Below are positions 1 to 64,000 of a stretch of 64,000 nucleotides of DNA, piece after piece. The stretch comes from Aliiroseovarius pelagivivens (GTDB lineage Bacteria; Pseudomonadota; Alphaproteobacteria; Rhodobacterales; Rhodobacteraceae). The notes beneath the pieces were generated by a model. The model was given only the letters and a program-made list of their open reading frames with translations, ran no database searches and was not told the DNA's origin. A program made the translations under genes and the position numbers. The stretch spans positions 2,294,001 to 2,358,000 of the forward strand of contig NZ_OMOI01000001.1 in assembly GCF_900302485.1 (NCBI RefSeq), read 5' to 3'. The number at the start of each line of letters is the position of its first letter. Position 1 is the stretch's first letter.

Positions 1-16
1 ATGGCACTTGCACCCA

Positions 17-571
17 TCAGCTAGCGACCGCTTTCATAAAGCGATCACGGATGATCACGGGGTCCATGGTGATGACCGGCATCTTGGCGTTTCCGCTGTC
101 GCATTTCACCACCATCACGGTGGATTTGCCGCCATCAATCGCCTCTTGCAGCGCTGTGCCCGTATCCACATCCTGCACCACCACGACGTTGTCGCAGCCC
201 GCGGCGCTTGCCATGCCAGCAAGATCAGTTTTCTTGCCGGTGTAAGTGGGTTGATCGCCTGTAGACCCATAGGAGCCGTTGTCGATGATCATCAAGATAT
301 AGTTGTCCGGAGCGTTGTTGCCGATCGTGGGCAGTGTGCCAAGATTGGTCAGAACCGACCCGTCGCCGTCAATCACGATCACGATCTTTGGTTGTGCCAA
401 GGCAAGGCCAAGTCCGATTGAGGACGCAAGCCCCATGGTGCCGAGCATGTAGAAGTTTGACGGCTGATCGTCGATGGCATGCAGTTCCTGGCTGGGAATG
501 CCAATGTTACAAACGACAAGTTGGTCACGAAGAATGGGCGCGATCTCGCGCAGGATTTCAGAACGGATCAT
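17..571 (-). CDS. comE: sulfopyruvate decarboxylase, beta subunit
   Basis: This is the thiamine-diphosphate-binding subunit of a two-subunit sulfopyruvate decarboxylase (sulfopyruvate to sulfoacetaldehyde plus CO2). The 184-residue protein has the small-subunit layout of the ThDP family, with the cofactor motif GDGSVLTNLG near residue 70 and the following segment NNAPDNY. The chosen ATG overlaps the comD stop codon by four bases (ATGA), which makes translational coupling likely; an upstream in-frame ATG would run through comD and is less likely. It is the last gene of the DHPS operon visible here. Phosphonopyruvate decarboxylase is a related single-chain family. The split into two short subunits and the HpsN context favour ComDE. 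The stop codon is only 16 bases from the window edge, so further genes of the operon may lie outside. Confidence 0.85.
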   Translation of the reverse strand: MIRSEILREIAPILRDQLVVCNIGIPSQELHAIDDQPSNFYMLGTMGLASSIGLGLALAQPKIVIVIDGDGSVLTNLGTLPTIGNNAPDNYILMIIDNGSYGSTGDQPTYTGKKTDLAGMASAAGCDNVVVVQDVDTGTALQEAIDGGKSTVMVVKCDSGNAKMPVITMDPVIIRDRFMKAVAS

Positions 572-1074
572 TGGTCGCCGTAGCCTCCCCAGAAGTTGGC
601 ATCGGTGAGGATCGCCACGGGTTTGTTGCACATGAAGGTGTATTTCAGAATGTTGTCAAATTCCTCGACATCGCTTTGCTTGTGGAAGTGATAGGTCGGG
701 ATGTTGAGCTGCGCCAAAAGCGCCTTGGTATGCACTGCCATTTCAACCTGACAGGCCACGGGTTCGCGCAGTTCGCCACGATACGAAATCAGCATCGGCA
801 GAGGCATCCGGTAGAACTGGGTTAGCGTGGCCAATGTGTTGATGGTCACGCCGATGGCTGTGTTTTGCATGATGATTGCCGGGCGCTTGCCCCCCATCCA
901 TGCACCTGCGCACAGGCCCATGCCTTCGTCTTCTTTGTTGGACGGGATATGGAAAATGTCGTCGCGTTGATCGACTTCTTCAATTACCCCGGCCAGCTGC
1001 TTGCAGGGTACAGTAGTGATGAAAGAGACGTCATTGGCGACGAGATCATCCGCGATCTTTTTGTCGATGTTCAT
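568..1074 (-). CDS. comD: sulfopyruvate decarboxylase, alpha subunit
   Basis: This 168-residue protein matches the N-terminal (Pyr-like) half of ThDP decarboxylases. It has the motif TTVPCKQLAG near the start and SNKEDEG around residue 45, whose glutamate is the expected activator of the thiamine ring. With ComE it forms the decarboxylase that converts sulfopyruvate to sulfoacetaldehyde in sulfolactate and DHPS breakdown. The start was chosen after an AGGA-like site and leaves a 26-base gap to the upstream universal stress gene. The stop overlaps comE. The substrate assignment is by family and operon context, not by residues I can verify. Confidence 0.84.
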   Translation of the reverse strand: MNIDKKIADDLVANDVSFITTVPCKQLAGVIEEVDQRDDIFHIPSNKEDEGMGLCAGAWMGGKRPAIIMQNTAIGVTINTLATLTQFYRMPLPMLISYRGELREPVACQVEMAVHTKALLAQLNIPTYHFHKQSDVEEFDNILKYTFMCNKPVAILTDANFWGGYGDQ

Positions 1075-1100
1075 AAGTAGGCGTCCTGTTTGAGTGAATT

Positions 1101-1511
1101 CTAGCTGTCTCGGTGCACGTGCACCGCACAAGGGGCGTGACGCACCACCCGCGCGGCTGTGGACCCAATAAGGTAGTCGGTAAGACCGGGTTTGTGTGAT
1201 CCGATCACGATGCAGTCGAAATCATGGGTCACAGCATATTCGATTATGGCCCGATGTGCTTGTCCGCGCGTGATCTGCGCATTCACATCGTCAAGCCCGG
1301 CCACCTTTTCCTGAAGGATCTCGTTGGCACGTTCATATCCACGGCGCACGGTGTCTTCACCGATGTAAGTGCTGACCGATCCCTTGGGCACTTCATACAC
1401 ATGTAGGGCCGTGATCTGACCCCCAGACGCACAAAGTGCGCGGGCAATTTCCAGCGTGTGCTGGGAAATCCCATGATCAAGGGCCATCGGTACGAGTATC
1501 TTTTTATACAT
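1101..1511 (-). CDS. universal stress protein (UspA family)
   Basis: A 136-residue single Usp domain. It begins with the typical MYKKILVPMAL strand and ends with the nucleotide-binding signature GSHKPGLTDYLIGSTAARVVRHAPCAV, here read as G-x2-G-x8-G-(S/T)-x-A. That pattern suggests the ATP-binding subgroup. A GGA-type ribosome site (AAAGGA) precedes the start. It sits between the HpsP-like dehydrogenase and comD on the same strand, so it is probably co-transcribed with the sulfonate genes. Usp proteins are often found beside TRAP transporters and sulfonate catabolic genes. A precise role here cannot be read from the sequence. Confidence 0.88.
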   Translation of the reverse strand: MYKKILVPMALDHGISQHTLEIARALCASGGQITALHVYEVPKGSVSTYIGEDTVRRGYERANEILQEKVAGLDDVNAQITRGQAHRAIIEYAVTHDFDCIVIGSHKPGLTDYLIGSTAARVVRHAPCAVHVHRDS

Positions 1512-1537
1512 GGTTTAGTCCTTTCAGGCTCATCACG

Positions 1538-2518
1538 TTATGACCATGGATCGAGCACGATTTTAGGCGAGGCGACCGCGCCACTGCGCAGATCGCGAAA
1601 GGCTTCTGCCCCGTCAGACAGCCCGCGTTTTTCAATCCAGTCAAGCATTCCTAAGCGCCCATCAAATATGGCATGAGCTGCGTCGCGGAAGTCTTGCGAC
1701 GTGTAGGTGTAGGTTCCGATGAACGTGATCTCTTGCAGTGTCATTCGTCGGATATCGAGGCCGTCGGTGTCTTCCCCCAATCCTACATGCGCGATCACTC
1801 CGCCGGGAACTGCGATTGCGGACGCAAGGGCGCGTGTGGCGGCATATCCGACCGCATCGATAACAATTGAGGCATGTTTGGTGGCATTGTCCATCACGGT
1901 TTGATCGCAACGCTCGGCAAGGAACACGCGGCGCTTTTCATTCGGTTCGACGATCGTGATGTCATCCACGCCCATGGCGCGCAGCGCAAGCGCCGCTGCC
2001 AATCCGATCGCTCCACCACCGATGACAAGCGCCGTACGCTTCATCTTTGGATGTATCGCGTCCAGCGCCAAACGCGCTGCGTGCCAGCTCACTGCAAGCG
2101 GCTCGGCCAACGCGGCCTTGGACAAAGGTACGGTGTCCGGGACGGTCACAAGATTGCTGTCCGGCATCGCCACGTATTGTGCAAACGCCCCTTCGCGCGG
2201 CGGCATCGAGATAATCTGGCGGTCCCCGCAAAGGTTCTCGCGCCCAGCGACACAAGCCGCGCAGGTTCCGCAGGTCACAAGCGGATTGATGGTCACGCGG
2301 CGGCCGTCTTGCGGGCCGCCTTCGATGATGCCTGCAGCTTCGTGCCCAAGGATCAGCGGCGCCGGTCGCCGGTCATCATGCCCCAGATAGGCATGCATGT
2401 CGGAGCCGCAAATCCCCGACGCCATGATGCGGATCAGGTGTTCACCCTCTCTCGCTTCAGCCTTGGGGACATCGCGATACCCGAGCGTTTCAATACCTTC
2501 GCAAACCAGAGCTTTCAT
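1538..2518 (-). CDS. hpsP: zinc-dependent alcohol dehydrogenase, HpsP-like (DHPS 2-dehydrogenase candidate)
   Basis: A medium-chain NAD(P)-dependent dehydrogenase of 326 residues. The catalytic-zinc region CGSDMHAYLGHD and GHEAAG is followed by a structural-zinc loop with four cysteines (CGTCAAC...C). A Rossmann motif GGGAIGLAAAL lies near residue 170. In known DHPS degraders a zinc dehydrogenase (HpsP) and an SDR (HpsO) together interconvert DHPS enantiomers through the 2-keto compound, so that HpsN can use both. The ATG overlaps the SDR stop by four bases, which ties the two genes together. The family and position support the name. The assignment to HpsP rather than another polyol dehydrogenase is inference from the HpsN neighbour. 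Confidence 0.75.
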   Translation of the reverse strand: MKALVCEGIETLGYRDVPKAEAREGEHLIRIMASGICGSDMHAYLGHDDRRPAPLILGHEAAGIIEGGPQDGRRVTINPLVTCGTCAACVAGRENLCGDRQIISMPPREGAFAQYVAMPDSNLVTVPDTVPLSKAALAEPLAVSWHAARLALDAIHPKMKRTALVIGGGAIGLAAALALRAMGVDDITIVEPNEKRRVFLAERCDQTVMDNATKHASIVIDAVGYAATRALASAIAVPGGVIAHVGLGEDTDGLDIRRMTLQEITFIGTYTYTSQDFRDAAHAIFDGRLGMLDWIEKRGLSDGAEAFRDLRSGAVASPKIVLDPWS

Positions 2519-3276
2519 TTCGCTGTGAACCCTCCGTCTACCATCAGGACCTGCCCCGTCACAAAGGATGACGCGTCCGAGCACAGGAAGAGAAGCGGAC
2601 CGTCCAAATCCTCAAGCCGCCCATTGCGCCCGATACAGGTCTGGGCGGCGTTGCGATTTGCACGGTCATCATCATCGAAAATCGCCTGTGTCAGTTCGGT
2701 CGGGAAGAACCCCGGACCTATTGCATTGGCGGTGATGCCATAGGGCGACCAAGCTTCGGCCGTCGCGCGGGTCAATTGGCCGACCCCCGCTTTGCTCGCG
2801 CCATAGGCAATGCCGCCAGGAAAGGCACGTGTGGTCTGCAAAGATGCAAAATTCACGATGCGGCCCCAGCTTTTCTTCTTCATCGCCGGAACGAGCGCTT
2901 GGCTTAGAAAAAACGGGGTCGAGAGGTTCAGGGCCAACGTCTGATCCCATCCTTCAGGTGTAACCTCATCCGCTGGCTGACGCGTGTTCACCCCAGCCGC
3001 ATGGATCAAGATATCTGGCGATCCAAACGGTGCTGATATAGCGCCACACAGGGAACCAAGGTTTTCCCGGTCCGCGACGTCCGCCGCCACACAGGCAGCA
3101 TCTCCCCCGATCTCGGCGGTCAGGCTTTGAAGCGCATCTTTACGCCGCGCAACGGATACGACTCGCGCACCTGCCGCAGACAAAGCAATCGCCGCCCGCC
3201 GACCAAGACCAGAACTGGCCCCGGTGATGCAGGCGACCTTACCCGTCAGGTCAAATAGAGATCGCGGATCATCCAT
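2515..3276 (-). CDS. hpsO: short-chain dehydrogenase, HpsO-like (DHPS 2-dehydrogenase candidate)
   Basis: A classical SDR of 253 residues. It has the cofactor motif GASSGLGRR near residue 19, NAG-type segment HAAGVNTRQ, a catalytic serine in FASLQ and the YGASK active-site tetrad element. The C-terminal TGQVLMVDGGFT is typical of the family. Basic residues after the second strand (ARRKD) leave NAD versus NADP open. It overlaps hpsN by eight bases and the zinc dehydrogenase by four, so the three genes are translated as one block. By analogy with described DHPS clusters it would oxidise the C2 hydroxyl of DHPS reversibly, giving racemisation with HpsP. Confidence 0.75.
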   Translation of the reverse strand: MDDPRSLFDLTGKVACITGASSGLGRRAAIALSAAGARVVSVARRKDALQSLTAEIGGDAACVAADVADRENLGSLCGAISAPFGSPDILIHAAGVNTRQPADEVTPEGWDQTLALNLSTPFFLSQALVPAMKKKSWGRIVNFASLQTTRAFPGGIAYGASKAGVGQLTRATAEAWSPYGITANAIGPGFFPTELTQAIFDDDDRANRNAAQTCIGRNGRLEDLDGPLLFLCSDASSFVTGQVLMVDGGFTAK

Positions 3277-4576
3277 TTGCGGTCAAATCGAAGGTTTCGT
3301 CGGGGAAGTATTTCTCCAAACGGACGTCCGCCGCTCGTGCGTGCCCTTCCATGCCCTCAAGACGTGAAATACGGGCCGTTGCTTCGGCGACCGCTTTCGA
3401 CCCTTCGCGGGTGGCGCGCTGCCATGTGACGATCTTCATGTATTTGTGCACGCTCAAGCCACCCGTGTAGCTCGCCGCACCTGACGTGGGTAGAACGTGG
3501 TTGGTTCCTGCTGCTTTGTCGCCATAGGAAACAGTTGTCTCTTCACCCAAGAACAGCGATCCGTAGCAGCGCAACCGCCCCAACCACCAATCCAAGTCAT
3601 CGGCCTGAACGGTCAGATGCTCCGGCGCATACTCGTCGGACGTGGCCGCCATTTCCTCGCGATCCGAGCACACCATCACCTCTGCATAGTCGCGCCATGC
3701 GGCCTCGGCGTTTTCCCGGTTCAATTCAGGCAGGTCCGCGATCAACCCCGGCACCCGAGCCAGCACATCTTCAGCCAAAGGCCGATGATCCGTCACCAGC
3801 CACACTGGAGAATTATACCCATGCTCTGCTTGGCTCACGAGATCGGTCGCGACGATGTGTGGGTCAGCCCCCTTGTCTGCAAGGATCAGGCTGTCTGTCG
3901 GGCCCGCGATCATGTCGATGCCAACACGCCCATAAAGGGTGCGTTTGGCCTCGGCAACGAACTGGTTTCCCGGTCCGACGATGATGTTGGCCTTGGGTTG
4001 CTCGAACAAACCAAACGCCATAGAGGCAATGCCCTGCACCCCCCCGATTGCCATAATCTTGTCAGCCCCGCACGCGTGGGCCGCATATACGATTGCGGGA
4101 TACAGACCTACGCCGGGTTGAGGTGCCGAACAGACAGTAATGTGCTCGCAGCCAGCGACCTTGGCGGTTGTTACGGTCATGATCGCACTGGCGATGTGGC
4201 GATAGCGACCAGCAGGGACGTAGCATCCAGCGGCCGTGACCGGAATTGCCTTTTGGCCAGCAATCAAGCCCGGATTGATCTCGTATTCCACATCTGCAAC
4301 CGTCGCCTTTTGCACTTCCGCAAACCGTCGCACATTGTCATGCGCGAATAGTATGTCATCTTTTAGTTTCTGCGGAACCAGCGCGCTTGCCTCTTCGATT
4401 TCGTCGGGGGTAAGCCGCACGTTCCCGTCGTATTTGTCGAACTTCTTTGCATACTCCAGCGCTGAAGCCTCGCCGCCGATTTCAATATCTGAGAGGATCT
4501 GTCTGACGGTCTTTGCCGTCTCGCCTTCGTCCGAGCGAGAAGTGAGGATTGCCTTTTTCAAGTATTCACGTGTCAT
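3269..4576 (-). CDS. hpsN: sulfopropanediol 3-dehydrogenase (histidinol-dehydrogenase family)
   Basis: HpsN oxidises (R)-DHPS to (R)-sulfolactate with two NAD+, using the two-step alcohol-to-acid chemistry of histidinol dehydrogenase. The 435-residue protein keeps the HisD fold signatures: SQAEHG (zinc ligands Gln and His), YAPEHL (catalytic Glu-His), GDKAAGTNHVLPTSG with the zinc-binding Asp, and EGMEGHARA with the last zinc His. It is not HisD: there are no other histidine genes nearby, and it sits in an operon with a TRAP importer, two C2 dehydrogenases and ComDE. A good ribosome site (GGACCTCC complement) precedes the ATG. A paralogue at 26795-28063 shares most of these motifs. Confidence 0.88.
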   Translation of the reverse strand: MTREYLKKAILTSRSDEGETAKTVRQILSDIEIGGEASALEYAKKFDKYDGNVRLTPDEIEEASALVPQKLKDDILFAHDNVRRFAEVQKATVADVEYEINPGLIAGQKAIPVTAAGCYVPAGRYRHIASAIMTVTTAKVAGCEHITVCSAPQPGVGLYPAIVYAAHACGADKIMAIGGVQGIASMAFGLFEQPKANIIVGPGNQFVAEAKRTLYGRVGIDMIAGPTDSLILADKGADPHIVATDLVSQAEHGYNSPVWLVTDHRPLAEDVLARVPGLIADLPELNRENAEAAWRDYAEVMVCSDREEMAATSDEYAPEHLTVQADDLDWWLGRLRCYGSLFLGEETTVSYGDKAAGTNHVLPTSGAASYTGGLSVHKYMKIVTWQRATREGSKAVAEATARISRLEGMEGHARAADVRLEKYFPDETFDLTANG

Positions 4577-4605
4577 AACTGGAGGTCCTGTTGGCTAGCG
4601 AGAGA

Positions 4606-5652
4606 CTATGCTTCGCGCTTGTTGTGAATAATGGAGGCGTAGAAGGCCAAGGCGATCAACGCCATGCCGATACCACCGGTTATGAGTTCGTGAACGTGTA
4701 CGAGGGATTGTAGGAACATCACGACAGACAGAGCAAAGATCGAGTAGAACGCGCCGTGCTCCAAGTAACGGAATTCGGCCAACGTGCCCCGCTCGACCAA
4801 CATGATTGTCATCGAACGCACATACATCGCGCCAATGCCCAAGCCGATCGCAATCAGAAGGATGTTGGTCGTCAGTGCAAAGGCACCAATCACGCCGTCA
4901 AAAGAAAAACTGGCATCGAGCACTTCGAGATATAGAAAAGCCCCCAGACCGCCTTTAGCTCCGATCGCAGCGGTCGAACCTGCCACGTTGTCCAAATAGG
5001 TCCCAAGCCCGTCCACCATGGTGAATACCAGCAAGCCCATGACAGCTGAAGTCAGGAACGGTGCGACCTCAGGTCCGGGTAAGGACCGCGAAATCAGCAA
5101 CACGATCACCAGAACCAATGCGATCTCGAAGCCGCGGATCGATCCCCAAACGCGCAGACGTTTTTCGAGCATCTCAATCCAGTCAATCGACTTGTCTTCG
5201 TCAATGAAGAACTTCAGTGCCACCATCATCAGGAAGGTGCCGCCAAAGGCCGAAATTGGCCCATGAGCATGACCGATGATCCGCGAATACTCGTCAGGAT
5301 CGGCAAGCGCCAAATGCATGGCTGCAAACGGATTGATCCATGCGAAAATGGCAACGATGGCCAGCGGAAAGACAATCCGCATTCCGAAGACCGCAATAAG
5401 GATACCCCAGGTCAGAAAGCGTTGCCGCCACACCGGTGTCATCTCTTCCAGCTTATTGGCGTTAACGATTGCGTTGTCGAAAGACAGGGCAATCTCAAGC
5501 GCCGCCAGCACCGTTCCAACCATTAGGAAAGACAGGACTCCGGACATATTGCCTTCAGTCGCCCACCCTAACCAACCGGTCAAACCCAAGCCGATGACAG
5601 TCGTGATCAGTGGCCATTTCAGATAGGAAAGAGAACTACGTTGCTCACTCAT
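4606..5652 (-). CDS. DUF475/TerC-superfamily integral membrane protein
   Basis: A polytopic inner-membrane protein of 348 residues with about nine predicted hydrophobic segments. It carries the two signature motifs of the TerC/DUF475 superfamily: an acidic EIALSFDNAIVNA near residue 52 and the repeated DASFSFDGVIGAF in the second half. Acidic residues inside membrane segments suggest ion passage. Related TerC proteins are linked to metal export, but no substrate is established for DUF475 members that I can name. Only three bases separate it from the TRAP permease stop side, and it lies upstream of hpsN, so it is an operon member. In this setting export of sulfite, sulfate or a counter-ion is a possibility, but only an inference. 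Confidence 0.8.
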   Translation of the reverse strand: MSEQRSSLSYLKWPLITTVIGLGLTGWLGWATEGNMSGVLSFLMVGTVLAALEIALSFDNAIVNANKLEEMTPVWRQRFLTWGILIAVFGMRIVFPLAIVAIFAWINPFAAMHLALADPDEYSRIIGHAHGPISAFGGTFLMMVALKFFIDEDKSIDWIEMLEKRLRVWGSIRGFEIALVLVIVLLISRSLPGPEVAPFLTSAVMGLLVFTMVDGLGTYLDNVAGSTAAIGAKGGLGAFLYLEVLDASFSFDGVIGAFALTTNILLIAIGLGIGAMYVRSMTIMLVERGTLAEFRYLEHGAFYSIFALSVVMFLQSLVHVHELITGGIGMALIALAFYASIIHNKREA

Positions 5653-5655
5653 GGT

Positions 5656-8130
5656 CTAGTTTCCTGACATTGCCGCTGGCAGCCAAAGCACCAGCTGAGG
5701 GAAGATGAACAGAAGGATCAGGCCCAAGAGCTGGACCAGCATGAACTGCATCATGCCAAGGTAGATGTCCTTGAGATCCCAGTTGGGTACGACGCCCTTA
5801 AGGAAGTAGGCCGAAAGTGCGACAGGTGGTGATAACCAAGCGGTTTGCAGGTTCACCGCAACCAGAATGCCGAACCAGACCATCATGTCGTAGCGTTCCA
5901 AGCCATGGACATCCAAAGCTTCCACGGTGGGCAGTAGGATAGGAACTACGATCAACACGATAGGAACCCACTCCAACGGCCAGCCCAATAGGAAGATCAA
6001 GGCCATGACCAAAAGCAAAATCAGATACGGAGACATATCCAGTCCAAGCAGAAGCTCGGTCATCATCTTGGGCGTTCCAAGTGCGCTGAATTCCGCCCCA
6101 AAAAAGTTGGAGGCTGCGACGAGGAACATGATCAGTACAGTGATCTCTAGCGCTTTGATCAGGCTGTCGAAGAAACTTGGGATCGTGAACTTGCGATACC
6201 CGATGGATAGCAAGATCGCACCAAAGGCACCCATCGCTGCGGCCTCTGCAGGTGTTGCAAGGCCAAGCAAGATTGAGCCCAGAGCGAAGGAAATCAGGAT
6301 AGTGGGGGGCATCAGCCCGGCGAAGAACTCGTCCCACAGGTCCGAGAAATAGAAGCTGCCTTCGGCCTCTGGGTTGTAAATTGGGCGCGCGAGGAATGCC
6401 AAAAGAAGGATGAAGGCCGCCAACACTGTCGACCAGATTGGCAAGCCGCCACCGTCACCCATGTTCGCAAAGATCATGTAGATGTGAAACAGCACCGCGA
6501 TCGGCAGAACGATCCGCAGGATGCTCAGTTTCCGATAGGCCTGATAGGCGACGAACAGTGTCGCGACCAAGACGATCAACCCGCCGAACGGAATGATCCC
6601 GCCAAAGGCTCCGCCGATGCTCAGGCCAAACACACGACACACAGTCAGGACACCCAAGCAGATCAAGGCCACTTCAGCGCCATAGAAGTTCGACGTATCT
6701 GGCTGATCTTCTTCCGCCAAGATCGGGCCGAGCTCTGGGTTCAGCCAGCACCGCCCGAGCGTGTAGAGCAGATAGAGCGTCGCCAAAAGCGCGCCGGGGA
6801 TGAATGCTCCACGGAAAAGGTCCAGCGTGGACACTTCCAGAACCGGCCCCATCACGATCAACATGATCGAGGGCGGGATCAGAATGCCCAATGTGCCCCC
6901 TGCGGTAATCGTACCTGCGGCCAGCTGGACGTTATAACCAGACCGGCTCATCGTGGCGCCCGCCATGATGCCCAGAAGCGTCACAGATGCGCCTACGATC
7001 CCGGTTGCTGCAGCGAAGATTGTCGAGACGATCAACACCGCGATGAACAGCGCACCGCGCACGCGCGCCATGATCATCTGGATGGACGCGAACAAGCGTT
7101 CCATCAGACCGGCGGCCTCCATGACGATCCCCATCAGCACGAACAGCGGAACAGCCATCAACTGGTCGTTCAGCATTGTTGAGTTTGTGTTCAGCGTCAG
7201 AAGCAGGGTCGTCAGTTTGAAATTGGCGCCCCAGATGCCAAACACGAAGGCCAAAAAGATAAGCGTAAACGAGATCGGAAAACCGATGAAGATTACGAAA
7301 AGCATCGCACCAAGCATGATCAAACCGATAGTGGGTTTTGACAGATTGGGACGCGCCGCCATCACGTCCGAGAACCACTCACCACCTGGAACCAAATCTG
7401 GCTGGAACACTGCCAAGACAAGCCAGATCAGCGCGATCAGATAGATGGGCAATGCACGAACAAACCAACGTTCACGCTCTTTCCCCATCTTGTGAAAGGC
7501 GCGGAAAATTTCTGGTATGCCTTGCAGCATCAGAAGGAAGCCACCGATCGGCATCGCGATACGCGCTGGCCACAAAAGCGGCCCCCACGCGCTGTCGATT
7601 TGCATGGTTTCGCCTCTTGAAAATGCAAGCCACCAGAATTCAGAGGCGACCACGGTGAAGAAGATCATCGAAGGCATAAAGAAGCACAGATATAGCGTCG
7701 CATCGACTGTGGCCTGCGTCTTGTCGGACCAGTTGCGGTAAAGGAAATCTGCACGGATGTGCACGCCGCGCATCAGGCCGTACCCTGCGCCTGCCATAAA
7801 GAGCACACCTGCGATCATACGACTGGTGTCATAGACCCAAAGCGTAGGGCCAAGTCCAATCGAGCGCGCAAAATCGGCAAAGCCTGCGTTTTGCAGGATC
7901 GCGAATGAGTTGCGCGAGAAGACCTCGAACACCACCACGACAATCAACGGCACCATCAACAGCGCGATGAGTTGACCTGCGCGGTAGTTGATCACGTCAA
8001 TTGCAGCCGTGATCGGGCGCTGCCACGGCGTCATATCCTCAGGCGTTTCGCCGGGCGCTTCGGCCCGTCGTTCCGCGATAAGCTCGTCAGCTATTTCGAG
8101 CTCTTCGGGGTTAACCTCATCTGCGGCCAT
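5656..8130 (-). CDS. TRAP transporter fused permease (DctQ-DctM), organosulfonate uptake candidate
   Basis: The 824-residue protein fuses the small DctQ-like four-helix domain (roughly residues 40-240) to a large DctM domain with more than twelve membrane segments. The TRAP signature GGTLGILIPPSIMLIVMGPV is split across residues near 430, and the second repeat PPTILISFALGSILLGLATPAEAAAMG follows. The chosen ATG (MAADEV) has a GGGAGAG ribosome site and gives an acidic cytoplasmic N-terminus; a longer upstream frame lacks such a site. It is separated from the binding-protein gene by a strong hairpin. With the DctP protein it forms a sodium-driven importer. DHPS is the likely substrate from the operon, as TRAP carriers occur in other hps clusters. 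Confidence 0.88.
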   Translation of the reverse strand: MAADEVNPEELEIADELIAERRAEAPGETPEDMTPWQRPITAAIDVINYRAGQLIALLMVPLIVVVVFEVFSRNSFAILQNAGFADFARSIGLGPTLWVYDTSRMIAGVLFMAGAGYGLMRGVHIRADFLYRNWSDKTQATVDATLYLCFFMPSMIFFTVVASEFWWLAFSRGETMQIDSAWGPLLWPARIAMPIGGFLLMLQGIPEIFRAFHKMGKERERWFVRALPIYLIALIWLVLAVFQPDLVPGGEWFSDVMAARPNLSKPTIGLIMLGAMLFVIFIGFPISFTLIFLAFVFGIWGANFKLTTLLLTLNTNSTMLNDQLMAVPLFVLMGIVMEAAGLMERLFASIQMIMARVRGALFIAVLIVSTIFAAATGIVGASVTLLGIMAGATMSRSGYNVQLAAGTITAGGTLGILIPPSIMLIVMGPVLEVSTLDLFRGAFIPGALLATLYLLYTLGRCWLNPELGPILAEEDQPDTSNFYGAEVALICLGVLTVCRVFGLSIGGAFGGIIPFGGLIVLVATLFVAYQAYRKLSILRIVLPIAVLFHIYMIFANMGDGGGLPIWSTVLAAFILLLAFLARPIYNPEAEGSFYFSDLWDEFFAGLMPPTILISFALGSILLGLATPAEAAAMGAFGAILLSIGYRKFTIPSFFDSLIKALEITVLIMFLVAASNFFGAEFSALGTPKMMTELLLGLDMSPYLILLLVMALIFLLGWPLEWVPIVLIVVPILLPTVEALDVHGLERYDMMVWFGILVAVNLQTAWLSPPVALSAYFLKGVVPNWDLKDIYLGMMQFMLVQLLGLILLFIFPQLVLWLPAAMSGN

Positions 8131-8209
8131 TCCCGCTCTCCCTTGTTGTCGATGCCCATTTTGGGTCTTCATTTTTGAAAAAGGCCGTGGCCCTTGTCGA
8201 AAATGAAGC

Positions 8210-8230
8210 GCGGGGCCACAGAGGCCCCGC
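8210..8230 (-). promoter_or_regulatory. hairpin between TRAP binding-protein and permease genes
   Basis: An eight-base perfect stem (GCGGGGCC / GGCCCCGC) with a five-base loop lies 15 bases after the binding-protein stop. No long T-run follows on the minus strand. It may stabilise or partly terminate the upstream transcript, giving more binding protein than permease. That effect is inferred from similar intergenic hairpins in other transporter operons. Confidence 0.55.
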
Positions 8231-8244
8231 ACAAAAGGCTGGTG

Positions 8245-9339
8245 TTACTTCAGCGTGTCGGCGTGAGCTTTACCCAAGCTTGCGTTCGAAGCTTGTGCGC
8301 CGGCCCAGAATGGAACCGCGATGTCCGCGAAATCCTTCTGAGACTGCCAAACTTCTGCGAAGAACTCGTTTTCATCCGCAGCGGCTTGCAGCGCGTTCTT
8401 GGCAGCCGCCATGTACTCGGTGAAGTAGTCGGCTGGAGTGTCCTCAAGGATAACACCGTGGTTGTCGGTCAGATCCTTCAGCGCCTTACCGTTTTCATAG
8501 ATGCGGTAGGACATGGACTTGGACAGCGAGGCGTTTGCCGCAACTTCCAGAGCTTTCTTTTCAAGATCAGTGAGCGAGTCATAGAAATCGCCGTTCACAT
8601 ACATGTCGGCGTTCACAACAACCTGGTGCAGACCCTGCAGGTAGTAGTGCTTGAGCACTTTCTGGAAACCAAAGACAGAGTCAGGCTTCGGGCAGCACCA
8701 TTCAGCCGCATCGATCGTGCCTTTTTCCAGTGCTGGCAGGATGTCACCGCCACCCATGGCAACGGCAGGAACGCCGATGTCAGCATAGGCTGCACCAACC
8801 ATTCCGGGAGGTGCGCGGAAACGCATCTGGCGGAAGTCATCCATAGACTCGATTGGCTTCGGGAACCAACCCAGAGCTTCGGGGCCAACTGGCTGCAGCA
8901 TGAAGGCTTTAACGTTCACGCCCATTTCATCCCAAAGGCGGTCGTACAGCTCACGGCCTCCGCCATATTGGAACCAGCTCAGGAACGCGATGTTGTCGAG
9001 GCCAACACCAGCACCCGCGACCGGTGCACCAAAGAGGTTGGCTGCAACATGCTTGCCGCCCCAATAATGCGTCCAGGCAAAGCCACCTTCAACAAGACCG
9101 GCGTCAACCGCGTCCATGATGTCACGCGGACCGACGACGGCACCTGCTGGTAAAACCTCGATGGTCAGCGACCCGTTGGTCAATGCGGCGACGTCTTTAC
9201 CAAATTCGTTCAGCATAAAGACTTCGTCAGCTGTGTTCGGCAGAACCGATTGAATGCGCAGCACTTTTTCAGCCATCGCAGCGGACACGGAAAGTGCCAA
9301 TGCTGCAGCGCTGACTGCTACATGTTTTAGTTTGAACAT
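8245..9339 (-). CDS. TRAP transporter solute-binding protein (DctP family)
   Basis: A periplasmic solute receptor of 364 residues with a clear signal peptide ending in SAAMA before EKVLRIQSVLPN. It follows the DctP/YiaO pattern, including the conserved segment FRQMRFRAPPGMVGAAYADIGV, whose arginine normally contacts an acidic group on the ligand, and the helix LPALEKGTIDAAEW. This class frequently binds carboxylates and also sulfonates, consistent with DHPS. It delivers substrate to the fused permease encoded next in the operon. The ribosome site AGGGAGGAACAGC lies directly upstream of the ATG. The ligand is inferred from neighbours only. Confidence 0.9.
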   Translation of the reverse strand: MFKLKHVAVSAAALALSVSAAMAEKVLRIQSVLPNTADEVFMLNEFGKDVAALTNGSLTIEVLPAGAVVGPRDIMDAVDAGLVEGGFAWTHYWGGKHVAANLFGAPVAGAGVGLDNIAFLSWFQYGGGRELYDRLWDEMGVNVKAFMLQPVGPEALGWFPKPIESMDDFRQMRFRAPPGMVGAAYADIGVPAVAMGGGDILPALEKGTIDAAEWCCPKPDSVFGFQKVLKHYYLQGLHQVVVNADMYVNGDFYDSLTDLEKKALEVAANASLSKSMSYRIYENGKALKDLTDNHGVILEDTPADYFTEYMAAAKNALQAAADENEFFAEVWQSQKDFADIAVPFWAGAQASNASLGKAHADTLK

Positions 9340-9481
9340 TGCTGTTCCTCCCTAGTTGTATTGCCTTCACGTTTGTTTTCATTGCTGCCAAAGGCGAAGG
9401 CATGATCCTGGCAGTTGTCGGTTGGCAAAGCTGATGCGTGCATCCGCATGCCAAAAGGTCTTAGTTTCTTGATTGAATTGC

Positions 9482-11083
9482 TCATAAGCTCGCATCCCTC
9501 AGAACAAGGTCACTGGCTTTCTCTCCAATCATTATGGCTGGTGCATTGGTGTTGCCGCTGACGATCTGCGGCATGATCGAGGCATCGGCCACGCGCAGGC
9601 CCTGTACCCCTTTGACCCGAAGGTCAGGGTCCAGAACTGCCATCGGGTCGACGCCCATCTTACAGGTTCCGGTTGGATGATAGATCGTCACAGATGAACG
9701 ACGCGCCCAATCCAAGGTCGCCTCTTCATCGTCAAACGCAACGTGCGCGCCCGGCGCGTGCTCTTCGGTGACATGTGATCTAAGCGGTTCGGTCTGCGCA
9801 ATTTTACGCGCGATCTGAATGCCCTTCACGATTGTCCTGCAATCTGTTTCGGTCGACAGGTAATTCGGATGGATTTCCGGATGGTCATCCATGTTGTCCG
9901 AGGTCAGCGTCAGATGACCCGCACTTTCAGGGCGCAGCTGCAAGACTGAAGCTGTAAAGGCCGAGAACTTGTGTGGCCCGTCGGCGGGCTTGTCTGCGCT
10001 CCAAGGCTGAATGTGAAACTGAATATCGGGCGTCGCAAGGTGGTCTTCTGTTTTCAGAAACCCGGTGCCGAGGCTGGCTGCCATAGTCATCGGACCGCGC
10101 TGCGTCAGCAAATATTGGATGCCGATCATGGCTTGCTTGAAGATATTGCTTGTCTCGGTGTTGATCGTGCTGAGATTTGTCTTAAAAACAGGGCGCGCCT
10201 GCAAGTGGTCCTGCAGGTTCTTGCCCACTCCCTTAAGGTCGACTTTCACCTCAATCCCGAGTGACTTCAGTTCGTCAGCATCGCCAATGCCTGAAAGCAT
10301 CAGGATCTGTGGCGACCCAATTGCACCAGCGCTGAGGATCACCTCGCGCCGCGCTTTAAGCTCTTGCATCTTTCCATTCTGACGGGCGCGCACACCAACT
10401 GCACGCGCGTCTTTGATCAGGACCTTTTCAGTTTGGATATCGGTGATGACATGCAAATTCTTCCGGTCACGGTAGGGCGTCAGATACGCGGCAGCAGACG
10501 AACAGCGCCGGCCGCCCTTCATCGTCAGTTGGAAATGCCCGACGCCTTCTTGGTCTTCGCCATTGTAGTCTGGGTTGCGCGGGTAACCTGCCGCGACAGC
10601 AGCATCCAGCCACGTATCAACGATGTCTCGTTTCAATCTCGAATGCTGAACAGAAAGCGGTCCGGATTTGCCACGCAAGCCCGTGCTGTCTTCACCTTCC
10701 CAGCTTTCAGAGCGCTTGAAGAAGGGCAAGACGTCATCCCAGCCCCAGCCCGAGCAGCCCATCTGTGCCCAGCCATTGTAGTCCTCTGGTTGGCCGCGAA
10801 CGTAGAGCAATCCATTGATCGAGCTTGATCCCCCCAAGACACGACCGCGCGGCCAAGGAATGGAGCGTCCTGCGATTCCCGGATCTGCTTGAGTATTGTA
10901 GCGCCAATCGCTGCGCGGATTGTCCATCGTGCGGAAATACCCAACCGGAATATGGATCCATGGATTGCTGTCTTTCGGCCCCGCCTCAAGCAGCGCGACC
11001 GAGTACTTTCCGCTTTCGGAAAGACGGTTGGCAAGTGCGCATCCAGCGGACCCTGCCCCGACAACGATGAAGTCAAACTCCAT
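9482..11083 (-). CDS. GMC-family FAD oxidoreductase (choline-dehydrogenase-like)
   Basis: The 533-residue protein is a full-length GMC oxidoreductase. It has the N-terminal FAD site VVGAGSAGCALANRLSE, signature 1 (PRGRVLGGSSSINGLLYVRG), signature 2 (GAIGSPQILMLSGIG), and the catalytic His region YHPTGTCKMG near the end. It would oxidise a primary alcohol using FAD and pass electrons to a membrane acceptor. It is the first gene of the minus-strand sulfonate operon and is divergent from the IclR regulator. This suggests that the regulator controls it. It could be choline dehydrogenase, but no betaine genes are near. An alcohol in the DHPS route or a related polyol is plausible. Ribosome site GGAGG precedes the ATG. 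Confidence 0.82.
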   Translation of the reverse strand: MEFDFIVVGAGSAGCALANRLSESGKYSVALLEAGPKDSNPWIHIPVGYFRTMDNPRSDWRYNTQADPGIAGRSIPWPRGRVLGGSSSINGLLYVRGQPEDYNGWAQMGCSGWGWDDVLPFFKRSESWEGEDSTGLRGKSGPLSVQHSRLKRDIVDTWLDAAVAAGYPRNPDYNGEDQEGVGHFQLTMKGGRRCSSAAAYLTPYRDRKNLHVITDIQTEKVLIKDARAVGVRARQNGKMQELKARREVILSAGAIGSPQILMLSGIGDADELKSLGIEVKVDLKGVGKNLQDHLQARPVFKTNLSTINTETSNIFKQAMIGIQYLLTQRGPMTMAASLGTGFLKTEDHLATPDIQFHIQPWSADKPADGPHKFSAFTASVLQLRPESAGHLTLTSDNMDDHPEIHPNYLSTETDCRTIVKGIQIARKIAQTEPLRSHVTEEHAPGAHVAFDDEEATLDWARRSSVTIYHPTGTCKMGVDPMAVLDPDLRVKGVQGLRVADASIMPQIVSGNTNAPAIMIGEKASDLVLRDASL

Positions 11084-11107
11084 TTATCCTCCAAATTATC
11101 AAAAAAT

Positions 11108-11138
11108 GAGACTTTTAGTCTCGTTTTTCGTAACGAAA
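11108..11138. promoter_or_regulatory. paired palindromes in the divergent GMC-oxidoreductase/IclR promoter region
   Basis: Two inverted repeats sit in the 107-base intergenic region. One is GAGAC-TTTTA-GTCTC (11108-11122). The other is the 13-base palindrome TTTCGT-A-ACGAAA (11126-11138). IclR-family operators are often short palindromes of this TTCG/CGAA type, so the second is the better operator candidate. Its position between the two start codons suits autoregulation plus operon control. The assignment is inference. Confidence 0.5.
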
Positions 11139-11190
11139 GAGCCTACGATGATTCGGAATAAACGCAATATTCTTTTTTGGAGGGCCTGCT

Positions 11191-11955
11191 ATGGCTGCGT
11201 CAGATCGGCTTCCGACAAACCTTCGGACGCTGCATATTCTTGAGGTGTTAGGGCGAAGTGATCAGCCTATGACCGCCACAGAAATTAATGATGTGCTCGG
11301 CTTGCCCAAACAAACTGTGCATCGTCTGTGTGCGACACTTGAACAAAACGGCTTCATTGCGCGGATTGGGAGCTCGAAAAAGTATCAAGTTGCAAGGCGG
11401 CTACGCGAACTTGGATCAGGGCTTCTGCACAATTCAAGAGACCACATAGTTAGACGTCAGATTCTCAAGGATCTCGCAAACAGTGTGGGGGAAACCGTCA
11501 ACTACGTTGTCCCAGAGGATGACGGCATGCGATACCTTGACCGGGTCGAAACCGATTGGGCCTTCCGCATTCAGTTGCCCATCGGAACGAATGTGCCATT
11601 TCATTGCACCGCGAGCGGCAAGTGTTTCTTGGCAAGCCTGCCCGCAAGACAACAGCAAAGCCTGGTCGAGAATTTGAACCTTAGTGCCATGACGGGGCAA
11701 ACGCACATTTCTGCGGACACGTTGTTAGAGGAATTGGCCGATATTCGTAAACAGAAGTACTCTCTGGACAGCGAAGAGTTCCTAGACGGAATGATCGCTT
11801 TGGCGGTCCCGGTCACAGATGCCAATGGTCGGTTTGTCGCATCAATCGCTATGCACGGCCCAACCCAAAGGTTGTCTATCGACCTATTGGTATCTCAGGT
11901 GGATTTGATCCAAAATGCGGCTAAGCAGCTGAGTAGAGTGCTTTTTTCCGACTAA
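11191..11955 (+). CDS. IclR-family transcriptional regulator
   Basis: A 254-residue regulator with an N-terminal winged helix-turn-helix (about residues 8-65; MTATEINDVLGLPKQTVHRLCATL is the recognition region) and a C-terminal IclR effector domain. The effector domain contains the conserved HCTASGKCFLASL segment and IALAVPVTDANGRFVASIAMHGP. The ATG follows a strong GGAGG site. It is divergent from the sulfonate operon and is the only regulator next to it, so it probably senses DHPS or an intermediate. IclR members can repress or activate. The direction cannot be told from sequence. Confidence 0.9.
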   Translation: MAASDRLPTNLRTLHILEVLGRSDQPMTATEINDVLGLPKQTVHRLCATLEQNGFIARIGSSKKYQVARRLRELGSGLLHNSRDHIVRRQILKDLANSVGETVNYVVPEDDGMRYLDRVETDWAFRIQLPIGTNVPFHCTASGKCFLASLPARQQQSLVENLNLSAMTGQTHISADTLLEELADIRKQKYSLDSEEFLDGMIALAVPVTDANGRFVASIAMHGPTQRLSIDLLVSQVDLIQNAAKQLSRVLFSD

Positions 11956-12016
11956 CATGTTCCACTTTCACGAAGGTTCCTCGGAAGTTCTATAACCTCA
12001 CCTCATCTACGGGCCG

Positions 12017-12330
12017 TTGTTCAAGGTGATCGTGGGGCCGCAGCCGCAAGACACCCCGCAGGAGCAGGTCCACGATGCCCCGAGTGGCGAGAAGCCAAAG
12101 CACGACACCAAGCTCTTGGAGATGCTAGGGCCCTTCCTCGTCTCCGAACTGACCAATGCGCAGCTGCGCCGCTGGCACAGCAAAGTTCGCAAGGAAGTTG
12201 GCGCGCATACCGGCAACCGCGTCTTGTGATGCTGAAAGGTATCTTAGCGCTGGCCCAAGAAGACTTCGGCGATCCGGAAAAACACGGTGTCGCCAAGGGC
12301 GCGGACAGTGAAACCTCGTTGAGCCATTGA
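12017..12330 (+). pseudogene. frameshifted remnant of a tyrosine-type integrase (core-binding region)
   Basis: An open frame from about 12017 to 12229 ends in a segment resembling the core-binding domain of tyrosine integrases (LGPFLVSELTNAQLRRWHSKV, then TGNRVL). The same similarity continues in another frame from 12229 to 12330 (MLKGILALAQEDFG), so a frameshift separates the two parts. The catalytic domain with its Arg-His-Arg-Tyr residues is absent. It lies between the IclR gene and an unrelated membrane-protein gene in the 11956-12347 gap, where nothing else was recognised. The call depends on short similarity judged by eye. Confidence 0.42.
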
Positions 12331-12347
12331 ACTTCTCCTTTCTTTCA

Positions 12348-13058
12348 TCATGCGGCGGAAACATGTGCCCCGGTCTCAGCCGCGTTGGCACGTCTTTGAA
12401 CAAGCAACCTTAGGCAAAATGCCGTCTCGGCAAGGATCGTCAATCCGTAGGCAGGCGCGAATACCAAGGTCAGCTCGGGTGCAAAGAAACGCAAAGCACT
12501 GCCAGCAAGATAGACCAGCCCGGCAAGCGCAAGTCCCGCGCCGAATACCCGTGCAAAGAGGCCTGACCTCCAGACCAGAAGCCCCATGATCAGGCTGTTC
12601 ACGCCAAAGAACACGAGGCCAAGATCATAGCCATGTGCATGCAAGTCGAAGAACACCAGCGCAAGCGTCGGCGCATCAGAGAGGGCATCAGCACGCGACA
12701 AAACCAGCCAGCCAGTCAGCAGGCTCAAAAGGCTGGCGGCAATCAATACGGTCTGGATCAGGCGGAAAACCATGGCCGATAGCGCAAGGCCCGGCGCTTT
12801 TGCCCGGAAGATCAGATAGAGCAGAATGGCCAGCCCCGCATCACTAAGCGCCATCACAAGGTCGGCGGCGATGGCCAGACGAAACTGCCCCGGTGCGGCC
12901 AGGATCGCGTTAGCTGTGGCATCAGCATTCCCGAGATCGATCAAAGGCGCGCGCAAGCCAAGTTCCGCACCAAGGCCTGTGATGATGATCACAAGATAGA
13001 GCATTCCGGCGAACCGCGCCTTGCGCGCAAGGTCGGGTGTGAGAGTTGAATTGGGCAT
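12348..13058 (-). CDS. DUF4386 family membrane protein
   Basis: A 236-residue protein with six or so hydrophobic segments and a short N-terminal soluble stretch (MPNSTLTPDLARKARFAG, then the first helix). The pattern is typical of the DUF4386 family: the early RKARFAGMLYLVIIITG segment, a middle helix pair, and the LHAHGYDLGLVFFGVNSLIMG segment. Function is unknown. A good AAGGAT ribosome site precedes the ATG. It ends the minus-strand run that begins with the LysR gene at 16425, with only 26 bases to the EamA gene. Confidence 0.8.
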   Translation of the reverse strand: MPNSTLTPDLARKARFAGMLYLVIIITGLGAELGLRAPLIDLGNADATANAILAAPGQFRLAIAADLVMALSDAGLAILLYLIFRAKAPGLALSAMVFRLIQTVLIAASLLSLLTGWLVLSRADALSDAPTLALVFFDLHAHGYDLGLVFFGVNSLIMGLLVWRSGLFARVFGAGLALAGLVYLAGSALRFFAPELTLVFAPAYGLTILAETAFCLRLLVQRRANAAETGAHVSAA

Positions 13059-13084
13059 TGCATCGATCCTTTCTTGTGAGGTGG

Positions 13085-13987
13085 TCAGGCGTTTCGTGCG
13101 CGTGGTGTCATGTGCCCTGCGGTTGCAGCTTTAATGCTGGGTCGGTTCGCGCGCTGCCCAGCCCACACTGAGACGAGGACAATGACCGCGCCGAGGGCCT
13201 GCAAGGGTGAGAGAGATTGCCCAAGCACCACCCAGCCCAGCAGAACCGCTGTCACGGGGCTCATCATGCCAAGCATGGAAACCGCACCGGGTTCGATCCG
13301 CGCGACACCCCGGAACCAAAGCGCATAGGTTGCGGCAGCACCGATAAGGCTCAGCCAGATCAGCCCGGCGAAATTGGTCGCTGACAGCGGCGGCAAGGGT
13401 GGCTCGACAATCAGGGCAAGCGGCAACAAGATCAGCCCTCCGGCGGTCAGCTGCCATGCGGTGAAGCTAAGGGCCGAGACTGGTGGTTGCCATTTGCGGC
13501 TAAGCACCGTGCCCGCCGCCATGGAAGCCGCACCGCCCAGACCGGCGGCAATTCCTATGGGATCAAGATTGGCTTCCGGCCCGATCAACAACAACCCGAC
13601 GCCGAGGATACCCATAGTCGCCGCAACGACAGCGCCTGCCTTGATCGGCGTGCCAAGCCAACCGCGCGCCATAAGAATGACCATCATCGCTTGCAACGAT
13701 CCAAGCGTCGCCGCGACCCCACCGGGAAGCCGGTAAGCGGCGACAAACAAAAGAACCCAAAAAAGGGCGAAGTTGAAACTGCCCAGCAGGAAAGTGCGGC
13801 CTAGCCATGCGCGCGGTGGCAAGCAGCGAGTGAGCGCGAGCAGAAGAAGGCCTGCAGGCAGCGCCCGCAGCGCTGCGATTGTCACTGGATAACCCGCGGG
13901 CAAGGCTTCGGTCGTAACAAGGTAAGTGCTGCCCCAGATCGCCGGAGCAAGTGCCGTCAGAATAATATCGCTGTTGCGTGACATCAT
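13085..13987 (-). CDS. EamA/DMT-family transporter
   Basis: A 300-residue drug/metabolite-type exporter with ten predicted membrane segments arranged as two EamA repeats. The first repeat begins LTALAPAIWGSTYLVTTEALPAG and the second around residue 150. Members export amino acids, metabolites or drugs. The substrate is not evident. I chose the ATG pair at 13982-13987 because the longer open frame upstream carries a hydrophilic, low-complexity extension with no family match. The 181 bases to the next gene upstream (13988-14168) hold no other gene that I can support. Confidence 0.85.
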   Translation of the reverse strand: MMSRNSDIILTALAPAIWGSTYLVTTEALPAGYPVTIAALRALPAGLLLLALTRCLPPRAWLGRTFLLGSFNFALFWVLLFVAAYRLPGGVAATLGSLQAMMVILMARGWLGTPIKAGAVVAATMGILGVGLLLIGPEANLDPIGIAAGLGGAASMAAGTVLSRKWQPPVSALSFTAWQLTAGGLILLPLALIVEPPLPPLSATNFAGLIWLSLIGAAATYALWFRGVARIEPGAVSMLGMMSPVTAVLLGWVVLGQSLSPLQALGAVIVLVSVWAGQRANRPSIKAATAGHMTPRARNA

Positions 13988-14168
13988 CTTATCCTTCGTT
14001 CGGGGATCACCAGAGCAGGTGAACGGGTAGCCGGGGTGGTATGTGGCAGGAATCAAGTCCGATATCCCGCCGCATATGCGTCGAGAGGTCATGGGTGAAA
14101 TTGCGTGATCTGCGGCGATCGCGTCGGGTGCGTAAAGAAAGCCGGGGCAAAAGCATGTGGGTGTCCTT

Positions 14169-14807
14169 TCAGGCGACACGTCGGAGGGCTGCGCGCAGTT
14201 GAGCAGCCAAATCCTCGCGCGGTCCGTTGACGAGGCGCGCGCCTGTCTGCCGGACAATGAGTGTGGGGATCGAGCGGACCTGAAGCTTCCGGGCCCATTG
14301 CCGGTCAGCCTCGACTGCCTGAGCGGTCATTGGGTCGTCCAAGGCACTGGCAAAAGCAGCAGCTTCAAGGCCAAGATCCTGTGCTACGGCCAGCACGGTC
14401 ATGCGGTCGGCAACGTTGCGAGCTTCGCTGAGATGCGCGCGTTGCAGACGGTCGAACATGTCCCAGTGCGCGGCCTGTCCGCCAATCCGTTCGGCGGCTT
14501 TGCAGCCAAGCGCGGCGATCATCCCGTGGGGGTAGTCGAAACGCGCGGCGCGCATCGCATCGATATCGACCAGCCCGGGCCGGTCGCTGGCCTGACGGCA
14601 GACCGCCCAGTGGCCAAGGATCGTGTTGCGGGCATCTTCGGGTGTCCCCCACCGCGAGGCCATTTCGGCACGGCTGGCTTGAAGGACGAAAGTCCGGTGA
14701 CGAATGTCGAGATCGAACTCGTCTGCCAGATCGCGCATGCGCGATGAGATGTTGAAACACCAGCAGCACACGACGTCATGGAAAAAGACGATGGTAAGAG
14801 AGGCCAT
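14169..14807 (-). CDS. DsbA-family thioredoxin-like protein
   Basis: A 212-residue cytoplasmic DsbA/FrnE-type thioredoxin-fold protein without signal peptide. The active site near residue 14 reads CCWC, where most relatives have CPWC. A helical insertion follows, and the cis-proline segment is RSIPTLIVRQTG near residue 180. Such proteins include 2-hydroxychromene-2-carboxylate isomerase-like and FrnE-type oxidoreductases. The start overlaps the wrbA stop (TGATG), so the pair is co-translated. This suggests a shared role in quinone or thiol redox stress. The extra cysteine in the motif is unusual. Confidence 0.8.
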   Translation of the reverse strand: MASLTIVFFHDVVCCWCFNISSRMRDLADEFDLDIRHRTFVLQASRAEMASRWGTPEDARNTILGHWAVCRQASDRPGLVDIDAMRAARFDYPHGMIAALGCKAAERIGGQAAHWDMFDRLQRAHLSEARNVADRMTVLAVAQDLGLEAAAFASALDDPMTAQAVEADRQWARKLQVRSIPTLIVRQTGARLVNGPREDLAAQLRAALRRVA

Positions 14808-15430
14808 CACGCGGCCTCCTCTTGCCAATTGGTACCCGCAAGGCTTGCCGCAATCCGGGCGACATGTGCGCCTTGGAACCGCGCGCCCGCAAGATCGGTC
14901 TCGGATGGTGTGCGAGATCCGTCCGCACCAGCGATTGTGCCAGCGCCATAAGGTGCGCCGCCTACGATTTCCTCGCCCGTGGTCTGACCGGCAAAGGTGT
15001 AAGGCATTCCGGCGATCACCATGCCGAAATGCTGCAGCGGGATTTGAGTGGACAGAAGTGTCGCTTCGTGTCCGCCATGCTGAGACCCAGTAGAGGCGAA
15101 CACGGCCCCGACCTTGCCGACCAGCGCATTCCGCGCCCAAAGCCCACCGGCCTGATCCAGAAAGCACTTCATTTGACCGGCCATCATGCCGAAAAGTGTC
15201 GGGGTGCCGAAAATGACAGCATCATAGGCCTCTAGGTCGGCGGGACTGGCCACAGGGGTATCATCCAGAGCGAATCCGGCGTTTTGCCGGACTTCAGCAG
15301 GCACGGTTTCAGGAACGCGCCGCAGATCGACGTGTGTACCGGGCACAGAGCGCGCGCCTTCGGCTTCGGCTTCGGCAAGCGCACGGACATGTCCGTAGCT
15401 GGAATAATAAAGAACAAGAACACGGGTCAT
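14807..15430 (-). CDS. wrbA: NAD(P)H:quinone oxidoreductase, WrbA-type flavodoxin
   Basis: A 207-residue flavodoxin-fold enzyme that binds FMN and reduces quinones by two electrons, which limits semiquinone formation. Visible features are the phosphate-binding loop [14 protein letters not shown], the isoalloxazine loop [19 protein letters not shown], and [12 protein letters not shown]. These are all characteristic of WrbA. The length fits the family. The gene is preceded by AGAGG and followed without gap by the DsbA-like gene. The LysR gene 107 bases upstream on the same strand is its probable regulator. Confidence 0.92.
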
Positions 15431-15537
15431 GGGAACCTCTCAAGGCATTGGGTTTCGTTGCCTGAGAGGATGGGGGATGAGGCCGCCGGGAATAACCGGC
15501 GCGCTTTCACTTCATTCTTTACGCCTGTTGAAGAATG

Positions 15538-16425
15538 TCAGGGTTGCAGCGCCAAGCTCAAATGATCGAGAAACGCCGTCACTTTCGCGTCCATCCCAAG
15601 TCGCGAAGCCGTCACAGCAAAGATCTCGGGCGCGGGCAGCTCCCAATCGGGAAGAACGCAGACCAGTTCGCCGCGCGCGACCGCATCCTTTGAAACGAAT
15701 TCCGGCAAGGTGCCGATGCCTTGGCCCGAAATCAGCAGATCGCGCAAGACAAGGCTGTTGCCGACCCGGATGGTTGGATCGAGATCCAAAGTCACCGTTT
15801 CAGACGGACCGTGAAGGGTCCAGCCAGTAAGGTGATCTGCCAACAGGAAGCCAATCACACGGTGGTTCAGAACGTCCTGCGGCGACTGCGGAATGCCAAC
15901 CCGATCCAAGTAGGCCGGCGCGGCAAAAATCTGTTGCCGTACGACCCCCAGCTTGCGTGCCACAAGCGCAGAATCCGGCATGGCTGTACGGATACGGATC
16001 GAGACATCGAAACCACCTTCCACCATGTCGACCACCCGGTCATCCATCGACAGCGTTAATCGCAGGTCAGGATAAGCGTCGAGAAATTCCGGCAGGATCG
16101 GTGCGATAACCGTCTGCCCGAAAGAGCTGGAGGCATTCACTTTAAGATGACCGCGAACTGCTCCGGCGCCGTCACGAATGCGCGTCTCGATCTGGGACAC
16201 GGCATCAAGGATGCCGCTTGCTTCGTCGTAGTAAAGCTGTCCTGCATCGGTCAGAGACATCGAACGTGTCGTGCGGGTGAGCAATACGGCACCCAAGCTT
16301 TCCTCAAGCAACTTAACCTCGCGGCTCAAAAGCGCGGGCGAGACCCCGAGATCCTCCGCGGCACGCGCAAAGCTGCCGCGCTCGACGATGCGGCGGAAGG
16401 CGTTCATGACAGAGAGTTTGTCCAT
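15538..16425 (-). CDS. LysR-family transcriptional regulator
   Basis: A 295-residue LysR protein. The N-terminal helix-turn-helix (MDKLSVMNAFRRIVERGSFARAAEDLGVSPALLSREVKLLE) is followed by a substrate-binding domain of the CrgA-like subgroup. The segment HLKVNASSSFGQTVIAPILPEFL is typical of that subgroup, in which members often control quinone-stress or aromatic genes. The ATG at 16425 gives the usual MDKL start; upstream starts are non-ATG. It points the same way as wrbA rather than divergently. The gap between them (15431-15537) would hold the regulated promoter. Confidence 0.88.
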   Translation of the reverse strand: MDKLSVMNAFRRIVERGSFARAAEDLGVSPALLSREVKLLEESLGAVLLTRTTRSMSLTDAGQLYYDEASGILDAVSQIETRIRDGAGAVRGHLKVNASSSFGQTVIAPILPEFLDAYPDLRLTLSMDDRVVDMVEGGFDVSIRIRTAMPDSALVARKLGVVRQQIFAAPAYLDRVGIPQSPQDVLNHRVIGFLLADHLTGWTLHGPSETVTLDLDPTIRVGNSLVLRDLLISGQGIGTLPEFVSKDAVARGELVCVLPDWELPAPEIFAVTASRLGMDAKVTAFLDHLSLALQP

Positions 16426-16631
16426 TGGCGTTCTCAATCAATTCGTGTGGAACGATACATTAACGAGCGTTCAGATCGAAATATACCATGGATGCAGATT
16501 TCACGAGAACGAACCCAAGGCGGCCAAGGCAAAAGCTCAGATTCGTGGAGTTTGGTTGAAAGCTGTAAAGTGAGATGCTGGTGACAGAAGAACGACCAAG
16601 GACTGTCGATGTCAGCCAGTCAGACAATAAA

Positions 16632-16665
16632 GAAGCGCGCCGGGCCTGTGAGGCCGGCGCGCTTC
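16632..16665 (-). terminator. rho-independent terminator of the tau-like operon
   Basis: A 12-base perfect stem (GAAGCGCGCCGG / CCGGCGCGCTTC) encloses a ten-base loop that can add three more pairs. It begins 25 bases after the permease stop on the minus strand and is followed there by a T-rich stretch (TTCTTTATT). Its position and strength fit the end of the TauABC-like operon. Confidence 0.75.
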
Positions 16666-16690
16666 AGTTTTCAGGGGTGGTGGAAAGCCT

Positions 16691-17965
16691 TTAGTGTTTG
16701 CCTTTCCACGGCACCAGGATGCTCTCGGCCTTGCGCATCAGGATATCGATACCAAAGCCGATCACGCCAATCAGGATAATCCCCATCAAAACGATGTCGG
16801 TCAGGGTGAATTTGGAAGCGACCATGATCATCATCCCCGCACCCTCGGATGCGGCCACAAGTTCGGCGGCCACAACCGTGCCCCAACAGACCCCCATCGC
16901 CACGCGGGCGCCGGTGAAAATCTCGGGCAGCGAGTTGGGCACAATCACATGACGCATGATCTGCCATTTACTAGCACCCAGCGAATAGGCGGCGTGCACC
17001 TTGGAGATATTCACACCCGATACGCCGGAGCGTGCGGCAATGGCCATGATCCAGAGCGCGGCCAGGAACAATAGGATGATCTTGCCCGTCTCGCCGATAC
17101 CAAACCAGATGATGATCAGTGGGATCAACGCCAGTGGCGGCACCGGCCGCATGAATTCGACAATCGGGTCGAACCAGCCGCGGAACCAGCCATTAAGACC
17201 CATCGCATAGCCCAGTGGGATGCCAACCAGCGCCCCAGCAACGAAGCCTGCAATGACTCGGAAAAGCGAATAGCCAAGATGCACGGCAAGCGTGCTGCCG
17301 CGATAGCCTTCGCTGCCAATCTCGACAACTCGGTCTAACACCGCCTCGGGCGGGGGAAGATATACCGGGTCCATCTGCAGGCCCTTAGGCGGCGTGAAAC
17401 TGATCGCACCCTTGTCGGTAAGGGCAAAGCGGCCCTTGTCGTTGGTGACAACCATGCCTGCGGAAATCGGTTCGCCTTCGATGGCAACAACCGATGCGCC
17501 TTCTTTGCGCTTGGCCTCGTCATTTTGGTCGAACAAAACCGTTTGAGTACGCGACGCGGTCATGGCCACGGCATCGTCCTTTGCGAACCCGTCGCCAGGT
17601 TCGACCTGGAATTTCACCACGTCGTCGCCGAAATTGAATACCTGGACAAAGACGGTGGCGTCATCGCGATTGCCGTTGCCATCATCAAGCGTGTAGTCAA
17701 ACGTGGTTTCGCCAACAAACGGTGACGGCGCCTGCAAGAAACCAGGCACCCATTGTGAGCCGGTAAAGGCACCCCAGATCAGAAAGATCGTGACCACCGA
17801 AATGACGCTGGCCCACCGGTTCGAGACGACCGCGCTTTCATCGCCAAAGGTGACGGTTTTAAGTGATGTGTAGTCCGCCCGTGCGCGTCGCACGACAAAC
17901 TTGATGAAAAAGAACGACCCTACAAAGATCGCGACATAGACGAGAAGAATGATGATGCCGGTCAT
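16691..17965 (-). CDS. TauC/SsuC-type ABC permease with an inserted extracytoplasmic domain
   Basis: The inner-membrane permease of an organosulfonate-type ABC importer, 424 residues against about 250-280 for ordinary TauC/SsuC. It opens with a membrane helix (1-25) and a second around 52-70. About 125 inserted residues (80-205) follow, before the usual LPPPEAVLDR start of the family domain. The insert contains TFDYTLDDGNGN, a pattern like cadherin/VCBS-type beta domains. The C-terminal half has the ABC permease EAA-type loop (GVNISKVHAAYSLGASKWQIMRHVIVPNSLPEIFTG read with the AAYSLGAS core). The ATG overlaps the ATPase stop by four bases. The transported compound is probably taurine or another C2/C3 amino sulfonate. 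Confidence 0.85.
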   Translation of the reverse strand: MTGIIILLVYVAIFVGSFFFIKFVVRRARADYTSLKTVTFGDESAVVSNRWASVISVVTIFLIWGAFTGSQWVPGFLQAPSPFVGETTFDYTLDDGNGNRDDATVFVQVFNFGDDVVKFQVEPGDGFAKDDAVAMTASRTQTVLFDQNDEAKRKEGASVVAIEGEPISAGMVVTNDKGRFALTDKGAISFTPPKGLQMDPVYLPPPEAVLDRVVEIGSEGYRGSTLAVHLGYSLFRVIAGFVAGALVGIPLGYAMGLNGWFRGWFDPIVEFMRPVPPLALIPLIIIWFGIGETGKIILLFLAALWIMAIAARSGVSGVNISKVHAAYSLGASKWQIMRHVIVPNSLPEIFTGARVAMGVCWGTVVAAELVAASEGAGMMIMVASKFTLTDIVLMGIILIGVIGFGIDILMRKAESILVPWKGKH

Positions 17966-18768
17966 TGGTTGTCCTCCGTGCGTCCCATGATTTCCTCTTC
18001 CATGTCCCAGATCATTTCGAGGATCTCCTCGCGGGTTGGGCCATACTCAGGGTGTTTCTTGACTTCGCGCAGGTCGGCGCCGACGCCCATATCGGCAAAG
18101 GGTAGCCGGTATTCCTTGTGGATGCGCCCCGGACGGGGGGCCATAACCAGCAACCTTTCACCCAGAAGCAGCGCTTCTTCCACCGAGTGGGTGATCAGGA
18201 TGATGGTCTTGCCGGTCTCTTTCCAGAGCTTCAAAACCAGGCCTTGCATCTTTTCGCGGGTCAGCGCGTCAAGTGCGCCCAAAGGTTCATCCATCAAGAT
18301 GACATCGGGGTCATTGGCGAGACAGCGCGCCAAGGCGACACGTTGTTGCATGCCGCCTGACAATTCGTAGATCGCTTTGTCCTTGAAGTCCCCCAAGCCG
18401 GTGACATCAAGCAGATGATCGACATGCTCACCCCACTGCGCCTCTTTCTGGCCCTTCATACGTGGGCCGAAGCTGACATTCTCGCGCACATCCATCCATT
18501 CAAACAGCGCGCCCTGCTGGAACACCATGCCGCGTTCGGCATCGGGCCCGATGCAGGTATGGCCGTTCATCACCACCGCGCCTTCGGTGGGGGCCAGAAA
18601 CCCGGCCACGATATTAAGAAGCGTAGTCTTGCCACAGCCCGATGGGCCAAGCACGCTCAACAGCTCGCCCTCGTTGAGGTGTAGTGATACGTCTTTCAAT
18701 GCCTGCACCGAGCTGCCGTTGGGCAGGTCGAAACGCATTGAGACGTTTTCGATGGACAGTCCCGACAT
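17962..18768 (-). CDS. TauB/SsuB-type ABC transporter ATPase
   Basis: A 268-residue nucleotide-binding subunit. Walker A is GPSGCGKTTLL near residue 44, the signature is LSGGMQQRVALARCL, Walker B is VILMDEPLGALD, and the switch histidine is in ILITHSVEEA. The start at MSGLSIENV follows an AAAGGCAGG site and gives the normal length; a 15-codon upstream extension is not needed. It energises the TauC-like permease encoded directly downstream with a four-base overlap. The hairpin at 18881-18904 separates it from the binding-protein gene. The subfamily is the nitrate/sulfonate/taurine group. Confidence 0.92.
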   Translation of the reverse strand: MSGLSIENVSMRFDLPNGSSVQALKDVSLHLNEGELLSVLGPSGCGKTTLLNIVAGFLAPTEGAVVMNGHTCIGPDAERGMVFQQGALFEWMDVRENVSFGPRMKGQKEAQWGEHVDHLLDVTGLGDFKDKAIYELSGGMQQRVALARCLANDPDVILMDEPLGALDALTREKMQGLVLKLWKETGKTIILITHSVEEALLLGERLLVMAPRPGRIHKEYRLPFADMGVGADLREVKKHPEYGPTREEILEMIWDMEEEIMGRTEDNQ

Positions 18769-18880
18769 GGCCTGCCTTTCCTGATTGAAAATTGCTTTGC
18801 ACTGACTGCTCATCGCTCCTTTTGGTGTGCGCCCCGAGAGGCCACGAGATAGGATGGAAGAACGGCTGCGAAGATGCGCA

Positions 18881-18904
18881 GCGGCCCGGATGATCCCGGG
18901 CCGC
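18881..18904 (-). promoter_or_regulatory. hairpin between the TauA-like and TauB-like genes
   Basis: A nine-base perfect GC stem (GCGGCCCGG / CCGGGCCGC) with a six-base loop starts 15 bases after the binding-protein stop. It has no T-run, so partial termination or transcript stabilisation is more likely than full termination. Confidence 0.55.
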
Positions 18905-18918
18905 GCAATAGTTATGTC

Positions 18919-19923
18919 TTACATTCCACCAGCGGCTGCCAGCGGGCCGGTATTGACGGCACCGTCATAGCTTCCGAGCGCACTGTCGATGCTTTTCGCC
19001 TCTACAAACACGTCGGCCACGCCTTTCATAAAGGTCTGGGCATTGCCTCCGAGCCAAGCTTCGCTCAGCTGGTCTTCCACGGTCGGGAAGCTAAAGGTCG
19101 AGATGGTCGCCATAGTGGCGTCTTCGTCCATACCCGCATCCTTGGCGATCACCGGCAGCATCTCAGCGCGGTTGGCTTCGTCCGCCCACATGGCGTTGGC
19201 GTCCGCGGTCACCTTAAGGAATTTCGACACCAGATCGCCATTCTCGGCAACCCAGCCCGCCGGGCCCGAGGTCACGTCAAACACCAAAATGCCCAGTTCG
19301 GTTTTCTCGTCACCGGTCAGCAGCACGTTGCCATGTTCCAGCGCGCGGCGCAGCGAACCGCCCCAGCCGCAGAACATGTCGATCGAGCCTTGGGCAATCG
19401 CAGCCGCAGCATCTGGCGGATCCATGTCGACAACTTCCATGCTGCCAACGTCCACGCCAAAGTGGCTCATCTGCTTAAGGAAGCCATAGTGTGCTGCGGT
19501 GCCAAGCGGCACGGCAACTTTTTTGCCGGCCAATTCTCCCGCATTCGTCTTGTCGACTTCCAGTTCCGAACGCACAACGCAGTTGTCGTTGTCGGCATAG
19601 CTGACAGCCACGTCGAGGATTTGCAGGTCCTGCCCAGCCGAGGTAGCAACCACGAAGGGCGGCAGACCTTGGCTGACCGAAAGATGCACATCGCCCGAAG
19701 CCATGGCGGCGGACATTTTCACGCCCGATTCAAAGCTGACCCAGTTGACCTTAACGCCCAGCGCCTCGTCATAAGTGCCCATTTGCTTGGCGTATTCAAA
19801 CGGCATCGGCCATTCGAGGAAATACGCCACGGTGATTTCGTCGGCACTGGCATGTGACGCCGTCAGTATTGCGGTTCCGGCAGCCAGAGCGGCCACGGCT
19901 TTCCGAATGGATCTAGATTTCAT
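18919..19923 (-). CDS. TauA-like periplasmic sulfonate-binding protein
   Basis: A secreted solute receptor of 334 residues. The signal peptide MKSRSIRKAVAALAAGTAILTASHASA is followed by DEITVAYFLEWP, a start typical of taurine-binding TauA proteins. The GVKVNWVSFESGVKMSAAMASGDVHLSVS segment matches the family around the ligand site. The ATG is preceded by GGGAGAA at good spacing. It is the first gene of the minus-strand tau-like operon and is divergent from a LysR gene. Because the neighbouring plus-strand genes encode cysteate catabolism, the ligand may be cysteate, cysteinolate or taurine. This cannot be settled by reading. Confidence 0.87.
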   Translation of the reverse strand: MKSRSIRKAVAALAAGTAILTASHASADEITVAYFLEWPMPFEYAKQMGTYDEALGVKVNWVSFESGVKMSAAMASGDVHLSVSQGLPPFVVATSAGQDLQILDVAVSYADNDNCVVRSELEVDKTNAGELAGKKVAVPLGTAAHYGFLKQMSHFGVDVGSMEVVDMDPPDAAAAIAQGSIDMFCGWGGSLRRALEHGNVLLTGDEKTELGILVFDVTSGPAGWVAENGDLVSKFLKVTADANAMWADEANRAEMLPVIAKDAGMDEDATMATISTFSFPTVEDQLSEAWLGGNAQTFMKGVADVFVEAKSIDSALGSYDGAVNTGPLAAAGGM

Positions 19924-20019
19924 GATTTTCTCCCGGTTGGTTTTTTGACTGGCCCGTCTTTGTGGCGGGCGCATTTTATTTAGTTGGACGCGCGTACTTC
20001 ACTATAGTTTTCGTCGCAA

Positions 20020-20071
20020 ATCTCTGAAAAGAGATCTTCTCCAAGATAATTAAATTGTAGTTTCTAATTAT
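20020..20071. promoter_or_regulatory. inverted repeats in the tauA-like/LysR divergent promoter region
   Basis: Two inverted repeats lie in the 192-base intergenic region between the transporter and the LysR gene. ATCTCT-GAAA-AGAGAT spans 20020-20035, and ATAATTA-N12-TAATTAT spans 20046-20071. The second is AT-rich and has the arm spacing of a LysR box. Binding by the adjacent LysR protein, to control both directions, is inferred. Confidence 0.5.
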
Positions 20072-20115
20072 TCGAATTGCTAGCTTCGCCTAAAATCAAC
20101 TTCGAAAGGCCGATC

Positions 20116-21096
20116 ATGCAACTAACGAAACTGAGCCTTCGGGGCCTCGAAATTTTTCAACTTGTTGCCAAGTCCGGGTCTGTCCGCAAAGTTGCTGCTG
20201 ACACTGGGCTTTCTATCAGCACCGTTTCACACCATTTGCGCCGCTTAGAGGACGATCTTGGTGTCAGCCTTCTGGATCATACACGCCGCCCGATGGTCCT
20301 TACACCAGTTGGAACTATATTTCTTCGCTATATTGACGGAGGTTTGCGACTGATCCGTCGAGGGGAAATAGAACTGGCGTCGGGCAATTTGATCGAAGCT
20401 CAAAATCTGCGCCTTGGAATTGTAGACGACTTTGAAAGCGAAGTCGCACCCGAGTTGATGCAGTTTTTGATGAGGGCAATGCCCAAATGTATCTTCAAAC
20501 ATTATACGCGTCCAAGTCTCGAAATTCTTGAGCTGCTTCAGAAACAGAATCTGGATGCCGGTGTGGCGACACGCCCCCCCCACGACCTGCCCGGGCTGAT
20601 TGAATACCCACTGCTGCGCGATCCGTTTGTTCTGGCCGTGCCAAAATCGAACAAAACCCCCGCCGAGGATTTGCTGCAAGACGGGTCCGGATTGCCCTTT
20701 TTGCGCTATTCACGAGAACAGATTATCGGAAACCTGATCGAAACCCACCTACGGCGCAGCAAGGTTTCGCTGGAGAACCGGTTTGAACTGGAAAGCAACC
20801 AGTCAATAATGGGCATGATTGCTGAGGAAATCGGCTGGGCGATCACCACTCCGTCTCAATATGTACGTGCCAAACGGTTTCACGACCGGATAACACTTCT
20901 TCCATTTCCAAGGAAAAACTTCGCACGTACGATTTCGCTTTATACGACAGAGTTCTACCCCCATGAATTGGCCACTCTGATCGCGGATACGATCCGCCGG
21001 CTCTTGTCACGTCATGTCGTTGAGCAGGTCACAGCCAGCACGCCCTGGCTGCTACATGATTTTCAGTTGTTAACCGATGCAGACGAACAAATCTGA
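20116..21096 (+). CDS. LysR-family transcriptional regulator of the amino-sulfonate locus
   Basis: A 326-residue LysR regulator. The helix-turn-helix is at residues 5-60 (LSLRGLEIFQLVAKSGSVRKVAADTGLSISTVSHHLRRLE), followed by an effector domain starting near residue 90 (LRLGIVDDFES). The ATG at 20116 follows GAAAGG at normal spacing and gives a standard N-terminus; an earlier ATG would add 13 residues. It is divergent from the transporter and points toward the catabolic genes, with 277 bases to the next start. It is the natural candidate to sense the imported sulfonate or a breakdown product such as sulfite or cysteate. Confidence 0.88.
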   Translation: MQLTKLSLRGLEIFQLVAKSGSVRKVAADTGLSISTVSHHLRRLEDDLGVSLLDHTRRPMVLTPVGTIFLRYIDGGLRLIRRGEIELASGNLIEAQNLRLGIVDDFESEVAPELMQFLMRAMPKCIFKHYTRPSLEILELLQKQNLDAGVATRPPHDLPGLIEYPLLRDPFVLAVPKSNKTPAEDLLQDGSGLPFLRYSREQIIGNLIETHLRRSKVSLENRFELESNQSIMGMIAEEIGWAITTPSQYVRAKRFHDRITLLPFPRKNFARTISLYTTEFYPHELATLIADTIRRLLSRHVVEQVTASTPWLLHDFQLLTDADEQI

Positions 21097-21373
21097 AAAC
21101 CCTAGCAACTTGGAAATCTGGTCTGATGGAAGCCGCATTCCAGCTTGTACACAGGATGAAAGTGAAACTCAAAACCTGCTTTTAGCAATGATAACAGAGG
21201 CCTGAGCATATCTAGTTAGTTGCCAGGCTTTGGGCCAGTGGCAAAGCCGCCGCCGACAAGAGACTGATGCATTCAAATATTGGTTTCGATTTTATGGGAT
21301 TAGTTACTACCGGATTGTGAAATTCCGCAATCGTCCTATCCAATGGAGCTCCGAGAATTTGGAGGCTCCTGGT

Positions 21374-23812
21374 ATGAAATCGCGGACCAAGGTTGTAGTT
21401 ATTGGCGGCGGCATTGCTGGTTGCTCTACCCTCTATCACTTGACGCAAGAAGGCTGGAGCGATGTCGTTCTGGTCGAACGTAACGAGCTAACCAGCGGCA
21501 CCACTTGGCACTCGGCTGCACAGGTCACAAACTTCGGCGGAAACCAGACAATGGTCGGGCTGAAGACGCATTCGATCAACCTCTATAAAAAGCTGTCCGA
21601 GAACCCGGACTACCCGATCAACTATCACCACGCTGATGGTGGAATCCGTTTGGCCAACACCGAAGAGCAGATGCAGGGCTACCGCCATTTCTCGTCCATG
21701 GCCCGCGGCATGGGCGTAGATCTCGAGGTGATCGACGCCGAAGAATGTGCCCGCCGCCACCCGTTAATTTCCACCACCAACCTTCTGGGGGGACTCTGGG
21801 ATCCGCTGGATGGTGACATCGACCCTGCGCAGCTGTGTCAGGCGCTGGCCTTCCACGCCCGCAAGGCCGGGGCCGAGGTTTATCGCAACACGCCCGTCAC
21901 CGCCCTAACCCAGCACAAGGATGACACGTGGACCGTGCACACTGAACATGGCGATATCGACTGTGACATCGTTGTGAATGCCTGCGGGTATCGTGTGAAT
22001 GAAGTCGGTGCGATGATGGGTGTTCACCACCCCGTTGCCTCGATGGAGCACCAGTACTTTCTGACTGAGGACATTCCGGCCATTGCCGAGGCTGGCCACC
22101 GCATGCCGCTGCTGCGCTGCCCGATCTCGGATTATTACAGCCGTCAGGAAAAAGGCGGTTTGCTGGTCGGGTTCTACGAACAGGATTGCAAGACTTGGGG
22201 TATGGACGGGATCGACCCAAATTTCGTAAACGCGCTCTGCCCCGACGATCTGGACCGCGTCATGGACGTTCTGGCCGGCGCCTTCGAACGTATGCCTGCG
22301 CTGGAAGAAACCGGTATCCGCGCCATCGTCAACGGCCCGATCACCTATACGATCGACGGCGCCCCGCTGGTTGGCCCGATCCCCGGCAAACGCAACGCAT
22401 TCTGCATCATCGGATTGCGCGCGGGCCTCGGCGAAGGCGGCGGTCATGGCTGGCTGCTGGCGCAACAGATCGTCCATGGGGAAGCCTGCTATGACACGTG
22501 GTGCATCGACCCGCGCCGCTTTACCGGCCATACGAATGTCGAGCTGACGTCGCTGAAAGCGATCGAGGATTACCAGAACGAGTTCCGCTTCCACTTCCCT
22601 CATGAACACCGCCCCGCCGGTCGCCCCGCGAAAACCACGCCGTTAACCCCGATCCTTGCCGCCGAAGGCGCGGAATTCACCGTGGTCAACGGTTGGGAGC
22701 GGATGGACTACATCAAGCCCACTTCCGACTTTCACCCGACACTGTCGTTCAACTTTGACGAAGCTTTTGACATCGTTGGGGCAGAAGTCAAAAACGTTCA
22801 GGAAAATGTCGGCCTGTGCGAGGTCAACGGCTTCAACCGATTTGAAATCACCGGTGCGGATCGCCACAGCTTCCTTGACCGCATGTTCTGCGGAAACGTG
22901 ACCAAACGCGACGGCCGGGTTGGTCTTGGCTACATGCTGAACGATCACGGCATGGTCAAAGGCGAAGCCACCGTTGCCAACCTGCCCAAAAGCGATCGAG
23001 GGCCCGAGCGTATCTGGTTTGGGTCGGCCGCTGCCGCCGAATTCCACGACATGGATTGGCTGACCCAGCATGTAAACGCGGACGAAGACGTTCAGATCAA
23101 ATCGCTGACCAATGACCAGACTATTCTTGTTCTGGCGGGCCCCAATGCCCGCAAAGTCCTGTCCGCCTGCGCGCGCGGAGACTGGTCCAAAGATGCCTTC
23201 CCGTGGCTGTCGGTGCGCGAGTGCTTTATCGGATTCTCGCCTGCCACCGTCATGGGCGTCAGCTTCTCGGGCGAATTGGCCTATGAAATCCACGTTCCGA
23301 ATGCCTCGCTCTATGCCGCGTATCTGACCCTGCGGGCTGCGGGCGAAGAATACGGTCTGAAACTGTTCGGCGCCCGCGCGGTTGACTCGATGCGTATGGA
23401 AAAGGGCTTCATGCACTGGAAAGCGGACCTGCTGACCGAGTTCGATCCGTTTGAGACTGCGCTGGATCGTTTCGTAAAGCTGGACAAGGACGCGGATTTC
23501 ATCGGCAAAGAGGCCCTGCAAAAGCGTCATGCCTCTGGCCCGAACCGGAAGCTGGTGTCCCTTAAGATCGACACGACCCACGCCCCAGCACATGGCGGCG
23601 CCTCGTTGATGCAAGGCGACAAGGTGGTCGGCACCATCACCTCGGGCGACTGGGGCCATCGTGTGGGCATGAACCTTGCCTATGCTTTCGTCGAGCCGTC
23701 GTTCGCAGCGGAAGGCAGCACCATGGATCTGGACCTGTGCGGAGATCGCGTCACGGCTACTGTCATAACGCCGTCGCCCTACGACCCCAGCTTCGCACTG
23801 ATGCGAAGCTAA
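21374..23812 (+). CDS. dimethylglycine/sarcosine-dehydrogenase-like FAD and folate enzyme
   Basis: An 812-residue two-part enzyme. The N-terminal DAO-type FAD domain (VVVIGGGIAGCSTLYHL) contains GTTWHSA, whose histidine matches the covalent FAD attachment site of dimethylglycine and sarcosine dehydrogenases. A GcvT-type aminomethyltransferase domain follows from about residue 440, with FSGELAYEIHVP. Such enzymes remove an N-methyl group oxidatively and pass the one-carbon unit to tetrahydrofolate. The start was set by the GGAGG site at 21361 and the immediate Rossmann strand. It lies 49 bases upstream of cuyA on the same strand. The neighbours suggest an N-methylated amino sulfonate as substrate, but ordinary dimethylglycine or sarcosine cannot be excluded. 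Confidence 0.83.
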   Translation: MKSRTKVVVIGGGIAGCSTLYHLTQEGWSDVVLVERNELTSGTTWHSAAQVTNFGGNQTMVGLKTHSINLYKKLSENPDYPINYHHADGGIRLANTEEQMQGYRHFSSMARGMGVDLEVIDAEECARRHPLISTTNLLGGLWDPLDGDIDPAQLCQALAFHARKAGAEVYRNTPVTALTQHKDDTWTVHTEHGDIDCDIVVNACGYRVNEVGAMMGVHHPVASMEHQYFLTEDIPAIAEAGHRMPLLRCPISDYYSRQEKGGLLVGFYEQDCKTWGMDGIDPNFVNALCPDDLDRVMDVLAGAFERMPALEETGIRAIVNGPITYTIDGAPLVGPIPGKRNAFCIIGLRAGLGEGGGHGWLLAQQIVHGEACYDTWCIDPRRFTGHTNVELTSLKAIEDYQNEFRFHFPHEHRPAGRPAKTTPLTPILAAEGAEFTVVNGWERMDYIKPTSDFHPTLSFNFDEAFDIVGAEVKNVQENVGLCEVNGFNRFEITGADRHSFLDRMFCGNVTKRDGRVGLGYMLNDHGMVKGEATVANLPKSDRGPERIWFGSAAAAEFHDMDWLTQHVNADEDVQIKSLTNDQTILVLAGPNARKVLSACARGDWSKDAFPWLSVRECFIGFSPATVMGVSFSGELAYEIHVPNASLYAAYLTLRAAGEEYGLKLFGARAVDSMRMEKGFMHWKADLLTEFDPFETALDRFVKLDKDADFIGKEALQKRHASGPNRKLVSLKIDTTHAPAHGGASLMQGDKVVGTITSGDWGHRVGMNLAYAFVEPSFAAEGSTMDLDLCGDRVTATVITPSPYDPSFALMRS

Positions 23813-23861
23813 GCAACAGCCACTCAAGACAAATCCGTGACACACACTCAAGGAACTCAAA

Positions 23862-24875
23862 ATGCACCTGTCCCGCTTCCCGCGCGTCCACCTCGCCCAC
23901 TTGTCCACACCGCTCGAACCGATGAAGCGTCTATCCAAAGAGTTGGGCGTTGATCTTTGGATCAAACGCGATGACTGCACCGGCATGTCAACCGGCGGCA
24001 ACAAGACCCGCAAGCTTGAATTCTTAATGGCCGAGGCGCTGGAACAGGGCGCTGACATGGTGATGACCCAAGGGGCAACGCAGACCAACCATGGGCGTCA
24101 AACCGCAGCCTTTGCAGCAAAGCTGGGTCTGAAATGCCATATCCTGCTGGAAGATCGGACCGGCTATCAGGATGGAAACTACAACACCAACGGCAACGTC
24201 CTGCTGGACCACCTGCACGGCGCCACGACCGAGAAATTCCCCGGTGGCCACGATATGCCCGCCGAGATGGAGCGCGCCGCCGAGACGATGCGCGCCAAGG
24301 GGCACAAAGTCTATGTCATTCCTGGCGGCGGGTCCAACTCGACCGGCGCGCTTGGATATGTGAACTGTGCGTTCGAGCTGGTCTCACAGGCCAATGACGC
24401 CGGAATGAAGATTGATCGCGTGGTTCATGCAACCGGATCGTCCGGCACACAAGCTGGGCTGGTGACGGGCATGTGCGCAATGAATGCACAGATTCCTGTT
24501 TTGGGCATCGGCACCCGTGCGCCGCAAGAAAAGCAGGAACAGATGGTTTTTGATCTGGCCTGCAAGACTGCGGAAAAACTGGGCTGTCCGGGCGTCGTGT
24601 CGCGCGAGGATGTCATGGCCAACACCGATTATGTTGGTGAAGGCTATGGCCTTCCCACCGAAAGCGGCATCGAGGCGATCCGGATGTTCGCCGAGCTTGA
24701 AGGCATCTTGCTGGATCCCTGTTACTCGGCCAAGGGGGCAGCTGGTCTGATCGACCTTGCCCGTAAGGGCGCATTTGATGGCGAACGGATCGTGTTCCTG
24801 CACACCGGCGGAGCGGCTGCTCTGGGCGGTTACGATTTTGCTTTCGACAACACAAATCGCTGGGTCAGCCTGTAA
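23862..24875 (+). CDS. cuyA: L-cysteate sulfo-lyase
   Basis: CuyA eliminates sulfite and ammonia from L-cysteate to give pyruvate, with PLP as cofactor. The 337-residue protein belongs to the ACC-deaminase/D-cysteine-desulfhydrase group. The PLP lysine is in the motif [12 protein letters not shown] (about residue 45), and [13 protein letters not shown] and [15 protein letters not shown] bind substrate and phosphate. The overall sequence strongly resembles the described Ruegeria/Silicibacter CuyA. D-cysteine desulfhydrase is the alternative. The presence of a TauABC-like importer, a racemase and an HpsN-like enzyme supports cysteate. The AAGGAAC ribosome site is well placed, and the stop is four bases before the next gene. 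Confidence 0.82.
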
Positions 24876-24879
24876 GAAT

Positions 24880-26082
24880 ATGGTCACCGTGGCATCTCAA
24901 TTCACAGGCTCGTTCACGCAGCAGGAAGCTCTTCCTGCCGGTGCTGTGGATGCCGCGGTGGCCGTTTTGCAGACTGGTCGGCTGCATCGCTATAATCTTA
25001 CCGAAGACGAAATCGGAGAGGTTTCAGCGCTGGAATCCGAGTATCGCGATTGGCAGGGTTGTGGATTTTGTCTGGCGGTCACATCCGGTGGTCAGGCCAT
25101 GCAAATCGCCTTACGCGCCTGTGGTGTGTCTGCGGGCGATCCCGTTTTGACAAATGCTTTCACTCTGGCCCCTGTCCCGGGTGCGATTGCCGCTGTTGGT
25201 GGCAAACCGGTTCTTGTGGAAATCACCGAAGACCTACGACTGGACTTTGACGATCTGGAGCAGAAGATCGAGGCAAGCGGGGCTCGGGTTTTGCTCTTGT
25301 CGCATATGCGTGGGCATCTCTGTGACATGGATCGCCTTGTGCAGATCTGTGACGCCCGCAAGGTTCTCGTGATCGAGGATTGCGCTCATACGATGGGGGC
25401 AAGCTGGAATGGCAGGCGGTCGGGCAATTTCGGCAAGATGGCCTGTTTCTCGACCCAGACCTATAAACATATGAATTCCGGTGAGGGCGGGTTGCTAACA
25501 ACCGATGACGCAGCCCTTGCGGCACGGGCGACAATCCTGTCGGGCAGCTATATGCAGTATGAACGCCACGGCGCAGGTCCGGACGCAGAGGCGTTTGCCG
25601 CCGCCCGTTTGGACATGCCCAATTGCTCGGCCCGCATGGACGCACTGCGCGCCGCCATCCTGCGCCCGCAGCTGGCGGTGCTGGATCAGTCGATCACGCG
25701 CTGGAACGAACGCTACCAGATTGTTGAACGCGGCCTGCGCGGCGCCCCAGGCATCACGCCGATCACGCGACCAATCCAGGAACAGCCGGTCGGGTCGTCG
25801 ATCCAGTTCCGCGTACCCGATTTCACCGATGCACAGTGCCAGACCCTGCTAGCTGAATCCGCCGCGCGCGGGGTCGACCTAAAGTGGTTCGGTGGACAAG
25901 ACCCATCAGGCTTCACTTCGGCCCATGGCAGCTGGCGTTACGTCACGCCACAGAACTTGCCACGCACGGATGCAGTACTGGCCACGCTGTTTGACATGCG
26001 CCTGCCTTTGACTTTTTCGACAGAGGACTGCGCCTTGGTTGCCTCGATCCTCGGCAACGTTGCCGAAACGGTGGCCGCATGA
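24880..26082 (+). CDS. DegT/DnrJ/EryC1-family PLP aminotransferase
   Basis: A 400-residue fold-type I aminotransferase. The PLP lysine is in FSTQTYKHMNSGEGGLL, the family signature, and an Asp-His pair (IEDCAHTMGA) precedes it. DegT enzymes usually aminate keto groups on sugars or cyclitols. The ATG was chosen because it lies four bases after the cuyA stop; an earlier in-frame start would sit inside cuyA. It overlaps the racemase gene by four bases. In this cluster a 2-keto-3-hydroxypropane sulfonate to cysteinolate interconversion would suit such an enzyme, but that substrate is my inference. No sugar-nucleotide genes are nearby. Confidence 0.8.
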   Translation: MVTVASQFTGSFTQQEALPAGAVDAAVAVLQTGRLHRYNLTEDEIGEVSALESEYRDWQGCGFCLAVTSGGQAMQIALRACGVSAGDPVLTNAFTLAPVPGAIAAVGGKPVLVEITEDLRLDFDDLEQKIEASGARVLLLSHMRGHLCDMDRLVQICDARKVLVIEDCAHTMGASWNGRRSGNFGKMACFSTQTYKHMNSGEGGLLTTDDAALAARATILSGSYMQYERHGAGPDAEAFAAARLDMPNCSARMDALRAAILRPQLAVLDQSITRWNERYQIVERGLRGAPGITPITRPIQEQPVGSSIQFRVPDFTDAQCQTLLAESAARGVDLKWFGGQDPSGFTSAHGSWRYVTPQNLPRTDAVLATLFDMRLPLTFSTEDCALVASILGNVAETVAA

Positions 26083-26798
26083 ACCGATCGAAAGCAAAAC
26101 GCGTGGTCGGCATTCTTGGCGGTATGGGACCAGAAGCGACGATCTTGTTACAACAGCGCGTTCTGGCAACGGTCGAGGCCACAGATGATTCTGATCACCT
26201 GCCGTTGCTGATCGACATGAACCCGCATGTTCCGTCGCGCATCGCCCATTTGATCGAACAAACCGGAGAGGACCCCGGTCCGTGCATTGGCGCGATGGCG
26301 CAACGCCTTGAAGCGGCAGGAGCAACAGCACTGGCCATGCCCTGCAATACGGCCCATCACTATGCGCAAGCCGTGACCTCGGCGGTGTCGATCCCATTTC
26401 TGAACATGGTTGACCTTTCTGTTGTGAAAGCCGCGTCGCGTATGCAACCCGGGCAGAGCATTGGATTTCTTGCCTCTCCGGCCGTGCAATCTGCGGGGGT
26501 TTTCGACGAAGCGCTCAACAAAGCCAGTATGCAGGCCGTCTGGCCCGAAGATGGCCAACGGATGCTTTCGATCATTCGCGAGATCAAAGCAAAGGGTCCG
26601 ACCGCGCAGGCACGCCAAACCCTCGGCGAGGCCGCCCATGAACTTACCACCAAAGGTGCGACGCTCTTGTTTGTCGCCTGTTCTGAATTTTCTCTTATCG
26701 CACGCGATCTGCCGAAAGACTTTCCAATTATCGACACTGTCGACGTATTGGCGGATGCGATCCATGACCATACCACTGCAAACGAGGTACCCCTGTGA
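26079..26798 (+). CDS. aspartate/glutamate-family amino acid racemase (candidate cysteate racemase)
   Basis: A 239-residue PLP-independent racemase. The family start GILGGMGPEATILL is followed by the two catalytic cysteines in MPCNTAHHY (Cys89) and FVACSEFSLI (Cys201). These enzymes invert the alpha carbon of acidic amino acids by two-base chemistry. Cysteate is a sulfonate analogue of aspartate, so inversion of D-cysteate to the L form used by CuyA is chemically reasonable. The gene overlaps its neighbours by four bases on both sides, showing tight coupling. Plain aspartate racemase is the conservative alternative. Confidence 0.83.
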   Translation: MNRSKAKRVVGILGGMGPEATILLQQRVLATVEATDDSDHLPLLIDMNPHVPSRIAHLIEQTGEDPGPCIGAMAQRLEAAGATALAMPCNTAHHYAQAVTSAVSIPFLNMVDLSVVKAASRMQPGQSIGFLASPAVQSAGVFDEALNKASMQAVWPEDGQRMLSIIREIKAKGPTAQARQTLGEAAHELTTKGATLLFVACSEFSLIARDLPKDFPIIDTVDVLADAIHDHTTANEVPL

Positions 26799-28063
26799 CC
26801 GTCACATACTTGAAGAAAGCTGCCCCTCGTCCTGCAACGGAAAACAACGATATCCGCGATATCGTCAGAATAATGTTGACCAACATCGCACGCGACGGCG
26901 AAGAGGCCGTGCGCCGCTATGCCAAGGACCTCGACCGTTGGGAAGGTGACATCGTCCTGTCCGACGCGGACCGCGCCGCCGCTTGCGCCCGGGTGCCAGA
27001 AGATCTGAAGGCGGACATTCAGTTTGCGCACAACAACATACGACGCTTCGCACAAGCACAGCAGGCAACCATTCAGGAATGCGAGATCGAGGTTATTCCG
27101 GGACTGATTGCAGGGCAGAAGCAGATCCCCGTATCCAGTGCAGGGTGTTATGTGCCTGGTGGACGCTACAGCCACATCGCCAGTGCCTTGATGACGATCA
27201 CCACGGCCAAGGTTGCCGGAGTTCCACATATCACCGCCGCTTCGCCGCCGCGCGAAGGCGGCATCCCGGATGCCATTGTTTATGCGATGGATCTGTCTGG
27301 CGCCGATCTGATCCTGAACCTTGGTGGAGTGCAAGGCATTGCCGCAATGGCGCAAGGGCTGTTTGGCGGAAAACCCGCTGATATTCTGGTCGGTCCAGGC
27401 AATTCCTATGTCGCCGAAGCCAAGCGCATGTTGTTTGGTGAAGTTGGCATCGACATGTTCGCCGGGCCGACAGACTCTCTGGTGATCGCCGATCACACCG
27501 CCTCTGTCGAAACCGTGGCCTGGGATCTGGTCAGTCAGGCCGAACATGGTGTCGATAGCCCGGTTTGGCTGATCGCCACCGAGCGCGATTTGGCGAATGG
27601 CGTTCTTGAACGGGTGCACGCGTTGATCGCCGAATTGCCCGAACCCAACGCTTCGGCTGCCCGGACGTCCTGGGAAGACCGGGCCGAAGTTATCCTGTGC
27701 GACACCCGGGAAGAGGCCGCCGCCATCGCTGACCGCTACGCACCCGAGCATCTTCAGGTTCAAGCGGACGATCTTGACTGGTGGCTGAACAAGCTCAGCG
27801 CCTACGGATCCCTGTTCCTAGGTGAAGAAACGACGGTCTCATTCGGCGACAAAACTTCGGGGCCGAACCATGTGCTGCCGACAAGCGGTGCTGCGCGCTA
27901 TACCGGCGGGCTGTCGGTTCACAAATTCACCAAGACGGTGACCTGGCAACGTTGCAACACCGAAGCATCACATGAACTGGCGCAGCGGACGGCCCGTATT
28001 AGCCGCATGGAGGGGATGGAAGGCCACGCCCGTGCCGCCGAGATACGACTGATCGGCGCCTGA
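26795..28063 (+). CDS. HpsN/histidinol-dehydrogenase-like enzyme, second copy
   Basis: A 422-residue histidinol-dehydrogenase-family protein closely resembling the HpsN at 3269-4576. It keeps SQAEHG, YAPEHL, GDKTSGPNHVLPTSG and EGMEGHARA, so the zinc site and the Glu-His catalytic pair are complete. The family converts an alcohol to an acid with two NAD+. It is co-translated with the racemase and lies downstream of CuyA, not with HpsO/HpsP/ComDE. This suggests a different substrate from DHPS. Cysteinolate is an amino alcohol like histidinol, and its oxidation would yield cysteate. DHPS itself remains possible. Confidence 0.82.
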   Translation: MTVTYLKKAAPRPATENNDIRDIVRIMLTNIARDGEEAVRRYAKDLDRWEGDIVLSDADRAAACARVPEDLKADIQFAHNNIRRFAQAQQATIQECEIEVIPGLIAGQKQIPVSSAGCYVPGGRYSHIASALMTITTAKVAGVPHITAASPPREGGIPDAIVYAMDLSGADLILNLGGVQGIAAMAQGLFGGKPADILVGPGNSYVAEAKRMLFGEVGIDMFAGPTDSLVIADHTASVETVAWDLVSQAEHGVDSPVWLIATERDLANGVLERVHALIAELPEPNASAARTSWEDRAEVILCDTREEAAAIADRYAPEHLQVQADDLDWWLNKLSAYGSLFLGEETTVSFGDKTSGPNHVLPTSGAARYTGGLSVHKFTKTVTWQRCNTEASHELAQRTARISRMEGMEGHARAAEIRLIGA

Positions 28064-28476
28064 TTTGACGGCACGGGTCTTGCCTCAGAACATCAAAGAC
28101 CAACCGCCGCCAACCCGTTTCATCAAAGCAAAACCAAGATGATCCAGAGAGCGGTTTTCACATCGTTCCTTCTGCCCTTCATGCAAGCTGCAGCATTCAG
28201 TACCTCGGGGTCGAACCGCTGGCCTCTTGCATGCCATGTGCGAGATACGTTTGTCAGGCCAGTTGAGGTGACGGAAGGGAAGTGGACGAATTTGAACCAA
28301 GTTGTGGATTTCCAGAAAGGGTGGCGATTAGGGCGAATGCGCTTCTCAGCCCAGGCCTTCTTCCGACCAATAGCGCGGCGCTATACTGCCGCCGATCGCG
28401 GTCAGCTCGCCAAATGATGCTCCGGTTGCGTTCATCACCCTGCCCGTCTCAAACCGATTTTTCTGACACGGATCGA
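28064..28476. other. intergenic region at the left end of the tandem elements
   Basis: No gene is recognised in these 413 bases. They contain the leftmost copy of the tRNA-Ala 3' segment (28207-28238) and the flank shared with the copy at 36.9 kb. The bases to the left of the repeat show no trace of the tRNA acceptor end. Confidence 0.6.
28207..28300. repeat. attachment-site-like repeat A (leftmost tRNA-Ala 3' fragment plus element flank)
   Basis: Positions 28207-28238 match the T-arm to anticodon part of the tRNA-Ala(GGC) gene, with one mismatch. The following 62 bases match those right of the copy at 36913-36944. The left flank matches neither other copy. This is what is expected at an attL-type junction between chromosome and element. 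Confidence 0.7.
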
Positions 28477-29466
28477 CTACTCATCAGGCACCCCCATAAG
28501 GTGAAGCAGGTTTTCGGTAATCGTCGTTCTGAAGAAGCGGTAAGGAGCATCAGAGGACATGTGACCTTCAGCCCAGCGGCTGATGGCGTCTTGTGTCTCC
28601 TTGTCCAGAACTCCTGAAGGGTCCGACGAATAGAGTTTCGCGTCTATCAGGGCCTTTTGTATCTGTTCAATTTGCTCGGGCTTCAGTGCCTTTTCGGCAA
28701 TCAAGTTCAGCGAGCCGTTTGCCCAGGAAATCACCAAAACCCGGCTGTCGACTTCAAGGAGTTCCAAAAAGCGCTCACCCTCGCAGACATAACTCCACCC
28801 GTTCAGGGTCCGCTTGTCCCAATCAAGAACTTTGTCGTCTGCGGGGCCAAGCAGGACATCGGCCAGAAGCGGATCCCACATATTCATCGGTGATGCTATG
28901 GTTTCGATTTTCCATTCGTCGCATCCAAGCCCGTCCATCGAAAGGGCGTCGGCGCCCAGACGTATGGTTTTTCCGATCGCTTCAGGTGTCTGAATCTGTG
29001 TCGTTGCGACACCAGCTACCGATCGAATGTCCACAATGACAAATTCACCTGAGGGCGGGGTTAGCGAGGTTGACCCCGTCGTTCTGCAGTCCGGCGGTGG
29101 ACCGCCTCCGCAAATGCACGAGAGGCCCGGTGGACAATAGCAAGCCCCCGAAGAAACGTATGTGCACCCTTCGCGCGCTTCGCACTGCTCAGAAGCAATT
29201 CTCCAAGAATTTGGAAGGGCGAAATGGCCGCTATCATCGAGCACTTCCTGCGCAAATCCAATTTGGCAGGTGTCCCAGGGTGCTTTGCACTGATACGCCT
29301 TTCCAGGCAAATCTTGCGCAAGAATACACTCTGTAGAGGTTAGACAACCGGTTTGACTCAGCGTGGAACAGTCGGTGACCTGTGCCGATGCATTGGTCGA
29401 AAACAAGATCGAAATCGCCAGTAGGCGTGTCACCGAGAATATCGAAAACTTCGCAGGTCGCGTCAA
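28477..29466 (-). CDS. exported cysteine-rich protein with C-terminal peptidoglycan-binding-like repeat
   Basis: A 329-residue protein with a signal peptide ending near NASAQ (residue 29). It has a cysteine-rich region of about 100 residues with at least 14 cysteines, including GACYCPPGLSCICGGG, which suggests disulfides and periplasmic or extracellular location. A middle domain is unrecognised. The C-terminal part (about residues 262-300, QIQKALIDAKLYSSDPSGVLDKETQDAISRW, shown only in part) resembles a PG_binding_1 helix bundle, as in autolysins. It is divergent from the next two genes of element 1. Function unknown. Confidence 0.72.
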   Translation of the reverse strand: MTRPAKFSIFSVTRLLAISILFSTNASAQVTDCSTLSQTGCLTSTECILAQDLPGKAYQCKAPWDTCQIGFAQEVLDDSGHFALPNSWRIASEQCEAREGCTYVSSGACYCPPGLSCICGGGPPPDCRTTGSTSLTPPSGEFVIVDIRSVAGVATTQIQTPEAIGKTIRLGADALSMDGLGCDEWKIETIASPMNMWDPLLADVLLGPADDKVLDWDKRTLNGWSYVCEGERFLELLEVDSRVLVISWANGSLNLIAEKALKPEQIEQIQKALIDAKLYSSDPSGVLDKETQDAISRWAEGHMSSDAPYRFFRTTITENLLHLMGVPDE

Positions 29467-29678
29467 AATAAGAGCCTTCGGGAAGTGTTGTTGATAGTTG
29501 TGACCCTAACGCGTTTTTCGGCCTCGAGCAATTTCCAGTCTCGCCCTTAGCCCCCCGCAACATGTGCAATGCCCCCCTAGCAGTGCCAGTGTAGTGGTGC
29601 TTCGCGCCCCAATTTTGGTGACAATTTCCCCGGCCTCAGCTACTTTTCTTGGATACTTCACTCATTTGGAACGGCGAT

Positions 29679-31889
29679 ATGAAGCTATTTTTCGGCCTGT
29701 TGGTAACCTTTCTAACCACAAGCACGATTGCGCAAGCTCAGTCTGGCCTTGATTTGCTTGGCCGAAAAGTGGGGGCTGTTGTGTTGCCTGCTCCTTCTGT
29801 CGCTCTGGGTGACTTGGGGCGACTAGACAAGTCGTCAGGCGAAGTCGAATGGATGATAGAGCTTACTGCTGCCGATCTGCCGATGGATCTAGGCTTTGGC
29901 TCGTATGTACTTGAAAGAGCGAATGGGGATCGCGAAACGATTGAACTGACCGCAGACGAACCGAAGGCCTATCTAACCGCGGCCTACAAACCGGGACCGT
30001 TCGGGGTTTTCACCAAGGATGAGCAACACTATCGCACCGACGGTTTCGAACTGCGCGCGCCTGACGAAATCTCTTCAATGCTGCTGTCGCGCTGGCCCTA
30101 TTACCACGACGAAGAAGTCATTGCAGTGTCTCGGCCCGGGCTAACCTCCGAAGACAGAGCGGAAGCGCTTGAAGAGCTCCGGCAGATCGCAAATCGCACT
30201 TACAGTGAAATCGTGACGCTCCTGGATGGAAAAAACCTCAAGGAATTAGACCGTGATGTGCGGTCTCATACAATCAGTCTGACGTTGCGGGTTCTGGAGC
30301 CAGCGCTCGATGGATTAGCGGCGATTGGAACGTTGGATGATGCCGAGATGCTTCTCACCAAGGCAGCTTCACTTGAAGAAAAAGGCGTGACCTACGCATG
30401 GAGACCGTTGGCCAAGACCGCCATTGTGATCGAAGCGCGGCTAAACACCCTTGCGACAGGCCGATCGGCCGCCCTGTTCGATCAATACATGAATGGTGCG
30501 GATGGCGATCTGTACCCCTTTGTTGTCAATGAACTCGCCGCGAAAGGGTACCGGCCGGCTTTAGAGGCTCTCTTGTATGCTTTACCAACGGATGACTTCT
30601 CGCCTTCGTTTGATGAATGGGACAAGTCGCGGGCCTTTTCAACATTGCTACGGTTCGGCAGTCCTGACCTTCATGATTTATCTCTGAAAATCGTTGCGGC
30701 TTATCGCGAAGAGAAAATTAGATACCTTGAAGGAAAAGACCGCCAACCTTCTTCTGTTCATGTCCAGCTAGATGACGCAATCGACGAGGCGCTTTTTTAC
30801 GCAGCGACCGGGCAGTCGACATCTCCTCACGCGCTTTCATTTCCAATTCAGGTCAACAGTTACTACCTGATGGAACTCGCTCCGGCACTTCGCGATCCGT
30901 CCGAGCTTCTTGGTTTTTTCCTTAAGAGTGGAAGAGAGTACAACTTTTCTGAGATGACCGAAATGGTCTGTCAGGCGCTGAGTGGCAGGTCTCCGGACCC
31001 TGATCTTCTCGATCGTATCTACAACGAGTTTCTGCAGTATGCGGTTTGGATAGACCACATTCGTCCGAATTGGTGGGCTTCAACAGCTTTGTCGTCGGGA
31101 ATGTCAAATTGCCACCTCGAAGCCGGCGCGTTGGACCTGGTCGAAACCACGCTTTTCAATGGTTCAGAGGTCTTTCCACTTCCTTGGCATTTTGCGTCTC
31201 AAGATCTCGCCATCGCAGCCGAACAGAATTTAAGCTTGGACATTCCCTTCATCTATAGTCGGCTGTTTGATCCAGCGCCGGATCAATGGGTCGATACCGC
31301 GCTCCGCGACGTACAGTCCGAGCCGGGCGTCCAGAACTATCTGGCCTACCGACGGGTCGCCACGACAAGCGGTTACTATGATCCCGGTCCTTATACCGGC
31401 AATGCGATGCGACGCATGTTCATGCAGCCTTTCAAAATCGATGCCGCGGATACATGGCAAGTTTGGGCTTTGGGCCTTGTTGACCTTCGCATTCAAATCG
31501 AACCTGAATCACAGAGCGTTCTGTTCGGAATCTCTGTACAGGCAACCGGGCATACTGAGGGTGAATTGGGGGCAATAATTGCGCGCGATCCTGAAATGAT
31601 TCAGGCAAATGCCGAAGGCGGGGCCATTCAGATGATCAAGAAAGTGGAATTCAGAAATGGGACTGACGCCCATCCGCTTGAGTTCGTCGGCACCCTGTCC
31701 AATGGGATCCACGCATATTCCGGCAAGACTGCAGATATAAGCGCAACGGATGCTGTTCTGGACGTATTCTTCGAAACAAAGGATGTGGATGGCGAGCCAA
31801 CAAATGCCTGGACGATCAGCTTCCCCCTTCATCATTCCCCCTTCGCATTTGAAAGCAGGGTTCGTTTCGGAGAGGTTTCATTTCAGTAG
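29679..31889 (+). CDS. exported 736-residue protein of unknown function
   Basis: The N-terminus MKLFFGLLVTFLTTSTIAQAQ is a clear signal peptide; the ATG at 29679 was chosen for this and for the GGAACGG site. No known domain is recognised. The first 150 residues and the last 150 look beta-rich, and residues around 200-500 appear helical with a possible repeat character. Cysteines are few. The stop at 31889 is 57 bases before the start of the 1,474-residue gene on the same strand, so the two are probably co-transcribed. It may be a partner of that protein. Confidence 0.75.
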   Translation: MKLFFGLLVTFLTTSTIAQAQSGLDLLGRKVGAVVLPAPSVALGDLGRLDKSSGEVEWMIELTAADLPMDLGFGSYVLERANGDRETIELTADEPKAYLTAAYKPGPFGVFTKDEQHYRTDGFELRAPDEISSMLLSRWPYYHDEEVIAVSRPGLTSEDRAEALEELRQIANRTYSEIVTLLDGKNLKELDRDVRSHTISLTLRVLEPALDGLAAIGTLDDAEMLLTKAASLEEKGVTYAWRPLAKTAIVIEARLNTLATGRSAALFDQYMNGADGDLYPFVVNELAAKGYRPALEALLYALPTDDFSPSFDEWDKSRAFSTLLRFGSPDLHDLSLKIVAAYREEKIRYLEGKDRQPSSVHVQLDDAIDEALFYAATGQSTSPHALSFPIQVNSYYLMELAPALRDPSELLGFFLKSGREYNFSEMTEMVCQALSGRSPDPDLLDRIYNEFLQYAVWIDHIRPNWWASTALSSGMSNCHLEAGALDLVETTLFNGSEVFPLPWHFASQDLAIAAEQNLSLDIPFIYSRLFDPAPDQWVDTALRDVQSEPGVQNYLAYRRVATTSGYYDPGPYTGNAMRRMFMQPFKIDAADTWQVWALGLVDLRIQIEPESQSVLFGISVQATGHTEGELGAIIARDPEMIQANAEGGAIQMIKKVEFRNGTDAHPLEFVGTLSNGIHAYSGKTADISATDAVLDVFFETKDVDGEPTNAWTISFPLHHSPFAFESRVRFGEVSFQ

Positions 31890-31946
31890 ATGATCTCGTG
31901 GCAGTGCAAGCTAGGGCATAGCTCAGACTTAGAGAGAGGAAAGCAG

Positions 31947-34900
31947 ATGGGACAAGCATGTGACGCACCACACGAACGTGATCGCCGTTTGGTGTCTCGG
32001 TTGTTCACGTCCGAACGCCACACGCTTGCTACGGCGCTGCTGATATCTCTGATTGGTGCACCTGCCGCATCACAAAACTCACCCGCGCCAGATTGCAACT
32101 TGATCGGTGGCTTTATCGATCTCGGGCCTGCATCGCTAACCTATGTGGTCAACGACGCCAAAGTAAAACCTGGCCTTGCATCTGATAGCAGGACAGCGTC
32201 CATGGAAAACATCGACCTGTCCAATGACTGGACCAATGGCGGACCCGCGGACAACCCATGCAGCGGCGGCGGCATAACGGGAGCGTTGGCATGCAATGTA
32301 ACCGAGCCCATAAAGTCATTGGACGCGGAGCTGATGCCTTTTACGCCCAGTGAACAAGCAGGCGAGCCGGGCTTCCAGACCCTAGAAAAAACGATCGATC
32401 CGAACCGCGACACATCTGACAACGGTCTTGTTCTGCTGGGAAATAGTACCGAAGCCGACAAGGTCGCCGACCCTGAGGCTGAAAGCACTAGGTCCATTGC
32501 AGATGCGAAAGTGACCGCGACCGTACCGCTTCGCAGGCTTCTAAGACCCGGGAACCCTCCAGAGATCCACACAGTTCCTGTTGGTCGCCCGGACTACCAG
32601 TCATCGAAAGCGCTTAGCGCCGCTGATGCCAAACGCGTAGAAGGCACAATGCGAAGCAACCTTGAAGCACTACGCAAATCGCCGCCGTTTCAAGTGACTG
32701 GCCCTGCCCTTTCGCAACTGATGGCGGGGGGGGCAGGATACACGATCCCCCTCAATGTGCGCGGTGAAGATGATACATTCATCGCACCTCCGATTACAGA
32801 TGGCGCCACGCTTCCGCGGGCGTGTATTCCGTTCGTGCAAAAAGCAGATCTGGTTGCACGCACAGCCAATGCATTGCGAGACAAAAAGACCGAGTGCAAT
32901 CGAGTGGCTGCGAAAATCAAAACGCAGGAACGGATAAATGCAAACGGCGGTGTTCTTGATGTCGTCGCCCAGTTTTTCAGAGCGGACGAACATCTCAACA
33001 ATCTGAAGAACGCGAAAGGAACCTGTGATCGCGAGTTGAAAGCGATATCGCGCGCCCATCGCCGCGCGAAAGACGACTATGACGCCGAATTAGACAAGCT
33101 CGCCGGCGCGCAGCACAAGCGCCATATGGACGCGATCAAGTCAGATCCGAAGCTGTTGGCCGCAGAAGAAAAACGCCGTCGCGAAGCGGCAATCGACACA
33201 GCCGCTGCGTGGGTCAAGCAGGATGAGAAAATTCAAAAAGGAATGCTGGCCTATGAAAAGAACCTCAAGAGATACGACGACGAGATAGCCGCGCTTCAGG
33301 CGGGTGACGATCCCGACAAAGCCGACAAAATCGCCAAACTGAAAGAAGACCGCGATCGGTATCTTTATGCGTATGATACCTGGCTCGAGCGTATGGTCGC
33401 GATCAAGCATAACCGCTGGAAAGACCACAACCGCGCTTTTGAACAGAACCGCAAGGATGGCATTGGTCCGACAAATGAGGGCGAGCTGGACGACCAGATT
33501 ATCGCCGCAGGCGGAGATCCTGATGAGGTGATTAGGGCCAGATTTCCGGATCAACAATTCGCCCGCGAGCCTCAGGAAGCACAAAACCAAAGCCAAGCTG
33601 AAAAAGATGCGCGCACTTTAAGTGGCAACATCGCCAAAGAGCCTTCGCTTGGCGAGATAGCTGGTGAAGCTTTCACTGACGTCCTCACAATGTCAGACGA
33701 AGAGCAGCTTGAGAACATAATCAAATACGGCCCATCCGCCGCCAAAGGCATTGGCCAAGCGGTCGAGGAAGGGCTGCGCGGCGCATATGACATCGGCAAA
33801 GGAGCCATTGACCTCAATGCCGAATTCTACGGGTTTGATGGGTTCGAGGGCGATACAACCGAAAAGATTTCCAGGTTTGGAGACAAGATCGAGGATTTGG
33901 GAACACGTGGCGCCGATGATCGACTGAACGAGCGGGGCTATTTCGAAAACTTCAATGAAAACCTAGAGAAACTCTCTGAAACCGGAAGCGATCAACTGGG
34001 GCGCAAATTCGAAAACCTTGCCGGTCAAGGTGAACGCGGCATGCGCGAAGCGACGCGACTTGGCGCCAAAGGAGGCACGATGATCGTGGGCGGTGAGGCA
34101 GTCGTTATCCAAGGCCTCGCCCGTGCGGGTCAAGCCGCGCGAGGGCTAGGGGTGCTCGACAAAGCCGGTGATGCAACCCGCGCTGCCGACACAGTTGGTG
34201 ATCTTGCGCGACAGGGAAACACCGCTGCTGATGCTGCGCGACTGTCAGAGACTACCGGTGACCTCGGGCGCACTGCAAGCAGCGCATCTGATGAAGTTGG
34301 TACTGCCGGTCGGCTTTTGGATGACGGGGCCGATGCAAGTGGTGATGCGCTCAAGACGACAACCAATCCGGATCAAGGCATCGTTTCCGTCGACGCAACG
34401 CAGCCCCCGCCCTTGGACCCATCCAAAACGACCACCCATGTTCCTCCAACATCTGGCGCCAGCCCGTTGCCTCCGGGCGAACCACCAAAGTTTAGAACAG
34501 CATCGCCATCACGTCAGGCTCAGGACGCACTGGAAGCTGCAGGCGTCGACCCGCATTTGGCGCGCGTTTTCGGTTCACGTGCTGCTGCGCGCGACAAGGA
34601 TGCAGCAATCGCCGCTGGCGCTTTTGAATCGGGGGTCAATCCCGCAAAGCTCTATGAAAACGGGGCGATCAACCAAGAAGGTCTGCGCAAGGGGCTCAAC
34701 AACTATTTCGCAGAAATGGGCGTGCCTCCGGAAAACCGGGCCGCCGCCATCGATCGCTACATGAATCAGCCACCGCCCAGCGCGGCCACCGCCTCCCCTA
34801 CGCCCCCCCGTGCGCCCGATGCTGGCGGTGCACAAGCGAATGCCCTCGCGTCTGAAGCGCCCATGAACCCGGCGGAGCTCGCCACGCAACCGCGACAGCG

Positions 34901-36371
34901 TGGACAAGCCGGTCGCTACAGTCGTGCGGAGCTTGACAAGAGACTGGCCGCAGATGGCGCAGCACAGGCCGATCCCCTTGCGAAAACGCAGCGCTACACA
35001 CCGGAAGACGTTGCTGCTGCGCAATCAATTACGGGCAAAGATCCCGCTGCCACGCAAAAATTCACCCCCGAAGAAATGGCCGGGGCCGAGGCACCGCTAT
35101 CACCGACCCCAAACCAATCCTTGCCTGCAAAGACAGCTCCAACGGCACGTATGTCACCCGATAGCTTGCCTTCGCCCGAAGCACCAACCGTTCGGATGAC
35201 GGCAGCTGAAAAGGCGGCCCAGCAAGCAGCCGAAACCAAACGCGCGCCCACTCAACAATTTACTCCAGAGGAATTGGCTGCGGCACAGGCCACACCGCCT
35301 GCAGCCTCGAAAAGCGCGCCAGCCACGCAAAAGTTTACGCCCGAGGAAATGGCCGGAGCCGAGGCACCGCTGATCAAGACGCTTACAGAAGTACGCACTG
35401 CAGCGCAGCCTTCCGCCGTTGGTGAAACACCCCTAGCGCCCCAACCCGCGCGAACTACTCTACCGGGGGCAGGCGCAACGGAAGACGCCACCGCACGATT
35501 GTCGCCGGAAGAGCTCGCCCGCTCACTGCAAGGCTCGCCCAGACCAGCAATTGTCCCCACCGATCCACAGCCAGTTCACATCTCCCGCAATGCGGACGGT
35601 AATTATCTTTTCCAACATGGCGGTCGCCAAGTTGAGGTGCCGAGTAAGGCACAGATCGGTCAGGGAGCAACTTCAACGGTATTTGGGGCGGATCAGAAGC
35701 CCAATGTTCTTAAAACAAGTCAATGGGATCCCGTCGCAAATCACCTTGACGATCTTGGCCGCGAACGCATGTCCGGCGTCGTTCCAATTCCAGAGCTGCA
35801 CAAACGGTATTCCATCGCCCCCGGATCCCAACTGAATGGAGAAATGCCTCTGTCGGGTGGCCGATTGAGCGTCTTGGAACGTGGGCCAGACTCCTTCAAC
35901 GATACTGCCAACGCTTTAGAAGCGGCCGGACAGGGAATTGGTGCAGAACGCAAAGCGGCCCTGAACAGTTTCGTCAGACCTCTCAATGCCAAAGGGATCG
36001 TTGTGAGTGACCTGAAAGCGGACAATTTCGGGTTCCGACCATCGACCAATCCCAATTCGGCCAACGCACTGGAGGTGGTCCCGCTGGACGACGGTATGGT
36101 CATTGTCCTGAAGCCCGAATTTGCGCACCTGGCACCCCAGATGCAACGACATATCCTTGACCCAGGCGACATGTTGAGAGGCATGCGATCGGATTTTGCA
36201 CTAGAAGAACTGCGCGAGCGCATGGCGGATTTCGACAAATATGTGGATTGGGATGCAATGAATGGCAATCTGCCCGACCGGCCATTGCGAACTCTGGGTT
36301 ATAGCCCTGAAGGTCACGGATTGTCTTACACACCGAACTTGGGTCTCCGCTTCTCCGGGTTGGCGGATTGA
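31947..36371 (+). CDS. large exported protein with TP-motif repeats and a C-terminal protein-kinase-like domain
   Basis: A 1,474-residue protein. The ATG at 31947 follows a strong GAGGAAAG site. A hydrophobic segment near residues 28-42 (ending GAPAASQ) looks like a signal peptide after a charged N-region. Residues 320-560 are rich in Lys/Glu/Asp and look coiled-coil; residues 640-820 are Gly/Ala-rich, like linker regions of polymorphic toxins. Seven repeats with a T-x-[KRQ]-[FYML]-[TS]-P-E core lie at about 1013-1189. The C-terminal 260 residues carry kinase marks: GQGATSTVF (glycine loop), VLK lysine, VSDLKADNFGF (catalytic loop with Asp and Asn) and a DDG in place of DFG. No homologue is recognised. 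A secreted effector, toxin or periplasmic kinase are options. Confidence 0.78.
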   Translation: MGQACDAPHERDRRLVSRLFTSERHTLATALLISLIGAPAASQNSPAPDCNLIGGFIDLGPASLTYVVNDAKVKPGLASDSRTASMENIDLSNDWTNGGPADNPCSGGGITGALACNVTEPIKSLDAELMPFTPSEQAGEPGFQTLEKTIDPNRDTSDNGLVLLGNSTEADKVADPEAESTRSIADAKVTATVPLRRLLRPGNPPEIHTVPVGRPDYQSSKALSAADAKRVEGTMRSNLEALRKSPPFQVTGPALSQLMAGGAGYTIPLNVRGEDDTFIAPPITDGATLPRACIPFVQKADLVARTANALRDKKTECNRVAAKIKTQERINANGGVLDVVAQFFRADEHLNNLKNAKGTCDRELKAISRAHRRAKDDYDAELDKLAGAQHKRHMDAIKSDPKLLAAEEKRRREAAIDTAAAWVKQDEKIQKGMLAYEKNLKRYDDEIAALQAGDDPDKADKIAKLKEDRDRYLYAYDTWLERMVAIKHNRWKDHNRAFEQNRKDGIGPTNEGELDDQIIAAGGDPDEVIRARFPDQQFAREPQEAQNQSQAEKDARTLSGNIAKEPSLGEIAGEAFTDVLTMSDEEQLENIIKYGPSAAKGIGQAVEEGLRGAYDIGKGAIDLNAEFYGFDGFEGDTTEKISRFGDKIEDLGTRGADDRLNERGYFENFNENLEKLSETGSDQLGRKFENLAGQGERGMREATRLGAKGGTMIVGGEAVVIQGLARAGQAARGLGVLDKAGDATRAADTVGDLARQGNTAADAARLSETTGDLGRTASSASDEVGTAGRLLDDGADASGDALKTTTNPDQGIVSVDATQPPPLDPSKTTTHVPPTSGASPLPPGEPPKFRTASPSRQAQDALEAAGVDPHLARVFGSRAAARDKDAAIAAGAFESGVNPAKLYENGAINQEGLRKGLNNYFAEMGVPPENRAAAIDRYMNQPPPSAATASPTPPRAPDAGGAQANALASEAPMNPAELATQPRQRGQAGRYSRAELDKRLAADGAAQADPLAKTQRYTPEDVAAAQSITGKDPAATQKFTPEEMAGAEAPLSPTPNQSLPAKTAPTARMSPDSLPSPEAPTVRMTAAEKAAQQAAETKRAPTQQFTPEELAAAQATPPAASKSAPATQKFTPEEMAGAEAPLIKTLTEVRTAAQPSAVGETPLAPQPARTTLPGAGATEDATARLSPEELARSLQGSPRPAIVPTDPQPVHISRNADGNYLFQHGGRQVEVPSKAQIGQGATSTVFGADQKPNVLKTSQWDPVANHLDDLGRERMSGVVPIPELHKRYSIAPGSQLNGEMPLSGGRLSVLERGPDSFNDTANALEAAGQGIGAERKAALNSFVRPLNAKGIVVSDLKADNFGFRPSTNPNSANALEVVPLDDGMVIVLKPEFAHLAPQMQRHILDPGDMLRGMRSDFALEELRERMADFDKYVDWDAMNGNLPDRPLRTLGYSPEGHGLSYTPNLGLRFSGLAD
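34983..35513 (+). repeat. seven coding repeats with TP/SP motifs inside the large exported protein
   Basis: Units with the pattern T-x-[KRQ]-[FYML]-[TS]-[PA]-[ED] recur seven times within about 177 residues; two units share the longer block TQKFTPEEMAGAEAPL. The DNA of these two is also nearly identical, indicating recent duplication. The Thr/Ser-Pro sites directly precede the kinase-like domain and could be its phosphorylation sites. That is inference. Confidence 0.7.
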
Positions 36372-37244
36372 ATTGTGCCGCCGGACTAATTCGAACTTCT
36401 CTCAGTTAGGCTAGAATGACTGCCCCATATCTAGCGCAGAATCTGCGCCACGCTGTAAAAACGACGGTGCGGCTCAACTTGAAATCTTCGCGCTTCGAAA
36501 GACCGTGATCCTTCGCGAGCATGTACAGGTGCGCCCGCTTCCTGCCGGCTCAGCGAATACGCCTCCCTCTTTAACCGTCAAGAATTGACCTCTTGCTTGG
36601 CGTCTTTGAAGCTCCGATAGCCTTGCAAGAAATCCACGATCTCACTCGAACACTCTTCGAAGGAATCCTGAGACCTTATCGAGGTAACCGGCTACATCGT
36701 GCGAGCACTGTCACCACGCGAACATGAAATCCTTGGTCATTCAAGTGTCACGTCTCGAAGCTGCACCAGCTCGAGGGCCCCCAAATGAGTGACACAGAGG
36801 TGACACAGGATTGCATGCGAAATGGTGACACAATGCGCGAACGGTAGACGGATACCGTCTAACCGGTTCAAACCATTATAAAATCTAGGAGAGCGTTTTG
36901 GTGGAGCCTAACGGGCTCGAACCGCTGACCTCTTGCATGCCATGGGCGAGATTGGTTTGTCAGGCCAGTTGAGGTGGTTGAAGGGAAGTGGACGGAATTG
37001 AACCAAAGTTAAGGCTCACTGGAAGTTTGGCGAAACTAACGAAAGGTGCACTTTCATGCAGTTTTGTCGGAAGTCTTTGAGTTTGGAAGTGGTGACCGGA
37101 GGGTGACAATTCATAGTTTGCCATCGGCGGTCAAAGATCGGACAGGTTCAGCTCCAAATGTGCGAGACAATTGTGACCGATGATAGAATTGGAAACTCAG
37201 CGCTTCTGAAAAACCAGCACCCAAAACTTGCGCTAGAATTTCCG
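36372..37244. other. gene-free junction region between element 1 and element 2
   Basis: No gene is recognised in 873 bases. The first 400 (36372-36786) show no open frame of coding character. The middle carries repeat B with its GTGACAC boxes. The bases after 37006 up to the permease stop hold nothing that I can name. A decayed integrase might be expected here, but I could not find one by eye. Confidence 0.6.
36787..37006. repeat. attachment-site-like repeat B (element-element junction)
   Basis: The left 158 bases (36787-36944) align without gaps to 55273-55430, at roughly 88 percent identity. They include a complete tRNA-Ala 3' end reading TGGTGGAGCC on this strand. The right part (36913-37006) aligns to 28207-28300. 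One junction therefore carries the left flank of copy C and the right flank of copy A, as an attP-like or hybrid site between two tandem integrants would. Three GTGACAC boxes at 36789-36830 could be integrase arm sites. Confidence 0.72.
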
Positions 37245-37997
37245 CTACCTATCTGCCCAGCCTGCAAAAATTCGCTCAAGGAAAACGACCACATAGAACA
37301 GCACAATTCCCAAGAACGCCAACATGACCAGCACCGCGAACATAAGCGGATAATCCGAGTTTGTCTTGCCGCTATCGAACAGCGCGCCTAAGCCACGACC
37401 GTGGGGGCTTACGATCTCCATCAGGTTGGTACCGATGAAGGCCAAGGTGACTGCAACTTTTAACGCACCGAAGAACTCGGGCAAGGTTTTCGGCAGCGCG
37501 ATTTTCCAAAAGATCGTGGCCTGACTGGCCCCAAGCGACCGCAGGATGTCGCGGTATTCAGGTTCCAGCGTCGACAATCCAATCGAGACCGATACGGCGA
37601 TTGGGAAGAAGCTGATCATGAAGGCGATCAGCACCGTGTTGAAGTCATGTTGACCCACGAACATCAACGCAACGATTGGCACCACAGTTGCTTTCGGGAT
37701 GGCGTTGAACCCAACCAACAAGGGATAAAGCGCATCGCGCATCAGGCGAGAGAACCCCATCAGCATTCCCAGCCCGGTACCGACGATAATGGCCAAAAGC
37801 AGCCCGACCACGGTCCGCCATAGGGTTTGCCAGCTCATGACAAGGAACAAGTCCCAATGCTTGGTGAAGGCTGGGCTCAAATCTGACGGCGAGGCCATCT
37901 TATAGTTGGGCCAACCGTTGACCCAGACCAGCCCCTCCCACAACAGAAGGAATACGATCAAAGCCGTAGCGGGGACAAATGCACTGCGCAGTGACAT
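37245..37997 (-). CDS. ABC transporter permease (nitrate/sulfonate/taurine/pyrimidine type)
   Basis: A 250-residue BPD-type inner-membrane permease with six predicted helices. The cytoplasmic loop carries the EAA-like motif ILRSLGASQATIFWKIALPKTLPEFFG, a family signature. The ATG at 37995-37997 has an excellent AGGAGGT site and shares one base with the ATPase stop codon; a GTG one codon earlier is less likely. It is the last gene of a three-gene importer operon on the minus strand. Its neighbours in the element are urea transporters. The substrate is unknown, and pyrimidine-precursor or sulfonate types are closest by general resemblance. Confidence 0.87.
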   Translation of the reverse strand: MSLRSAFVPATALIVFLLLWEGLVWVNGWPNYKMASPSDLSPAFTKHWDLFLVMSWQTLWRTVVGLLLAIIVGTGLGMLMGFSRLMRDALYPLLVGFNAIPKATVVPIVALMFVGQHDFNTVLIAFMISFFPIAVSVSIGLSTLEPEYRDILRSLGASQATIFWKIALPKTLPEFFGALKVAVTLAFIGTNLMEIVSPHGRGLGALFDSGKTNSDYPLMFAVLVMLAFLGIVLFYVVVFLERIFAGWADR

Positions 37998-38794
37998 CAC
38001 GCGACCTCCTGATCCAATGATGCGCGACCTTGCGCGATCTCGATCTGGTGGCGCAAGGTGGCCAGCATCTCGGCGGCTTCGGGTGTGTAAAGATGTTCCA
38101 GATCCCGCGGGCCGGTATCTGGTACATCAAGGACGTATTGCGTGCGCGCGGGCCGCCCCGACAGCACGATGACCTGATTGGCAAGGAATATCGCCTCGCG
38201 CAGGTCGTGGGTAATCAACACCCCGGTGAAGGGCTCTTGTTCCTTGACCTTGTGCATGGTCTGCCACAGATCCTCGCGCGTGAACGCATCAAGTGCCCCG
38301 AAGGGTTCGTCCAAGATCAGCACCTCGGGCTTGTGCACAAGCGCCCGACACAACGAAGCCCGCTGCCGCATCCCGCCAGACAGTTCCGAGGGGCGCTTGT
38401 CCTCGAACCCCTCAAGGCCGACCAAGGACAACAGATAGCGCGCGCGTTCGACCCGGTCAGATTTCGACAGCGAATTCGACACGATCTCCAGTGGTAGCAT
38501 CACGTTTTGCAGGATCGAGCGCCATTCCAACAGGACCGGGTTCTGAAACGCCATGCCCACGGTGGACCGTGGTCCGGCCACGACCTCGCCATGCAGCATC
38601 ACGCGGCCTTCGTCGGGTTTCATAAGGCCTGACACCAACCGGGTCAGTGTGGACTTGCCGCAACCTGACGGGCCGACCACGGCAACAAACCCGCCTTCGT
38701 CCAGCGACATCTCTAACCCGTCGAGCACCGGCAATGGCCCCGTGGGTGTCTGATAGGCGTGGCGCACACCTTCAATCTTGATCATGGGATACAT
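37997..38794 (-). CDS. ABC transporter ATPase (nitrate/sulfonate/taurine type)
   Basis: A 265-residue nucleotide-binding protein. Walker A is GPSGCGKSTLTRL, the signature LSGGMRQRASLCRAL, Walker B LILDEPFGALD, and the switch histidine VLITHDLREA. The ATG (MYPMIKIEG) is preceded by GAAGG at suitable spacing; a later ATG three codons on would also work. It couples to the permease with TGATG overlap. A GC-rich hairpin separates it from the binding-protein gene upstream. It would power uptake of the ligand of the NMT1-like protein. Confidence 0.9.
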   Translation of the reverse strand: MYPMIKIEGVRHAYQTPTGPLPVLDGLEMSLDEGGFVAVVGPSGCGKSTLTRLVSGLMKPDEGRVMLHGEVVAGPRSTVGMAFQNPVLLEWRSILQNVMLPLEIVSNSLSKSDRVERARYLLSLVGLEGFEDKRPSELSGGMRQRASLCRALVHKPEVLILDEPFGALDAFTREDLWQTMHKVKEQEPFTGVLITHDLREAIFLANQVIVLSGRPARTQYVLDVPDTGPRDLEHLYTPEAAEMLATLRHQIEIAQGRASLDQEVA

Positions 38795-38815
38795 AAGCTT
38801 GCCTTCAATGGTGGA

Positions 38816-38837
38816 CCGCGCGGGTTCCCCCGCGCGG
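38816..38837 (-). promoter_or_regulatory. hairpin between binding-protein and ATPase genes
   Basis: A nine-base perfect stem (CCGCGCGGG / CCCGCGCGG) with a four-base loop begins eleven bases after the binding-protein stop. There is no T-run. It is the third such hairpin placed directly behind a binding-protein gene in this window. Confidence 0.55.
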
Positions 38838-38847
38838 CCCGCTCCAG

Positions 38848-39852
38848 TCATTGCAGCGGAAAACCACCCTCGGGCAGGTATGCATCGGTGAAATACAATG
38901 CCGCTTCGGGGGCAGACTGGAATTCATACGTCGTGGCGATCTGGTCCAGCGCACTGGCAAACCGCGCGCTATCCACGCCGCCCATACCGTTTGCCATCGT
39001 GTAATCGGTCACAACATTCGCATCGATTGCCAGTTGCAGACGACGTTGTTCCAACGCGGGGTCGGCAGCCGGGTTGCGTTCTATTAGGCTGGTGATCGCG
39101 CCAGCGGGATCCGCGATGGCATCCATCCACCCCTTGGCGATCGCGCCCAGAAATCCTTTGATCTCGTCTGGGTGCGCGGCGGCATATTCGGTGTTCACGA
39201 TGACCGCATTACCATAAAGGTCTACGCCGTAGTCCGCCATCAGGATGGTCGAGATGTCGTCCTCGGGCACGTCCAGACGGACAAGGTTCAGGAAAGACGA
39301 GAAACTGAATCCGGTGATCGCGGCCACGTTGCCTCCTGCCAGCATGGGTTCGCGGGTCGGGAAGCCCACGGGCTCGACCGTGATCGCATCCATATCCAGA
39401 CCGTTTTCAGCCGCAAAGATAGGAAATTGTGCCCAAGCCCCATCGGGGGGAGGAGCGCCCAGCACTTTGCCCGCGAGGTCCGCAGGCGCTTCGACGCCCA
39501 ATGACTTCCGGCCGATCACGGCAAAGGGCGGCTTGTCATAGACCATCATCACAGCGGTCACCGGCGCGCCGGGGTTCTGATCAAGAAACTTGATCAGGCT
39601 GTTGATATCCGCAAAACCAACCGGAAACGCACCCGTTGCCACCTTTGGGATCGCATCCAGCGACCCGGATCCGGCAGTGATTTCGACCGACAGGTCAGCG
39701 TCAGCAAAATAGCCTTTGTCGATCGCGACGAAATAGGGGGCAGCCGGACCTTCGAATTTCCAATCCAACGCAAACGGAAGGGGCGTCTCGGCTTGAGCCG
39801 TGGCGCTGAGGACAAGGCTTGCACCGATGGCAGCAACAGTTCTTAGAAACAC
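38848..39852 (-). CDS. NMT1/THI5-like ABC transporter substrate-binding protein
   Basis: A secreted receptor of 334 residues. Translation most likely starts at GTG 39852, because an AGGAG box lies six bases before it and it opens directly onto the signal peptide VFLRTVAAIGASLVLSATAQA. Upstream in-frame ATGs would add 35 residues before that peptide. The mature protein starts ETPLPFALDWKFEGPAAPYFVAIDKGYFADADL, the NMT1-type pattern also found in pyrimidine-precursor and sulfonate receptors. The ligand cannot be fixed. It heads the operon with the ATPase and permease. Confidence 0.82.
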   Translation of the reverse strand: MFLRTVAAIGASLVLSATAQAETPLPFALDWKFEGPAAPYFVAIDKGYFADADLSVEITAGSGSLDAIPKVATGAFPVGFADINSLIKFLDQNPGAPVTAVMMVYDKPPFAVIGRKSLGVEAPADLAGKVLGAPPPDGAWAQFPIFAAENGLDMDAITVEPVGFPTREPMLAGGNVAAITGFSFSSFLNLVRLDVPEDDISTILMADYGVDLYGNAVIVNTEYAAAHPDEIKGFLGAIAKGWMDAIADPAGAITSLIERNPAADPALEQRRLQLAIDANVVTDYTMANGMGGVDSARFASALDQIATTYEFQSAPEAALYFTDAYLPEGGFPLQ

Positions 39853-40004
39853 ATTGATCTCCTGTGATTTCACATAGGGTTTTGCCCATTGTTGAGCATC
39901 CGAGATCGGGGTCCAGACGCGCCCCATTATTTTTAGACCGATTGGTAAAAAAAACATTGCAAACGACGCATTTGTAACGGGTTTGCCTGTTGATTGAGCA
40001 GAGG

Positions 40005-40700
40005 TTAGACGGACACTTGCGGCAACAGTTCCGCCCGGCTCGTGTCGGATTTGCGGCCCGAGAATACGACCTCTCCGCGACGCAGCACGACGATGCTGTC
40101 AGCAAGGTCATAGGCAAAATCGAAATACTGTTCGACCAGCACGATCGCCATGTCCCCTTTGCCCCGCAACAGGCGAATGACATCGCCGATCTGCTGGATG
40201 ATATTGGGCTGGATGCCTTCGGTCGGTTCATCCAGCAACAGAAGCTTCGGACGGGTGATGATTGCCCGCGCGATGGCCAGTTGCTGCTGTTGCCCGCCGG
40301 ACAGATCGCCGCCGCGCCGGTCCAGAAAATCCTTGAGGATCGGGAACAGGTCGAACACCTCGTCCGGGATGCGATGATCAGCGGCGGGCAGGCACGAAAA
40401 CCCGGTTTCGAGGTTCTCCCGCACGGTTAGAAGCGGAAAGATTTCGCGCCCCTGCGGCACCACGGCGACACCCTTCTTGGCCAGAGCGTGGGCAGACATT
40501 GGCGGCAGGTCTTCCCCGTCCAGAACCATGCGCCCCCCAGACCGGGCATGCATCCCGCAGATCGCGCGGATCAGACTGGTCTTCCCCACGCCGTTCGTGC
40601 CCATGACACAGGTAACGGCCCCGGCCTGTGCGTCCAAGGACACGCCGTGCAGAATTTGCGAATGGCCATAGTGCAGAGTGAAATCTTCGATATTCAACAT
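40005..40700 (-). CDS. urtE: urea ABC transporter ATPase UrtE
   Basis: A 231-residue LivF-type nucleotide-binding subunit. Walker A is GTNGVGKTSLIRAI, the signature LSGGQQQQLAIARAI, and Walker B LLLLDEPTEGIQPNII. The residues after Walker B (GIQPNI) are typical of UrtE. It is the last gene of the urtABCDE operon, two bases after urtD. The 152 bases between it and the preceding importer gene (39853-40004) contain no terminator that I could identify. Confidence 0.93.
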   Translation of the reverse strand: MLNIEDFTLHYGHSQILHGVSLDAQAGAVTCVMGTNGVGKTSLIRAICGMHARSGGRMVLDGEDLPPMSAHALAKKGVAVVPQGREIFPLLTVRENLETGFSCLPAADHRIPDEVFDLFPILKDFLDRRGGDLSGGQQQQLAIARAIITRPKLLLLDEPTEGIQPNIIQQIGDVIRLLRGKGDMAIVLVEQYFDFAYDLADSIVVLRRGEVVFSGRKSDTSRAELLPQVSV

Positions 40701-40702
40701 GA

Positions 40703-41443
40703 TTAGCGCCCCAGATAAACGTCGATGACCTGCTGGTTCGCGGTCACGTGATCCAAACTGCCTTCGGCCAGCACCGACCCTTCATGCAGCACAGTGACGC
40801 GGCAGTTCAGACGGCGCACGAACTCCATGTCATGCTCCACCACGACCACAGCCCGGGTCTTGGCCGCTTCAACCAGAATTTCAGTCGTATGCTCGCGCTC
40901 TGCAGGCGTCATACCTGCGGCCGGTTCATCGACCAGCAACAAGCGCGGCTCTTGCGCCAGTAGCATCCCGATCTCCAGCCATTGCTTCTGTCCGTGGCTC
41001 AGCTCTCCCGATTTTCGGCTCAACGCATCTGAAAGGCCGATTTCCTCGGCCAGTTCATCGACGCGGGCCAGATCCCGAGCGCTTGCGCGATAGAACATTA
41101 CGGTGAAGGGGCTGCGATTGGCCTGAAGCGCCATCAGCAGGTTTTCCTTCACGGTCTGATCCTCGAACACAGTCGGTTTCTGAAACTTGCGCCCTACCCC
41201 TTCGCGGGCAATCCGGGCTTCGGACATTCCCAGAAGCGAGATATTACGCTCGCCCCAGGTCACGCGCCCTTCGTCCGGTCGCGTTTTACCAGTGACGATG
41301 TCCATGAAGGTGGTCTTGCCCGCGCCGTTCGGCCCGATGATGGCACGCATTTCCGCGTCACCGATGGCAAAGCTAAGATTGTTGATCGCTTTGAACCCGT
41401 CGAAGCTGACCGACACGCCCGAGACTTCAAGAAGACGGCTCAT
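40703..41443 (-). CDS. urtD: urea ABC transporter ATPase UrtD
   Basis: A 246-residue LivG-type ATPase. Walker A is GPNGAGKTTFMDIVTG, the signature LSHGQKQWLEIGMLL has the His-Gly-Gln-Lys form typical of UrtD, and Walker B is LLLVDEPAAGMTPAE. The start at MSRLLEVSG overlaps the urtC stop by four bases; an upstream frame of 58 residues through urtC is not real coding. With UrtE it powers urea import through UrtB and UrtC. Confidence 0.93.
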   Translation of the reverse strand: MSRLLEVSGVSVSFDGFKAINNLSFAIGDAEMRAIIGPNGAGKTTFMDIVTGKTRPDEGRVTWGERNISLLGMSEARIAREGVGRKFQKPTVFEDQTVKENLLMALQANRSPFTVMFYRASARDLARVDELAEEIGLSDALSRKSGELSHGQKQWLEIGMLLAQEPRLLLVDEPAAGMTPAEREHTTEILVEAAKTRAVVVVEHDMEFVRRLNCRVTVLHEGSVLAEGSLDHVTANQQVIDVYLGR

Positions 41444-42672
41444 TGGCTGGCCTCCTGTTCTCGTAGTGCACCAGCATCGGGGCCCAGATCGGCCCCGTGA
41501 CGGTCGGGGCTTTTGCGATCCGTCCACAGATCGACCAGTCCTCCGACCCCCTTTGGCGCAAAGAGCGTCACAAGCACGAAGCTGAATCCCAGTACGATCA
41601 GCCACCAATCGACCCATTTCAGCGTATAAAATCCAAGGTTCAGATCAGGCGCCTGTCCACCCGTGAACCACGAAGACACAAGGCTGACAAACACCGCGCC
41701 GATGGCAGCTCCATAAAGCCGCCCGCGCCCGCCAATGGCGACCCAAACGGCCAGATAGATGGATGCGATGGGTGCGATCTCGGCGGGATTGATGATACCC
41801 GCTTGCGGATAGTAGAGCGCGCCGGCCACGCCTGCGATCATCGCGGTGGCCGTGAAGACGAACAGCTTATATCCTTCGACCGAGTAGCCCAGAAAGCGCA
41901 CTCGCGCTTCGTTGTCCCGGATGCCGCGCATGACCGATCCGAACTTGCCCGAGACCAGCCACGCCGCGAACACATAGCCCAGCGCCAGTGCCACGGCCGA
42001 GGCCCAGAAGAACCAGATCGAGATCTGGGCTTGCGGCACATGATCCAGTCCCGGAAGGTTCTGCAGCCCGGACAAGCCGTTATTGCCCCGCAGCCCACTG
42101 TCGTTCTGGAACAGATACAGCGCCAGCGCCAAGGTCATCGCTTGGGTCAGGATCGACAGATAGACGCCGGTCACGCGCGACCGGAAAGCGAGCCATCCGA
42201 AGACAAGTGCAAGCAATCCGGGCACGGCGACCACCAGAACAATCTGGATCGCGAAGCTGTCGGCAAAGGCCCAAACCAAAGGAAACTCGCTGGACCCGAC
42301 CACGCCAAAGATCTGGTTGCCGATGGCATCGACGATCTCGTTCTCGGTGGGTGGGATTGGCGCATCGGCCATCGAGCTGACGACGATCCCATGCGTGCGG
42401 GCATACATCAGCCACATGCCAATCATATAGCCCCCCAGCCCGAAGAACGCGAAGTGCCCCAGGGACAGGATGCCGGTGTAACCCCAGACCAGATCCATCG
42501 CCACGGCGACAAGCGCAAGGCACAGTGTCTTGCCCAGAGTTTTCACGAAACTGGTCGAGATGAACCCGATACCCGAGCCCTCGGCCAGAACGGTCACGCC
42601 CAGCGCGAACACGGCAAGCACGATCAGGAAGATGATGTTCGAGGGGGTGCGTGTCAGAAAGGTATTCGGCAT
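41440..42672 (-). CDS. urtC: urea ABC transporter permease UrtC
   Basis: A 410-residue LivM-type permease with about ten membrane segments. The segment DLVWGYTGILSLGHFAFFGLGGYMIGMWL is a hallmark of UrtC/LivM, and GRGRLYGAAIGAVFVS follows later. There are only three bases to the urtB stop, and it overlaps urtD by four. The C-terminal cytoplasmic tail ends in a charged segment. It forms the transmembrane pore for urea together with UrtB. Confidence 0.93.
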   Translation of the reverse strand: MPNTFLTRTPSNIIFLIVLAVFALGVTVLAEGSGIGFISTSFVKTLGKTLCLALVAVAMDLVWGYTGILSLGHFAFFGLGGYMIGMWLMYARTHGIVVSSMADAPIPPTENEIVDAIGNQIFGVVGSSEFPLVWAFADSFAIQIVLVVAVPGLLALVFGWLAFRSRVTGVYLSILTQAMTLALALYLFQNDSGLRGNNGLSGLQNLPGLDHVPQAQISIWFFWASAVALALGYVFAAWLVSGKFGSVMRGIRDNEARVRFLGYSVEGYKLFVFTATAMIAGVAGALYYPQAGIINPAEIAPIASIYLAVWVAIGGRGRLYGAAIGAVFVSLVSSWFTGGQAPDLNLGFYTLKWVDWWLIVLGFSFVLVTLFAPKGVGGLVDLWTDRKSPDRHGADLGPDAGALREQEASQ

Positions 42673-42675
42673 GGC

Positions 42676-44631
42676 TTAGTCCCCCGCCGCGCGGCCCTTA
42701 AGGGCGATGATGCCCCGTGGGCGGAACTGGATGAAGATGATGATAAAGACGATCATGTAGGTCTGAGCGGCCAGCGTGTTCGAGGGATTCAACCACTCGA
42801 CCCCTTTCTGAAAGAAGCCGATCATTGTGGCCCCGGCCAGCGTGCCCCAGATATTGCCGACCCCGCCGACAACAACCGTCATGAAGCTTTGCACAATATA
42901 GTCGCTGCCCAGTTCCGAGGTGACCTTGGCGAACAAGCCGATAGCCACGCCTGCAATACCTGCAATGCCCGATCCAAGGCCGAAGGTCAGCATATTCACG
43001 CGTTCCGGGTTGATTCCCATCGAGGCCGCCATCGACCGGTTCTGCGTCACGGCGCGGGTTTCCAGACCCAAGCGCGTGCGGCGCATGATGAACAGGAAAA
43101 CGCCAAGGAAGATCAGCGCCAGAACGAAGATCGCGATACGGATATAGCTGATCGACACCACGTCGTTCAGCACCCATGCCCCATCCAGCCAACCCGGCGC
43201 GGTCAGCGGACGGGCCTGTGTCCCAAAAATGTTCTTGGCCAACTGTTGCAGCGCAATCGAGATGCCGAAGGTCGCCAGCAGCGTTTCCAGCGGGCGGTTA
43301 TAAAGCCATCGAATGACAAGGCGCTCCATCGCGACACCGGCCACGAAGGTCACGGCGAATGCCAAAGGCACGGCCAGCAGGATTGACACGGTGTGGTTCG
43401 GAACCATTTGCTGCACAACGTAGCCCGTGTAAGCGCCCATCATGATAAACTCGCCATGGGCCATGTTGATGACCCCCATCACGCCGAAGGTGATCGCAAG
43501 GCCGATTGCAGCCAGAAAATAGATCGAGGCAAGCGACAGCGCGTCTAGTGTCAGATCAATGGCCTGACCCGCAGCGACCCGTGTGGTGATGCGATCCAGA
43601 GCGTCCTGGGCCGCGGTGGTGATCGCGGCAGAGGGTTCGTCATAGATCTCGGCAAATCTATGGGCGGCAAGGCTTGTCGCAACATCGGTGTCACTGACCA
43701 ATGGCGGAACAAGACCGGCGTTAATCAAGGCCGTATACGCGCGGGACCGGGCAGCATCAGTATCCAACTGTGCGACCGGCATGCCTCCGACGCGGGTGCC
43801 ATTACTGTGTTCTAACAGGGCGGCGCGGATGTCATCCCGCATTACCTGCGCAGGGGCCATACCCTCCGCGACCAGCAGCCCATAGGCGACGTCCAGAGAC
43901 AAGGCATCCTGTCCTGGCTCTATTATGCGTGCGACATTCACAGTGTCCGGGATATCCCCGGCAAAGGCTGTCAGCTTTGTAGTGACCAGCGGGTTCAGGG
44001 TCGCGCGCACATCAAGGCCAAGGTCGTCTGACACTTCGTTAATTGCGGCAATCCGGGTCGGTTCATCTTGGTCATAGGCAATCGTCAGAAGTCTTTCGAT
44101 CCTGATCTTTCGGGCTTGCAAGACCATATCTCTCTCGCTGTCGATCGAGGCACGCAAGGGCTCCAGAAGCTTTCCGTCTGGCGCACGCTCAATGGCCGAC
44201 AATGCCTCGGCGCGCAGCACCGGGTCCGGATCCATCAGCTGGAACCGCACCAGCGCAGTTGCGATCAATGCGCGGACACCACTGTTGGGTTTGATCTGTT
44301 TCAGGTCCGATTTCGGACTGTCCCCAACCACGGCCCCCGTATCGAAATCGAACAGACGATATGTCGTTGCATCCAGCTTATCTGCGCGAAAGAACAGCCC
44401 GTCAGAGGTGCGCATCCACATCTTCTTTGCCTGCCAGGCCTGCATCACATCTTGTGCTTGTGGAAGGCCACTGGCGGCGACGCTTTGGATCGCGGGCTCA
44501 ATCGTCTTGCGCGAGCTTTTCACGATCAAGTCACTGTGCTGCTGCAGGATATCCTGCACCGGTGTGCTCTGCGCCCAGGCGGACAGAGTGGTCAGCAGGA
44601 CCAGAAGCCCAGCTAGGAGGGGACGTTTCAT
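42676..44631 (-). CDS. urtB: urea ABC transporter permease UrtB, long form with N-terminal extracytoplasmic domain
   Basis: A 651-residue LivH-type permease. The C-terminal 300 residues are the permease proper (GVINMAHGEFIMMGAYTGYVVQQ, then LGLETRAVTQNRSMAASMGIN). The first 350 form a secreted helical domain behind a signal peptide (MKRPLLAGLLVLLTTLSAWA), as in long-form UrtB proteins of many proteobacteria. I prefer the ATG at 44631, since GAGG lies ten bases before it; the ATG at 44640 (MSI) is too close to that box but is possible. A hairpin separates it from urtA. Confidence 0.88.
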   Translation of the reverse strand: MKRPLLAGLLVLLTTLSAWAQSTPVQDILQQHSDLIVKSSRKTIEPAIQSVAASGLPQAQDVMQAWQAKKMWMRTSDGLFFRADKLDATTYRLFDFDTGAVVGDSPKSDLKQIKPNSGVRALIATALVRFQLMDPDPVLRAEALSAIERAPDGKLLEPLRASIDSERDMVLQARKIRIERLLTIAYDQDEPTRIAAINEVSDDLGLDVRATLNPLVTTKLTAFAGDIPDTVNVARIIEPGQDALSLDVAYGLLVAEGMAPAQVMRDDIRAALLEHSNGTRVGGMPVAQLDTDAARSRAYTALINAGLVPPLVSDTDVATSLAAHRFAEIYDEPSAAITTAAQDALDRITTRVAAGQAIDLTLDALSLASIYFLAAIGLAITFGVMGVINMAHGEFIMMGAYTGYVVQQMVPNHTVSILLAVPLAFAVTFVAGVAMERLVIRWLYNRPLETLLATFGISIALQQLAKNIFGTQARPLTAPGWLDGAWVLNDVVSISYIRIAIFVLALIFLGVFLFIMRRTRLGLETRAVTQNRSMAASMGINPERVNMLTFGLGSGIAGIAGVAIGLFAKVTSELGSDYIVQSFMTVVVGGVGNIWGTLAGATMIGFFQKGVEWLNPSNTLAAQTYMIVFIIIFIQFRPRGIIALKGRAAGD

Positions 44632-44650
44632 AATGCTCATGCCTCAAGGC

Positions 44651-44674
44651 CCCGGAGGAGAGAACCCCTCCGGG
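44651..44674 (-). promoter_or_regulatory. hairpin between urtA and urtB
   Basis: An eight-base perfect stem (CCCGGAGG / CCTCCGGG) with an eight-base loop starts eleven bases after the urtA stop. It also holds part of the sequence just before the urtB start. A stabilising or partial-termination role is likely by position. Confidence 0.5.
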
Positions 44675-44684
44675 ACAGTTGCGA

Positions 44685-45965
44685 TCAATAGTTCGAGTTC
44701 ATCTGAACGCAGCTTGCGGTCTCGGTGTTGTACATCCCGCAGCCAAGCTCTTTCCAATCGGACTTGAGAACGGCGGATTCAGGCAGGAAGTCGGTCCAGG
44801 CATCGCCCGGCACTTCTTCGGTCTGGCTGATGATGTCAAACTGACCATCTTCCAGGATTTCGCCAATCAGAACCGGTTTAGCCAGATGGTGGTTGGGTAG
44901 CATGACAGCAGTGCCGCCGGTCAAGTTCGGGAATTCCTGCCCGTACATGGCGCCGCGCACAGCATCCACATCTGTGGTGCCAGCGGCTTCGGCCGCATTC
45001 ACCCACATGTTAAAGCCGATAAAGTGTGCTTCCATAGGATCGTTGGTGACACGTTCTTCGCCCATGCGCGCCTTCCATGCGGCGACCCATTCGGTGTTGG
45101 CGTCACTTTCAGCGGATTGGAAATAGTTCCACGCGGCCAGGTGGCCGACCAGGTTTGAGGTATCCAGACCCGATAGCTCTTCCTCGCCGACCGAGAACGC
45201 GACGACCGGGATGTCATCCGCCGAGATGCCGGCCGCGGCCAATTCTTTATAGAAGCCGATGTTGGCATCGCCGTTGATAGTACTGATTACGCCGACTTTC
45301 TTTCCGTCCGCGCCCAATGCAACCACATCGGACACAATCTTCGACCAGTCGGAATGGCCAAACGGGGTGTAATTGACGAAGATATCGTCAGCAGCAATGC
45401 CCTTATCCTGCAGATAGCTTTCTAGAATATTGTTGGTGGTCCTGGGGTAGACATAGTCTGTGCCAAGCAGAGCAAATTTCTCGACCCCCAGTTCCTCCAG
45501 GAAATAGTCGGTTGCAGGGATAGCCTGCTGGTTCGGAGCTGCACCGGTGTAGAACACGTTTTTCGAACTTTCCTCGCCCTCGTACTGAACCGGGTAGAAC
45601 AGCAGGCCATTCAGCTCTTCGATCACTGGCAGCACGGATTTGCGCGACACCGATGTCCAGTTGCCAAAGATCACGTCGACATCATGCACGGTCAGAAGCT
45701 CACGCGCCTTTTCGGCAAACAGCGGCCAGTCCGAGGCGGGGTCTACGACGACCGGCTCGATCTCGCACCCCAGCACGCCACCCTTGGCGTTCTGCTGCTC
45801 GATCAGCATCAGCATCGTGTCTTTCAGCGTCGTTTCCGAAATTGCCATCGTGCCCGACAGCGAATGCAAAACTCCGACCTTGACCGGGCAGTCGGCGGCT
45901 TGGGCCGCAACGGTCATCGCGGCAACTGCGGCAGTGGTCGTCAGTGTGGTTCTCAGAATAGTCAT
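44685..45965 (-). CDS. urtA: urea ABC transporter substrate-binding protein UrtA
   Basis: A 426-residue periplasmic receptor of the branched-chain amino acid type, specialised for urea. The signal peptide ends in VAAQA before ADCPVKVGVLHSLSGTMAISE, a start highly typical of UrtA. FGNWTSVSRKSVLPVIEELNGLLFYPVQYEGEE matches the UrtA ligand region and is quoted here only to name its core, GLLFYPVQYEG. The ATG follows GGAGAAA. It is the first gene of the urt operon and is divergent from ureD. Nitrogen limitation is the usual signal for such operons. Confidence 0.93.
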   Translation of the reverse strand: MTILRTTLTTTAAVAAMTVAAQAADCPVKVGVLHSLSGTMAISETTLKDTMLMLIEQQNAKGGVLGCEIEPVVVDPASDWPLFAEKARELLTVHDVDVIFGNWTSVSRKSVLPVIEELNGLLFYPVQYEGEESSKNVFYTGAAPNQQAIPATDYFLEELGVEKFALLGTDYVYPRTTNNILESYLQDKGIAADDIFVNYTPFGHSDWSKIVSDVVALGADGKKVGVISTINGDANIGFYKELAAAGISADDIPVVAFSVGEEELSGLDTSNLVGHLAAWNYFQSAESDANTEWVAAWKARMGEERVTNDPMEAHFIGFNMWVNAAEAAGTTDVDAVRGAMYGQEFPNLTGGTAVMLPNHHLAKPVLIGEILEDGQFDIISQTEEVPGDAWTDFLPESAVLKSDWKELGCGMYNTETASCVQMNSNY

Positions 45966-46341
45966 GTATTTCTCCAGGCGGAGGGGGTCGGGGGTGCTTG
46001 CGTCAACGCGCATCTTTCCGTACCCAGTCCCCGCAACTTCTGTTGCACCCGTGTGGCGACCTTTCCGAGCTGCAATTCGTCTGGTCGTCACACACCCGTT
46101 TCCCAAGATCGCTCTCGGCGGACATGAATAGCGATTCTGCGCTGCGGCGAAAAACGCAATCCCTAGGCCATGATTTTTCCGTGCCCTGCATGCGACTGCT
46201 TAATTTTTTGGCTGAGCACGGCAGAGAACATTAAAAACCGGGCAATTGTAGTTTTGCAGTGCAGCGTCAGCGGATTTTTGTGGAATCGCGCGCGCGCCCT
46301 TCGGAAGAAAGTGGGGAAGCGCCAATACCGGCGCCAGCCAC
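45966..46341. promoter_or_regulatory. urtA-ureD divergent intergenic region
   Basis: These 376 bases separate the transporter operon from the urease operon and must contain promoters for both. An AT-rich block lies at about 46197-46245. I looked for NtrC sites and a sigma-54 GG-N10-GC element and found no convincing match. No gene is recognised here. Confidence 0.5.
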
Positions 46342-47193
46342 ATGAGGCCCGCTATAACCCTGTCCACACCTATATCCACCCCGACGGCCAAGCCGGTTCA
46401 ACCGCGCGCAATTGGTCGTGTGTCCCTGTCGGTCAAGCCGGGACCACGCGGGTCCGTCTTGGACGGTCTGCGCCAGTCAGGGTCTCTGCGCTGCCTGTTC
46501 CCGCGCCCCAAATCTGATGTGTTAGAGGCCGTCGTCGTAAACACAGCGGGCGGAATCACCGGCGGTGACAGCTTCCAGATCTCAGCTGAAGTTGCACTGG
46601 GATGCAGTCTGACGCTGACCACCCAAGCCTCGGAACGGGCCTATCGCGCCCAGCCGACAGAATTCGGGCGGATGCGGACGGATCTGCAGGTCGCGCCCGG
46701 CGCATGTCTCAATTGGGTCCCGCAAGAGACCATCGTGTTTGACCGCAGTGCTCTGGATCGCAAGCTCTCGGTCAATCTGGCCCATGGCGCGAAGGCACTT
46801 GTTGTCGAGCCGATCGTGTTCGGTCGCCAGGCAATGGGTGAAGAGCTGAAAGACCTGCGCCTGCGTGATCGCATCGAGCTCCGGCGCGATGACCAGCCCT
46901 TGTTTCTGGATGCCACCCGATTTGACGGGCATATGGCCGCGCATCTGGATCGCCCTCATATCGCAAATGGCGCGCGCGCGATGGCTTTCTTGGCCTATGT
47001 CGCGCCCGACGCGCAGGGGCAGATCGATCCTTTGCGCGCAATGCTGCCTGACCACGCCGGCGCAACCGTGATCGGGGACGACCTTCTAGTGTGCCGTATC
47101 CTTGCCACCGACAGCCACAAGCTGCGGCAAAGTCTGATCCCGATCCTAAACCGCCTGACACACAACCAACTGCCCAGATGCTGGATGATCTAA
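46342..47193 (+). CDS. ureD: urease accessory protein UreD
   Basis: A 283-residue UreD/UreH protein, a scaffold in nickel insertion into urease. Family marks are [31 protein letters not shown] at the start, [12 protein letters not shown] near residue 68, and [13 protein letters not shown] near residue 130. The ATG at 46342 gives a 24-residue N-terminal extension before the conserved part, so a later start is possible but none is obvious. It heads the plus-strand urease operon and ends one base before ureA. Confidence 0.92.
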
Positions 47194-47194
47194 G

Positions 47195-47497
47195 ATGAAC
47201 CTGACCCCCCGAGAAAAAGACAAGCTACTGGTTGCGCTGGCAGCCGAGGTCGCCCGCAAACGGTTGGCGCGCGGCGTTAAGCTGAACCATCCCGAGGCAA
47301 TCGCCCTGATCACCGACGCCGTGGTCGAAGGGGCCCGCGATGGCCGCTCGGTCGCCGACATGATGGAGGAAGGCGCCCATGTGGTCACCCGCGACCAATG
47401 CATGGAAGGCATCCCCGAGATGATCCACGACGTTCAGGTCGAGGCGACCTTTCCCGACGGCACCAAGCTGGTGACCGTTCACAACCCAATCCGTTGA
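47195..47497 (+). CDS. ureA: urease gamma subunit
   Basis: A 100-residue structural subunit of urease starting [13 protein letters not shown], with the family landmarks [14 protein letters not shown] and [19 protein letters not shown]. The length equals that of other UreA proteins. It is separated from ureD by a single base. A 46-residue membrane peptide lies between it and ureB. Together with UreB and UreC it forms the nickel enzyme that hydrolyses urea to ammonia and carbamate. Confidence 0.95.
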
Positions 47498-47509
47498 AAG
47501 GAGCACACG

Positions 47510-47650
47510 ATGAAATATGCTCTTCCCCTTAGTCTCGTCGCCACGCCGGCCCTCGCCCACAGCGATGACTTTCTTCATTTTCACGCCGCGGACCTGCTGG
47601 GCCTTGTACTGTCAGTCCTGTTGATTGCAGTCGTCTGGAAACTGTCATGA
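47510..47650 (+). CDS. 46-residue membrane peptide inserted between ureA and ureB
   Basis: A short open frame beginning twelve bases after the ureA stop with a GGAG site (AAAGGAG) at good spacing. The sequence begins [17 protein letters not shown] and continues with a His-containing loop ([12 protein letters not shown]) and one membrane helix ([15 protein letters not shown]). It has three histidines and acidic residues in a short exposed stretch after a signal-like segment, which could bind nickel. Its stop overlaps the ureB start by four bases. That coupling makes translation likely. Function unknown; it is not part of canonical urease operons. Confidence 0.72.
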
Positions 47651-47952
47651 TCCCCGGCGAACTTTTCCCTGCCGAGGGCGCATTAACCCTGAACGCCAAT
47701 CGATCTTCGATCACCCTGATGGTGGCCAACACAGGCGACCGCCCAGTGCAGGTCGGCTCGCATTATCACTTCGCCGAAGCAAACCCCGCGCTGGACTTTG
47801 ATCGACAGGCGGCGCGCGGCCATCGTTTGGACATCGCCGCCGGCACCGCAGTTCGCTTCGAGCCGGGCCAACGGCGCGAAGTGCAACTTGTTCCAATGGC
47901 CGGAGATCGCCGCGTCTTCGGCTTCAACCAACAGATCATGGGAGATCTGTAA
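47647..47952 (+). CDS. ureB: urease beta subunit
   Basis: A 101-residue urease subunit. It starts [19 protein letters not shown] and contains [38 protein letters not shown] (core GSHYHF and [11 protein letters not shown]), the family signature. Translation is coupled to the small peptide gene by the ATGA overlap. A lysine-rich gene follows before ureC, so the usual ureA-ureB-ureC adjacency is broken twice. Confidence 0.95.
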
Positions 47953-47978
47953 CCACCAATCGACCAATGGAGACCACA

Positions 47979-48476
47979 ATGAATATCGCAGCAATTTCAG
48001 TAGGTGCCACGTTCGAGGCCCTCTATTTTACGCAATCGGTTCTGGCCCGCCAAGAAAAGGCGCTAAAGGCAGCTTACTTCACAATGCTTAATGCCAACCC
48101 GATGATCCATTTGTTGGCGCCCGAAGCAATGGTGACGCCCCCTCTCGCCAAACCTGTGCCGCGAAAGGCAAAGGTGACTGCGCCCGCGAAGAAACCTGTG
48201 ACTCCTAAAACGAAAGCGCCCGTAGTCAAAACTGAAGCTGAGGCAACCAAAGCCCCTGCGCCCGCGTCCAAAACCGTCGCCCGCAAGGCCAAGCCATCAG
48301 CACCCAAAGCGAAGGTGGCTACACACAAAACCAAATCCAATGCTGCCCCCTCCAAGCGGAAACCGACCGCAAAAGCTGCCGCGAGCGACAGCAAGCCAAG
48401 CCAATCCCGCCGCTCGCGCGCGCCATCAAAACCCGAGGTGCCCGAATTCACCTCGAAAGCCAAATCCAAGGACTAA
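47979..48476 (+). CDS. Lys/Ala/Pro-rich histone-H1-like or phasin-like protein inserted between ureB and ureC
   Basis: A 165-residue protein. The N-terminal 45 residues look like a helical globular segment (MNIAAISVGATFEALYFTQ). The rest is low-complexity, made of Ala, Lys, Pro and Ser with repeated KPxxxK motifs (for example KAKVTAPAKKPVT). This composition resembles histone-H1-like or AlgP-type proteins, or the basic tails of DNA-binding proteins. The ATG at 47979 has a GGAG site six bases away. Six bases separate it from ureC, so it is in the operon. Its link with urease is unknown. Confidence 0.7.
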   Translation: MNIAAISVGATFEALYFTQSVLARQEKALKAAYFTMLNANPMIHLLAPEAMVTPPLAKPVPRKAKVTAPAKKPVTPKTKAPVVKTEAEATKAPAPASKTVARKAKPSAPKAKVATHKTKSNAAPSKRKPTAKAAASDSKPSQSRRSRAPSKPEVPEFTSKAKSKD

Positions 48477-48482
48477 CCCACC

Positions 48483-50192
48483 ATGCCCGCCACAATCTCA
48501 CGCCAAGACTATGCCGCTATGTTCGGTCCCACTACGGGCGACCGGCTTCGACTGGCTGATACCGACCTTGTGATCGAGGTCGAACGCGACCTGACCAGTT
48601 ATGGCGAAGAGGTTAAATTCGGCGGTGGTAAAGTGATCCGCGACGGGATGGGACAATCCCAAGCCACACGGGCAGAGGGCGCCGTAGACACCGTCATCAC
48701 CAATGCGCTGATCGTGGACCATTCGGGCATTTACAAAGCGGATGTGGGATTGAAGGACGGGCGCATCCACAAGATTGGCAAGGCGGGCAATCCGGACACG
48801 CAGCCCAGTGTCGACATCATCATCGGCCCCGGCACCGAGGCCATCGCAGGCGAAGGCCGCATCCTGAGCGCTGGTGGTTTCGACAGCCATATTCATTACA
48901 TCTGCCCACAGCAGATTGATGATGCGCTGCATTCCGGCCTAACCACGATGCTGGGCGGTGGGACCGGCCCAGCTCATGGAACGCTGGCCACCACATGCAC
49001 GCCCGGCCCTTGGCATATCGGGCGGATGCTGCAGGCCGCCGACGCGTTCCCCATGAACTTGGCCTTCGCGGGCAAGGGCAACGCCTCGTTGCCCGCCGCG
49101 CTTGAGGAACAGGTATTGGGCGGCGCTTGCGCCTTGAAACTGCACGAGGATTGGGGCACAACGCCCGCCGCCATCGATTGCTGCCTGTCGGTGGCCGATG
49201 CGATGGACGTGCAGGTGATGATCCACACCGATACGCTGAACGAAAGTGGGTTCGTCGAACACACCGTAAAGGCAATGAAAGGCCGCACCATCCACGCGTT
49301 CCACACCGAAGGTGCGGGCGGTGGCCATGCGCCAGACATCATCAAGATTTGCGGTCAAGACCACGTGCTTCCCAGCTCGACCAATCCCACCCGCCCCTTC
49401 ACGGTGAACACGTTGGAAGAGCACCTGGATATGCTGATGGTCTGTCACCATCTGGACAAATCCATCCCCGAGGACGTCGCCTTCGCCGAAAGCCGTATCC
49501 GACGCGAGACCATCGCCGCCGAGGACATTCTGCACGATATGGGTGCCTTTTCGATCATTGCCAGCGACAGCCAAGCGATGGGCCGCGTCGGTGAAGTGTT
49601 GATCCGCACCTGGCAGACCGCCGACAAGATGAAGAAGCAACGCGGTCGGCTGGCCGAGGAAACTGGCGACAACGACAACTTCCGTGTCCGCCGCTATATC
49701 GCGAAATACACGATCAACCCGGCCATCGCGCACGGGATCAGCCACGAAATCGGGTCGATCACCGAAGGAAAACGAGCCGATCTGGTACTGTGGGATCCGG
49801 CGTTCTTCGGCGTGAAACCGGAAATGGTCCTGATGTCAGGAACTATTGTGATGGCCCAGATGGGTGACCCGAATGCCTCGATCCCAACGCCCCAACCGGT
49901 CTATTCCCGTCCCATGTTCGGCGCGTATGGCCGCGCGGTTGAGCATTCGGCAGTGGCTTTCGTTAGTGAGGCGGCACAAAGCGCCGACATTCGGTCAACG
50001 CTGGGCCTAGCGAAGCAGACAGTTGCCGTCACGAACACGCGCAACATCGGCAAACAGGATCTTCTTCTGAACGATGCCACGCCGGTGATGGAGGTAAACC
50101 CCGAAACCTACGAGGTGCGCGCGGACGGTGAATTGTTGACCTGCCAACCCGCCGAAGTGCTGCCCATGGCCCAGCGCTATTTCATGTTCTAA
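48483..50192 (+). CDS. ureC: urease alpha subunit (catalytic)
   Basis: A full-length 569-residue catalytic subunit. Visible are the nickel histidines in [10 protein letters not shown], the lysine that becomes carbamylated in [22 protein letters not shown], the active-site flap with MVCHHLD, and the conserved SDSQAMGR segment. The start [28 protein letters not shown] (quoted by its core, [11 protein letters not shown]) is standard. It requires UreDEFG for nickel loading, and all four are encoded in the same operon. Confidence 0.97.
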
Positions 50193-50202
50193 GGAGCAAT
50201 TG

Positions 50203-50640
50203 ATGCAATTTCCCACCACCCGCACCGTGACGCAAAGCCATCATGGCGACGACCATGTGACGCTGGACTATGATGCCCGGTTCCTGCGCCGCAAAGTGCT
50301 GACCAGCAATGGCGGTATCCAGTTTCTTGTCGATCTGGACCAGACGGCCTCCTTGAACCGTGGTGATGCGTTCCAACTGGATGACGGCCGCCTGATCGAG
50401 ATTGTCCCGGCCAGCGAAGCACTGATGGAAGTCACGGGCGATCTGACCCGTATGGCGTGGCACATCGGTAATCGCCACACCCCCTGCCAGATCGAAGACG
50501 GTCGCCTGCTGATCCAACATGATCACGTCCTGCGCGACATGCTGGAGCAGCTCGGCGCGACCCTGCGTGACGTCGTCGAGCCTTTCACGCCCGAAGGCGG
50601 CGCTTATGGCCACGGACGGACCCATGGCCACGCCCACTGA
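50203..50640 (+). CDS. ureE: urease accessory protein UreE (nickel metallochaperone)
   Basis: A 145-residue UreE. The ATG at 50203 has an AAGGAG site six bases upstream. The C-terminal domain contains GDLTRMAWHIGNRHTPCQIE with the conserved nickel-binding His, and the protein ends in a short His-rich tail ([10 protein letters not shown]). It delivers nickel to the UreDFG complex. It overlaps ureF by about 35 bases in another frame. Confidence 0.93.
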   Translation: MQFPTTRTVTQSHHGDDHVTLDYDARFLRRKVLTSNGGIQFLVDLDQTASLNRGDAFQLDDGRLIEIVPASEALMEVTGDLTRMAWHIGNRHTPCQIEDGRLLIQHDHVLRDMLEQLGATLRDVVEPFTPEGGAYGHGRTHGHAH

Positions 50641-51277
50641 GACGCAATTCCTAACCCTCACACAGTGGCTGTCCCCGGCCTATCCCGTGGGGTCGTTTGC
50701 CTATTCGCATGGGCTTGAAGCCGCCGCCGGTCAAGGCTGGGTCACGGATGCGCCCAGTCTTGAGGCTTGGCTGGAAGGCGTGATGTGGCACGGCGCAGGA
50801 CGGTCCGACACCCTTATTCTGGCAGCCGCCTGGCGAGCAAAAACCGCCGATATGATCGCCGAGATTGACGAGATCGCGCGCGCCTTCGCGGCGTCCAAGG
50901 AGCGCCTCTTGGAAACGACCCAGCAAGGTGCAAGCTTTGCCTTGATTACAAGTGGCATCTGGGGCGGTGACCTGTCCGGTCTTACCTATCCTGTTGCGCT
51001 TGGGGCGGCCTCGTCACGGAACGGATTGCCACTTGCGCTAACCCAAACAATGTATCTGCAGGCCTTTCTGTCCAATTTGGTCGCGGCTGGTCAGCGGCTG
51101 TTGCCCGTTGGCCAAACAGCTGGCCAAGCCATGCTGCGCCGCTTGTCCCTCACCCTGCCCGACCTTGCCCAAGAAACCGCGCATGGCGATCTGGATCACC
51201 TCGGCGCAACCGCCTTCCTGTCTGACATCGCCGCGATGAAACACGAAACCCAGTACTCAAGGATCTTTCGCTCATGA
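50606..51277 (+). CDS. ureF: urease accessory protein UreF
   Basis: A UreF protein of about 223 residues. Its mature core is [25 protein letters not shown], the typical N-terminus, quoted by its [16 protein letters not shown] part. Two start codons are possible, at 50606 and 50624. I chose 50606 because of a GAAGG site, but 50624 (MATPTE) would fit the family length equally. UreF acts as a GTPase-activating partner of UreG in nickel insertion. The stop overlaps ureG by four bases. Confidence 0.88.
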
Positions 51278-51885
51278 CCAGCCCGAACGGCCCACTTCGC
51301 ATCGGCATCGGCGGCCCAGTGGGTGCCGGCAAGACCACCTTAACCGCTGCGTTGTCCGAAATGCTGCGGGATACACATTCGATCGGTGTCATCACCAATG
51401 ACATCTACACGCAGGAAGATGCCGAGGCCTTGGTGCGAATGCAGGTCCTGCCCTCGGACCGGATCATCGGGGTCGAGACCGGAGGCTGTCCGCATACAGC
51501 GATCCGCGAGGATGCCTCGATCAATTTGGCGGCCGTGGCAGAAATGGTTGAGCGGCATCCGGATGTGGAAATCGTGCTGATTGAAAGCGGCGGAGACAAC
51601 TTGTCCGCCACGTTCAGCCCAGAACTTGCCGATCTCACGATCTATGTGATTGACGTGGCCGCGGGCGAGGAAATCCCCCGCAAAGGTGGACCCGCCGTGA
51701 CGCGCTCGGACATCCTTGTGATCAACAAAACAGACCTGGCCCCACATGTCGGCGCAAGCCTTGAGGTGATGGACCGCGACGCGGCCCGGATGCGCCCAAA
51801 CCTGCCCACGCAATTCACCAACTTAAAGATCCGCGAGGGGGTCAATGAGGTCTGGAACCACATTCGATCAATTGGCGGCGTGTAG
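51274..51885 (+). CDS. ureG: urease accessory GTPase UreG
   Basis: A 203-residue SIMIBI GTPase. The P-loop is [13 protein letters not shown], the nickel-binding motif is [15 protein letters not shown] (Cys-Pro-His), and [15 protein letters not shown] and the G4 motif NKTDL follow. It couples GTP hydrolysis to nickel delivery into UreC. It is the last gene of the urease operon. The next 349 bases are gene-free. Confidence 0.96.
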
Positions 51886-52234
51886 CAGCGCCCCCTCTCC
51901 GAGACGCATTCCATGACGCTCCCATAACCCAAAGCGGCCAAGACCGTTGGTCCACTGACGACCAAAACCAAGTGCCTACAATTGCCGCACGCGCGCCCGG
52001 CCCCGTTCCGTCGCTGCATGCGTTTTCAACGTGCCGTAGAGTTGGAAGTCGACATTCAGGCGACGTCTCTGCCCAGTCTTGCTCTGCAATGCCGCAAGCC
52101 AACTCAGAGCCCGATTCACGAATACAACCGACAATCTGAACGACCATTCTGCGTCAGATCGCAGTCTTCGAAGTTAAGCTTGCTCTTGACTGACTGACGG
52201 TCGGTCAGTAACAAGTGACCAACGGAGGATCATA
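51886..52234. other. intergenic region between the urease operon and the TetR gene
   Basis: No gene is recognised in these 349 bases. No strong terminator hairpin was found after ureG. The right end holds the TetR-gene promoter and operator candidate described separately. Confidence 0.6.
52186..52214 (+). promoter_or_regulatory. promoter with overlapping palindromic operator upstream of the TetR gene
   Basis: TTGACT (52186-52191) and TAACAA (52209-52214) have a 17-base spacing and can act as -35 and -10 boxes. Between and across them run ACTGAC and GTCAGT arms as an inverted repeat. This is the layout of a TetR-family operator that blocks its own promoter. A GGAGG ribosome site follows at 52224-52228. 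Confidence 0.6.
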
Positions 52235-52867
52235 ATGGCACGAATCGTCAAAGCCCCTGAAGAACGGCGCGCCGAAATCGTCGAAACAGCGGATCGGCTG
52301 TTTCGCGAGCATGGCTATGCCAAATGCTCGGTGGAGATGATCATTCGCGAGATCGGCGTCGCAAAAGGGACCTTCTATTACTATTTCAAGTCCAAGCCGG
52401 ACATCCTCGAAGCAATCGTTGACAAAACCCTCGCCCAAATTGTCGAGTCTGCCAAAGGCATTGCTGACGAACCCTCACTGACAGCAATGCAGAAGATGGA
52501 AGCTCTCTTGGGAAACAGCCACATCGGCGACGACGGCAGCCTTGAAGTCGCCGAAATGCTGCACCTTCCAGAGAACCGCGAGCTTCACGAACTCACCAAC
52601 ATTCAGACCGTTCTCCAACTCTCACCGATTCTGGCGCAGATCGTCGAACAGGGGGTTGGTGAAAGTGTTTTCGAGGTCGATAGGCCACTTGAAACGATCC
52701 AATTTCTTTTCACTGGTGCGCAGTTCCTGACCGACGGCAGCATGTTTGGGTTCTCCGAGACCGAACTCCGTGCAAGGCGCTTGGTGATGCAAACAATCAT
52801 AGAAAAAGCACTCGGCGCCAAGCCGGGGAGTTTTGACTTCATGAATCCGATCCGGACCGTGGAGTAG
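52235..52867 (+). CDS. TetR/AcrR-family transcriptional regulator
   Basis: A 210-residue regulator. The N-terminal helix-turn-helix runs about residues 8-55 (REHGYAKCSVEMIIREIGVAKGTFYYYFKSK, with the classical GTFYYYFKSK end). The C-terminal ligand domain is variable and unassigned. The GGAGG site precedes the ATG. It is followed on the same strand by a CPBP protease and a serine hydrolase, probably its targets, and by its own operator. Confidence 0.9.
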   Translation: MARIVKAPEERRAEIVETADRLFREHGYAKCSVEMIIREIGVAKGTFYYYFKSKPDILEAIVDKTLAQIVESAKGIADEPSLTAMQKMEALLGNSHIGDDGSLEVAEMLHLPENRELHELTNIQTVLQLSPILAQIVEQGVGESVFEVDRPLETIQFLFTGAQFLTDGSMFGFSETELRARRLVMQTIIEKALGAKPGSFDFMNPIRTVE

Positions 52868-53001
52868 AGGCATGAGCAAAGAAACACTCAAGGTTTTCCA
52901 GTGCCGCATCCTGCGGATCGGAAGGCTGTTCTTATTTGCAATTCGAGGGCCAAAAGCGCCCCGGCTTGCCCTGCTTCAACTCTATCACGGGGGAAATTCC
53001 C

Positions 53002-53844
53002 ATGGCAGATATTGCCTCACAAACTCACACCGTTCAGGTGCCATCCCGCGCGATCATCGGTTTCTACGCTCTGACGTTCGCGATTACCTGGGGGCTCGTT
53101 GGTGGCTACATCCTTGCGCCTGACTGGGCCGCTGCAACTTTCGGCGAGATCAGCGGATCACACCCGTTCTTCTTTCTTGCTACATGGGCGCCGGCTATCT
53201 CAGCCTTTGCAGTTGTTCTCTTTTTTGGGGGATTGGTGGGCCTTAAAGCCTTTCTGTCACGGCTCTTCATGTGGCGGGGGTCGCCGCCTTGGGTGGTCTT
53301 TATCCTGATCGGCATACCGCTTGTCTTCATGATGGGGTCGTTGATGAAAGGCGGGCCGTTTTTTGCGCCGCTCCCACCAGAAGGGGTCGGCGCCGTCGGC
53401 GCGCTCACTCTGATGATGCTCTTTCTCGGACCAATCGAGGAATTTGGCTGGCGGGGGATTGCACAGCCAATTCTGCAACGGCGCATGGCACCGCTCTGGG
53501 CCGGTGTGATCATCGGCACGCTTTGGGGGATCTGGCACCTGCCAGCGTTTTTTCTGTCCGGCACCGTCTTTGCCGGGTGGAACTTCTTTCCCTTTCTCGT
53601 CGGCAACATCACCCTTGCAGTTCTTGTCACACCAATCTTCAACATGTCCCGCGGCAGCCTTCTCTGGCCGATGCTGTTCCATTGGCAGTTGATCCTTCCA
53701 ATTTGGCCGGATGCACAACCTTTTGATACCTGGATTTTGGTTGCGGTCACTGTCGTCGTGGTGTGGTGGAATCGAGAGACCATGCTTCACCGTGCCGGTT
53801 CTGTGACGGAGGTCATTCCTGACAATGGGGGAGCGAGTCAATGA
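53002..53844 (+). CDS. CPBP-family intramembrane glutamic endopeptidase (CAAX protease-like)
   Basis: A 280-residue membrane protein with about seven helices. The motifs of the CPBP family are visible: EEFGWRG (motif 1, the Glu-Glu pair and Arg), GTLWGIWHLPAFF (motif 2 histidine) and the later FHWQ. Such proteins are linked to prenyl-protein processing, bacteriocin self-immunity or signalling. The ATG at 53002 has a GGGGGAAA site and gives a clean start; earlier starts would extend into a leader without membrane character. The stop overlaps the serine hydrolase by four bases. Confidence 0.85.
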   Translation: MADIASQTHTVQVPSRAIIGFYALTFAITWGLVGGYILAPDWAAATFGEISGSHPFFFLATWAPAISAFAVVLFFGGLVGLKAFLSRLFMWRGSPPWVVFILIGIPLVFMMGSLMKGGPFFAPLPPEGVGAVGALTLMMLFLGPIEEFGWRGIAQPILQRRMAPLWAGVIIGTLWGIWHLPAFFLSGTVFAGWNFFPFLVGNITLAVLVTPIFNMSRGSLLWPMLFHWQLILPIWPDAQPFDTWILVAVTVVVVWWNRETMLHRAGSVTEVIPDNGGASQ

Positions 53845-55013
53845 AACGCCTTCTATTACAAATCGTCACGCTTTTCGTCCTGCCTTTCGTGATCTCCCTT
53901 CCGGTAAGCGCAACAGAAAACAACACACGCAAAAGGGTCCAGGGTCTGCTTGAAGACTTCCAACAGACTTACGGCTTCCCCGGCGCAACTGTCGCGTTCT
54001 CACAGGCGGATGGCCACATTGAGACGCTTGCCATCGGCCTTTCGGACGTCGAGGCCGGTGTCCCGATGACGACAGAAAGCCGAATGCTGGCGGCGAGCAT
54101 CGGAAAGACGATCTGGGGGGCTTTGGCGCTCTCGCTTGAATCGGAAGGAGCGCTAAGCCGTGCCGATCTTGTCTCTGACCACCTCGGCCATCTTCCGTGG
54201 TTTGATCGCCTCCCAAATGCGGATACCATGACCGTCGGTCAACTCTTGACCCACAGTGCCGGCCTGCCGGACCACGTTCATATGGAAGATGTCGCTGCTT
54301 CGCTGATTGCCCTGGGGTTGCGAACGCCCTTTGAGCCGGACGAGATCATCGCATTCATTCTGGACGAACCCCCGCTATTCGAGGCAGGGTCGGCATGGGC
54401 TTACACCGATACTGGCTATCTTTTGCTTGGCTTGGTGATCGAGGCGGCGACTGGCGAGGACGTATTCGACCTTGCCCGCAAGAGATTCCTCATACCGCTG
54501 GATTTGACAGGAACGAACCCGTCCAGCGCTCCAAGGATCGAGGGTCTGGCCGTCGGCTACACGGAGGAAAGCAATCCGTTCGGCCTTGCGCCGCGCACGA
54601 TGGACGAGAGTGGGAGTCTGGTTTGGAACCCAGCCATAGAATGGACGGGTGGAGGCTTTGCATCGACCTCGGCAGACCTCGCCAAATGGGGGCACGCCCT
54701 GTTTTATGGGGCAGCCATGGAGTCCGAGTATCTTGACCGATTGCTTGACGGTGTTCCGGTTCACCCGGACGCGCCCGGAATAATTTACGGCAGTGGTGTT
54801 GCCATCTATCAAGATACGCCACATGGCCCAGTCTTTGGGCATGGCGGCTGGATTCCGGGCTACGTCTCGAGCGTCAGGCACTACGCCGACCATGACCTCA
54901 CCATCGCCTTTCAGATCAATTCTGATGTGGGAGTTCTCGATGATGCGACTGACCTTGTTTCTGCGTTAGAGGTCGCCTTGGCAGAGGCACTGATCGCGTC
55001 GACTACTCAATGA
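53841..55013 (+). CDS. exported serine hydrolase (beta-lactamase class C / penicillin-binding-protein-like)
   Basis: A 390-residue protein. The signal peptide MKRLLLQIVTLFVLPFVISLPVSA is followed by a beta-lactamase-type domain. Visible catalytic motifs are SIGK (SxxK nucleophile, about residue 91), YTD (the YxN position) and FGHGG (the KTG-equivalent HxG). The substrates of this family vary: esterases, D-amino peptidases or beta-lactamases. Translation is coupled to the CPBP gene by ATGA, so the two proteins may act together at the membrane or cell wall. Antibiotic resistance is not implied. Confidence 0.85.
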   Translation: MKRLLLQIVTLFVLPFVISLPVSATENNTRKRVQGLLEDFQQTYGFPGATVAFSQADGHIETLAIGLSDVEAGVPMTTESRMLAASIGKTIWGALALSLESEGALSRADLVSDHLGHLPWFDRLPNADTMTVGQLLTHSAGLPDHVHMEDVAASLIALGLRTPFEPDEIIAFILDEPPLFEAGSAWAYTDTGYLLLGLVIEAATGEDVFDLARKRFLIPLDLTGTNPSSAPRIEGLAVGYTEESNPFGLAPRTMDESGSLVWNPAIEWTGGGFASTSADLAKWGHALFYGAAMESEYLDRLLDGVPVHPDAPGIIYGSGVAIYQDTPHGPVFGHGGWIPGYVSSVRHYADHDLTIAFQINSDVGVLDDATDLVSALEVALAEALIASTTQ

Positions 55014-55272
55014 GGCCTGTCCATTTTTCAAGTGACTTCAGGAGCGGACGTTCGTCGTTTAGACGCGGATGTCGGCTTTGTCCCGCAAGTCCTGAGCATG
55101 CCACCTCCCGAAAGAACATCCGCAGCGAATGACTGGTTCAGTGAAGCTGCGCTGCGGCGTCATATACCAAAACGAATGTCCGGTATGGGCCGTGAGCAAC
55201 CATCTCACGAACTCAGCCCAAGTATTATTCTGATCGCTCTTGGGCTATAACCAGCCCGTTGCCCACCCAATC

Positions 55273-55460
<188 letters not shown>

Positions 55461-55558
55461 ATCCGTGACAACAAAGCTGCTGTCTGTGCGCGGTATTTAT
55501 GCAAAGGCGCGAAGGGGTTCAACCCAAAAAACGCGCCTTTGCAAAAAATTATTGAAGC

Positions 55559-55879
55559 TTACTCGTCTTCTTCCGCGGGCATATCCGCGATTTCTTCCAG
55601 CGACACTTCTTCGTCATCATCGTCGTCCAGAACATCATCGCCCAGATCGACATCGGATGCGTCGTCATCTTCCAGAACGGCATCTGCGTCGTCGACCAGA
55701 TCGTCCTTCATGACAGCTTTGTCTTCTTTGTCGGCAACCATTGTGCGCGACCCTTTACCGGTCTCCAGGTTCACGACATCACCCGTATAGGGGCTAACCG
55801 CCGGATCGGCGTTCAGGTCGTAAAAGCGTTTTCCGGTCGTCGGGCATATACGCTTGACGCCCCATTCAGCTTTGGGCAT
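55559..55879 (-). CDS. TIGR02300/FYDLN_acid family protein
   Basis: A 106-residue protein. The N-terminal part (MPKAEWGVKRICPTTGKRFYDLNADP) holds the conserved FYDLN motif with a single short Cys site, and the second half is a long run of Asp and Glu. The family is found in alphaproteobacteria and has no assigned role. The ATG at 55879 gives the conserved start. The acidic tail suggests interaction with a basic partner. It lies just beyond the tRNA on the core side of the window. Confidence 0.85.
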   Translation of the reverse strand: MPKAEWGVKRICPTTGKRFYDLNADPAVSPYTGDVVNLETGKGSRTMVADKEDKAVMKDDLVDDADAVLEDDDASDVDLGDDVLDDDDDEEVSLEEIADMPAEEDE

Positions 55880-55996
55880 TTGAAACCCTTTCCGTTCATA
55901 CTGACTCATCTGAGATTTCAGGCAACTGCCACAATGCTGCAAGGGTGTCAAAGCCTTTTGCAGCGAAGGGTTGACCTTGGGCGCAATCAGGCCTCA

Positions 55997-56737
55997 ATGA
56001 AGGGCATGTTGTTTCGAAATTCACGCAGTCGGCTGACAGAGAACACGACCCTGACTTTGGGGGCGGCCGAACCTGTAGTGATCGAGCTTCGGGCGTCGAA
56101 ACGCGCGCGCAGGCTGTCGTTGCGCGTATCCCGGCTGGACGGACGCGTGACGCTGACAGCCCCCTTTGGTGCCAACAAGGACGAGGCGCTTCAGTTTGCC
56201 ACCGAACGGCTAGACTGGATCCGGAGCCATCTGGCACAGACCGCGCCCAGTGAGGTTCCGGGCGTTGGATCCACCCTTCCCTTTCGCGGCGCGCCTCTGA
56301 CGCTGGAGCGTGGCAAGGCCCGGGTGGTCGAGATTTCAGGCGACAGCATGTTGCTGCCTCCGCAGTCACCCGAGCGCGATGCGATCCGGGCTGAGATGTT
56401 TCTGAAGGAAACAGCGCGTGCGGCACTTGTTGCCGCCAGCGACACCTATGCCGCTAAGGTTGGGCGACCTTATGGGCGCATCACTTTGCGGGATACTCGT
56501 TCACGCTGGGGGTCGTGCAGTTCGCGCGGCAATCTTAGCTATTCCTGGCGCCTGATCATGGCGCCTCCACAGGTTCTTGACTATGTCGCCGCACACGAAG
56601 TGTCGCACCTTGTTCACATGGATCATTCCCGCTTGTTCTGGGCACAAGTCGAAGCGATCTTTCCGAACTACCAAGCCCCGCGGAAATGGTTGAAGGATCA
56701 CGGGACAGAATTGCATCGGTATCGCTTTCGCGATTGA
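55997..56737 (+). CDS. YgjP/SprT-like zinc metallopeptidase
   Basis: A protein of about 246 residues with the conserved C-terminal DUF45/YgjP domain. The zinc motif HEVSHLVHMDHS (HExxH) lies near residue 202, and the preceding RWGSCSSRGNLSYSWRL segment is typical of the family. The start is uncertain: 55997 or 56006 are both plausible, and earlier starts would overlap the divergent TIGR02300 promoter. Family members are predicted metal-dependent peptidases with unknown substrate. Confidence 0.82.
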   Translation: MKGMLFRNSRSRLTENTTLTLGAAEPVVIELRASKRARRLSLRVSRLDGRVTLTAPFGANKDEALQFATERLDWIRSHLAQTAPSEVPGVGSTLPFRGAPLTLERGKARVVEISGDSMLLPPQSPERDAIRAEMFLKETARAALVAASDTYAAKVGRPYGRITLRDTRSRWGSCSSRGNLSYSWRLIMAPPQVLDYVAAHEVSHLVHMDHSRLFWAQVEAIFPNYQAPRKWLKDHGTELHRYRFRD

Positions 56738-56769
56738 CGCTTCTGCATTTTGTGATCACAATTATCCTC

Positions 56770-57420
56770 ATGCAAAGCCAGATCCGCCCTACGCCAGACA
56801 ACACCAGCGCGCACGAACGTGTCTATCGCCACCTACGTTCGCGCATCATGCATGGCGAGCTGGATCCGGGAGAAAGCCTGACCATCCGTGGCATCGGAGC
56901 CGACTACGACGTGTCGATGACACCGGCACGAGAGGCGGTGCGCAGGCTTGCGGCCGAAGGTGCGTTGACGTTGTCCAGTTCAGGCCGGGTGACCGCGCCG
57001 GATCTGTCAGCCGAGCGGATCGAGGAACTGACCGCGCTGCGCGCGCTTCTAGAACCTGAACTGGCCGCACGCGCCCTGCCCCGTGCCCATATGACCCTGA
57101 TCGACCGCCTGCGCGCAATCAACGCCCGTGTGTCGGAATGCGTCGCCAATCAGGATGCGAGCGGCTATCTGCGGACAAATCTGGAATTTCACCGGACGAT
57201 CTATTTGCGGGCACAGGCTCCGGCCATTCTGGCCATGGCAGAGACCGTCTGGCTGCAACTTGGACCCACCATGCGCGCGCTCTACGCAAGCGGCCAGCGC
57301 ACCGACCTGCAACGCCATCACCGCATGATCCTGTCTGCCCTCGCAGCCGGGGACGAGCCTGCCCTGCGTCTGGCCGTCCGCACGGATGTGACACAGGGCC
57401 TTAAGATGCTTGTCGGGTAG
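56770..57420 (+). CDS. GntR-family transcriptional regulator (FCD domain)
   Basis: A 216-residue regulator with a winged helix-turn-helix (residues 12-75; YDVSMTPAREAVRRLAAEGAL is the recognition region) and an all-helical FCD effector domain with a metal-type FHRTIY segment. FCD members sense organic acids or sugar acids. The ATG gives the standard MQSQIRPTPDN start. Its last 20 bases overlap the convergent nhaA gene. No neighbouring catabolic target is evident. Confidence 0.88.
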   Translation: MQSQIRPTPDNTSAHERVYRHLRSRIMHGELDPGESLTIRGIGADYDVSMTPAREAVRRLAAEGALTLSSSGRVTAPDLSAERIEELTALRALLEPELAARALPRAHMTLIDRLRAINARVSECVANQDASGYLRTNLEFHRTIYLRAQAPAILAMAETVWLQLGPTMRALYASGQRTDLQRHHRMILSALAAGDEPALRLAVRTDVTQGLKMLVG

Positions 57421-58576
57421 CAGACGCAGCCGTCGCACTGTACAGCACAAATGAGCCATAGAGCGCAGACATCAGCGAGCCGCTCAGAACACCCAGGCGC
57501 ACCATATTTTGCTGCTCGAGCGTGTCGAAGGCGAGCCCCCCGATAAATAGCGACATGGTAAAGCCGATCCCTGCAAGGCATGCGATGCCATACAGCATGG
57601 GCCAAGTGACCCCCTCGGCCCGTTTTGACAGACCGATCCGCTCGGCCAGGAATACCACTCCGACAATCCCGATTTGATTGCCGAAGAACAGCCCAGCAGC
57701 AACGGCCAGCGTCAACGGCGCCATGAGTGTTTCCAATGACAGCCCTGTCAGCGGCACGCCGGCGTTGCCGAAGGCAAAAAGCGGCAAGATTGCAAAACTC
57801 ACAATCGGGTGCAGGTCATGCTCAAGGCTTCTTGCCAGCGACTTGCCTTTCGCGTTCGGGGCCAAGGGAATTGCAAAACCCAGAGCAACACCCGCCAAGG
57901 TCGCGTGCACGCCTGATTTCAGAACGGCCAACCACAACACGAACCCCACCAGAAGGTAAGCTGTCAGGTTGGACGCGCCACGCAGGTTCATGACGGCCAA
58001 AGCGCTTAGACAGAGCGCTGCAATGGACAGCGCGAAGACCGACAGGTTCGATGTATAGAACAGTGCGATGATCACGATCGCGGCAAGGTCATCGACCACA
58101 GCCAATGTCAGAAGGAACGTCTTCAGGTGCGCGGGAACGCGATCACCAAAAAGGCTCAGCACCCCAAGCGCAAAGGCGATATCGGTCGCAGCAGGGATAG
58201 CCCAGCCTTTCGCCTCGATACTTTCGATCCCCACGACCCCTAGGAAGATCAAAGCGGGCACCGTAATGCCGCCAATGGCGCCGTAAACGGGAAGCGATGC
58301 CTGTTGCCAACTCGACAGGCTTCCCTCTTTAATCTCTCGTTTGATCTCTAGCGCAACAAGCAGAAAAAACACCGCCATAAGCCCGTCATTGATCCAAAGG
58401 ATCAGTGGCTTCGAGACCGCAAGCTCTCCGATTGCCCACGTGGCTTTCGTCGTTAGCATTGAATCGTAGATCGGTTGCAGAACTGGGGTGTTTTCGAAAA
58501 TGAGCCCGGCCAACGCAGCCATGGCAAGCGTAATGCCGGCCGCAAGAGTTGGGTCGAGACCTAGTACTTTTTTCAT
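57401..58576 (-). CDS. nhaA: Na+/H+ antiporter NhaA
   Basis: A 391-residue antiporter with about twelve helices. The conserved TLAVVDDLAAIVIIALFY segment contains the two aspartates that bind sodium, and GITVPALIFLGVVGIE and FALGVLSLFGDRVP are also typical. The ATG at 58576 follows AGGAAA at good spacing. It exchanges sodium for protons, suited to marine life and alkaline stress. The gene ends inside the GntR gene on the opposite strand. Confidence 0.93.
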   Translation of the reverse strand: MKKVLGLDPTLAAGITLAMAALAGLIFENTPVLQPIYDSMLTTKATWAIGELAVSKPLILWINDGLMAVFFLLVALEIKREIKEGSLSSWQQASLPVYGAIGGITVPALIFLGVVGIESIEAKGWAIPAATDIAFALGVLSLFGDRVPAHLKTFLLTLAVVDDLAAIVIIALFYTSNLSVFALSIAALCLSALAVMNLRGASNLTAYLLVGFVLWLAVLKSGVHATLAGVALGFAIPLAPNAKGKSLARSLEHDLHPIVSFAILPLFAFGNAGVPLTGLSLETLMAPLTLAVAAGLFFGNQIGIVGVVFLAERIGLSKRAEGVTWPMLYGIACLAGIGFTMSLFIGGLAFDTLEQQNMVRLGVLSGSLMSALYGSFVLYSATAASATRQAS

Positions 58577-58663
58577 GTGATTTTCCTGTTGATGCACCTT
58601 TCGCTAAGATAGGTACGAACGCATCACACTTCAGGATCACTTTTCCGATTATTTCTGTCGGAA

Positions 58664-58692
58664 AGAAAAAAGCGCCCCGCAAAGGGCGCTTT
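58664..58692 (-). terminator. rho-independent terminator of the 2-oxoglutarate dehydrogenase operon
   Basis: A nine-base stem (AAAGCGCCC / GGGCGCTTT) with a six-base loop, followed by six T on the minus strand. It lies 24 bases after the lpd stop and fits the end of the odhA-odhB-lpd transcript. Confidence 0.85.
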
Positions 58693-58716
58693 CTTAAATC
58701 GTCATAGGGGCGGATT

Positions 58717-60102
58717 TTACGCGTGGATCGCGCCGTCACCGCAGGCCAATGCCGCCTCACGTACCGCTTCCGAGAAGGTCGGGTGGGCGTGGCAGGTGCG
58801 GGCCAGATCTTCAGCCGATCCGCCGTATTCCATCAGCACACAGGCTTCGTGGATCAGCTCGCCTGCGGTTGGGCCCATGATGTGGACACCCAGTACGCGG
58901 TCAGTCGCTTTATCGGCCAGGATCTTCACGAACCCGTCGCCCATGAACACGGCCTTTGCACGACCATTGCCCATGAAGCTGAACTTGCCGACCTTATAGT
59001 CAACGCCAGCTTCTTTCAGCTCTTGTTCAGTCTTGCCAACCGAAGCAACCTCGGGCGAGGTGTAGATCACGCCGGGGATCACGTCATAGTTCACGTGGCC
59101 AGCCTGACCGGCGATGCTTTCCGCAGCCGCCATGCCTTCGTCTTCGGCTTTGTGGGCCAGCATCGGACCTTCGGTCACGTCGCCAATGGCCCAGATGCCG
59201 GGAACGCTGGTTTTCCAGTGGTCGGTGGCAATCTGACCGCGCTCGGTCATTTTGACGCCAGCGGCTTCCAGACCTAGACCATCCACGAAGGGACGGCGGC
59301 CAGTGGCAACCAGCACCACGTCGGCGTCGATCGCATGTTCGCTGTCATCCTTGCGAAGCTTGTAGTTCACGGTCGCCTTGGTCTTCTTGGCATCCACGTT
59401 CTGAACGGCGGCACCCATGATGAAGTTCAGACCCTGCTTTTTCAGCGTGCGCTGGAAGGTCTTCTGGATGTCTTTGTCCATGCCGGGGGTGATGTCGTCG
59501 AGGAATTCGACCACGGTCACTTCCGACCCCAGACGCGCATAGACCGAGCCCATTTCCAGACCGATCACGCCCGCACCGATCACGATCATCTTGCGAGGGA
59601 TCTTCGGCAGTTCAAGTGCACCAGTCGAAGTCACGACGACTTTCTCATCGACCTCAACACCCGGCAGGCTCGACGGTTCAGAACCAGAAGCGATCACGAT
59701 GTGCTTGGCGTTGTGCACCTCGTCACCCACCTTGACCTGACCAGCGGCAGGGATCGAGCCCCAGCCTTTCAGCCAATCAACTTTGTTCTTCTTGAACAGG
59801 AACTCGATGCCTTTGGTGTTCTGACCAATGACGTCGTCCTTATAGGCCAGCATCTCTTTCCAATCGACCGAGGGGCTTTTGCCCTTCAGGCCCATCTTGG
59901 CGAAGTTATGCTCGGCCTCGTGCAGGCTGTGCGACGCGTGCAGCAGCGCTTTCGAGGGGATACAGCCCACGTTCAGGCAAGTGCCGCCCAGCGTCTCGCG
60001 CCCTTCGACACAAGCAGTTTTCAGGCCCAGCTGAGCGCAACGGATGGCGCATACATAGCCACCCGGGCCACCGCCAATTACGATTACGTCATAGTCTGCC
60101 AT
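58717..60102 (-). CDS. lpd: dihydrolipoamide dehydrogenase (E3)
   Basis: A 461-residue flavoprotein. The N-terminal FAD site is [10 protein letters not shown], the redox disulfide is [13 protein letters not shown], the NAD site is [17 protein letters not shown], and the C-terminal [13 protein letters not shown] supplies the catalytic His-Glu pair. It reoxidises lipoyl groups in 2-oxoglutarate dehydrogenase and perhaps other complexes. It is the third enzyme of the operon and is followed by a terminator. A small ORF lies between it and odhB. Confidence 0.95.
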
Positions 60103-60200
60103 ATCTCTTTATCCTTCTTTCTTCGCCATGCGCTGGCCGACTGCCGTATCTGCGCAACTTGCGTATTCGAATTGAAGCTTAAAACCGCCGCGGTTCGCCG

Positions 60201-60470
60201 TTAAACCGGCGTCAGCAGTTTCACACTCACATTGATCACGCCATCACGCTCCATATGCATGGCAAGTTCTTCTGACTCGAAGAACGCGCGGGCCCGCTTA
60301 AGATCAAGGACCTGAAAAAGTGCAACCGCGTGGTTGTCTTGTGCTGGATCACGCCAAACATGAAGCTCGCGGATACCGACTGCTTTCCGGTTGAAACGGT
60401 CTTTCTTGAAAACCGTGTACCACGCGTCGAAATCCGCTACATCGGCTTGCCAGAGAATATGGGTTGCCAT
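60201..60470 (-). CDS. small conserved hypothetical protein (dimeric alpha/beta-barrel-like)
   Basis: An 89-residue acidic protein, MATHILWQADVADFDAWYTVFKKD at its start (quoted by its first part). The pattern of beta strands with a WRDPAQDNHAVALFQV segment and a helix FFESEELAMHM resembles antibiotic-monooxygenase or EthD-type ferredoxin-like folds. No function is known. It sits between odhB and lpd on the same strand, so it is probably co-transcribed. Confidence 0.65.
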   Translation of the reverse strand: MATHILWQADVADFDAWYTVFKKDRFNRKAVGIRELHVWRDPAQDNHAVALFQVLDLKRARAFFESEELAMHMERDGVINVSVKLLTPV

Positions 60471-60558
60471 GCTCAGAAACTCCCTTTGTGAATGGTGACT
60501 AAAGCACGCTGAAGCGGGCAGGTCGTAAACTTGTTGCGTTCGCCAGAATCTGGAAGGT

Positions 60559-60607
60559 GGCGCACTCGAACCGCAGCCTGATCTGTCAGGCCGGTTTCGG
60601 GTGCGCC
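60559..60607 (-). promoter_or_regulatory. long hairpin after odhB
   Basis: A long, interrupted stem with arms GGCGCAC / GTGCGCC, an inner CGAACC / GGTTTCG and GCCTGA / TCAGGC around a TCTG loop. It lies nine bases after the odhB stop and has no T-run. It may protect the odhAB transcript end or partly terminate before the small ORF and lpd. Confidence 0.55.
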
Positions 60608-60615
60608 AAGGTCCA

Positions 60616-62106
60616 TTACAGATCCATCAACAGGCGGCGCGGATCTTCCAGTGCTTCTTTCACACGTACCAGGAAGGTCACGGCGCCTTTGCCGTCGACG
60701 ATGCGGTGGTCATAGCTCAGCGCCAGATACATCATCGGGCGGATTACCACCTGACCGTTGATCGCCATCGGGCGGTCTTGGATCTTGTGCATGCCAAGGA
60801 TACCCGACTGCGGCGGGTTCAGGATCGGCGAGGACATCAGCGAGCCATAGACACCACCATTCGAGAGGGTGAAGGTACCGCCCTGCATTTCGTCCATCGA
60901 CAGCTTGCCGTCGCGGGCTTTACGGCCCTTTTCAGCAATGGCTTTCTCGATCTCGGCGAAGGACATCGCATCCGCATCATTGATCACCGGAACGACAAGG
61001 CCCGTGGGCGTGCCTGCCGCGACACCCATGTTTACATAGTTCTTGTAAACGATGTCGGTGCCGTCGATTTCGGCGTTCACTTCCGGAACTTCTTTCAGGG
61101 CGTGACAGCATGCCTTGGTGAAGAAGGACATGAAGCCCAGACGGACGCCGTGCTTCTTCTCGAACAGGTCTTTGTATTCCTTACGCAGAGCCATCGTCTC
61201 GGTCATGTCCACCTCGTTATAGGTGGTCAGCATGGCGGCGGTGTTCTGGCTGTCTTTCAGACGGCGCGCGATGGTCTGGCGCAGACGTGTCATCTTCACA
61301 CGCTCTTCGCGGGCGGGATCGCCAGCAGCGCGCGGGGCAGCCGGAGCAGCAGCGGGGGCTGCAGCCTTCGGTGCGGCCAGAGCGGCAGCAACGTCGTGCT
61401 TCATCACGCGGCCATCGCGACCAGTGCCCTGAACGTCAGCAGGGTTCAGACCAGCTTCGGTCATGGCTTTCTTGGCCGACGGTGCGTCTTCCACGTCCTT
61501 GCCAGCCGCCGCAGGGGCAGCCGCAGCAGCCGGGGCCGCAGCAGGCGCAGCAGCTACAGCGCCGCCCGAGGACAGAACAGCCAGTTTGGCCGAGGCGTCA
61601 ACAGTGGTGCCTTCCGGGGCCAGGATCTCGGCCAGAACGCCAGCGGCAGGTGCAGGTACTTCGACGGATACTTTGTCGGTTTCCAGCTCGCACAGCATTT
61701 CGTCCTGCTGAACTGCATCACCAACCTGTTTGAACCAAGTCGATACAGTGGCTTCCGATACGCTTTCGCCCAGCGCAGGCACCATCACGTCCACAGCCTG
61801 ACCTGCGTCACCAGCAGGTGCGGCAGCCGGAGCTGCCTCAGCAGCGGCAGGAGCAGGAGCCGCCCCTTCGCCTTCACCAATCATGGCCAGCAGCGCGTCA
61901 ACGCCAACGGTTTCACCTTCTGCGGCAACGATTTCGCCCATCACGCCAGCGGCAGGCGACGGCACTTCGACAGTTACCTTGTCGGTTTCCAGCTCGCAGA
62001 GCATTTCGTCAACAGCAACGGCGTCGCCGGGTTTCTTGAACCATGTTGCGACCGTGGCTTCGGTCACGCTTTCGCCCAGCGTGGGGACACGTACTTCAAT
62101 GCTCAT
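60616..62106 (-). CDS. odhB: dihydrolipoamide succinyltransferase (E2 of 2-oxoglutarate dehydrogenase)
   Basis: A 496-residue E2 with two lipoyl domains, each with the ETDK lipoylation motif (about residues 43 and 147). Ala/Pro-rich linkers, a peripheral subunit-binding segment (near residue 214) and the catalytic domain with [15 protein letters not shown] follow. The two-lipoyl arrangement differs from the single domain of E. coli SucB and occurs in other Rhodobacteraceae. It is three bases from the odhA stop. Confidence 0.94.
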
Positions 62107-62109
62107 GGT

Positions 62110-64000
62110 TTATTTCCCTTCAATAGTCAGCGCAGCATCAACCAGCGCTTCTTGTTGTGCTTTGTGGGTCGATGCCAGACCCGTTGCAGGTGAGGCCGCA
62201 GCCGGACGACCAGCATAGACCGGACGCGTGTGCTTCGAGCCAATGCGGGTCAGCACCCATTCAATATTCGGTTCGACGAAAGTCCACGAACCTTGGTTTT
62301 TCGGTTCTTCCTGACACCAGACGATTTCCGCCTGCTTGAAGCGCTCCAGTTCCTTGACACAGGACATGGCCGGGAACGGGTAGAACTGCTCAAGACGCAG
62401 GATATAGACGTCGTTGATGCCGCGCTTGTCGCGCTCTTCCAGCAGGTCGTAGTAGACCTTTCCCGAGCACATCACGACGCGCTTGATCTTGTCGTCCTTG
62501 ACCAGCTTGGCCTCGGAGCGACCGGTGCCATTGTCACGGTCGCCATCATCCCACAGCACGCGGTGGAAACTGGAACCTTCGGTGAAGTCCTTGGCGTCCG
62601 ACACGCAGAGCTTGTGGCGCAGAAGCGATTTCGGCGTCATCATGATCAGAGGCTTACGATAGCCGCGATGCAGCTGACGGCGCAGGATGTGGAAATAGTT
62701 GGCCGGAGTCGAGCAGTTCGCCACGATCCAGTTGTCGCCACCACACATCTGCAGGAAACGCTCCAGACGGGCCGAGCTGTGTTCCGGTCCCTGCCCTTCG
62801 AAACCGTGCGGCAGAAGAACGGTCAGACCGGACATACGCAGCCATTTCGATTCACCCGATGAGATGAACTGGTCGAACATGATCTGAGCACCGTTGGCGA
62901 AGTCGCCAAACTGGGCTTCCCACATCACCAGCGCGTTGGGTTCGGCCAGCGAATAGCCATACTCAAAGCCCAGCACCGCGTATTCCGACAGCATCGAGTC
63001 GATAACTTCGTAGTGGGCCTGGCCCTCGCGGATGTTGTTCAGCGGATAGTAGCGTTCCTCGTTGTCCTGATTGATCAGACCCGAGTGACGCTGCGAGAAC
63101 GTACCGCGCGTACAGTCTTGGCCAGACAGGCGCACTGGAAAGCCTTCGGTCAGAAGCGAGCCAAAGGCCAATGCTTCTGCGGTCGCCCAGTCAAAACCGG
63201 TGCCGTTTTCAAACATCTTGGCTTTGGTGTCCAAAAGACGCCCAACGGTCTTGTGCATCGGGAAGTTGTCCGGCGCAGTCGACAGAGCTTTGCCAACCTC
63301 GGTGAAGGTTTCAGTCGAAATCTCAGTCTTGCCGCGCTGGTATTCGTCGCGGTTGCGATCAAGGTGCGACCAACGCCCATCCAGCCAGTCAGCCTTGTTG
63401 GGCTTATAGTCTTTCCCGGCTTCAAATTCGGCGTTCATGTGGGCCTGGAAGGCCGCTTTCATGTCCTCGATTTCACCTTCCGGGATCAGGCCATCCTTGA
63501 CCAGACGTTCAGTATAAAGCTGCAGCGTCGTCTTATGCTTCTTGATGTTCTTGTACATCATCGGGTTGGTGAACATCGGCTCGTCGCCTTCGTTGTGACC
63601 AAACCGGCGATAGCAGAAGATGTCCAGAACCACGTCTTTGTGGAATTTCTGACGGAACTCGGTCGCAACGCGGGCAGCGTGCACCACGGCTTCCGGGTCA
63701 TCGCCATTCACGTGGAAGATCGGCGCTTCCACCATCAGGGCAATATCCGTCGGATAGGGCGACGAACGGCTGAAATGCGGTGCGGTGGTGAAGCCGATCT
63801 GGTTGTTCACCACGATATGCATCGTGCCACCGGTCTTGTGACCAACAAGGCCCGACAGACCGAAGCCTTCAGCGACAACACCCTGACCTGCAAAGGCCGC
63901 ATCGCCGTGCAGAAGGATCGGCAGAACCTGATCGCGATCCACGTCGTTCATCTGTTCTTGCTTGGCGCGGACCTTACCCAGCACAACCGGGTTCACGGCC
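62110..64000 (-). CDS. odhA: 2-oxoglutarate dehydrogenase E1 component (partial, N-terminus outside window)
   Basis: The C-terminal 629 residues of E1, the thiamine-dependent decarboxylase of the TCA cycle; the frame stays open to the right edge. The segment TGGTMHIVVNNQIGFTT near the visible start, HNEGDEP and the QDCTRGTFSQRHSGL region are typical of the enzyme. A full-length protein would have about 985 residues, so roughly one third is missing. It is the upstream gene of the odhA-odhB-lpd operon. Confidence 0.95.
   Translation of the reverse strand, partial: AVNPVVLGKVRAKQEQMNDVDRDQVLPILLHGDAAFAGQGVVAEGFGLSGLVGHKTGGTMHIVVNNQIGFTTAPHFSRSSPYPTDIALMVEAPIFHVNGDDPEAVVHAARVATEFRQKFHKDVVLDIFCYRRFGHNEGDEPMFTNPMMYKNIKKHKTTLQLYTERLVKDGLIPEGEIEDMKAAFQAHMNAEFEAGKDYKPNKADWLDGRWSHLDRNRDEYQRGKTEISTETFTEVGKALSTAPDNFPMHKTVGRLLDTKAKMFENGTGFDWATAEALAFGSLLTEGFPVRLSGQDCTRGTFSQRHSGLINQDNEERYYPLNNIREGQAHYEVIDSMLSEYAVLGFEYGYSLAEPNALVMWEAQFGDFANGAQIMFDQFISSGESKWLRMSGLTVLLPHGFEGQGPEHSSARLERFLQMCGGDNWIVANCSTPANYFHILRRQLHRGYRKPLIMMTPKSLLRHKLCVSDAKDFTEGSSFHRVLWDDGDRDNGTGRSEAKLVKDDKIKRVVMCSGKVYYDLLEERDKRGINDVYILRLEQFYPFPAMSCVKELERFKQAEIVWCQEEPKNQGSWTFVEPNIEWVLTRIGSKHTRPVYAGRPAAASPATGLASTHKAQQEALVDAALTIEGK

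Follow-up and report, generated by a model that had tools for sequence, protein, structure and literature searches.

What is a second HpsN-type dehydrogenase doing in a genome when its neighbours are genes of cysteate breakdown and not hpsO and hpsP? The question is raised by a nine-gene locus of Aliiroseovarius pelagivivens, a bacterium related to the marine Roseobacters, within a 64,000-nucleotide stretch of contig NZ_OMOI01000001.1 (the window). Cysteinolate (2-amino-3-hydroxypropane-1-sulfonate) is an abundant algal sulfur compound, and the locus probably takes it up and degrades it, a reading to which we give a probability of about two in three. Such a route looks assembled from known enzyme types.

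Layout of the locus

All nine genes are open frames (Table 1), and frames and family searches agree on the gene set recognized in the preliminary description, namely an importer, a LysR gene, a demethylase, CuyA, a DegT aminotransferase, a racemase and an HpsN-like enzyme. Overlaps, or gaps of no more than four bases, between the last four genes are confirmed, because the frames as read leave 4 bases between the cuyA stop (24875) and the likely degT ATG (24880), and overlap by 4 bases at degT/cuyB (26079-26082) and by 4 at cuyB/hpsN2 (26795-26798). The demethylase gene ends 49 bases before cuyA, and a terminator looked for 3′ of hpsN2 was not found. The genome holds four PF00815 genes, their best family match being the HisD gene at C1:2074418. 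The last gene of the locus is indeed a second HpsN, since HpsN1 (3269-4576), clustered with hpsO, hpsP and comDE, is 60% identical to it.

Table 1. Genes of the locus and of the DHPS cluster used for comparison (positions in the window)
Feature	Position	Strand	Remarks
TauC-like permease, ABC importer	16691..17965	-	best NCBIfam match TauC
TauB-like ATPase, ABC importer	17962..18813	-	best match taurine ATP-binding subunit
TauA-like binding protein (P0003)	18919..19974	-	second possible ATG at 19923
LysR regulator, divergent from importer	20116..21096	+	ORF opens 20077; ATG 20116
Dimethylglycine-dehydrogenase-like FAD/folate demethylase (P0005)	21374..23812	+	ORF opens 21230; likely ATG 21374
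cuyA, D-cysteate sulfo-lyase	23862..24875	+	NCBIfam match over curated cut-off
DegT/DnrJ aminotransferase	24880..26082	+	ORF opens 24757; likely ATG 24880; PLP lysine kept
cuyB, cysteate racemase	26079..26798	+	NCBIfam match over curated cut-off; both racemase-fold cysteines kept
hpsN2, HpsN-type dehydrogenase, proposed cysteinolate dehydrogenase	26795..28063	+	PF00815; GRYSH motif
hpsP, hpsO, hpsN1, separate DHPS genes, outside operon	1538..4576	-	for comparison
comDE	23-1074		in cluster with hpsP, hpsO, hpsN1

HpsN2 and the cysteate enzymes

Compared with HpsN (CpHpsN; PDB 8wwe), HpsN2 shares 62.2% of 405 aligned residues with 8wwe and is 56.9% identical to C. pinatubonensis HpsN. It carries the GRY[AS]H motif of these enzymes as GRYSH and, in the alignment, keeps the sulfonate-binding residues as His127 and Lys353 (His126 and Lys353 of CpHpsN) together with all of the zinc and catalytic residues Q248, H251, E318, H319, D352 and H411. 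CpHpsN Ser226 is Thr in HpsN2, as it is in 21 of 22 hpsO/P-linked rows. With HisD it shares the PF00815 family, a two-step oxidation of an amino alcohol and a 2-amino group as zinc ligand; in contrast, the HisD motif GSAPL does not replace GRY[AS]H in HpsN2, and the HisD of the same genome is only 35.6% identical and has Tyr at both sulfonate-binding positions in this alignment. Residues telling HpsN2 from DHPS-linked HpsN were sought as well, and under an 85% rule only two conservative V/I columns differed, which gave no call on specificity.

The published work on C. pinatubonensis HpsN describes an R-specific enzyme in which L-cysteate is bound like its own product, in the product site that R-sulfolactate takes up; in histidinol dehydrogenases the 2-amino group is bound at the corresponding zinc site (PMC11382572). 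In this line, an amino sulfonate entering through the TauABC-type importer would meet HpsN2, which would convert the CH2OH of cysteinolate into a carboxylate in two NAD+-dependent steps, with the 2-amino group of the substrate replacing the DHPS 2-hydroxyl as zinc ligand and the sulfonate gripped by His127 and Lys353. As CpHpsN is R-specific and binds L-cysteate like its product, L-cysteate is the form expected from HpsN2, and inversion by CuyB would have to follow. CuyB would thus supply D-cysteate to CuyA, and CuyA would split it to pyruvate, ammonia and sulfite.

Both enzymes score above their curated NCBIfam cut-offs, CuyA with 525.2 bits against 450 (NF052482), the only CuyA over the cut-off in the genome, and CuyB with 281 bits against 190 (NF052483). 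CuyB also keeps, in MPCNTAH and VACSEF, the two cysteines of the Asp/Glu racemase fold, which we take to have their usual role in that fold. The locus resembles the CuyA/CuyB cysteate pathway in these scores and differs from it in being coupled to an alcohol dehydrogenase as the proposed source of the cysteate. NCBIfam names the two enzymes D-cysteate sulfo-lyase and cysteate racemase, and CuyB has been reported to interconvert L- and D-cysteate, with CuyA preferring the D form (PMC11382572). Part of the route first sketched for this locus must therefore be turned around. Oxidation by the HpsN paralogue followed by CuyB and CuyA stands, backed by recurrence, by the HpsN tree and by the absence of DHPS genes from the stretches around such loci, and on sequence grounds is largely supported as the best fit to the recurrent operon. 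Cleavage of L-cysteate by CuyA does not stand, nor does a D-form substrate as the reason for the racemase: CuyB should serve the L-cysteate made by HpsN2. On the configuration of natural cysteinolic acid, two reference titles in PMC8703288 differ ('2-L-amino' against 'd-cysteinolic').

Since no active-site residue sets it apart from DHPS-linked HpsN, sequence leaves DHPS as a possible substrate of HpsN2. The locus could then be a CuyA branch of the DHPS pathway, with HpsN2 taking R-DHPS to R-sulfolactate, a dehydrogenase encoded elsewhere giving sulfopyruvate, DegT acting as the missing sulfopyruvate aminotransferase that forms L-cysteate, and CuyB and CuyA finishing the job. For R. pomeroyi, a CuyA branch has been described in which no gene is known for the aminotransferase or the racemase (PMC11382572), and the window here also contains the DHPS cluster. 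That cluster, however, has a TRAP permease, whereas the importer here is of TauABC type, and the genome keeps its separate HpsN1 with hpsO and hpsP.

Recurrence of the module in other genomes

The distribution of the genes bears on this alternative. In a survey of 149 genomes, one per genus, an HpsN-type gene stands no more than 5 kb from CuyB in 21 of 40 places, always on the same strand (21/21), against about 0.09 expected; HisD-like paralogues, used as a control, come that close to CuyB in 0 of 68 places. The association of HpsN-type genes with CuyB is beyond chance. Related neighbourhoods, looked for as the preliminary description had proposed, recur in other genera and in another order, and the same set stands in several gene arrangements: hpsN-cuyA-cuyB, cuyA-cuyB-hpsN and cuyA-degT-cuyB-tauABC-hpsN. 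The smallest complete sets (importer, LysR, cuyA, cuyB and hpsN2, the stretch having no demethylase) are found at loci L025 (Ruegeria sp. ANG-R) and L108. Among the 39 other CuyB stretches, cuyA is present in 34 and an HpsN-type gene in 21; it was not seen in 18, and 8 of the 39 stretches are shorter than 10 kb. The clade of HpsN2 comprises 58 loci, 33 with cuyA and 32 with cuyB.

In place of the hpsO and hpsP neighbours of HpsN, the HpsN2 group has cuyA/cuyB, TauABC and the dimethylglycine-dehydrogenase-like gene. No hpsO or hpsP at 40% identity or more occurs in the 58 loci (one 37% match left uncounted), the window gene included, and no hpsO, hpsP, suyAB, comDE, slcC or comC in the 39 CuyB stretches, with a single Paracoccus sequence as query for slcC and another for comC; five SDR matches for hpsO, all weak (25-34%), and one 32% match for slcC were also left uncounted. 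The phylogeny that had been proposed as a check points the same way: in a tree of 96 rows the CuyAB-linked and hpsO/P-linked HpsN occupy nearly separate parts with two label changes, three CuyAB-linked sequences falling outside the main group. Moreover, DegT is optional, being found in 19 of the 58 loci and in 8 of the 39 stretches. With DHPS genes of the hpsO, hpsP, suy, com and slc kinds missing from these local stretches (0/58 and 0/39) and DegT so often lacking, a CuyA branch of the DHPS pathway seems unlikely. The operon also suggests that gene surveys should not count every HpsN-type sequence as a DHPS dehydrogenase.

The recurrence has its limits. Genomes with cuyAB-free HpsN2 loci were predicted to carry CuyA at another place, but this did not hold for 17 of the 21 genomes checked, a sample drawn from 20 of the 25 cuyAB-free clade loci (L027, L036, L039, L045 and L090 lie outside it) plus two Yoonia-type loci, minus L017; a contig end cuts some of these stretches short, and cuyAB may lie just beyond. 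Some CuyA match at E 1e-90 exists in 9 of the 21 genomes, whereas CuyA exceeds its cut-off in 4, as does CuyB in 4; by raw counts, ComE is present in 14 and Xsc in 21, and 7 have neither CuyA over the cut-off nor ComE. Most of these genomes would therefore need another exit for cysteate, which argues against a universal cysteinolate-to-CuyA route across HpsN2 loci. In Yoonia, a related TauABC-HpsN group adjoins Xsc together with an aminotransferase and a regulator of MocR type, an arrangement like that of a taurine locus. Such cases, and the finding of just one TauABC-type importer in the genome, would suit a locus for cysteate and/or taurine to which HpsN2 came as a hitch-hiker, its substrate being some other amino alcohol or sulfo-alcohol. 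The 21/21 same-strand linkage of HpsN-type genes to CuyB in several gene orders, set against 0/68 for HisD-like paralogues, makes this explanation unlikely. With hpsN2, cuyA and cuyB as a marker set, and with named strains that carry them, the operon offers a way to test a candidate for the link that is missing from algal sulfonates to marine bacteria.

Importer, demethylase and aminotransferase

The closest families of the permease, ATPase and binding protein are TauC, TauB and TauA, but all three fall below the curated equivalog cut-offs for taurine (232.6 against 342 bits, 268.9 against 357 and 143.2 against 304.25, respectively). Asp233 of the binding protein aligns with an Asp of E. coli TauA that presumably binds the amine; it is kept in 33 of 33 close TauA-like orthologues, and the position is Tyr in SsuA and Asn in 4 of 6 proteins of the other TauA type described below. 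In a search of the genome at E 1e-5 P0003 matched only itself and, as the only TauA-like protein found there, it may serve taurine too. A second TauABC type, whose TauA has just 28-32% identity, is found with the module in seven loci, three of them from Hyphomicrobiales. Near the hpsN-cuyA-cuyB operons L097 and L100 no importer was found by a Pfam scan of ten hand-picked ORFs, several of them possibly spurious, which returned housekeeping genes or nothing.

The demethylase has the domain architecture of dimethylglycine dehydrogenase (DAO, FAO_M, GCV_T and GCV_T_C), its best PDB matches are dimethylglycine dehydrogenases, and it aligns with them at a TWH stretch that we take to be the site of the covalent FAD histidine. 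It differs in forming its own orthologue group, found in 46 of 149 genomes compared with 133 of 149 for its paralogue. Despite its frequent linkage to HpsN2, this enzyme had no part in the route of the preliminary description.

As the commonest enzyme neighbour in the HpsN2 clade (40 of 58 loci, with an MttB-like gene in 12), the demethylase hints at N-methylated cysteinolate. It would strip N-methyl groups from the methylated substrate or from methylated cysteate. Tentatively, then, the imported compound may above all be N-methylated cysteinolate, as far as the trimethyl form ('cysteinolate betaine') in loci with a linked MttB-like gene, with the methyls passed to folate by the dimethylglycine-dehydrogenase-like enzyme, before or after the carboxylate step of HpsN2, and the cysteinolate route following; this proposal overlaps the main reading. 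It is consistent with loci L005 (Leisingera methylohalidivorans DSM 14336) and L034 (a MAG), whose stretches encode a ProX-like binding protein of betaine type but no TauA, and with the occurrence of HpsN-type genes in 41 of the 46 genomes with this demethylase against 33 of 103 others, a pattern that could also reflect lifestyle. The two genes lie within 8 kb in 6 of 46 genomes (four CuyAB-linked, two hpsO-linked), compared with 0 of 68 genomes having both for the paralogue, a control that informs on linkage only, the paralogue being nearly universal. However, 40 of the 46 places of this demethylase are away from HpsN-type genes, and so its substrate may be some general N-methyl compound. Moreover, the stretches of L025, of L108 and of the seven loci that have the second TauABC type contain no such gene, no MttB-like gene is present in the window, and a literature search found no paper on N-methylated cysteinolate. 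Were the proposal true, algae would make a sulfobetaine new to science, and its breakdown would be a new pathway of betaine catabolism.

The DegT protein (DegT/DnrJ/EryC1 family) has the PLP-binding lysine of an aminotransferase, not a dehydratase, K237 being invariant in the five sequences aligned. We infer for it an optional amino transfer, between sulfopyruvate and cysteate or between cysteinolate and a keto-sulfonate. The gene occurs with cuyAB and, at locus L154, also beside mttB, the dimethylglycine-dehydrogenase-like gene and an hpsN-hpsO pair.

Gene content and proposed route

A gene set of importer, LysR regulator, demethylase, CuyA, DegT aminotransferase, racemase (CuyB) and a second HpsN-type dehydrogenase (HpsN2) had been proposed in the preliminary description, and it was confirmed from open reading frames and family matches. 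Within the locus CuyB retains both cysteines and CuyA contains a GGNKTRK stretch, residues whose functional roles, like that of the DegT lysine, are generally established. The best reading of the locus, to which we give a probability of about two in three, is a route for cysteinolate (2-amino-3-hydroxypropane-1-sulfonate) in which HpsN2 would yield L-cysteate, CuyB would convert it to D-cysteate and CuyA would split the latter. The proposed route is a variant of organosulfonate catabolism rather than a separate kind.

Features of the proposed cysteinolate-type locus and of the DHPS cluster in the window
Feature	Position	Strand	Remarks
DHPS cluster	1-9339	minus	comE-comD, hpsP, hpsO, hpsN1 and flanking genes
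TauC-, TauB-, TauA-like importer	16691-19974	minus	closest to TauABC, below all three NCBIfam taurine cut-offs
LysR gene	ATG 20116	plus	
DMGDH-like demethylase	likely ATG 21374, end 23812	plus	domain order of dimethylglycine dehydrogenase (DMGDH)
cuyA	23862-24875	plus	525.2 against NCBIfam curated cut-off of 450
DegT aminotransferase	likely ATG 24880, end 26082	plus	PLP lysine present
cuyB	26079-26798	plus	281 against NCBIfam curated cut-off of 190
hpsN2	26795-28063	plus	HpsN-type dehydrogenase

Cysteinolic acid is treated as a presumed precursor of DHPS in algae (PMC11131964), and in R. pomeroyi neither the aminotransferase gene nor the CuyB gene is known according to PMC11382572. The literature searched, which covers few subscription papers, lacks the term cysteinolate and, in the portions available, names no catabolic genes for cysteinolic acid; given this coverage, an earlier description of the route may exist.

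Four PF00815 genes were found in the genome: the presumed HisD, which scored best; hpsN1, located in the DHPS cluster with hpsO, hpsP and comDE; hpsN2; and, at C1:737622, a fourth gene of HisD-like type. A single genome thus contains two HpsN-type enzymes that lie 22 kb from each other in different settings. The only CuyA over the cut-off in the genome is that of the hpsN2 locus, and the TauA-like protein matched only itself at E 1e-5. The DHPS cluster also contains a PRK14013-type protein and a TRAP (DctM-type) permease reading frame of 858 aa, and one further gene there has no NCBIfam match. The HisD-like gene (C1:737622-738836) shares 45% identity with HpsN2 and has Met in place of the diagnostic His; in an even sample of 149 genomes, one per genus, its relatives (44-50% identity) were found at 68 places.

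The HpsN2 enzyme and its relatives

HpsN2 shares 62.2% identity with 8wwe, an (R)-DHPS dehydrogenase of solved structure, 60.2% with HpsN1 and 56.9% with the HpsN of C. pinatubonensis (CpHpsN), against 35.6% for HisD of the same genome. The active-site residues that PMC11382572 names for CpHpsN were compared between 22 rows linked to hpsO/P and 62 others. H126, H251, E318, H319, D352 and K353 (CpHpsN numbering) are retained in HpsN2 and in every row of both groups, as are, also in HpsN2, Q248 in 22/22 and 61/62 rows and H411 in 21/22 (8wwe stops short of it) and 62/62. S226 is replaced by Thr in HpsN2, in 21/22 linked rows and in 62/62 others, and no active-site residue in these aligned rows distinguishes the two groups; HisD of the same genome, unlike HpsN2, has Tyr at the positions of H126 and K353. 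PMC11382572 describes CpHpsN as about a million-fold selective for R-DHPS, as inhibited by L-cysteate (IC50 2.4 mM) and as binding L-cysteate in the crystal in the manner of R-sulfolactate. Hence an amino group can replace the hydroxyl in CpHpsN, and by analogy L-cysteate would be the expected product of HpsN2.

On the two checks proposed earlier, phylogeny and neighbourhood, CuyAB-linked rows stand nearly apart from hpsO/P-linked ones, and HpsN-type genes with cuyAB recur in several gene orders. The locus set comprised the best 80 of 496 loci that HpsN2 as query gave on genome contigs, eight plasmid loci and C. pinatubonensis. In a first tree HpsN2 fell inside a group of 59 rows (SH-aLRT 91), whose other 58 loci, from this locus set, carry within the fetched stretches lysR in 41, dmgdh in 40, tauA in 34, cuyA in 33, cuyB in 32 (33 counting one 37% match), degT in 19, mttB in 12 and proX in 2, and hpsO, hpsP, suyB or comD in none; these counts are not independent, since 12 of the 58 bear the name Leisingera. 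A second, more carefully built tree with 96 rows gave a group of 66 (bootstrap 96, SH-aLRT 89) with 49 CuyAB-linked, 17 unlinked and no hpsO/P-linked rows; L064, L066 and L083 are the CuyAB-linked rows outside it. The hpsO/P label needs 3 changes on this tree (shuffled mean 22.3, 0/500 as low), a test that demonstrates clustering only and to which near copies contribute, and 2 changes when only hpsO/P and CuyAB labels are counted.

A minimal layout, tauABC-lysR-cuyA-cuyB-hpsN2, occurs in L025, and also in L006, L019 and L024, where dmgdh or mttB lies 3-6 kb beyond it. The gene set of the window is matched in L013, L014 and L056 as far as their stretches extend; one Leisingera form has dmgdh, tauABC, lysR and hpsN2 without cuyAB, and a Hyphomicrobiales form (L007, L008, L009) runs cuyA-degT-cuyB-tauABC-hpsN. 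In L005 (Leisingera) and L034 (a MAG) a ProX-like, betaine-type binding protein adjoins an mttB-dmgdh-cuyA-degT-cuyB-hpsN set, with no TauA within the stretch.

Linkage of HpsN-type genes to CuyB and CuyA

In the 149 genomes, CuyB over the cut-off occupies 40 places in 39 genomes and HpsN-type genes (at least 55% identity) 81 places in 74. An HpsN-type gene lies within 5 kb of CuyB at 21 of the 40 places, about 0.09 being expected, on the same strand in 21/21; the HisD-like genes of 44-50% identity do so at 0 of 68 places. HpsN-type genes are present in 31/39 genomes with CuyB against 43/110 others (Fisher p 1.4e-5). The other 39 CuyB loci, fetched with lengths between 3.7 and 18 kb, eight of them below 10 kb, contain cuyA in 34, HpsN-type in 21, degT in 8, tauA in 6, dmgdh-like in 4 (one only 35% identical) and mttB in 2, and hpsO, hpsP, suyAB, comDE, slcC or comC in none of these stretches; hpsN-cuyA-cuyB is a frequent order, which differs from that of the window.

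Against a universal route, the coupling of HpsN2-type enzymes to CuyA does not hold in every genome, as indicated by 21 genomes and by the Yoonia-type loci. The 21 genomes are those of 22 loci less L017; the 22 comprise two Yoonia-type loci and 20 of the 25 loci in the HpsN2 clade that have no cuyAB. CuyA over the cut-off was found in 4/21 and CuyB in 4/21, ComE in 14/21 and Xsc in 21/21; in 14 of the 21, transamination followed by ComDE and Xsc could provide an exit for cysteate, ComE and Xsc being the two components sought, but 7/21 have neither CuyA over the cut-off nor ComE. The neighbours of the TauABC-HpsN group in Yoonia-type loci are a TPP enzyme, an aminotransferase of class III and a regulator of the MocR type, which we take to be the make-up of a taurine locus; the TPP enzyme is Xsc, by coordinates, in L070 and L075, the two such loci given a Pfam run. 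Across the Yoonia/Loktanella type (L070, L072, L073, L075, L076) the HpsN-type gene follows tauABC, beside Xsc, aminotransferase and MocR-type genes.

The demethylase

The demethylase is possibly the more interesting component of the locus. Its orthologues (E up to 1e-300) occur in 46/149 genomes, 41 of which have HpsN-type genes against 33/103 others (p 3.3e-11). Six of the 46 lie within 8 kb of an HpsN-type gene, four of them CuyAB-linked (the window, L099, L100, L107) and two beside hpsO-linked HpsN (L151, L154); the DMGDH paralogue of the same genome, found in 133/149, does so in 0 of the 68 HpsN-type genomes possessing it. Of the 46 loci, 20 were fetched, and in 9 of these the demethylase has mttB as a neighbour; the pair adjoins hpsN-hpsO-hpsP-comDE in L151, and an hpsN-hpsO pair and degT in L154, where cuyAB is absent from the stretch and degT might mark a route that connects cysteinolate and DHPS by transamination. 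In L099 and L100, mttB-dmgdh lies next to hpsN-cuyA-cuyB. These neighbourhoods link the demethylase to C3 sulfonates and suggest N-methylated cysteinolate, a lead only, since 40 of the 46 orthologue places are away from HpsN-type genes.

Beyond the locus, two large plus-strand proteins of 746 and 1493 aa (29649-31889 and 31890-36371) gave no match to Pfam at E 1e-5. The longer one begins in a signal-like manner, and part of its C-terminus looks like a kinase by eye.
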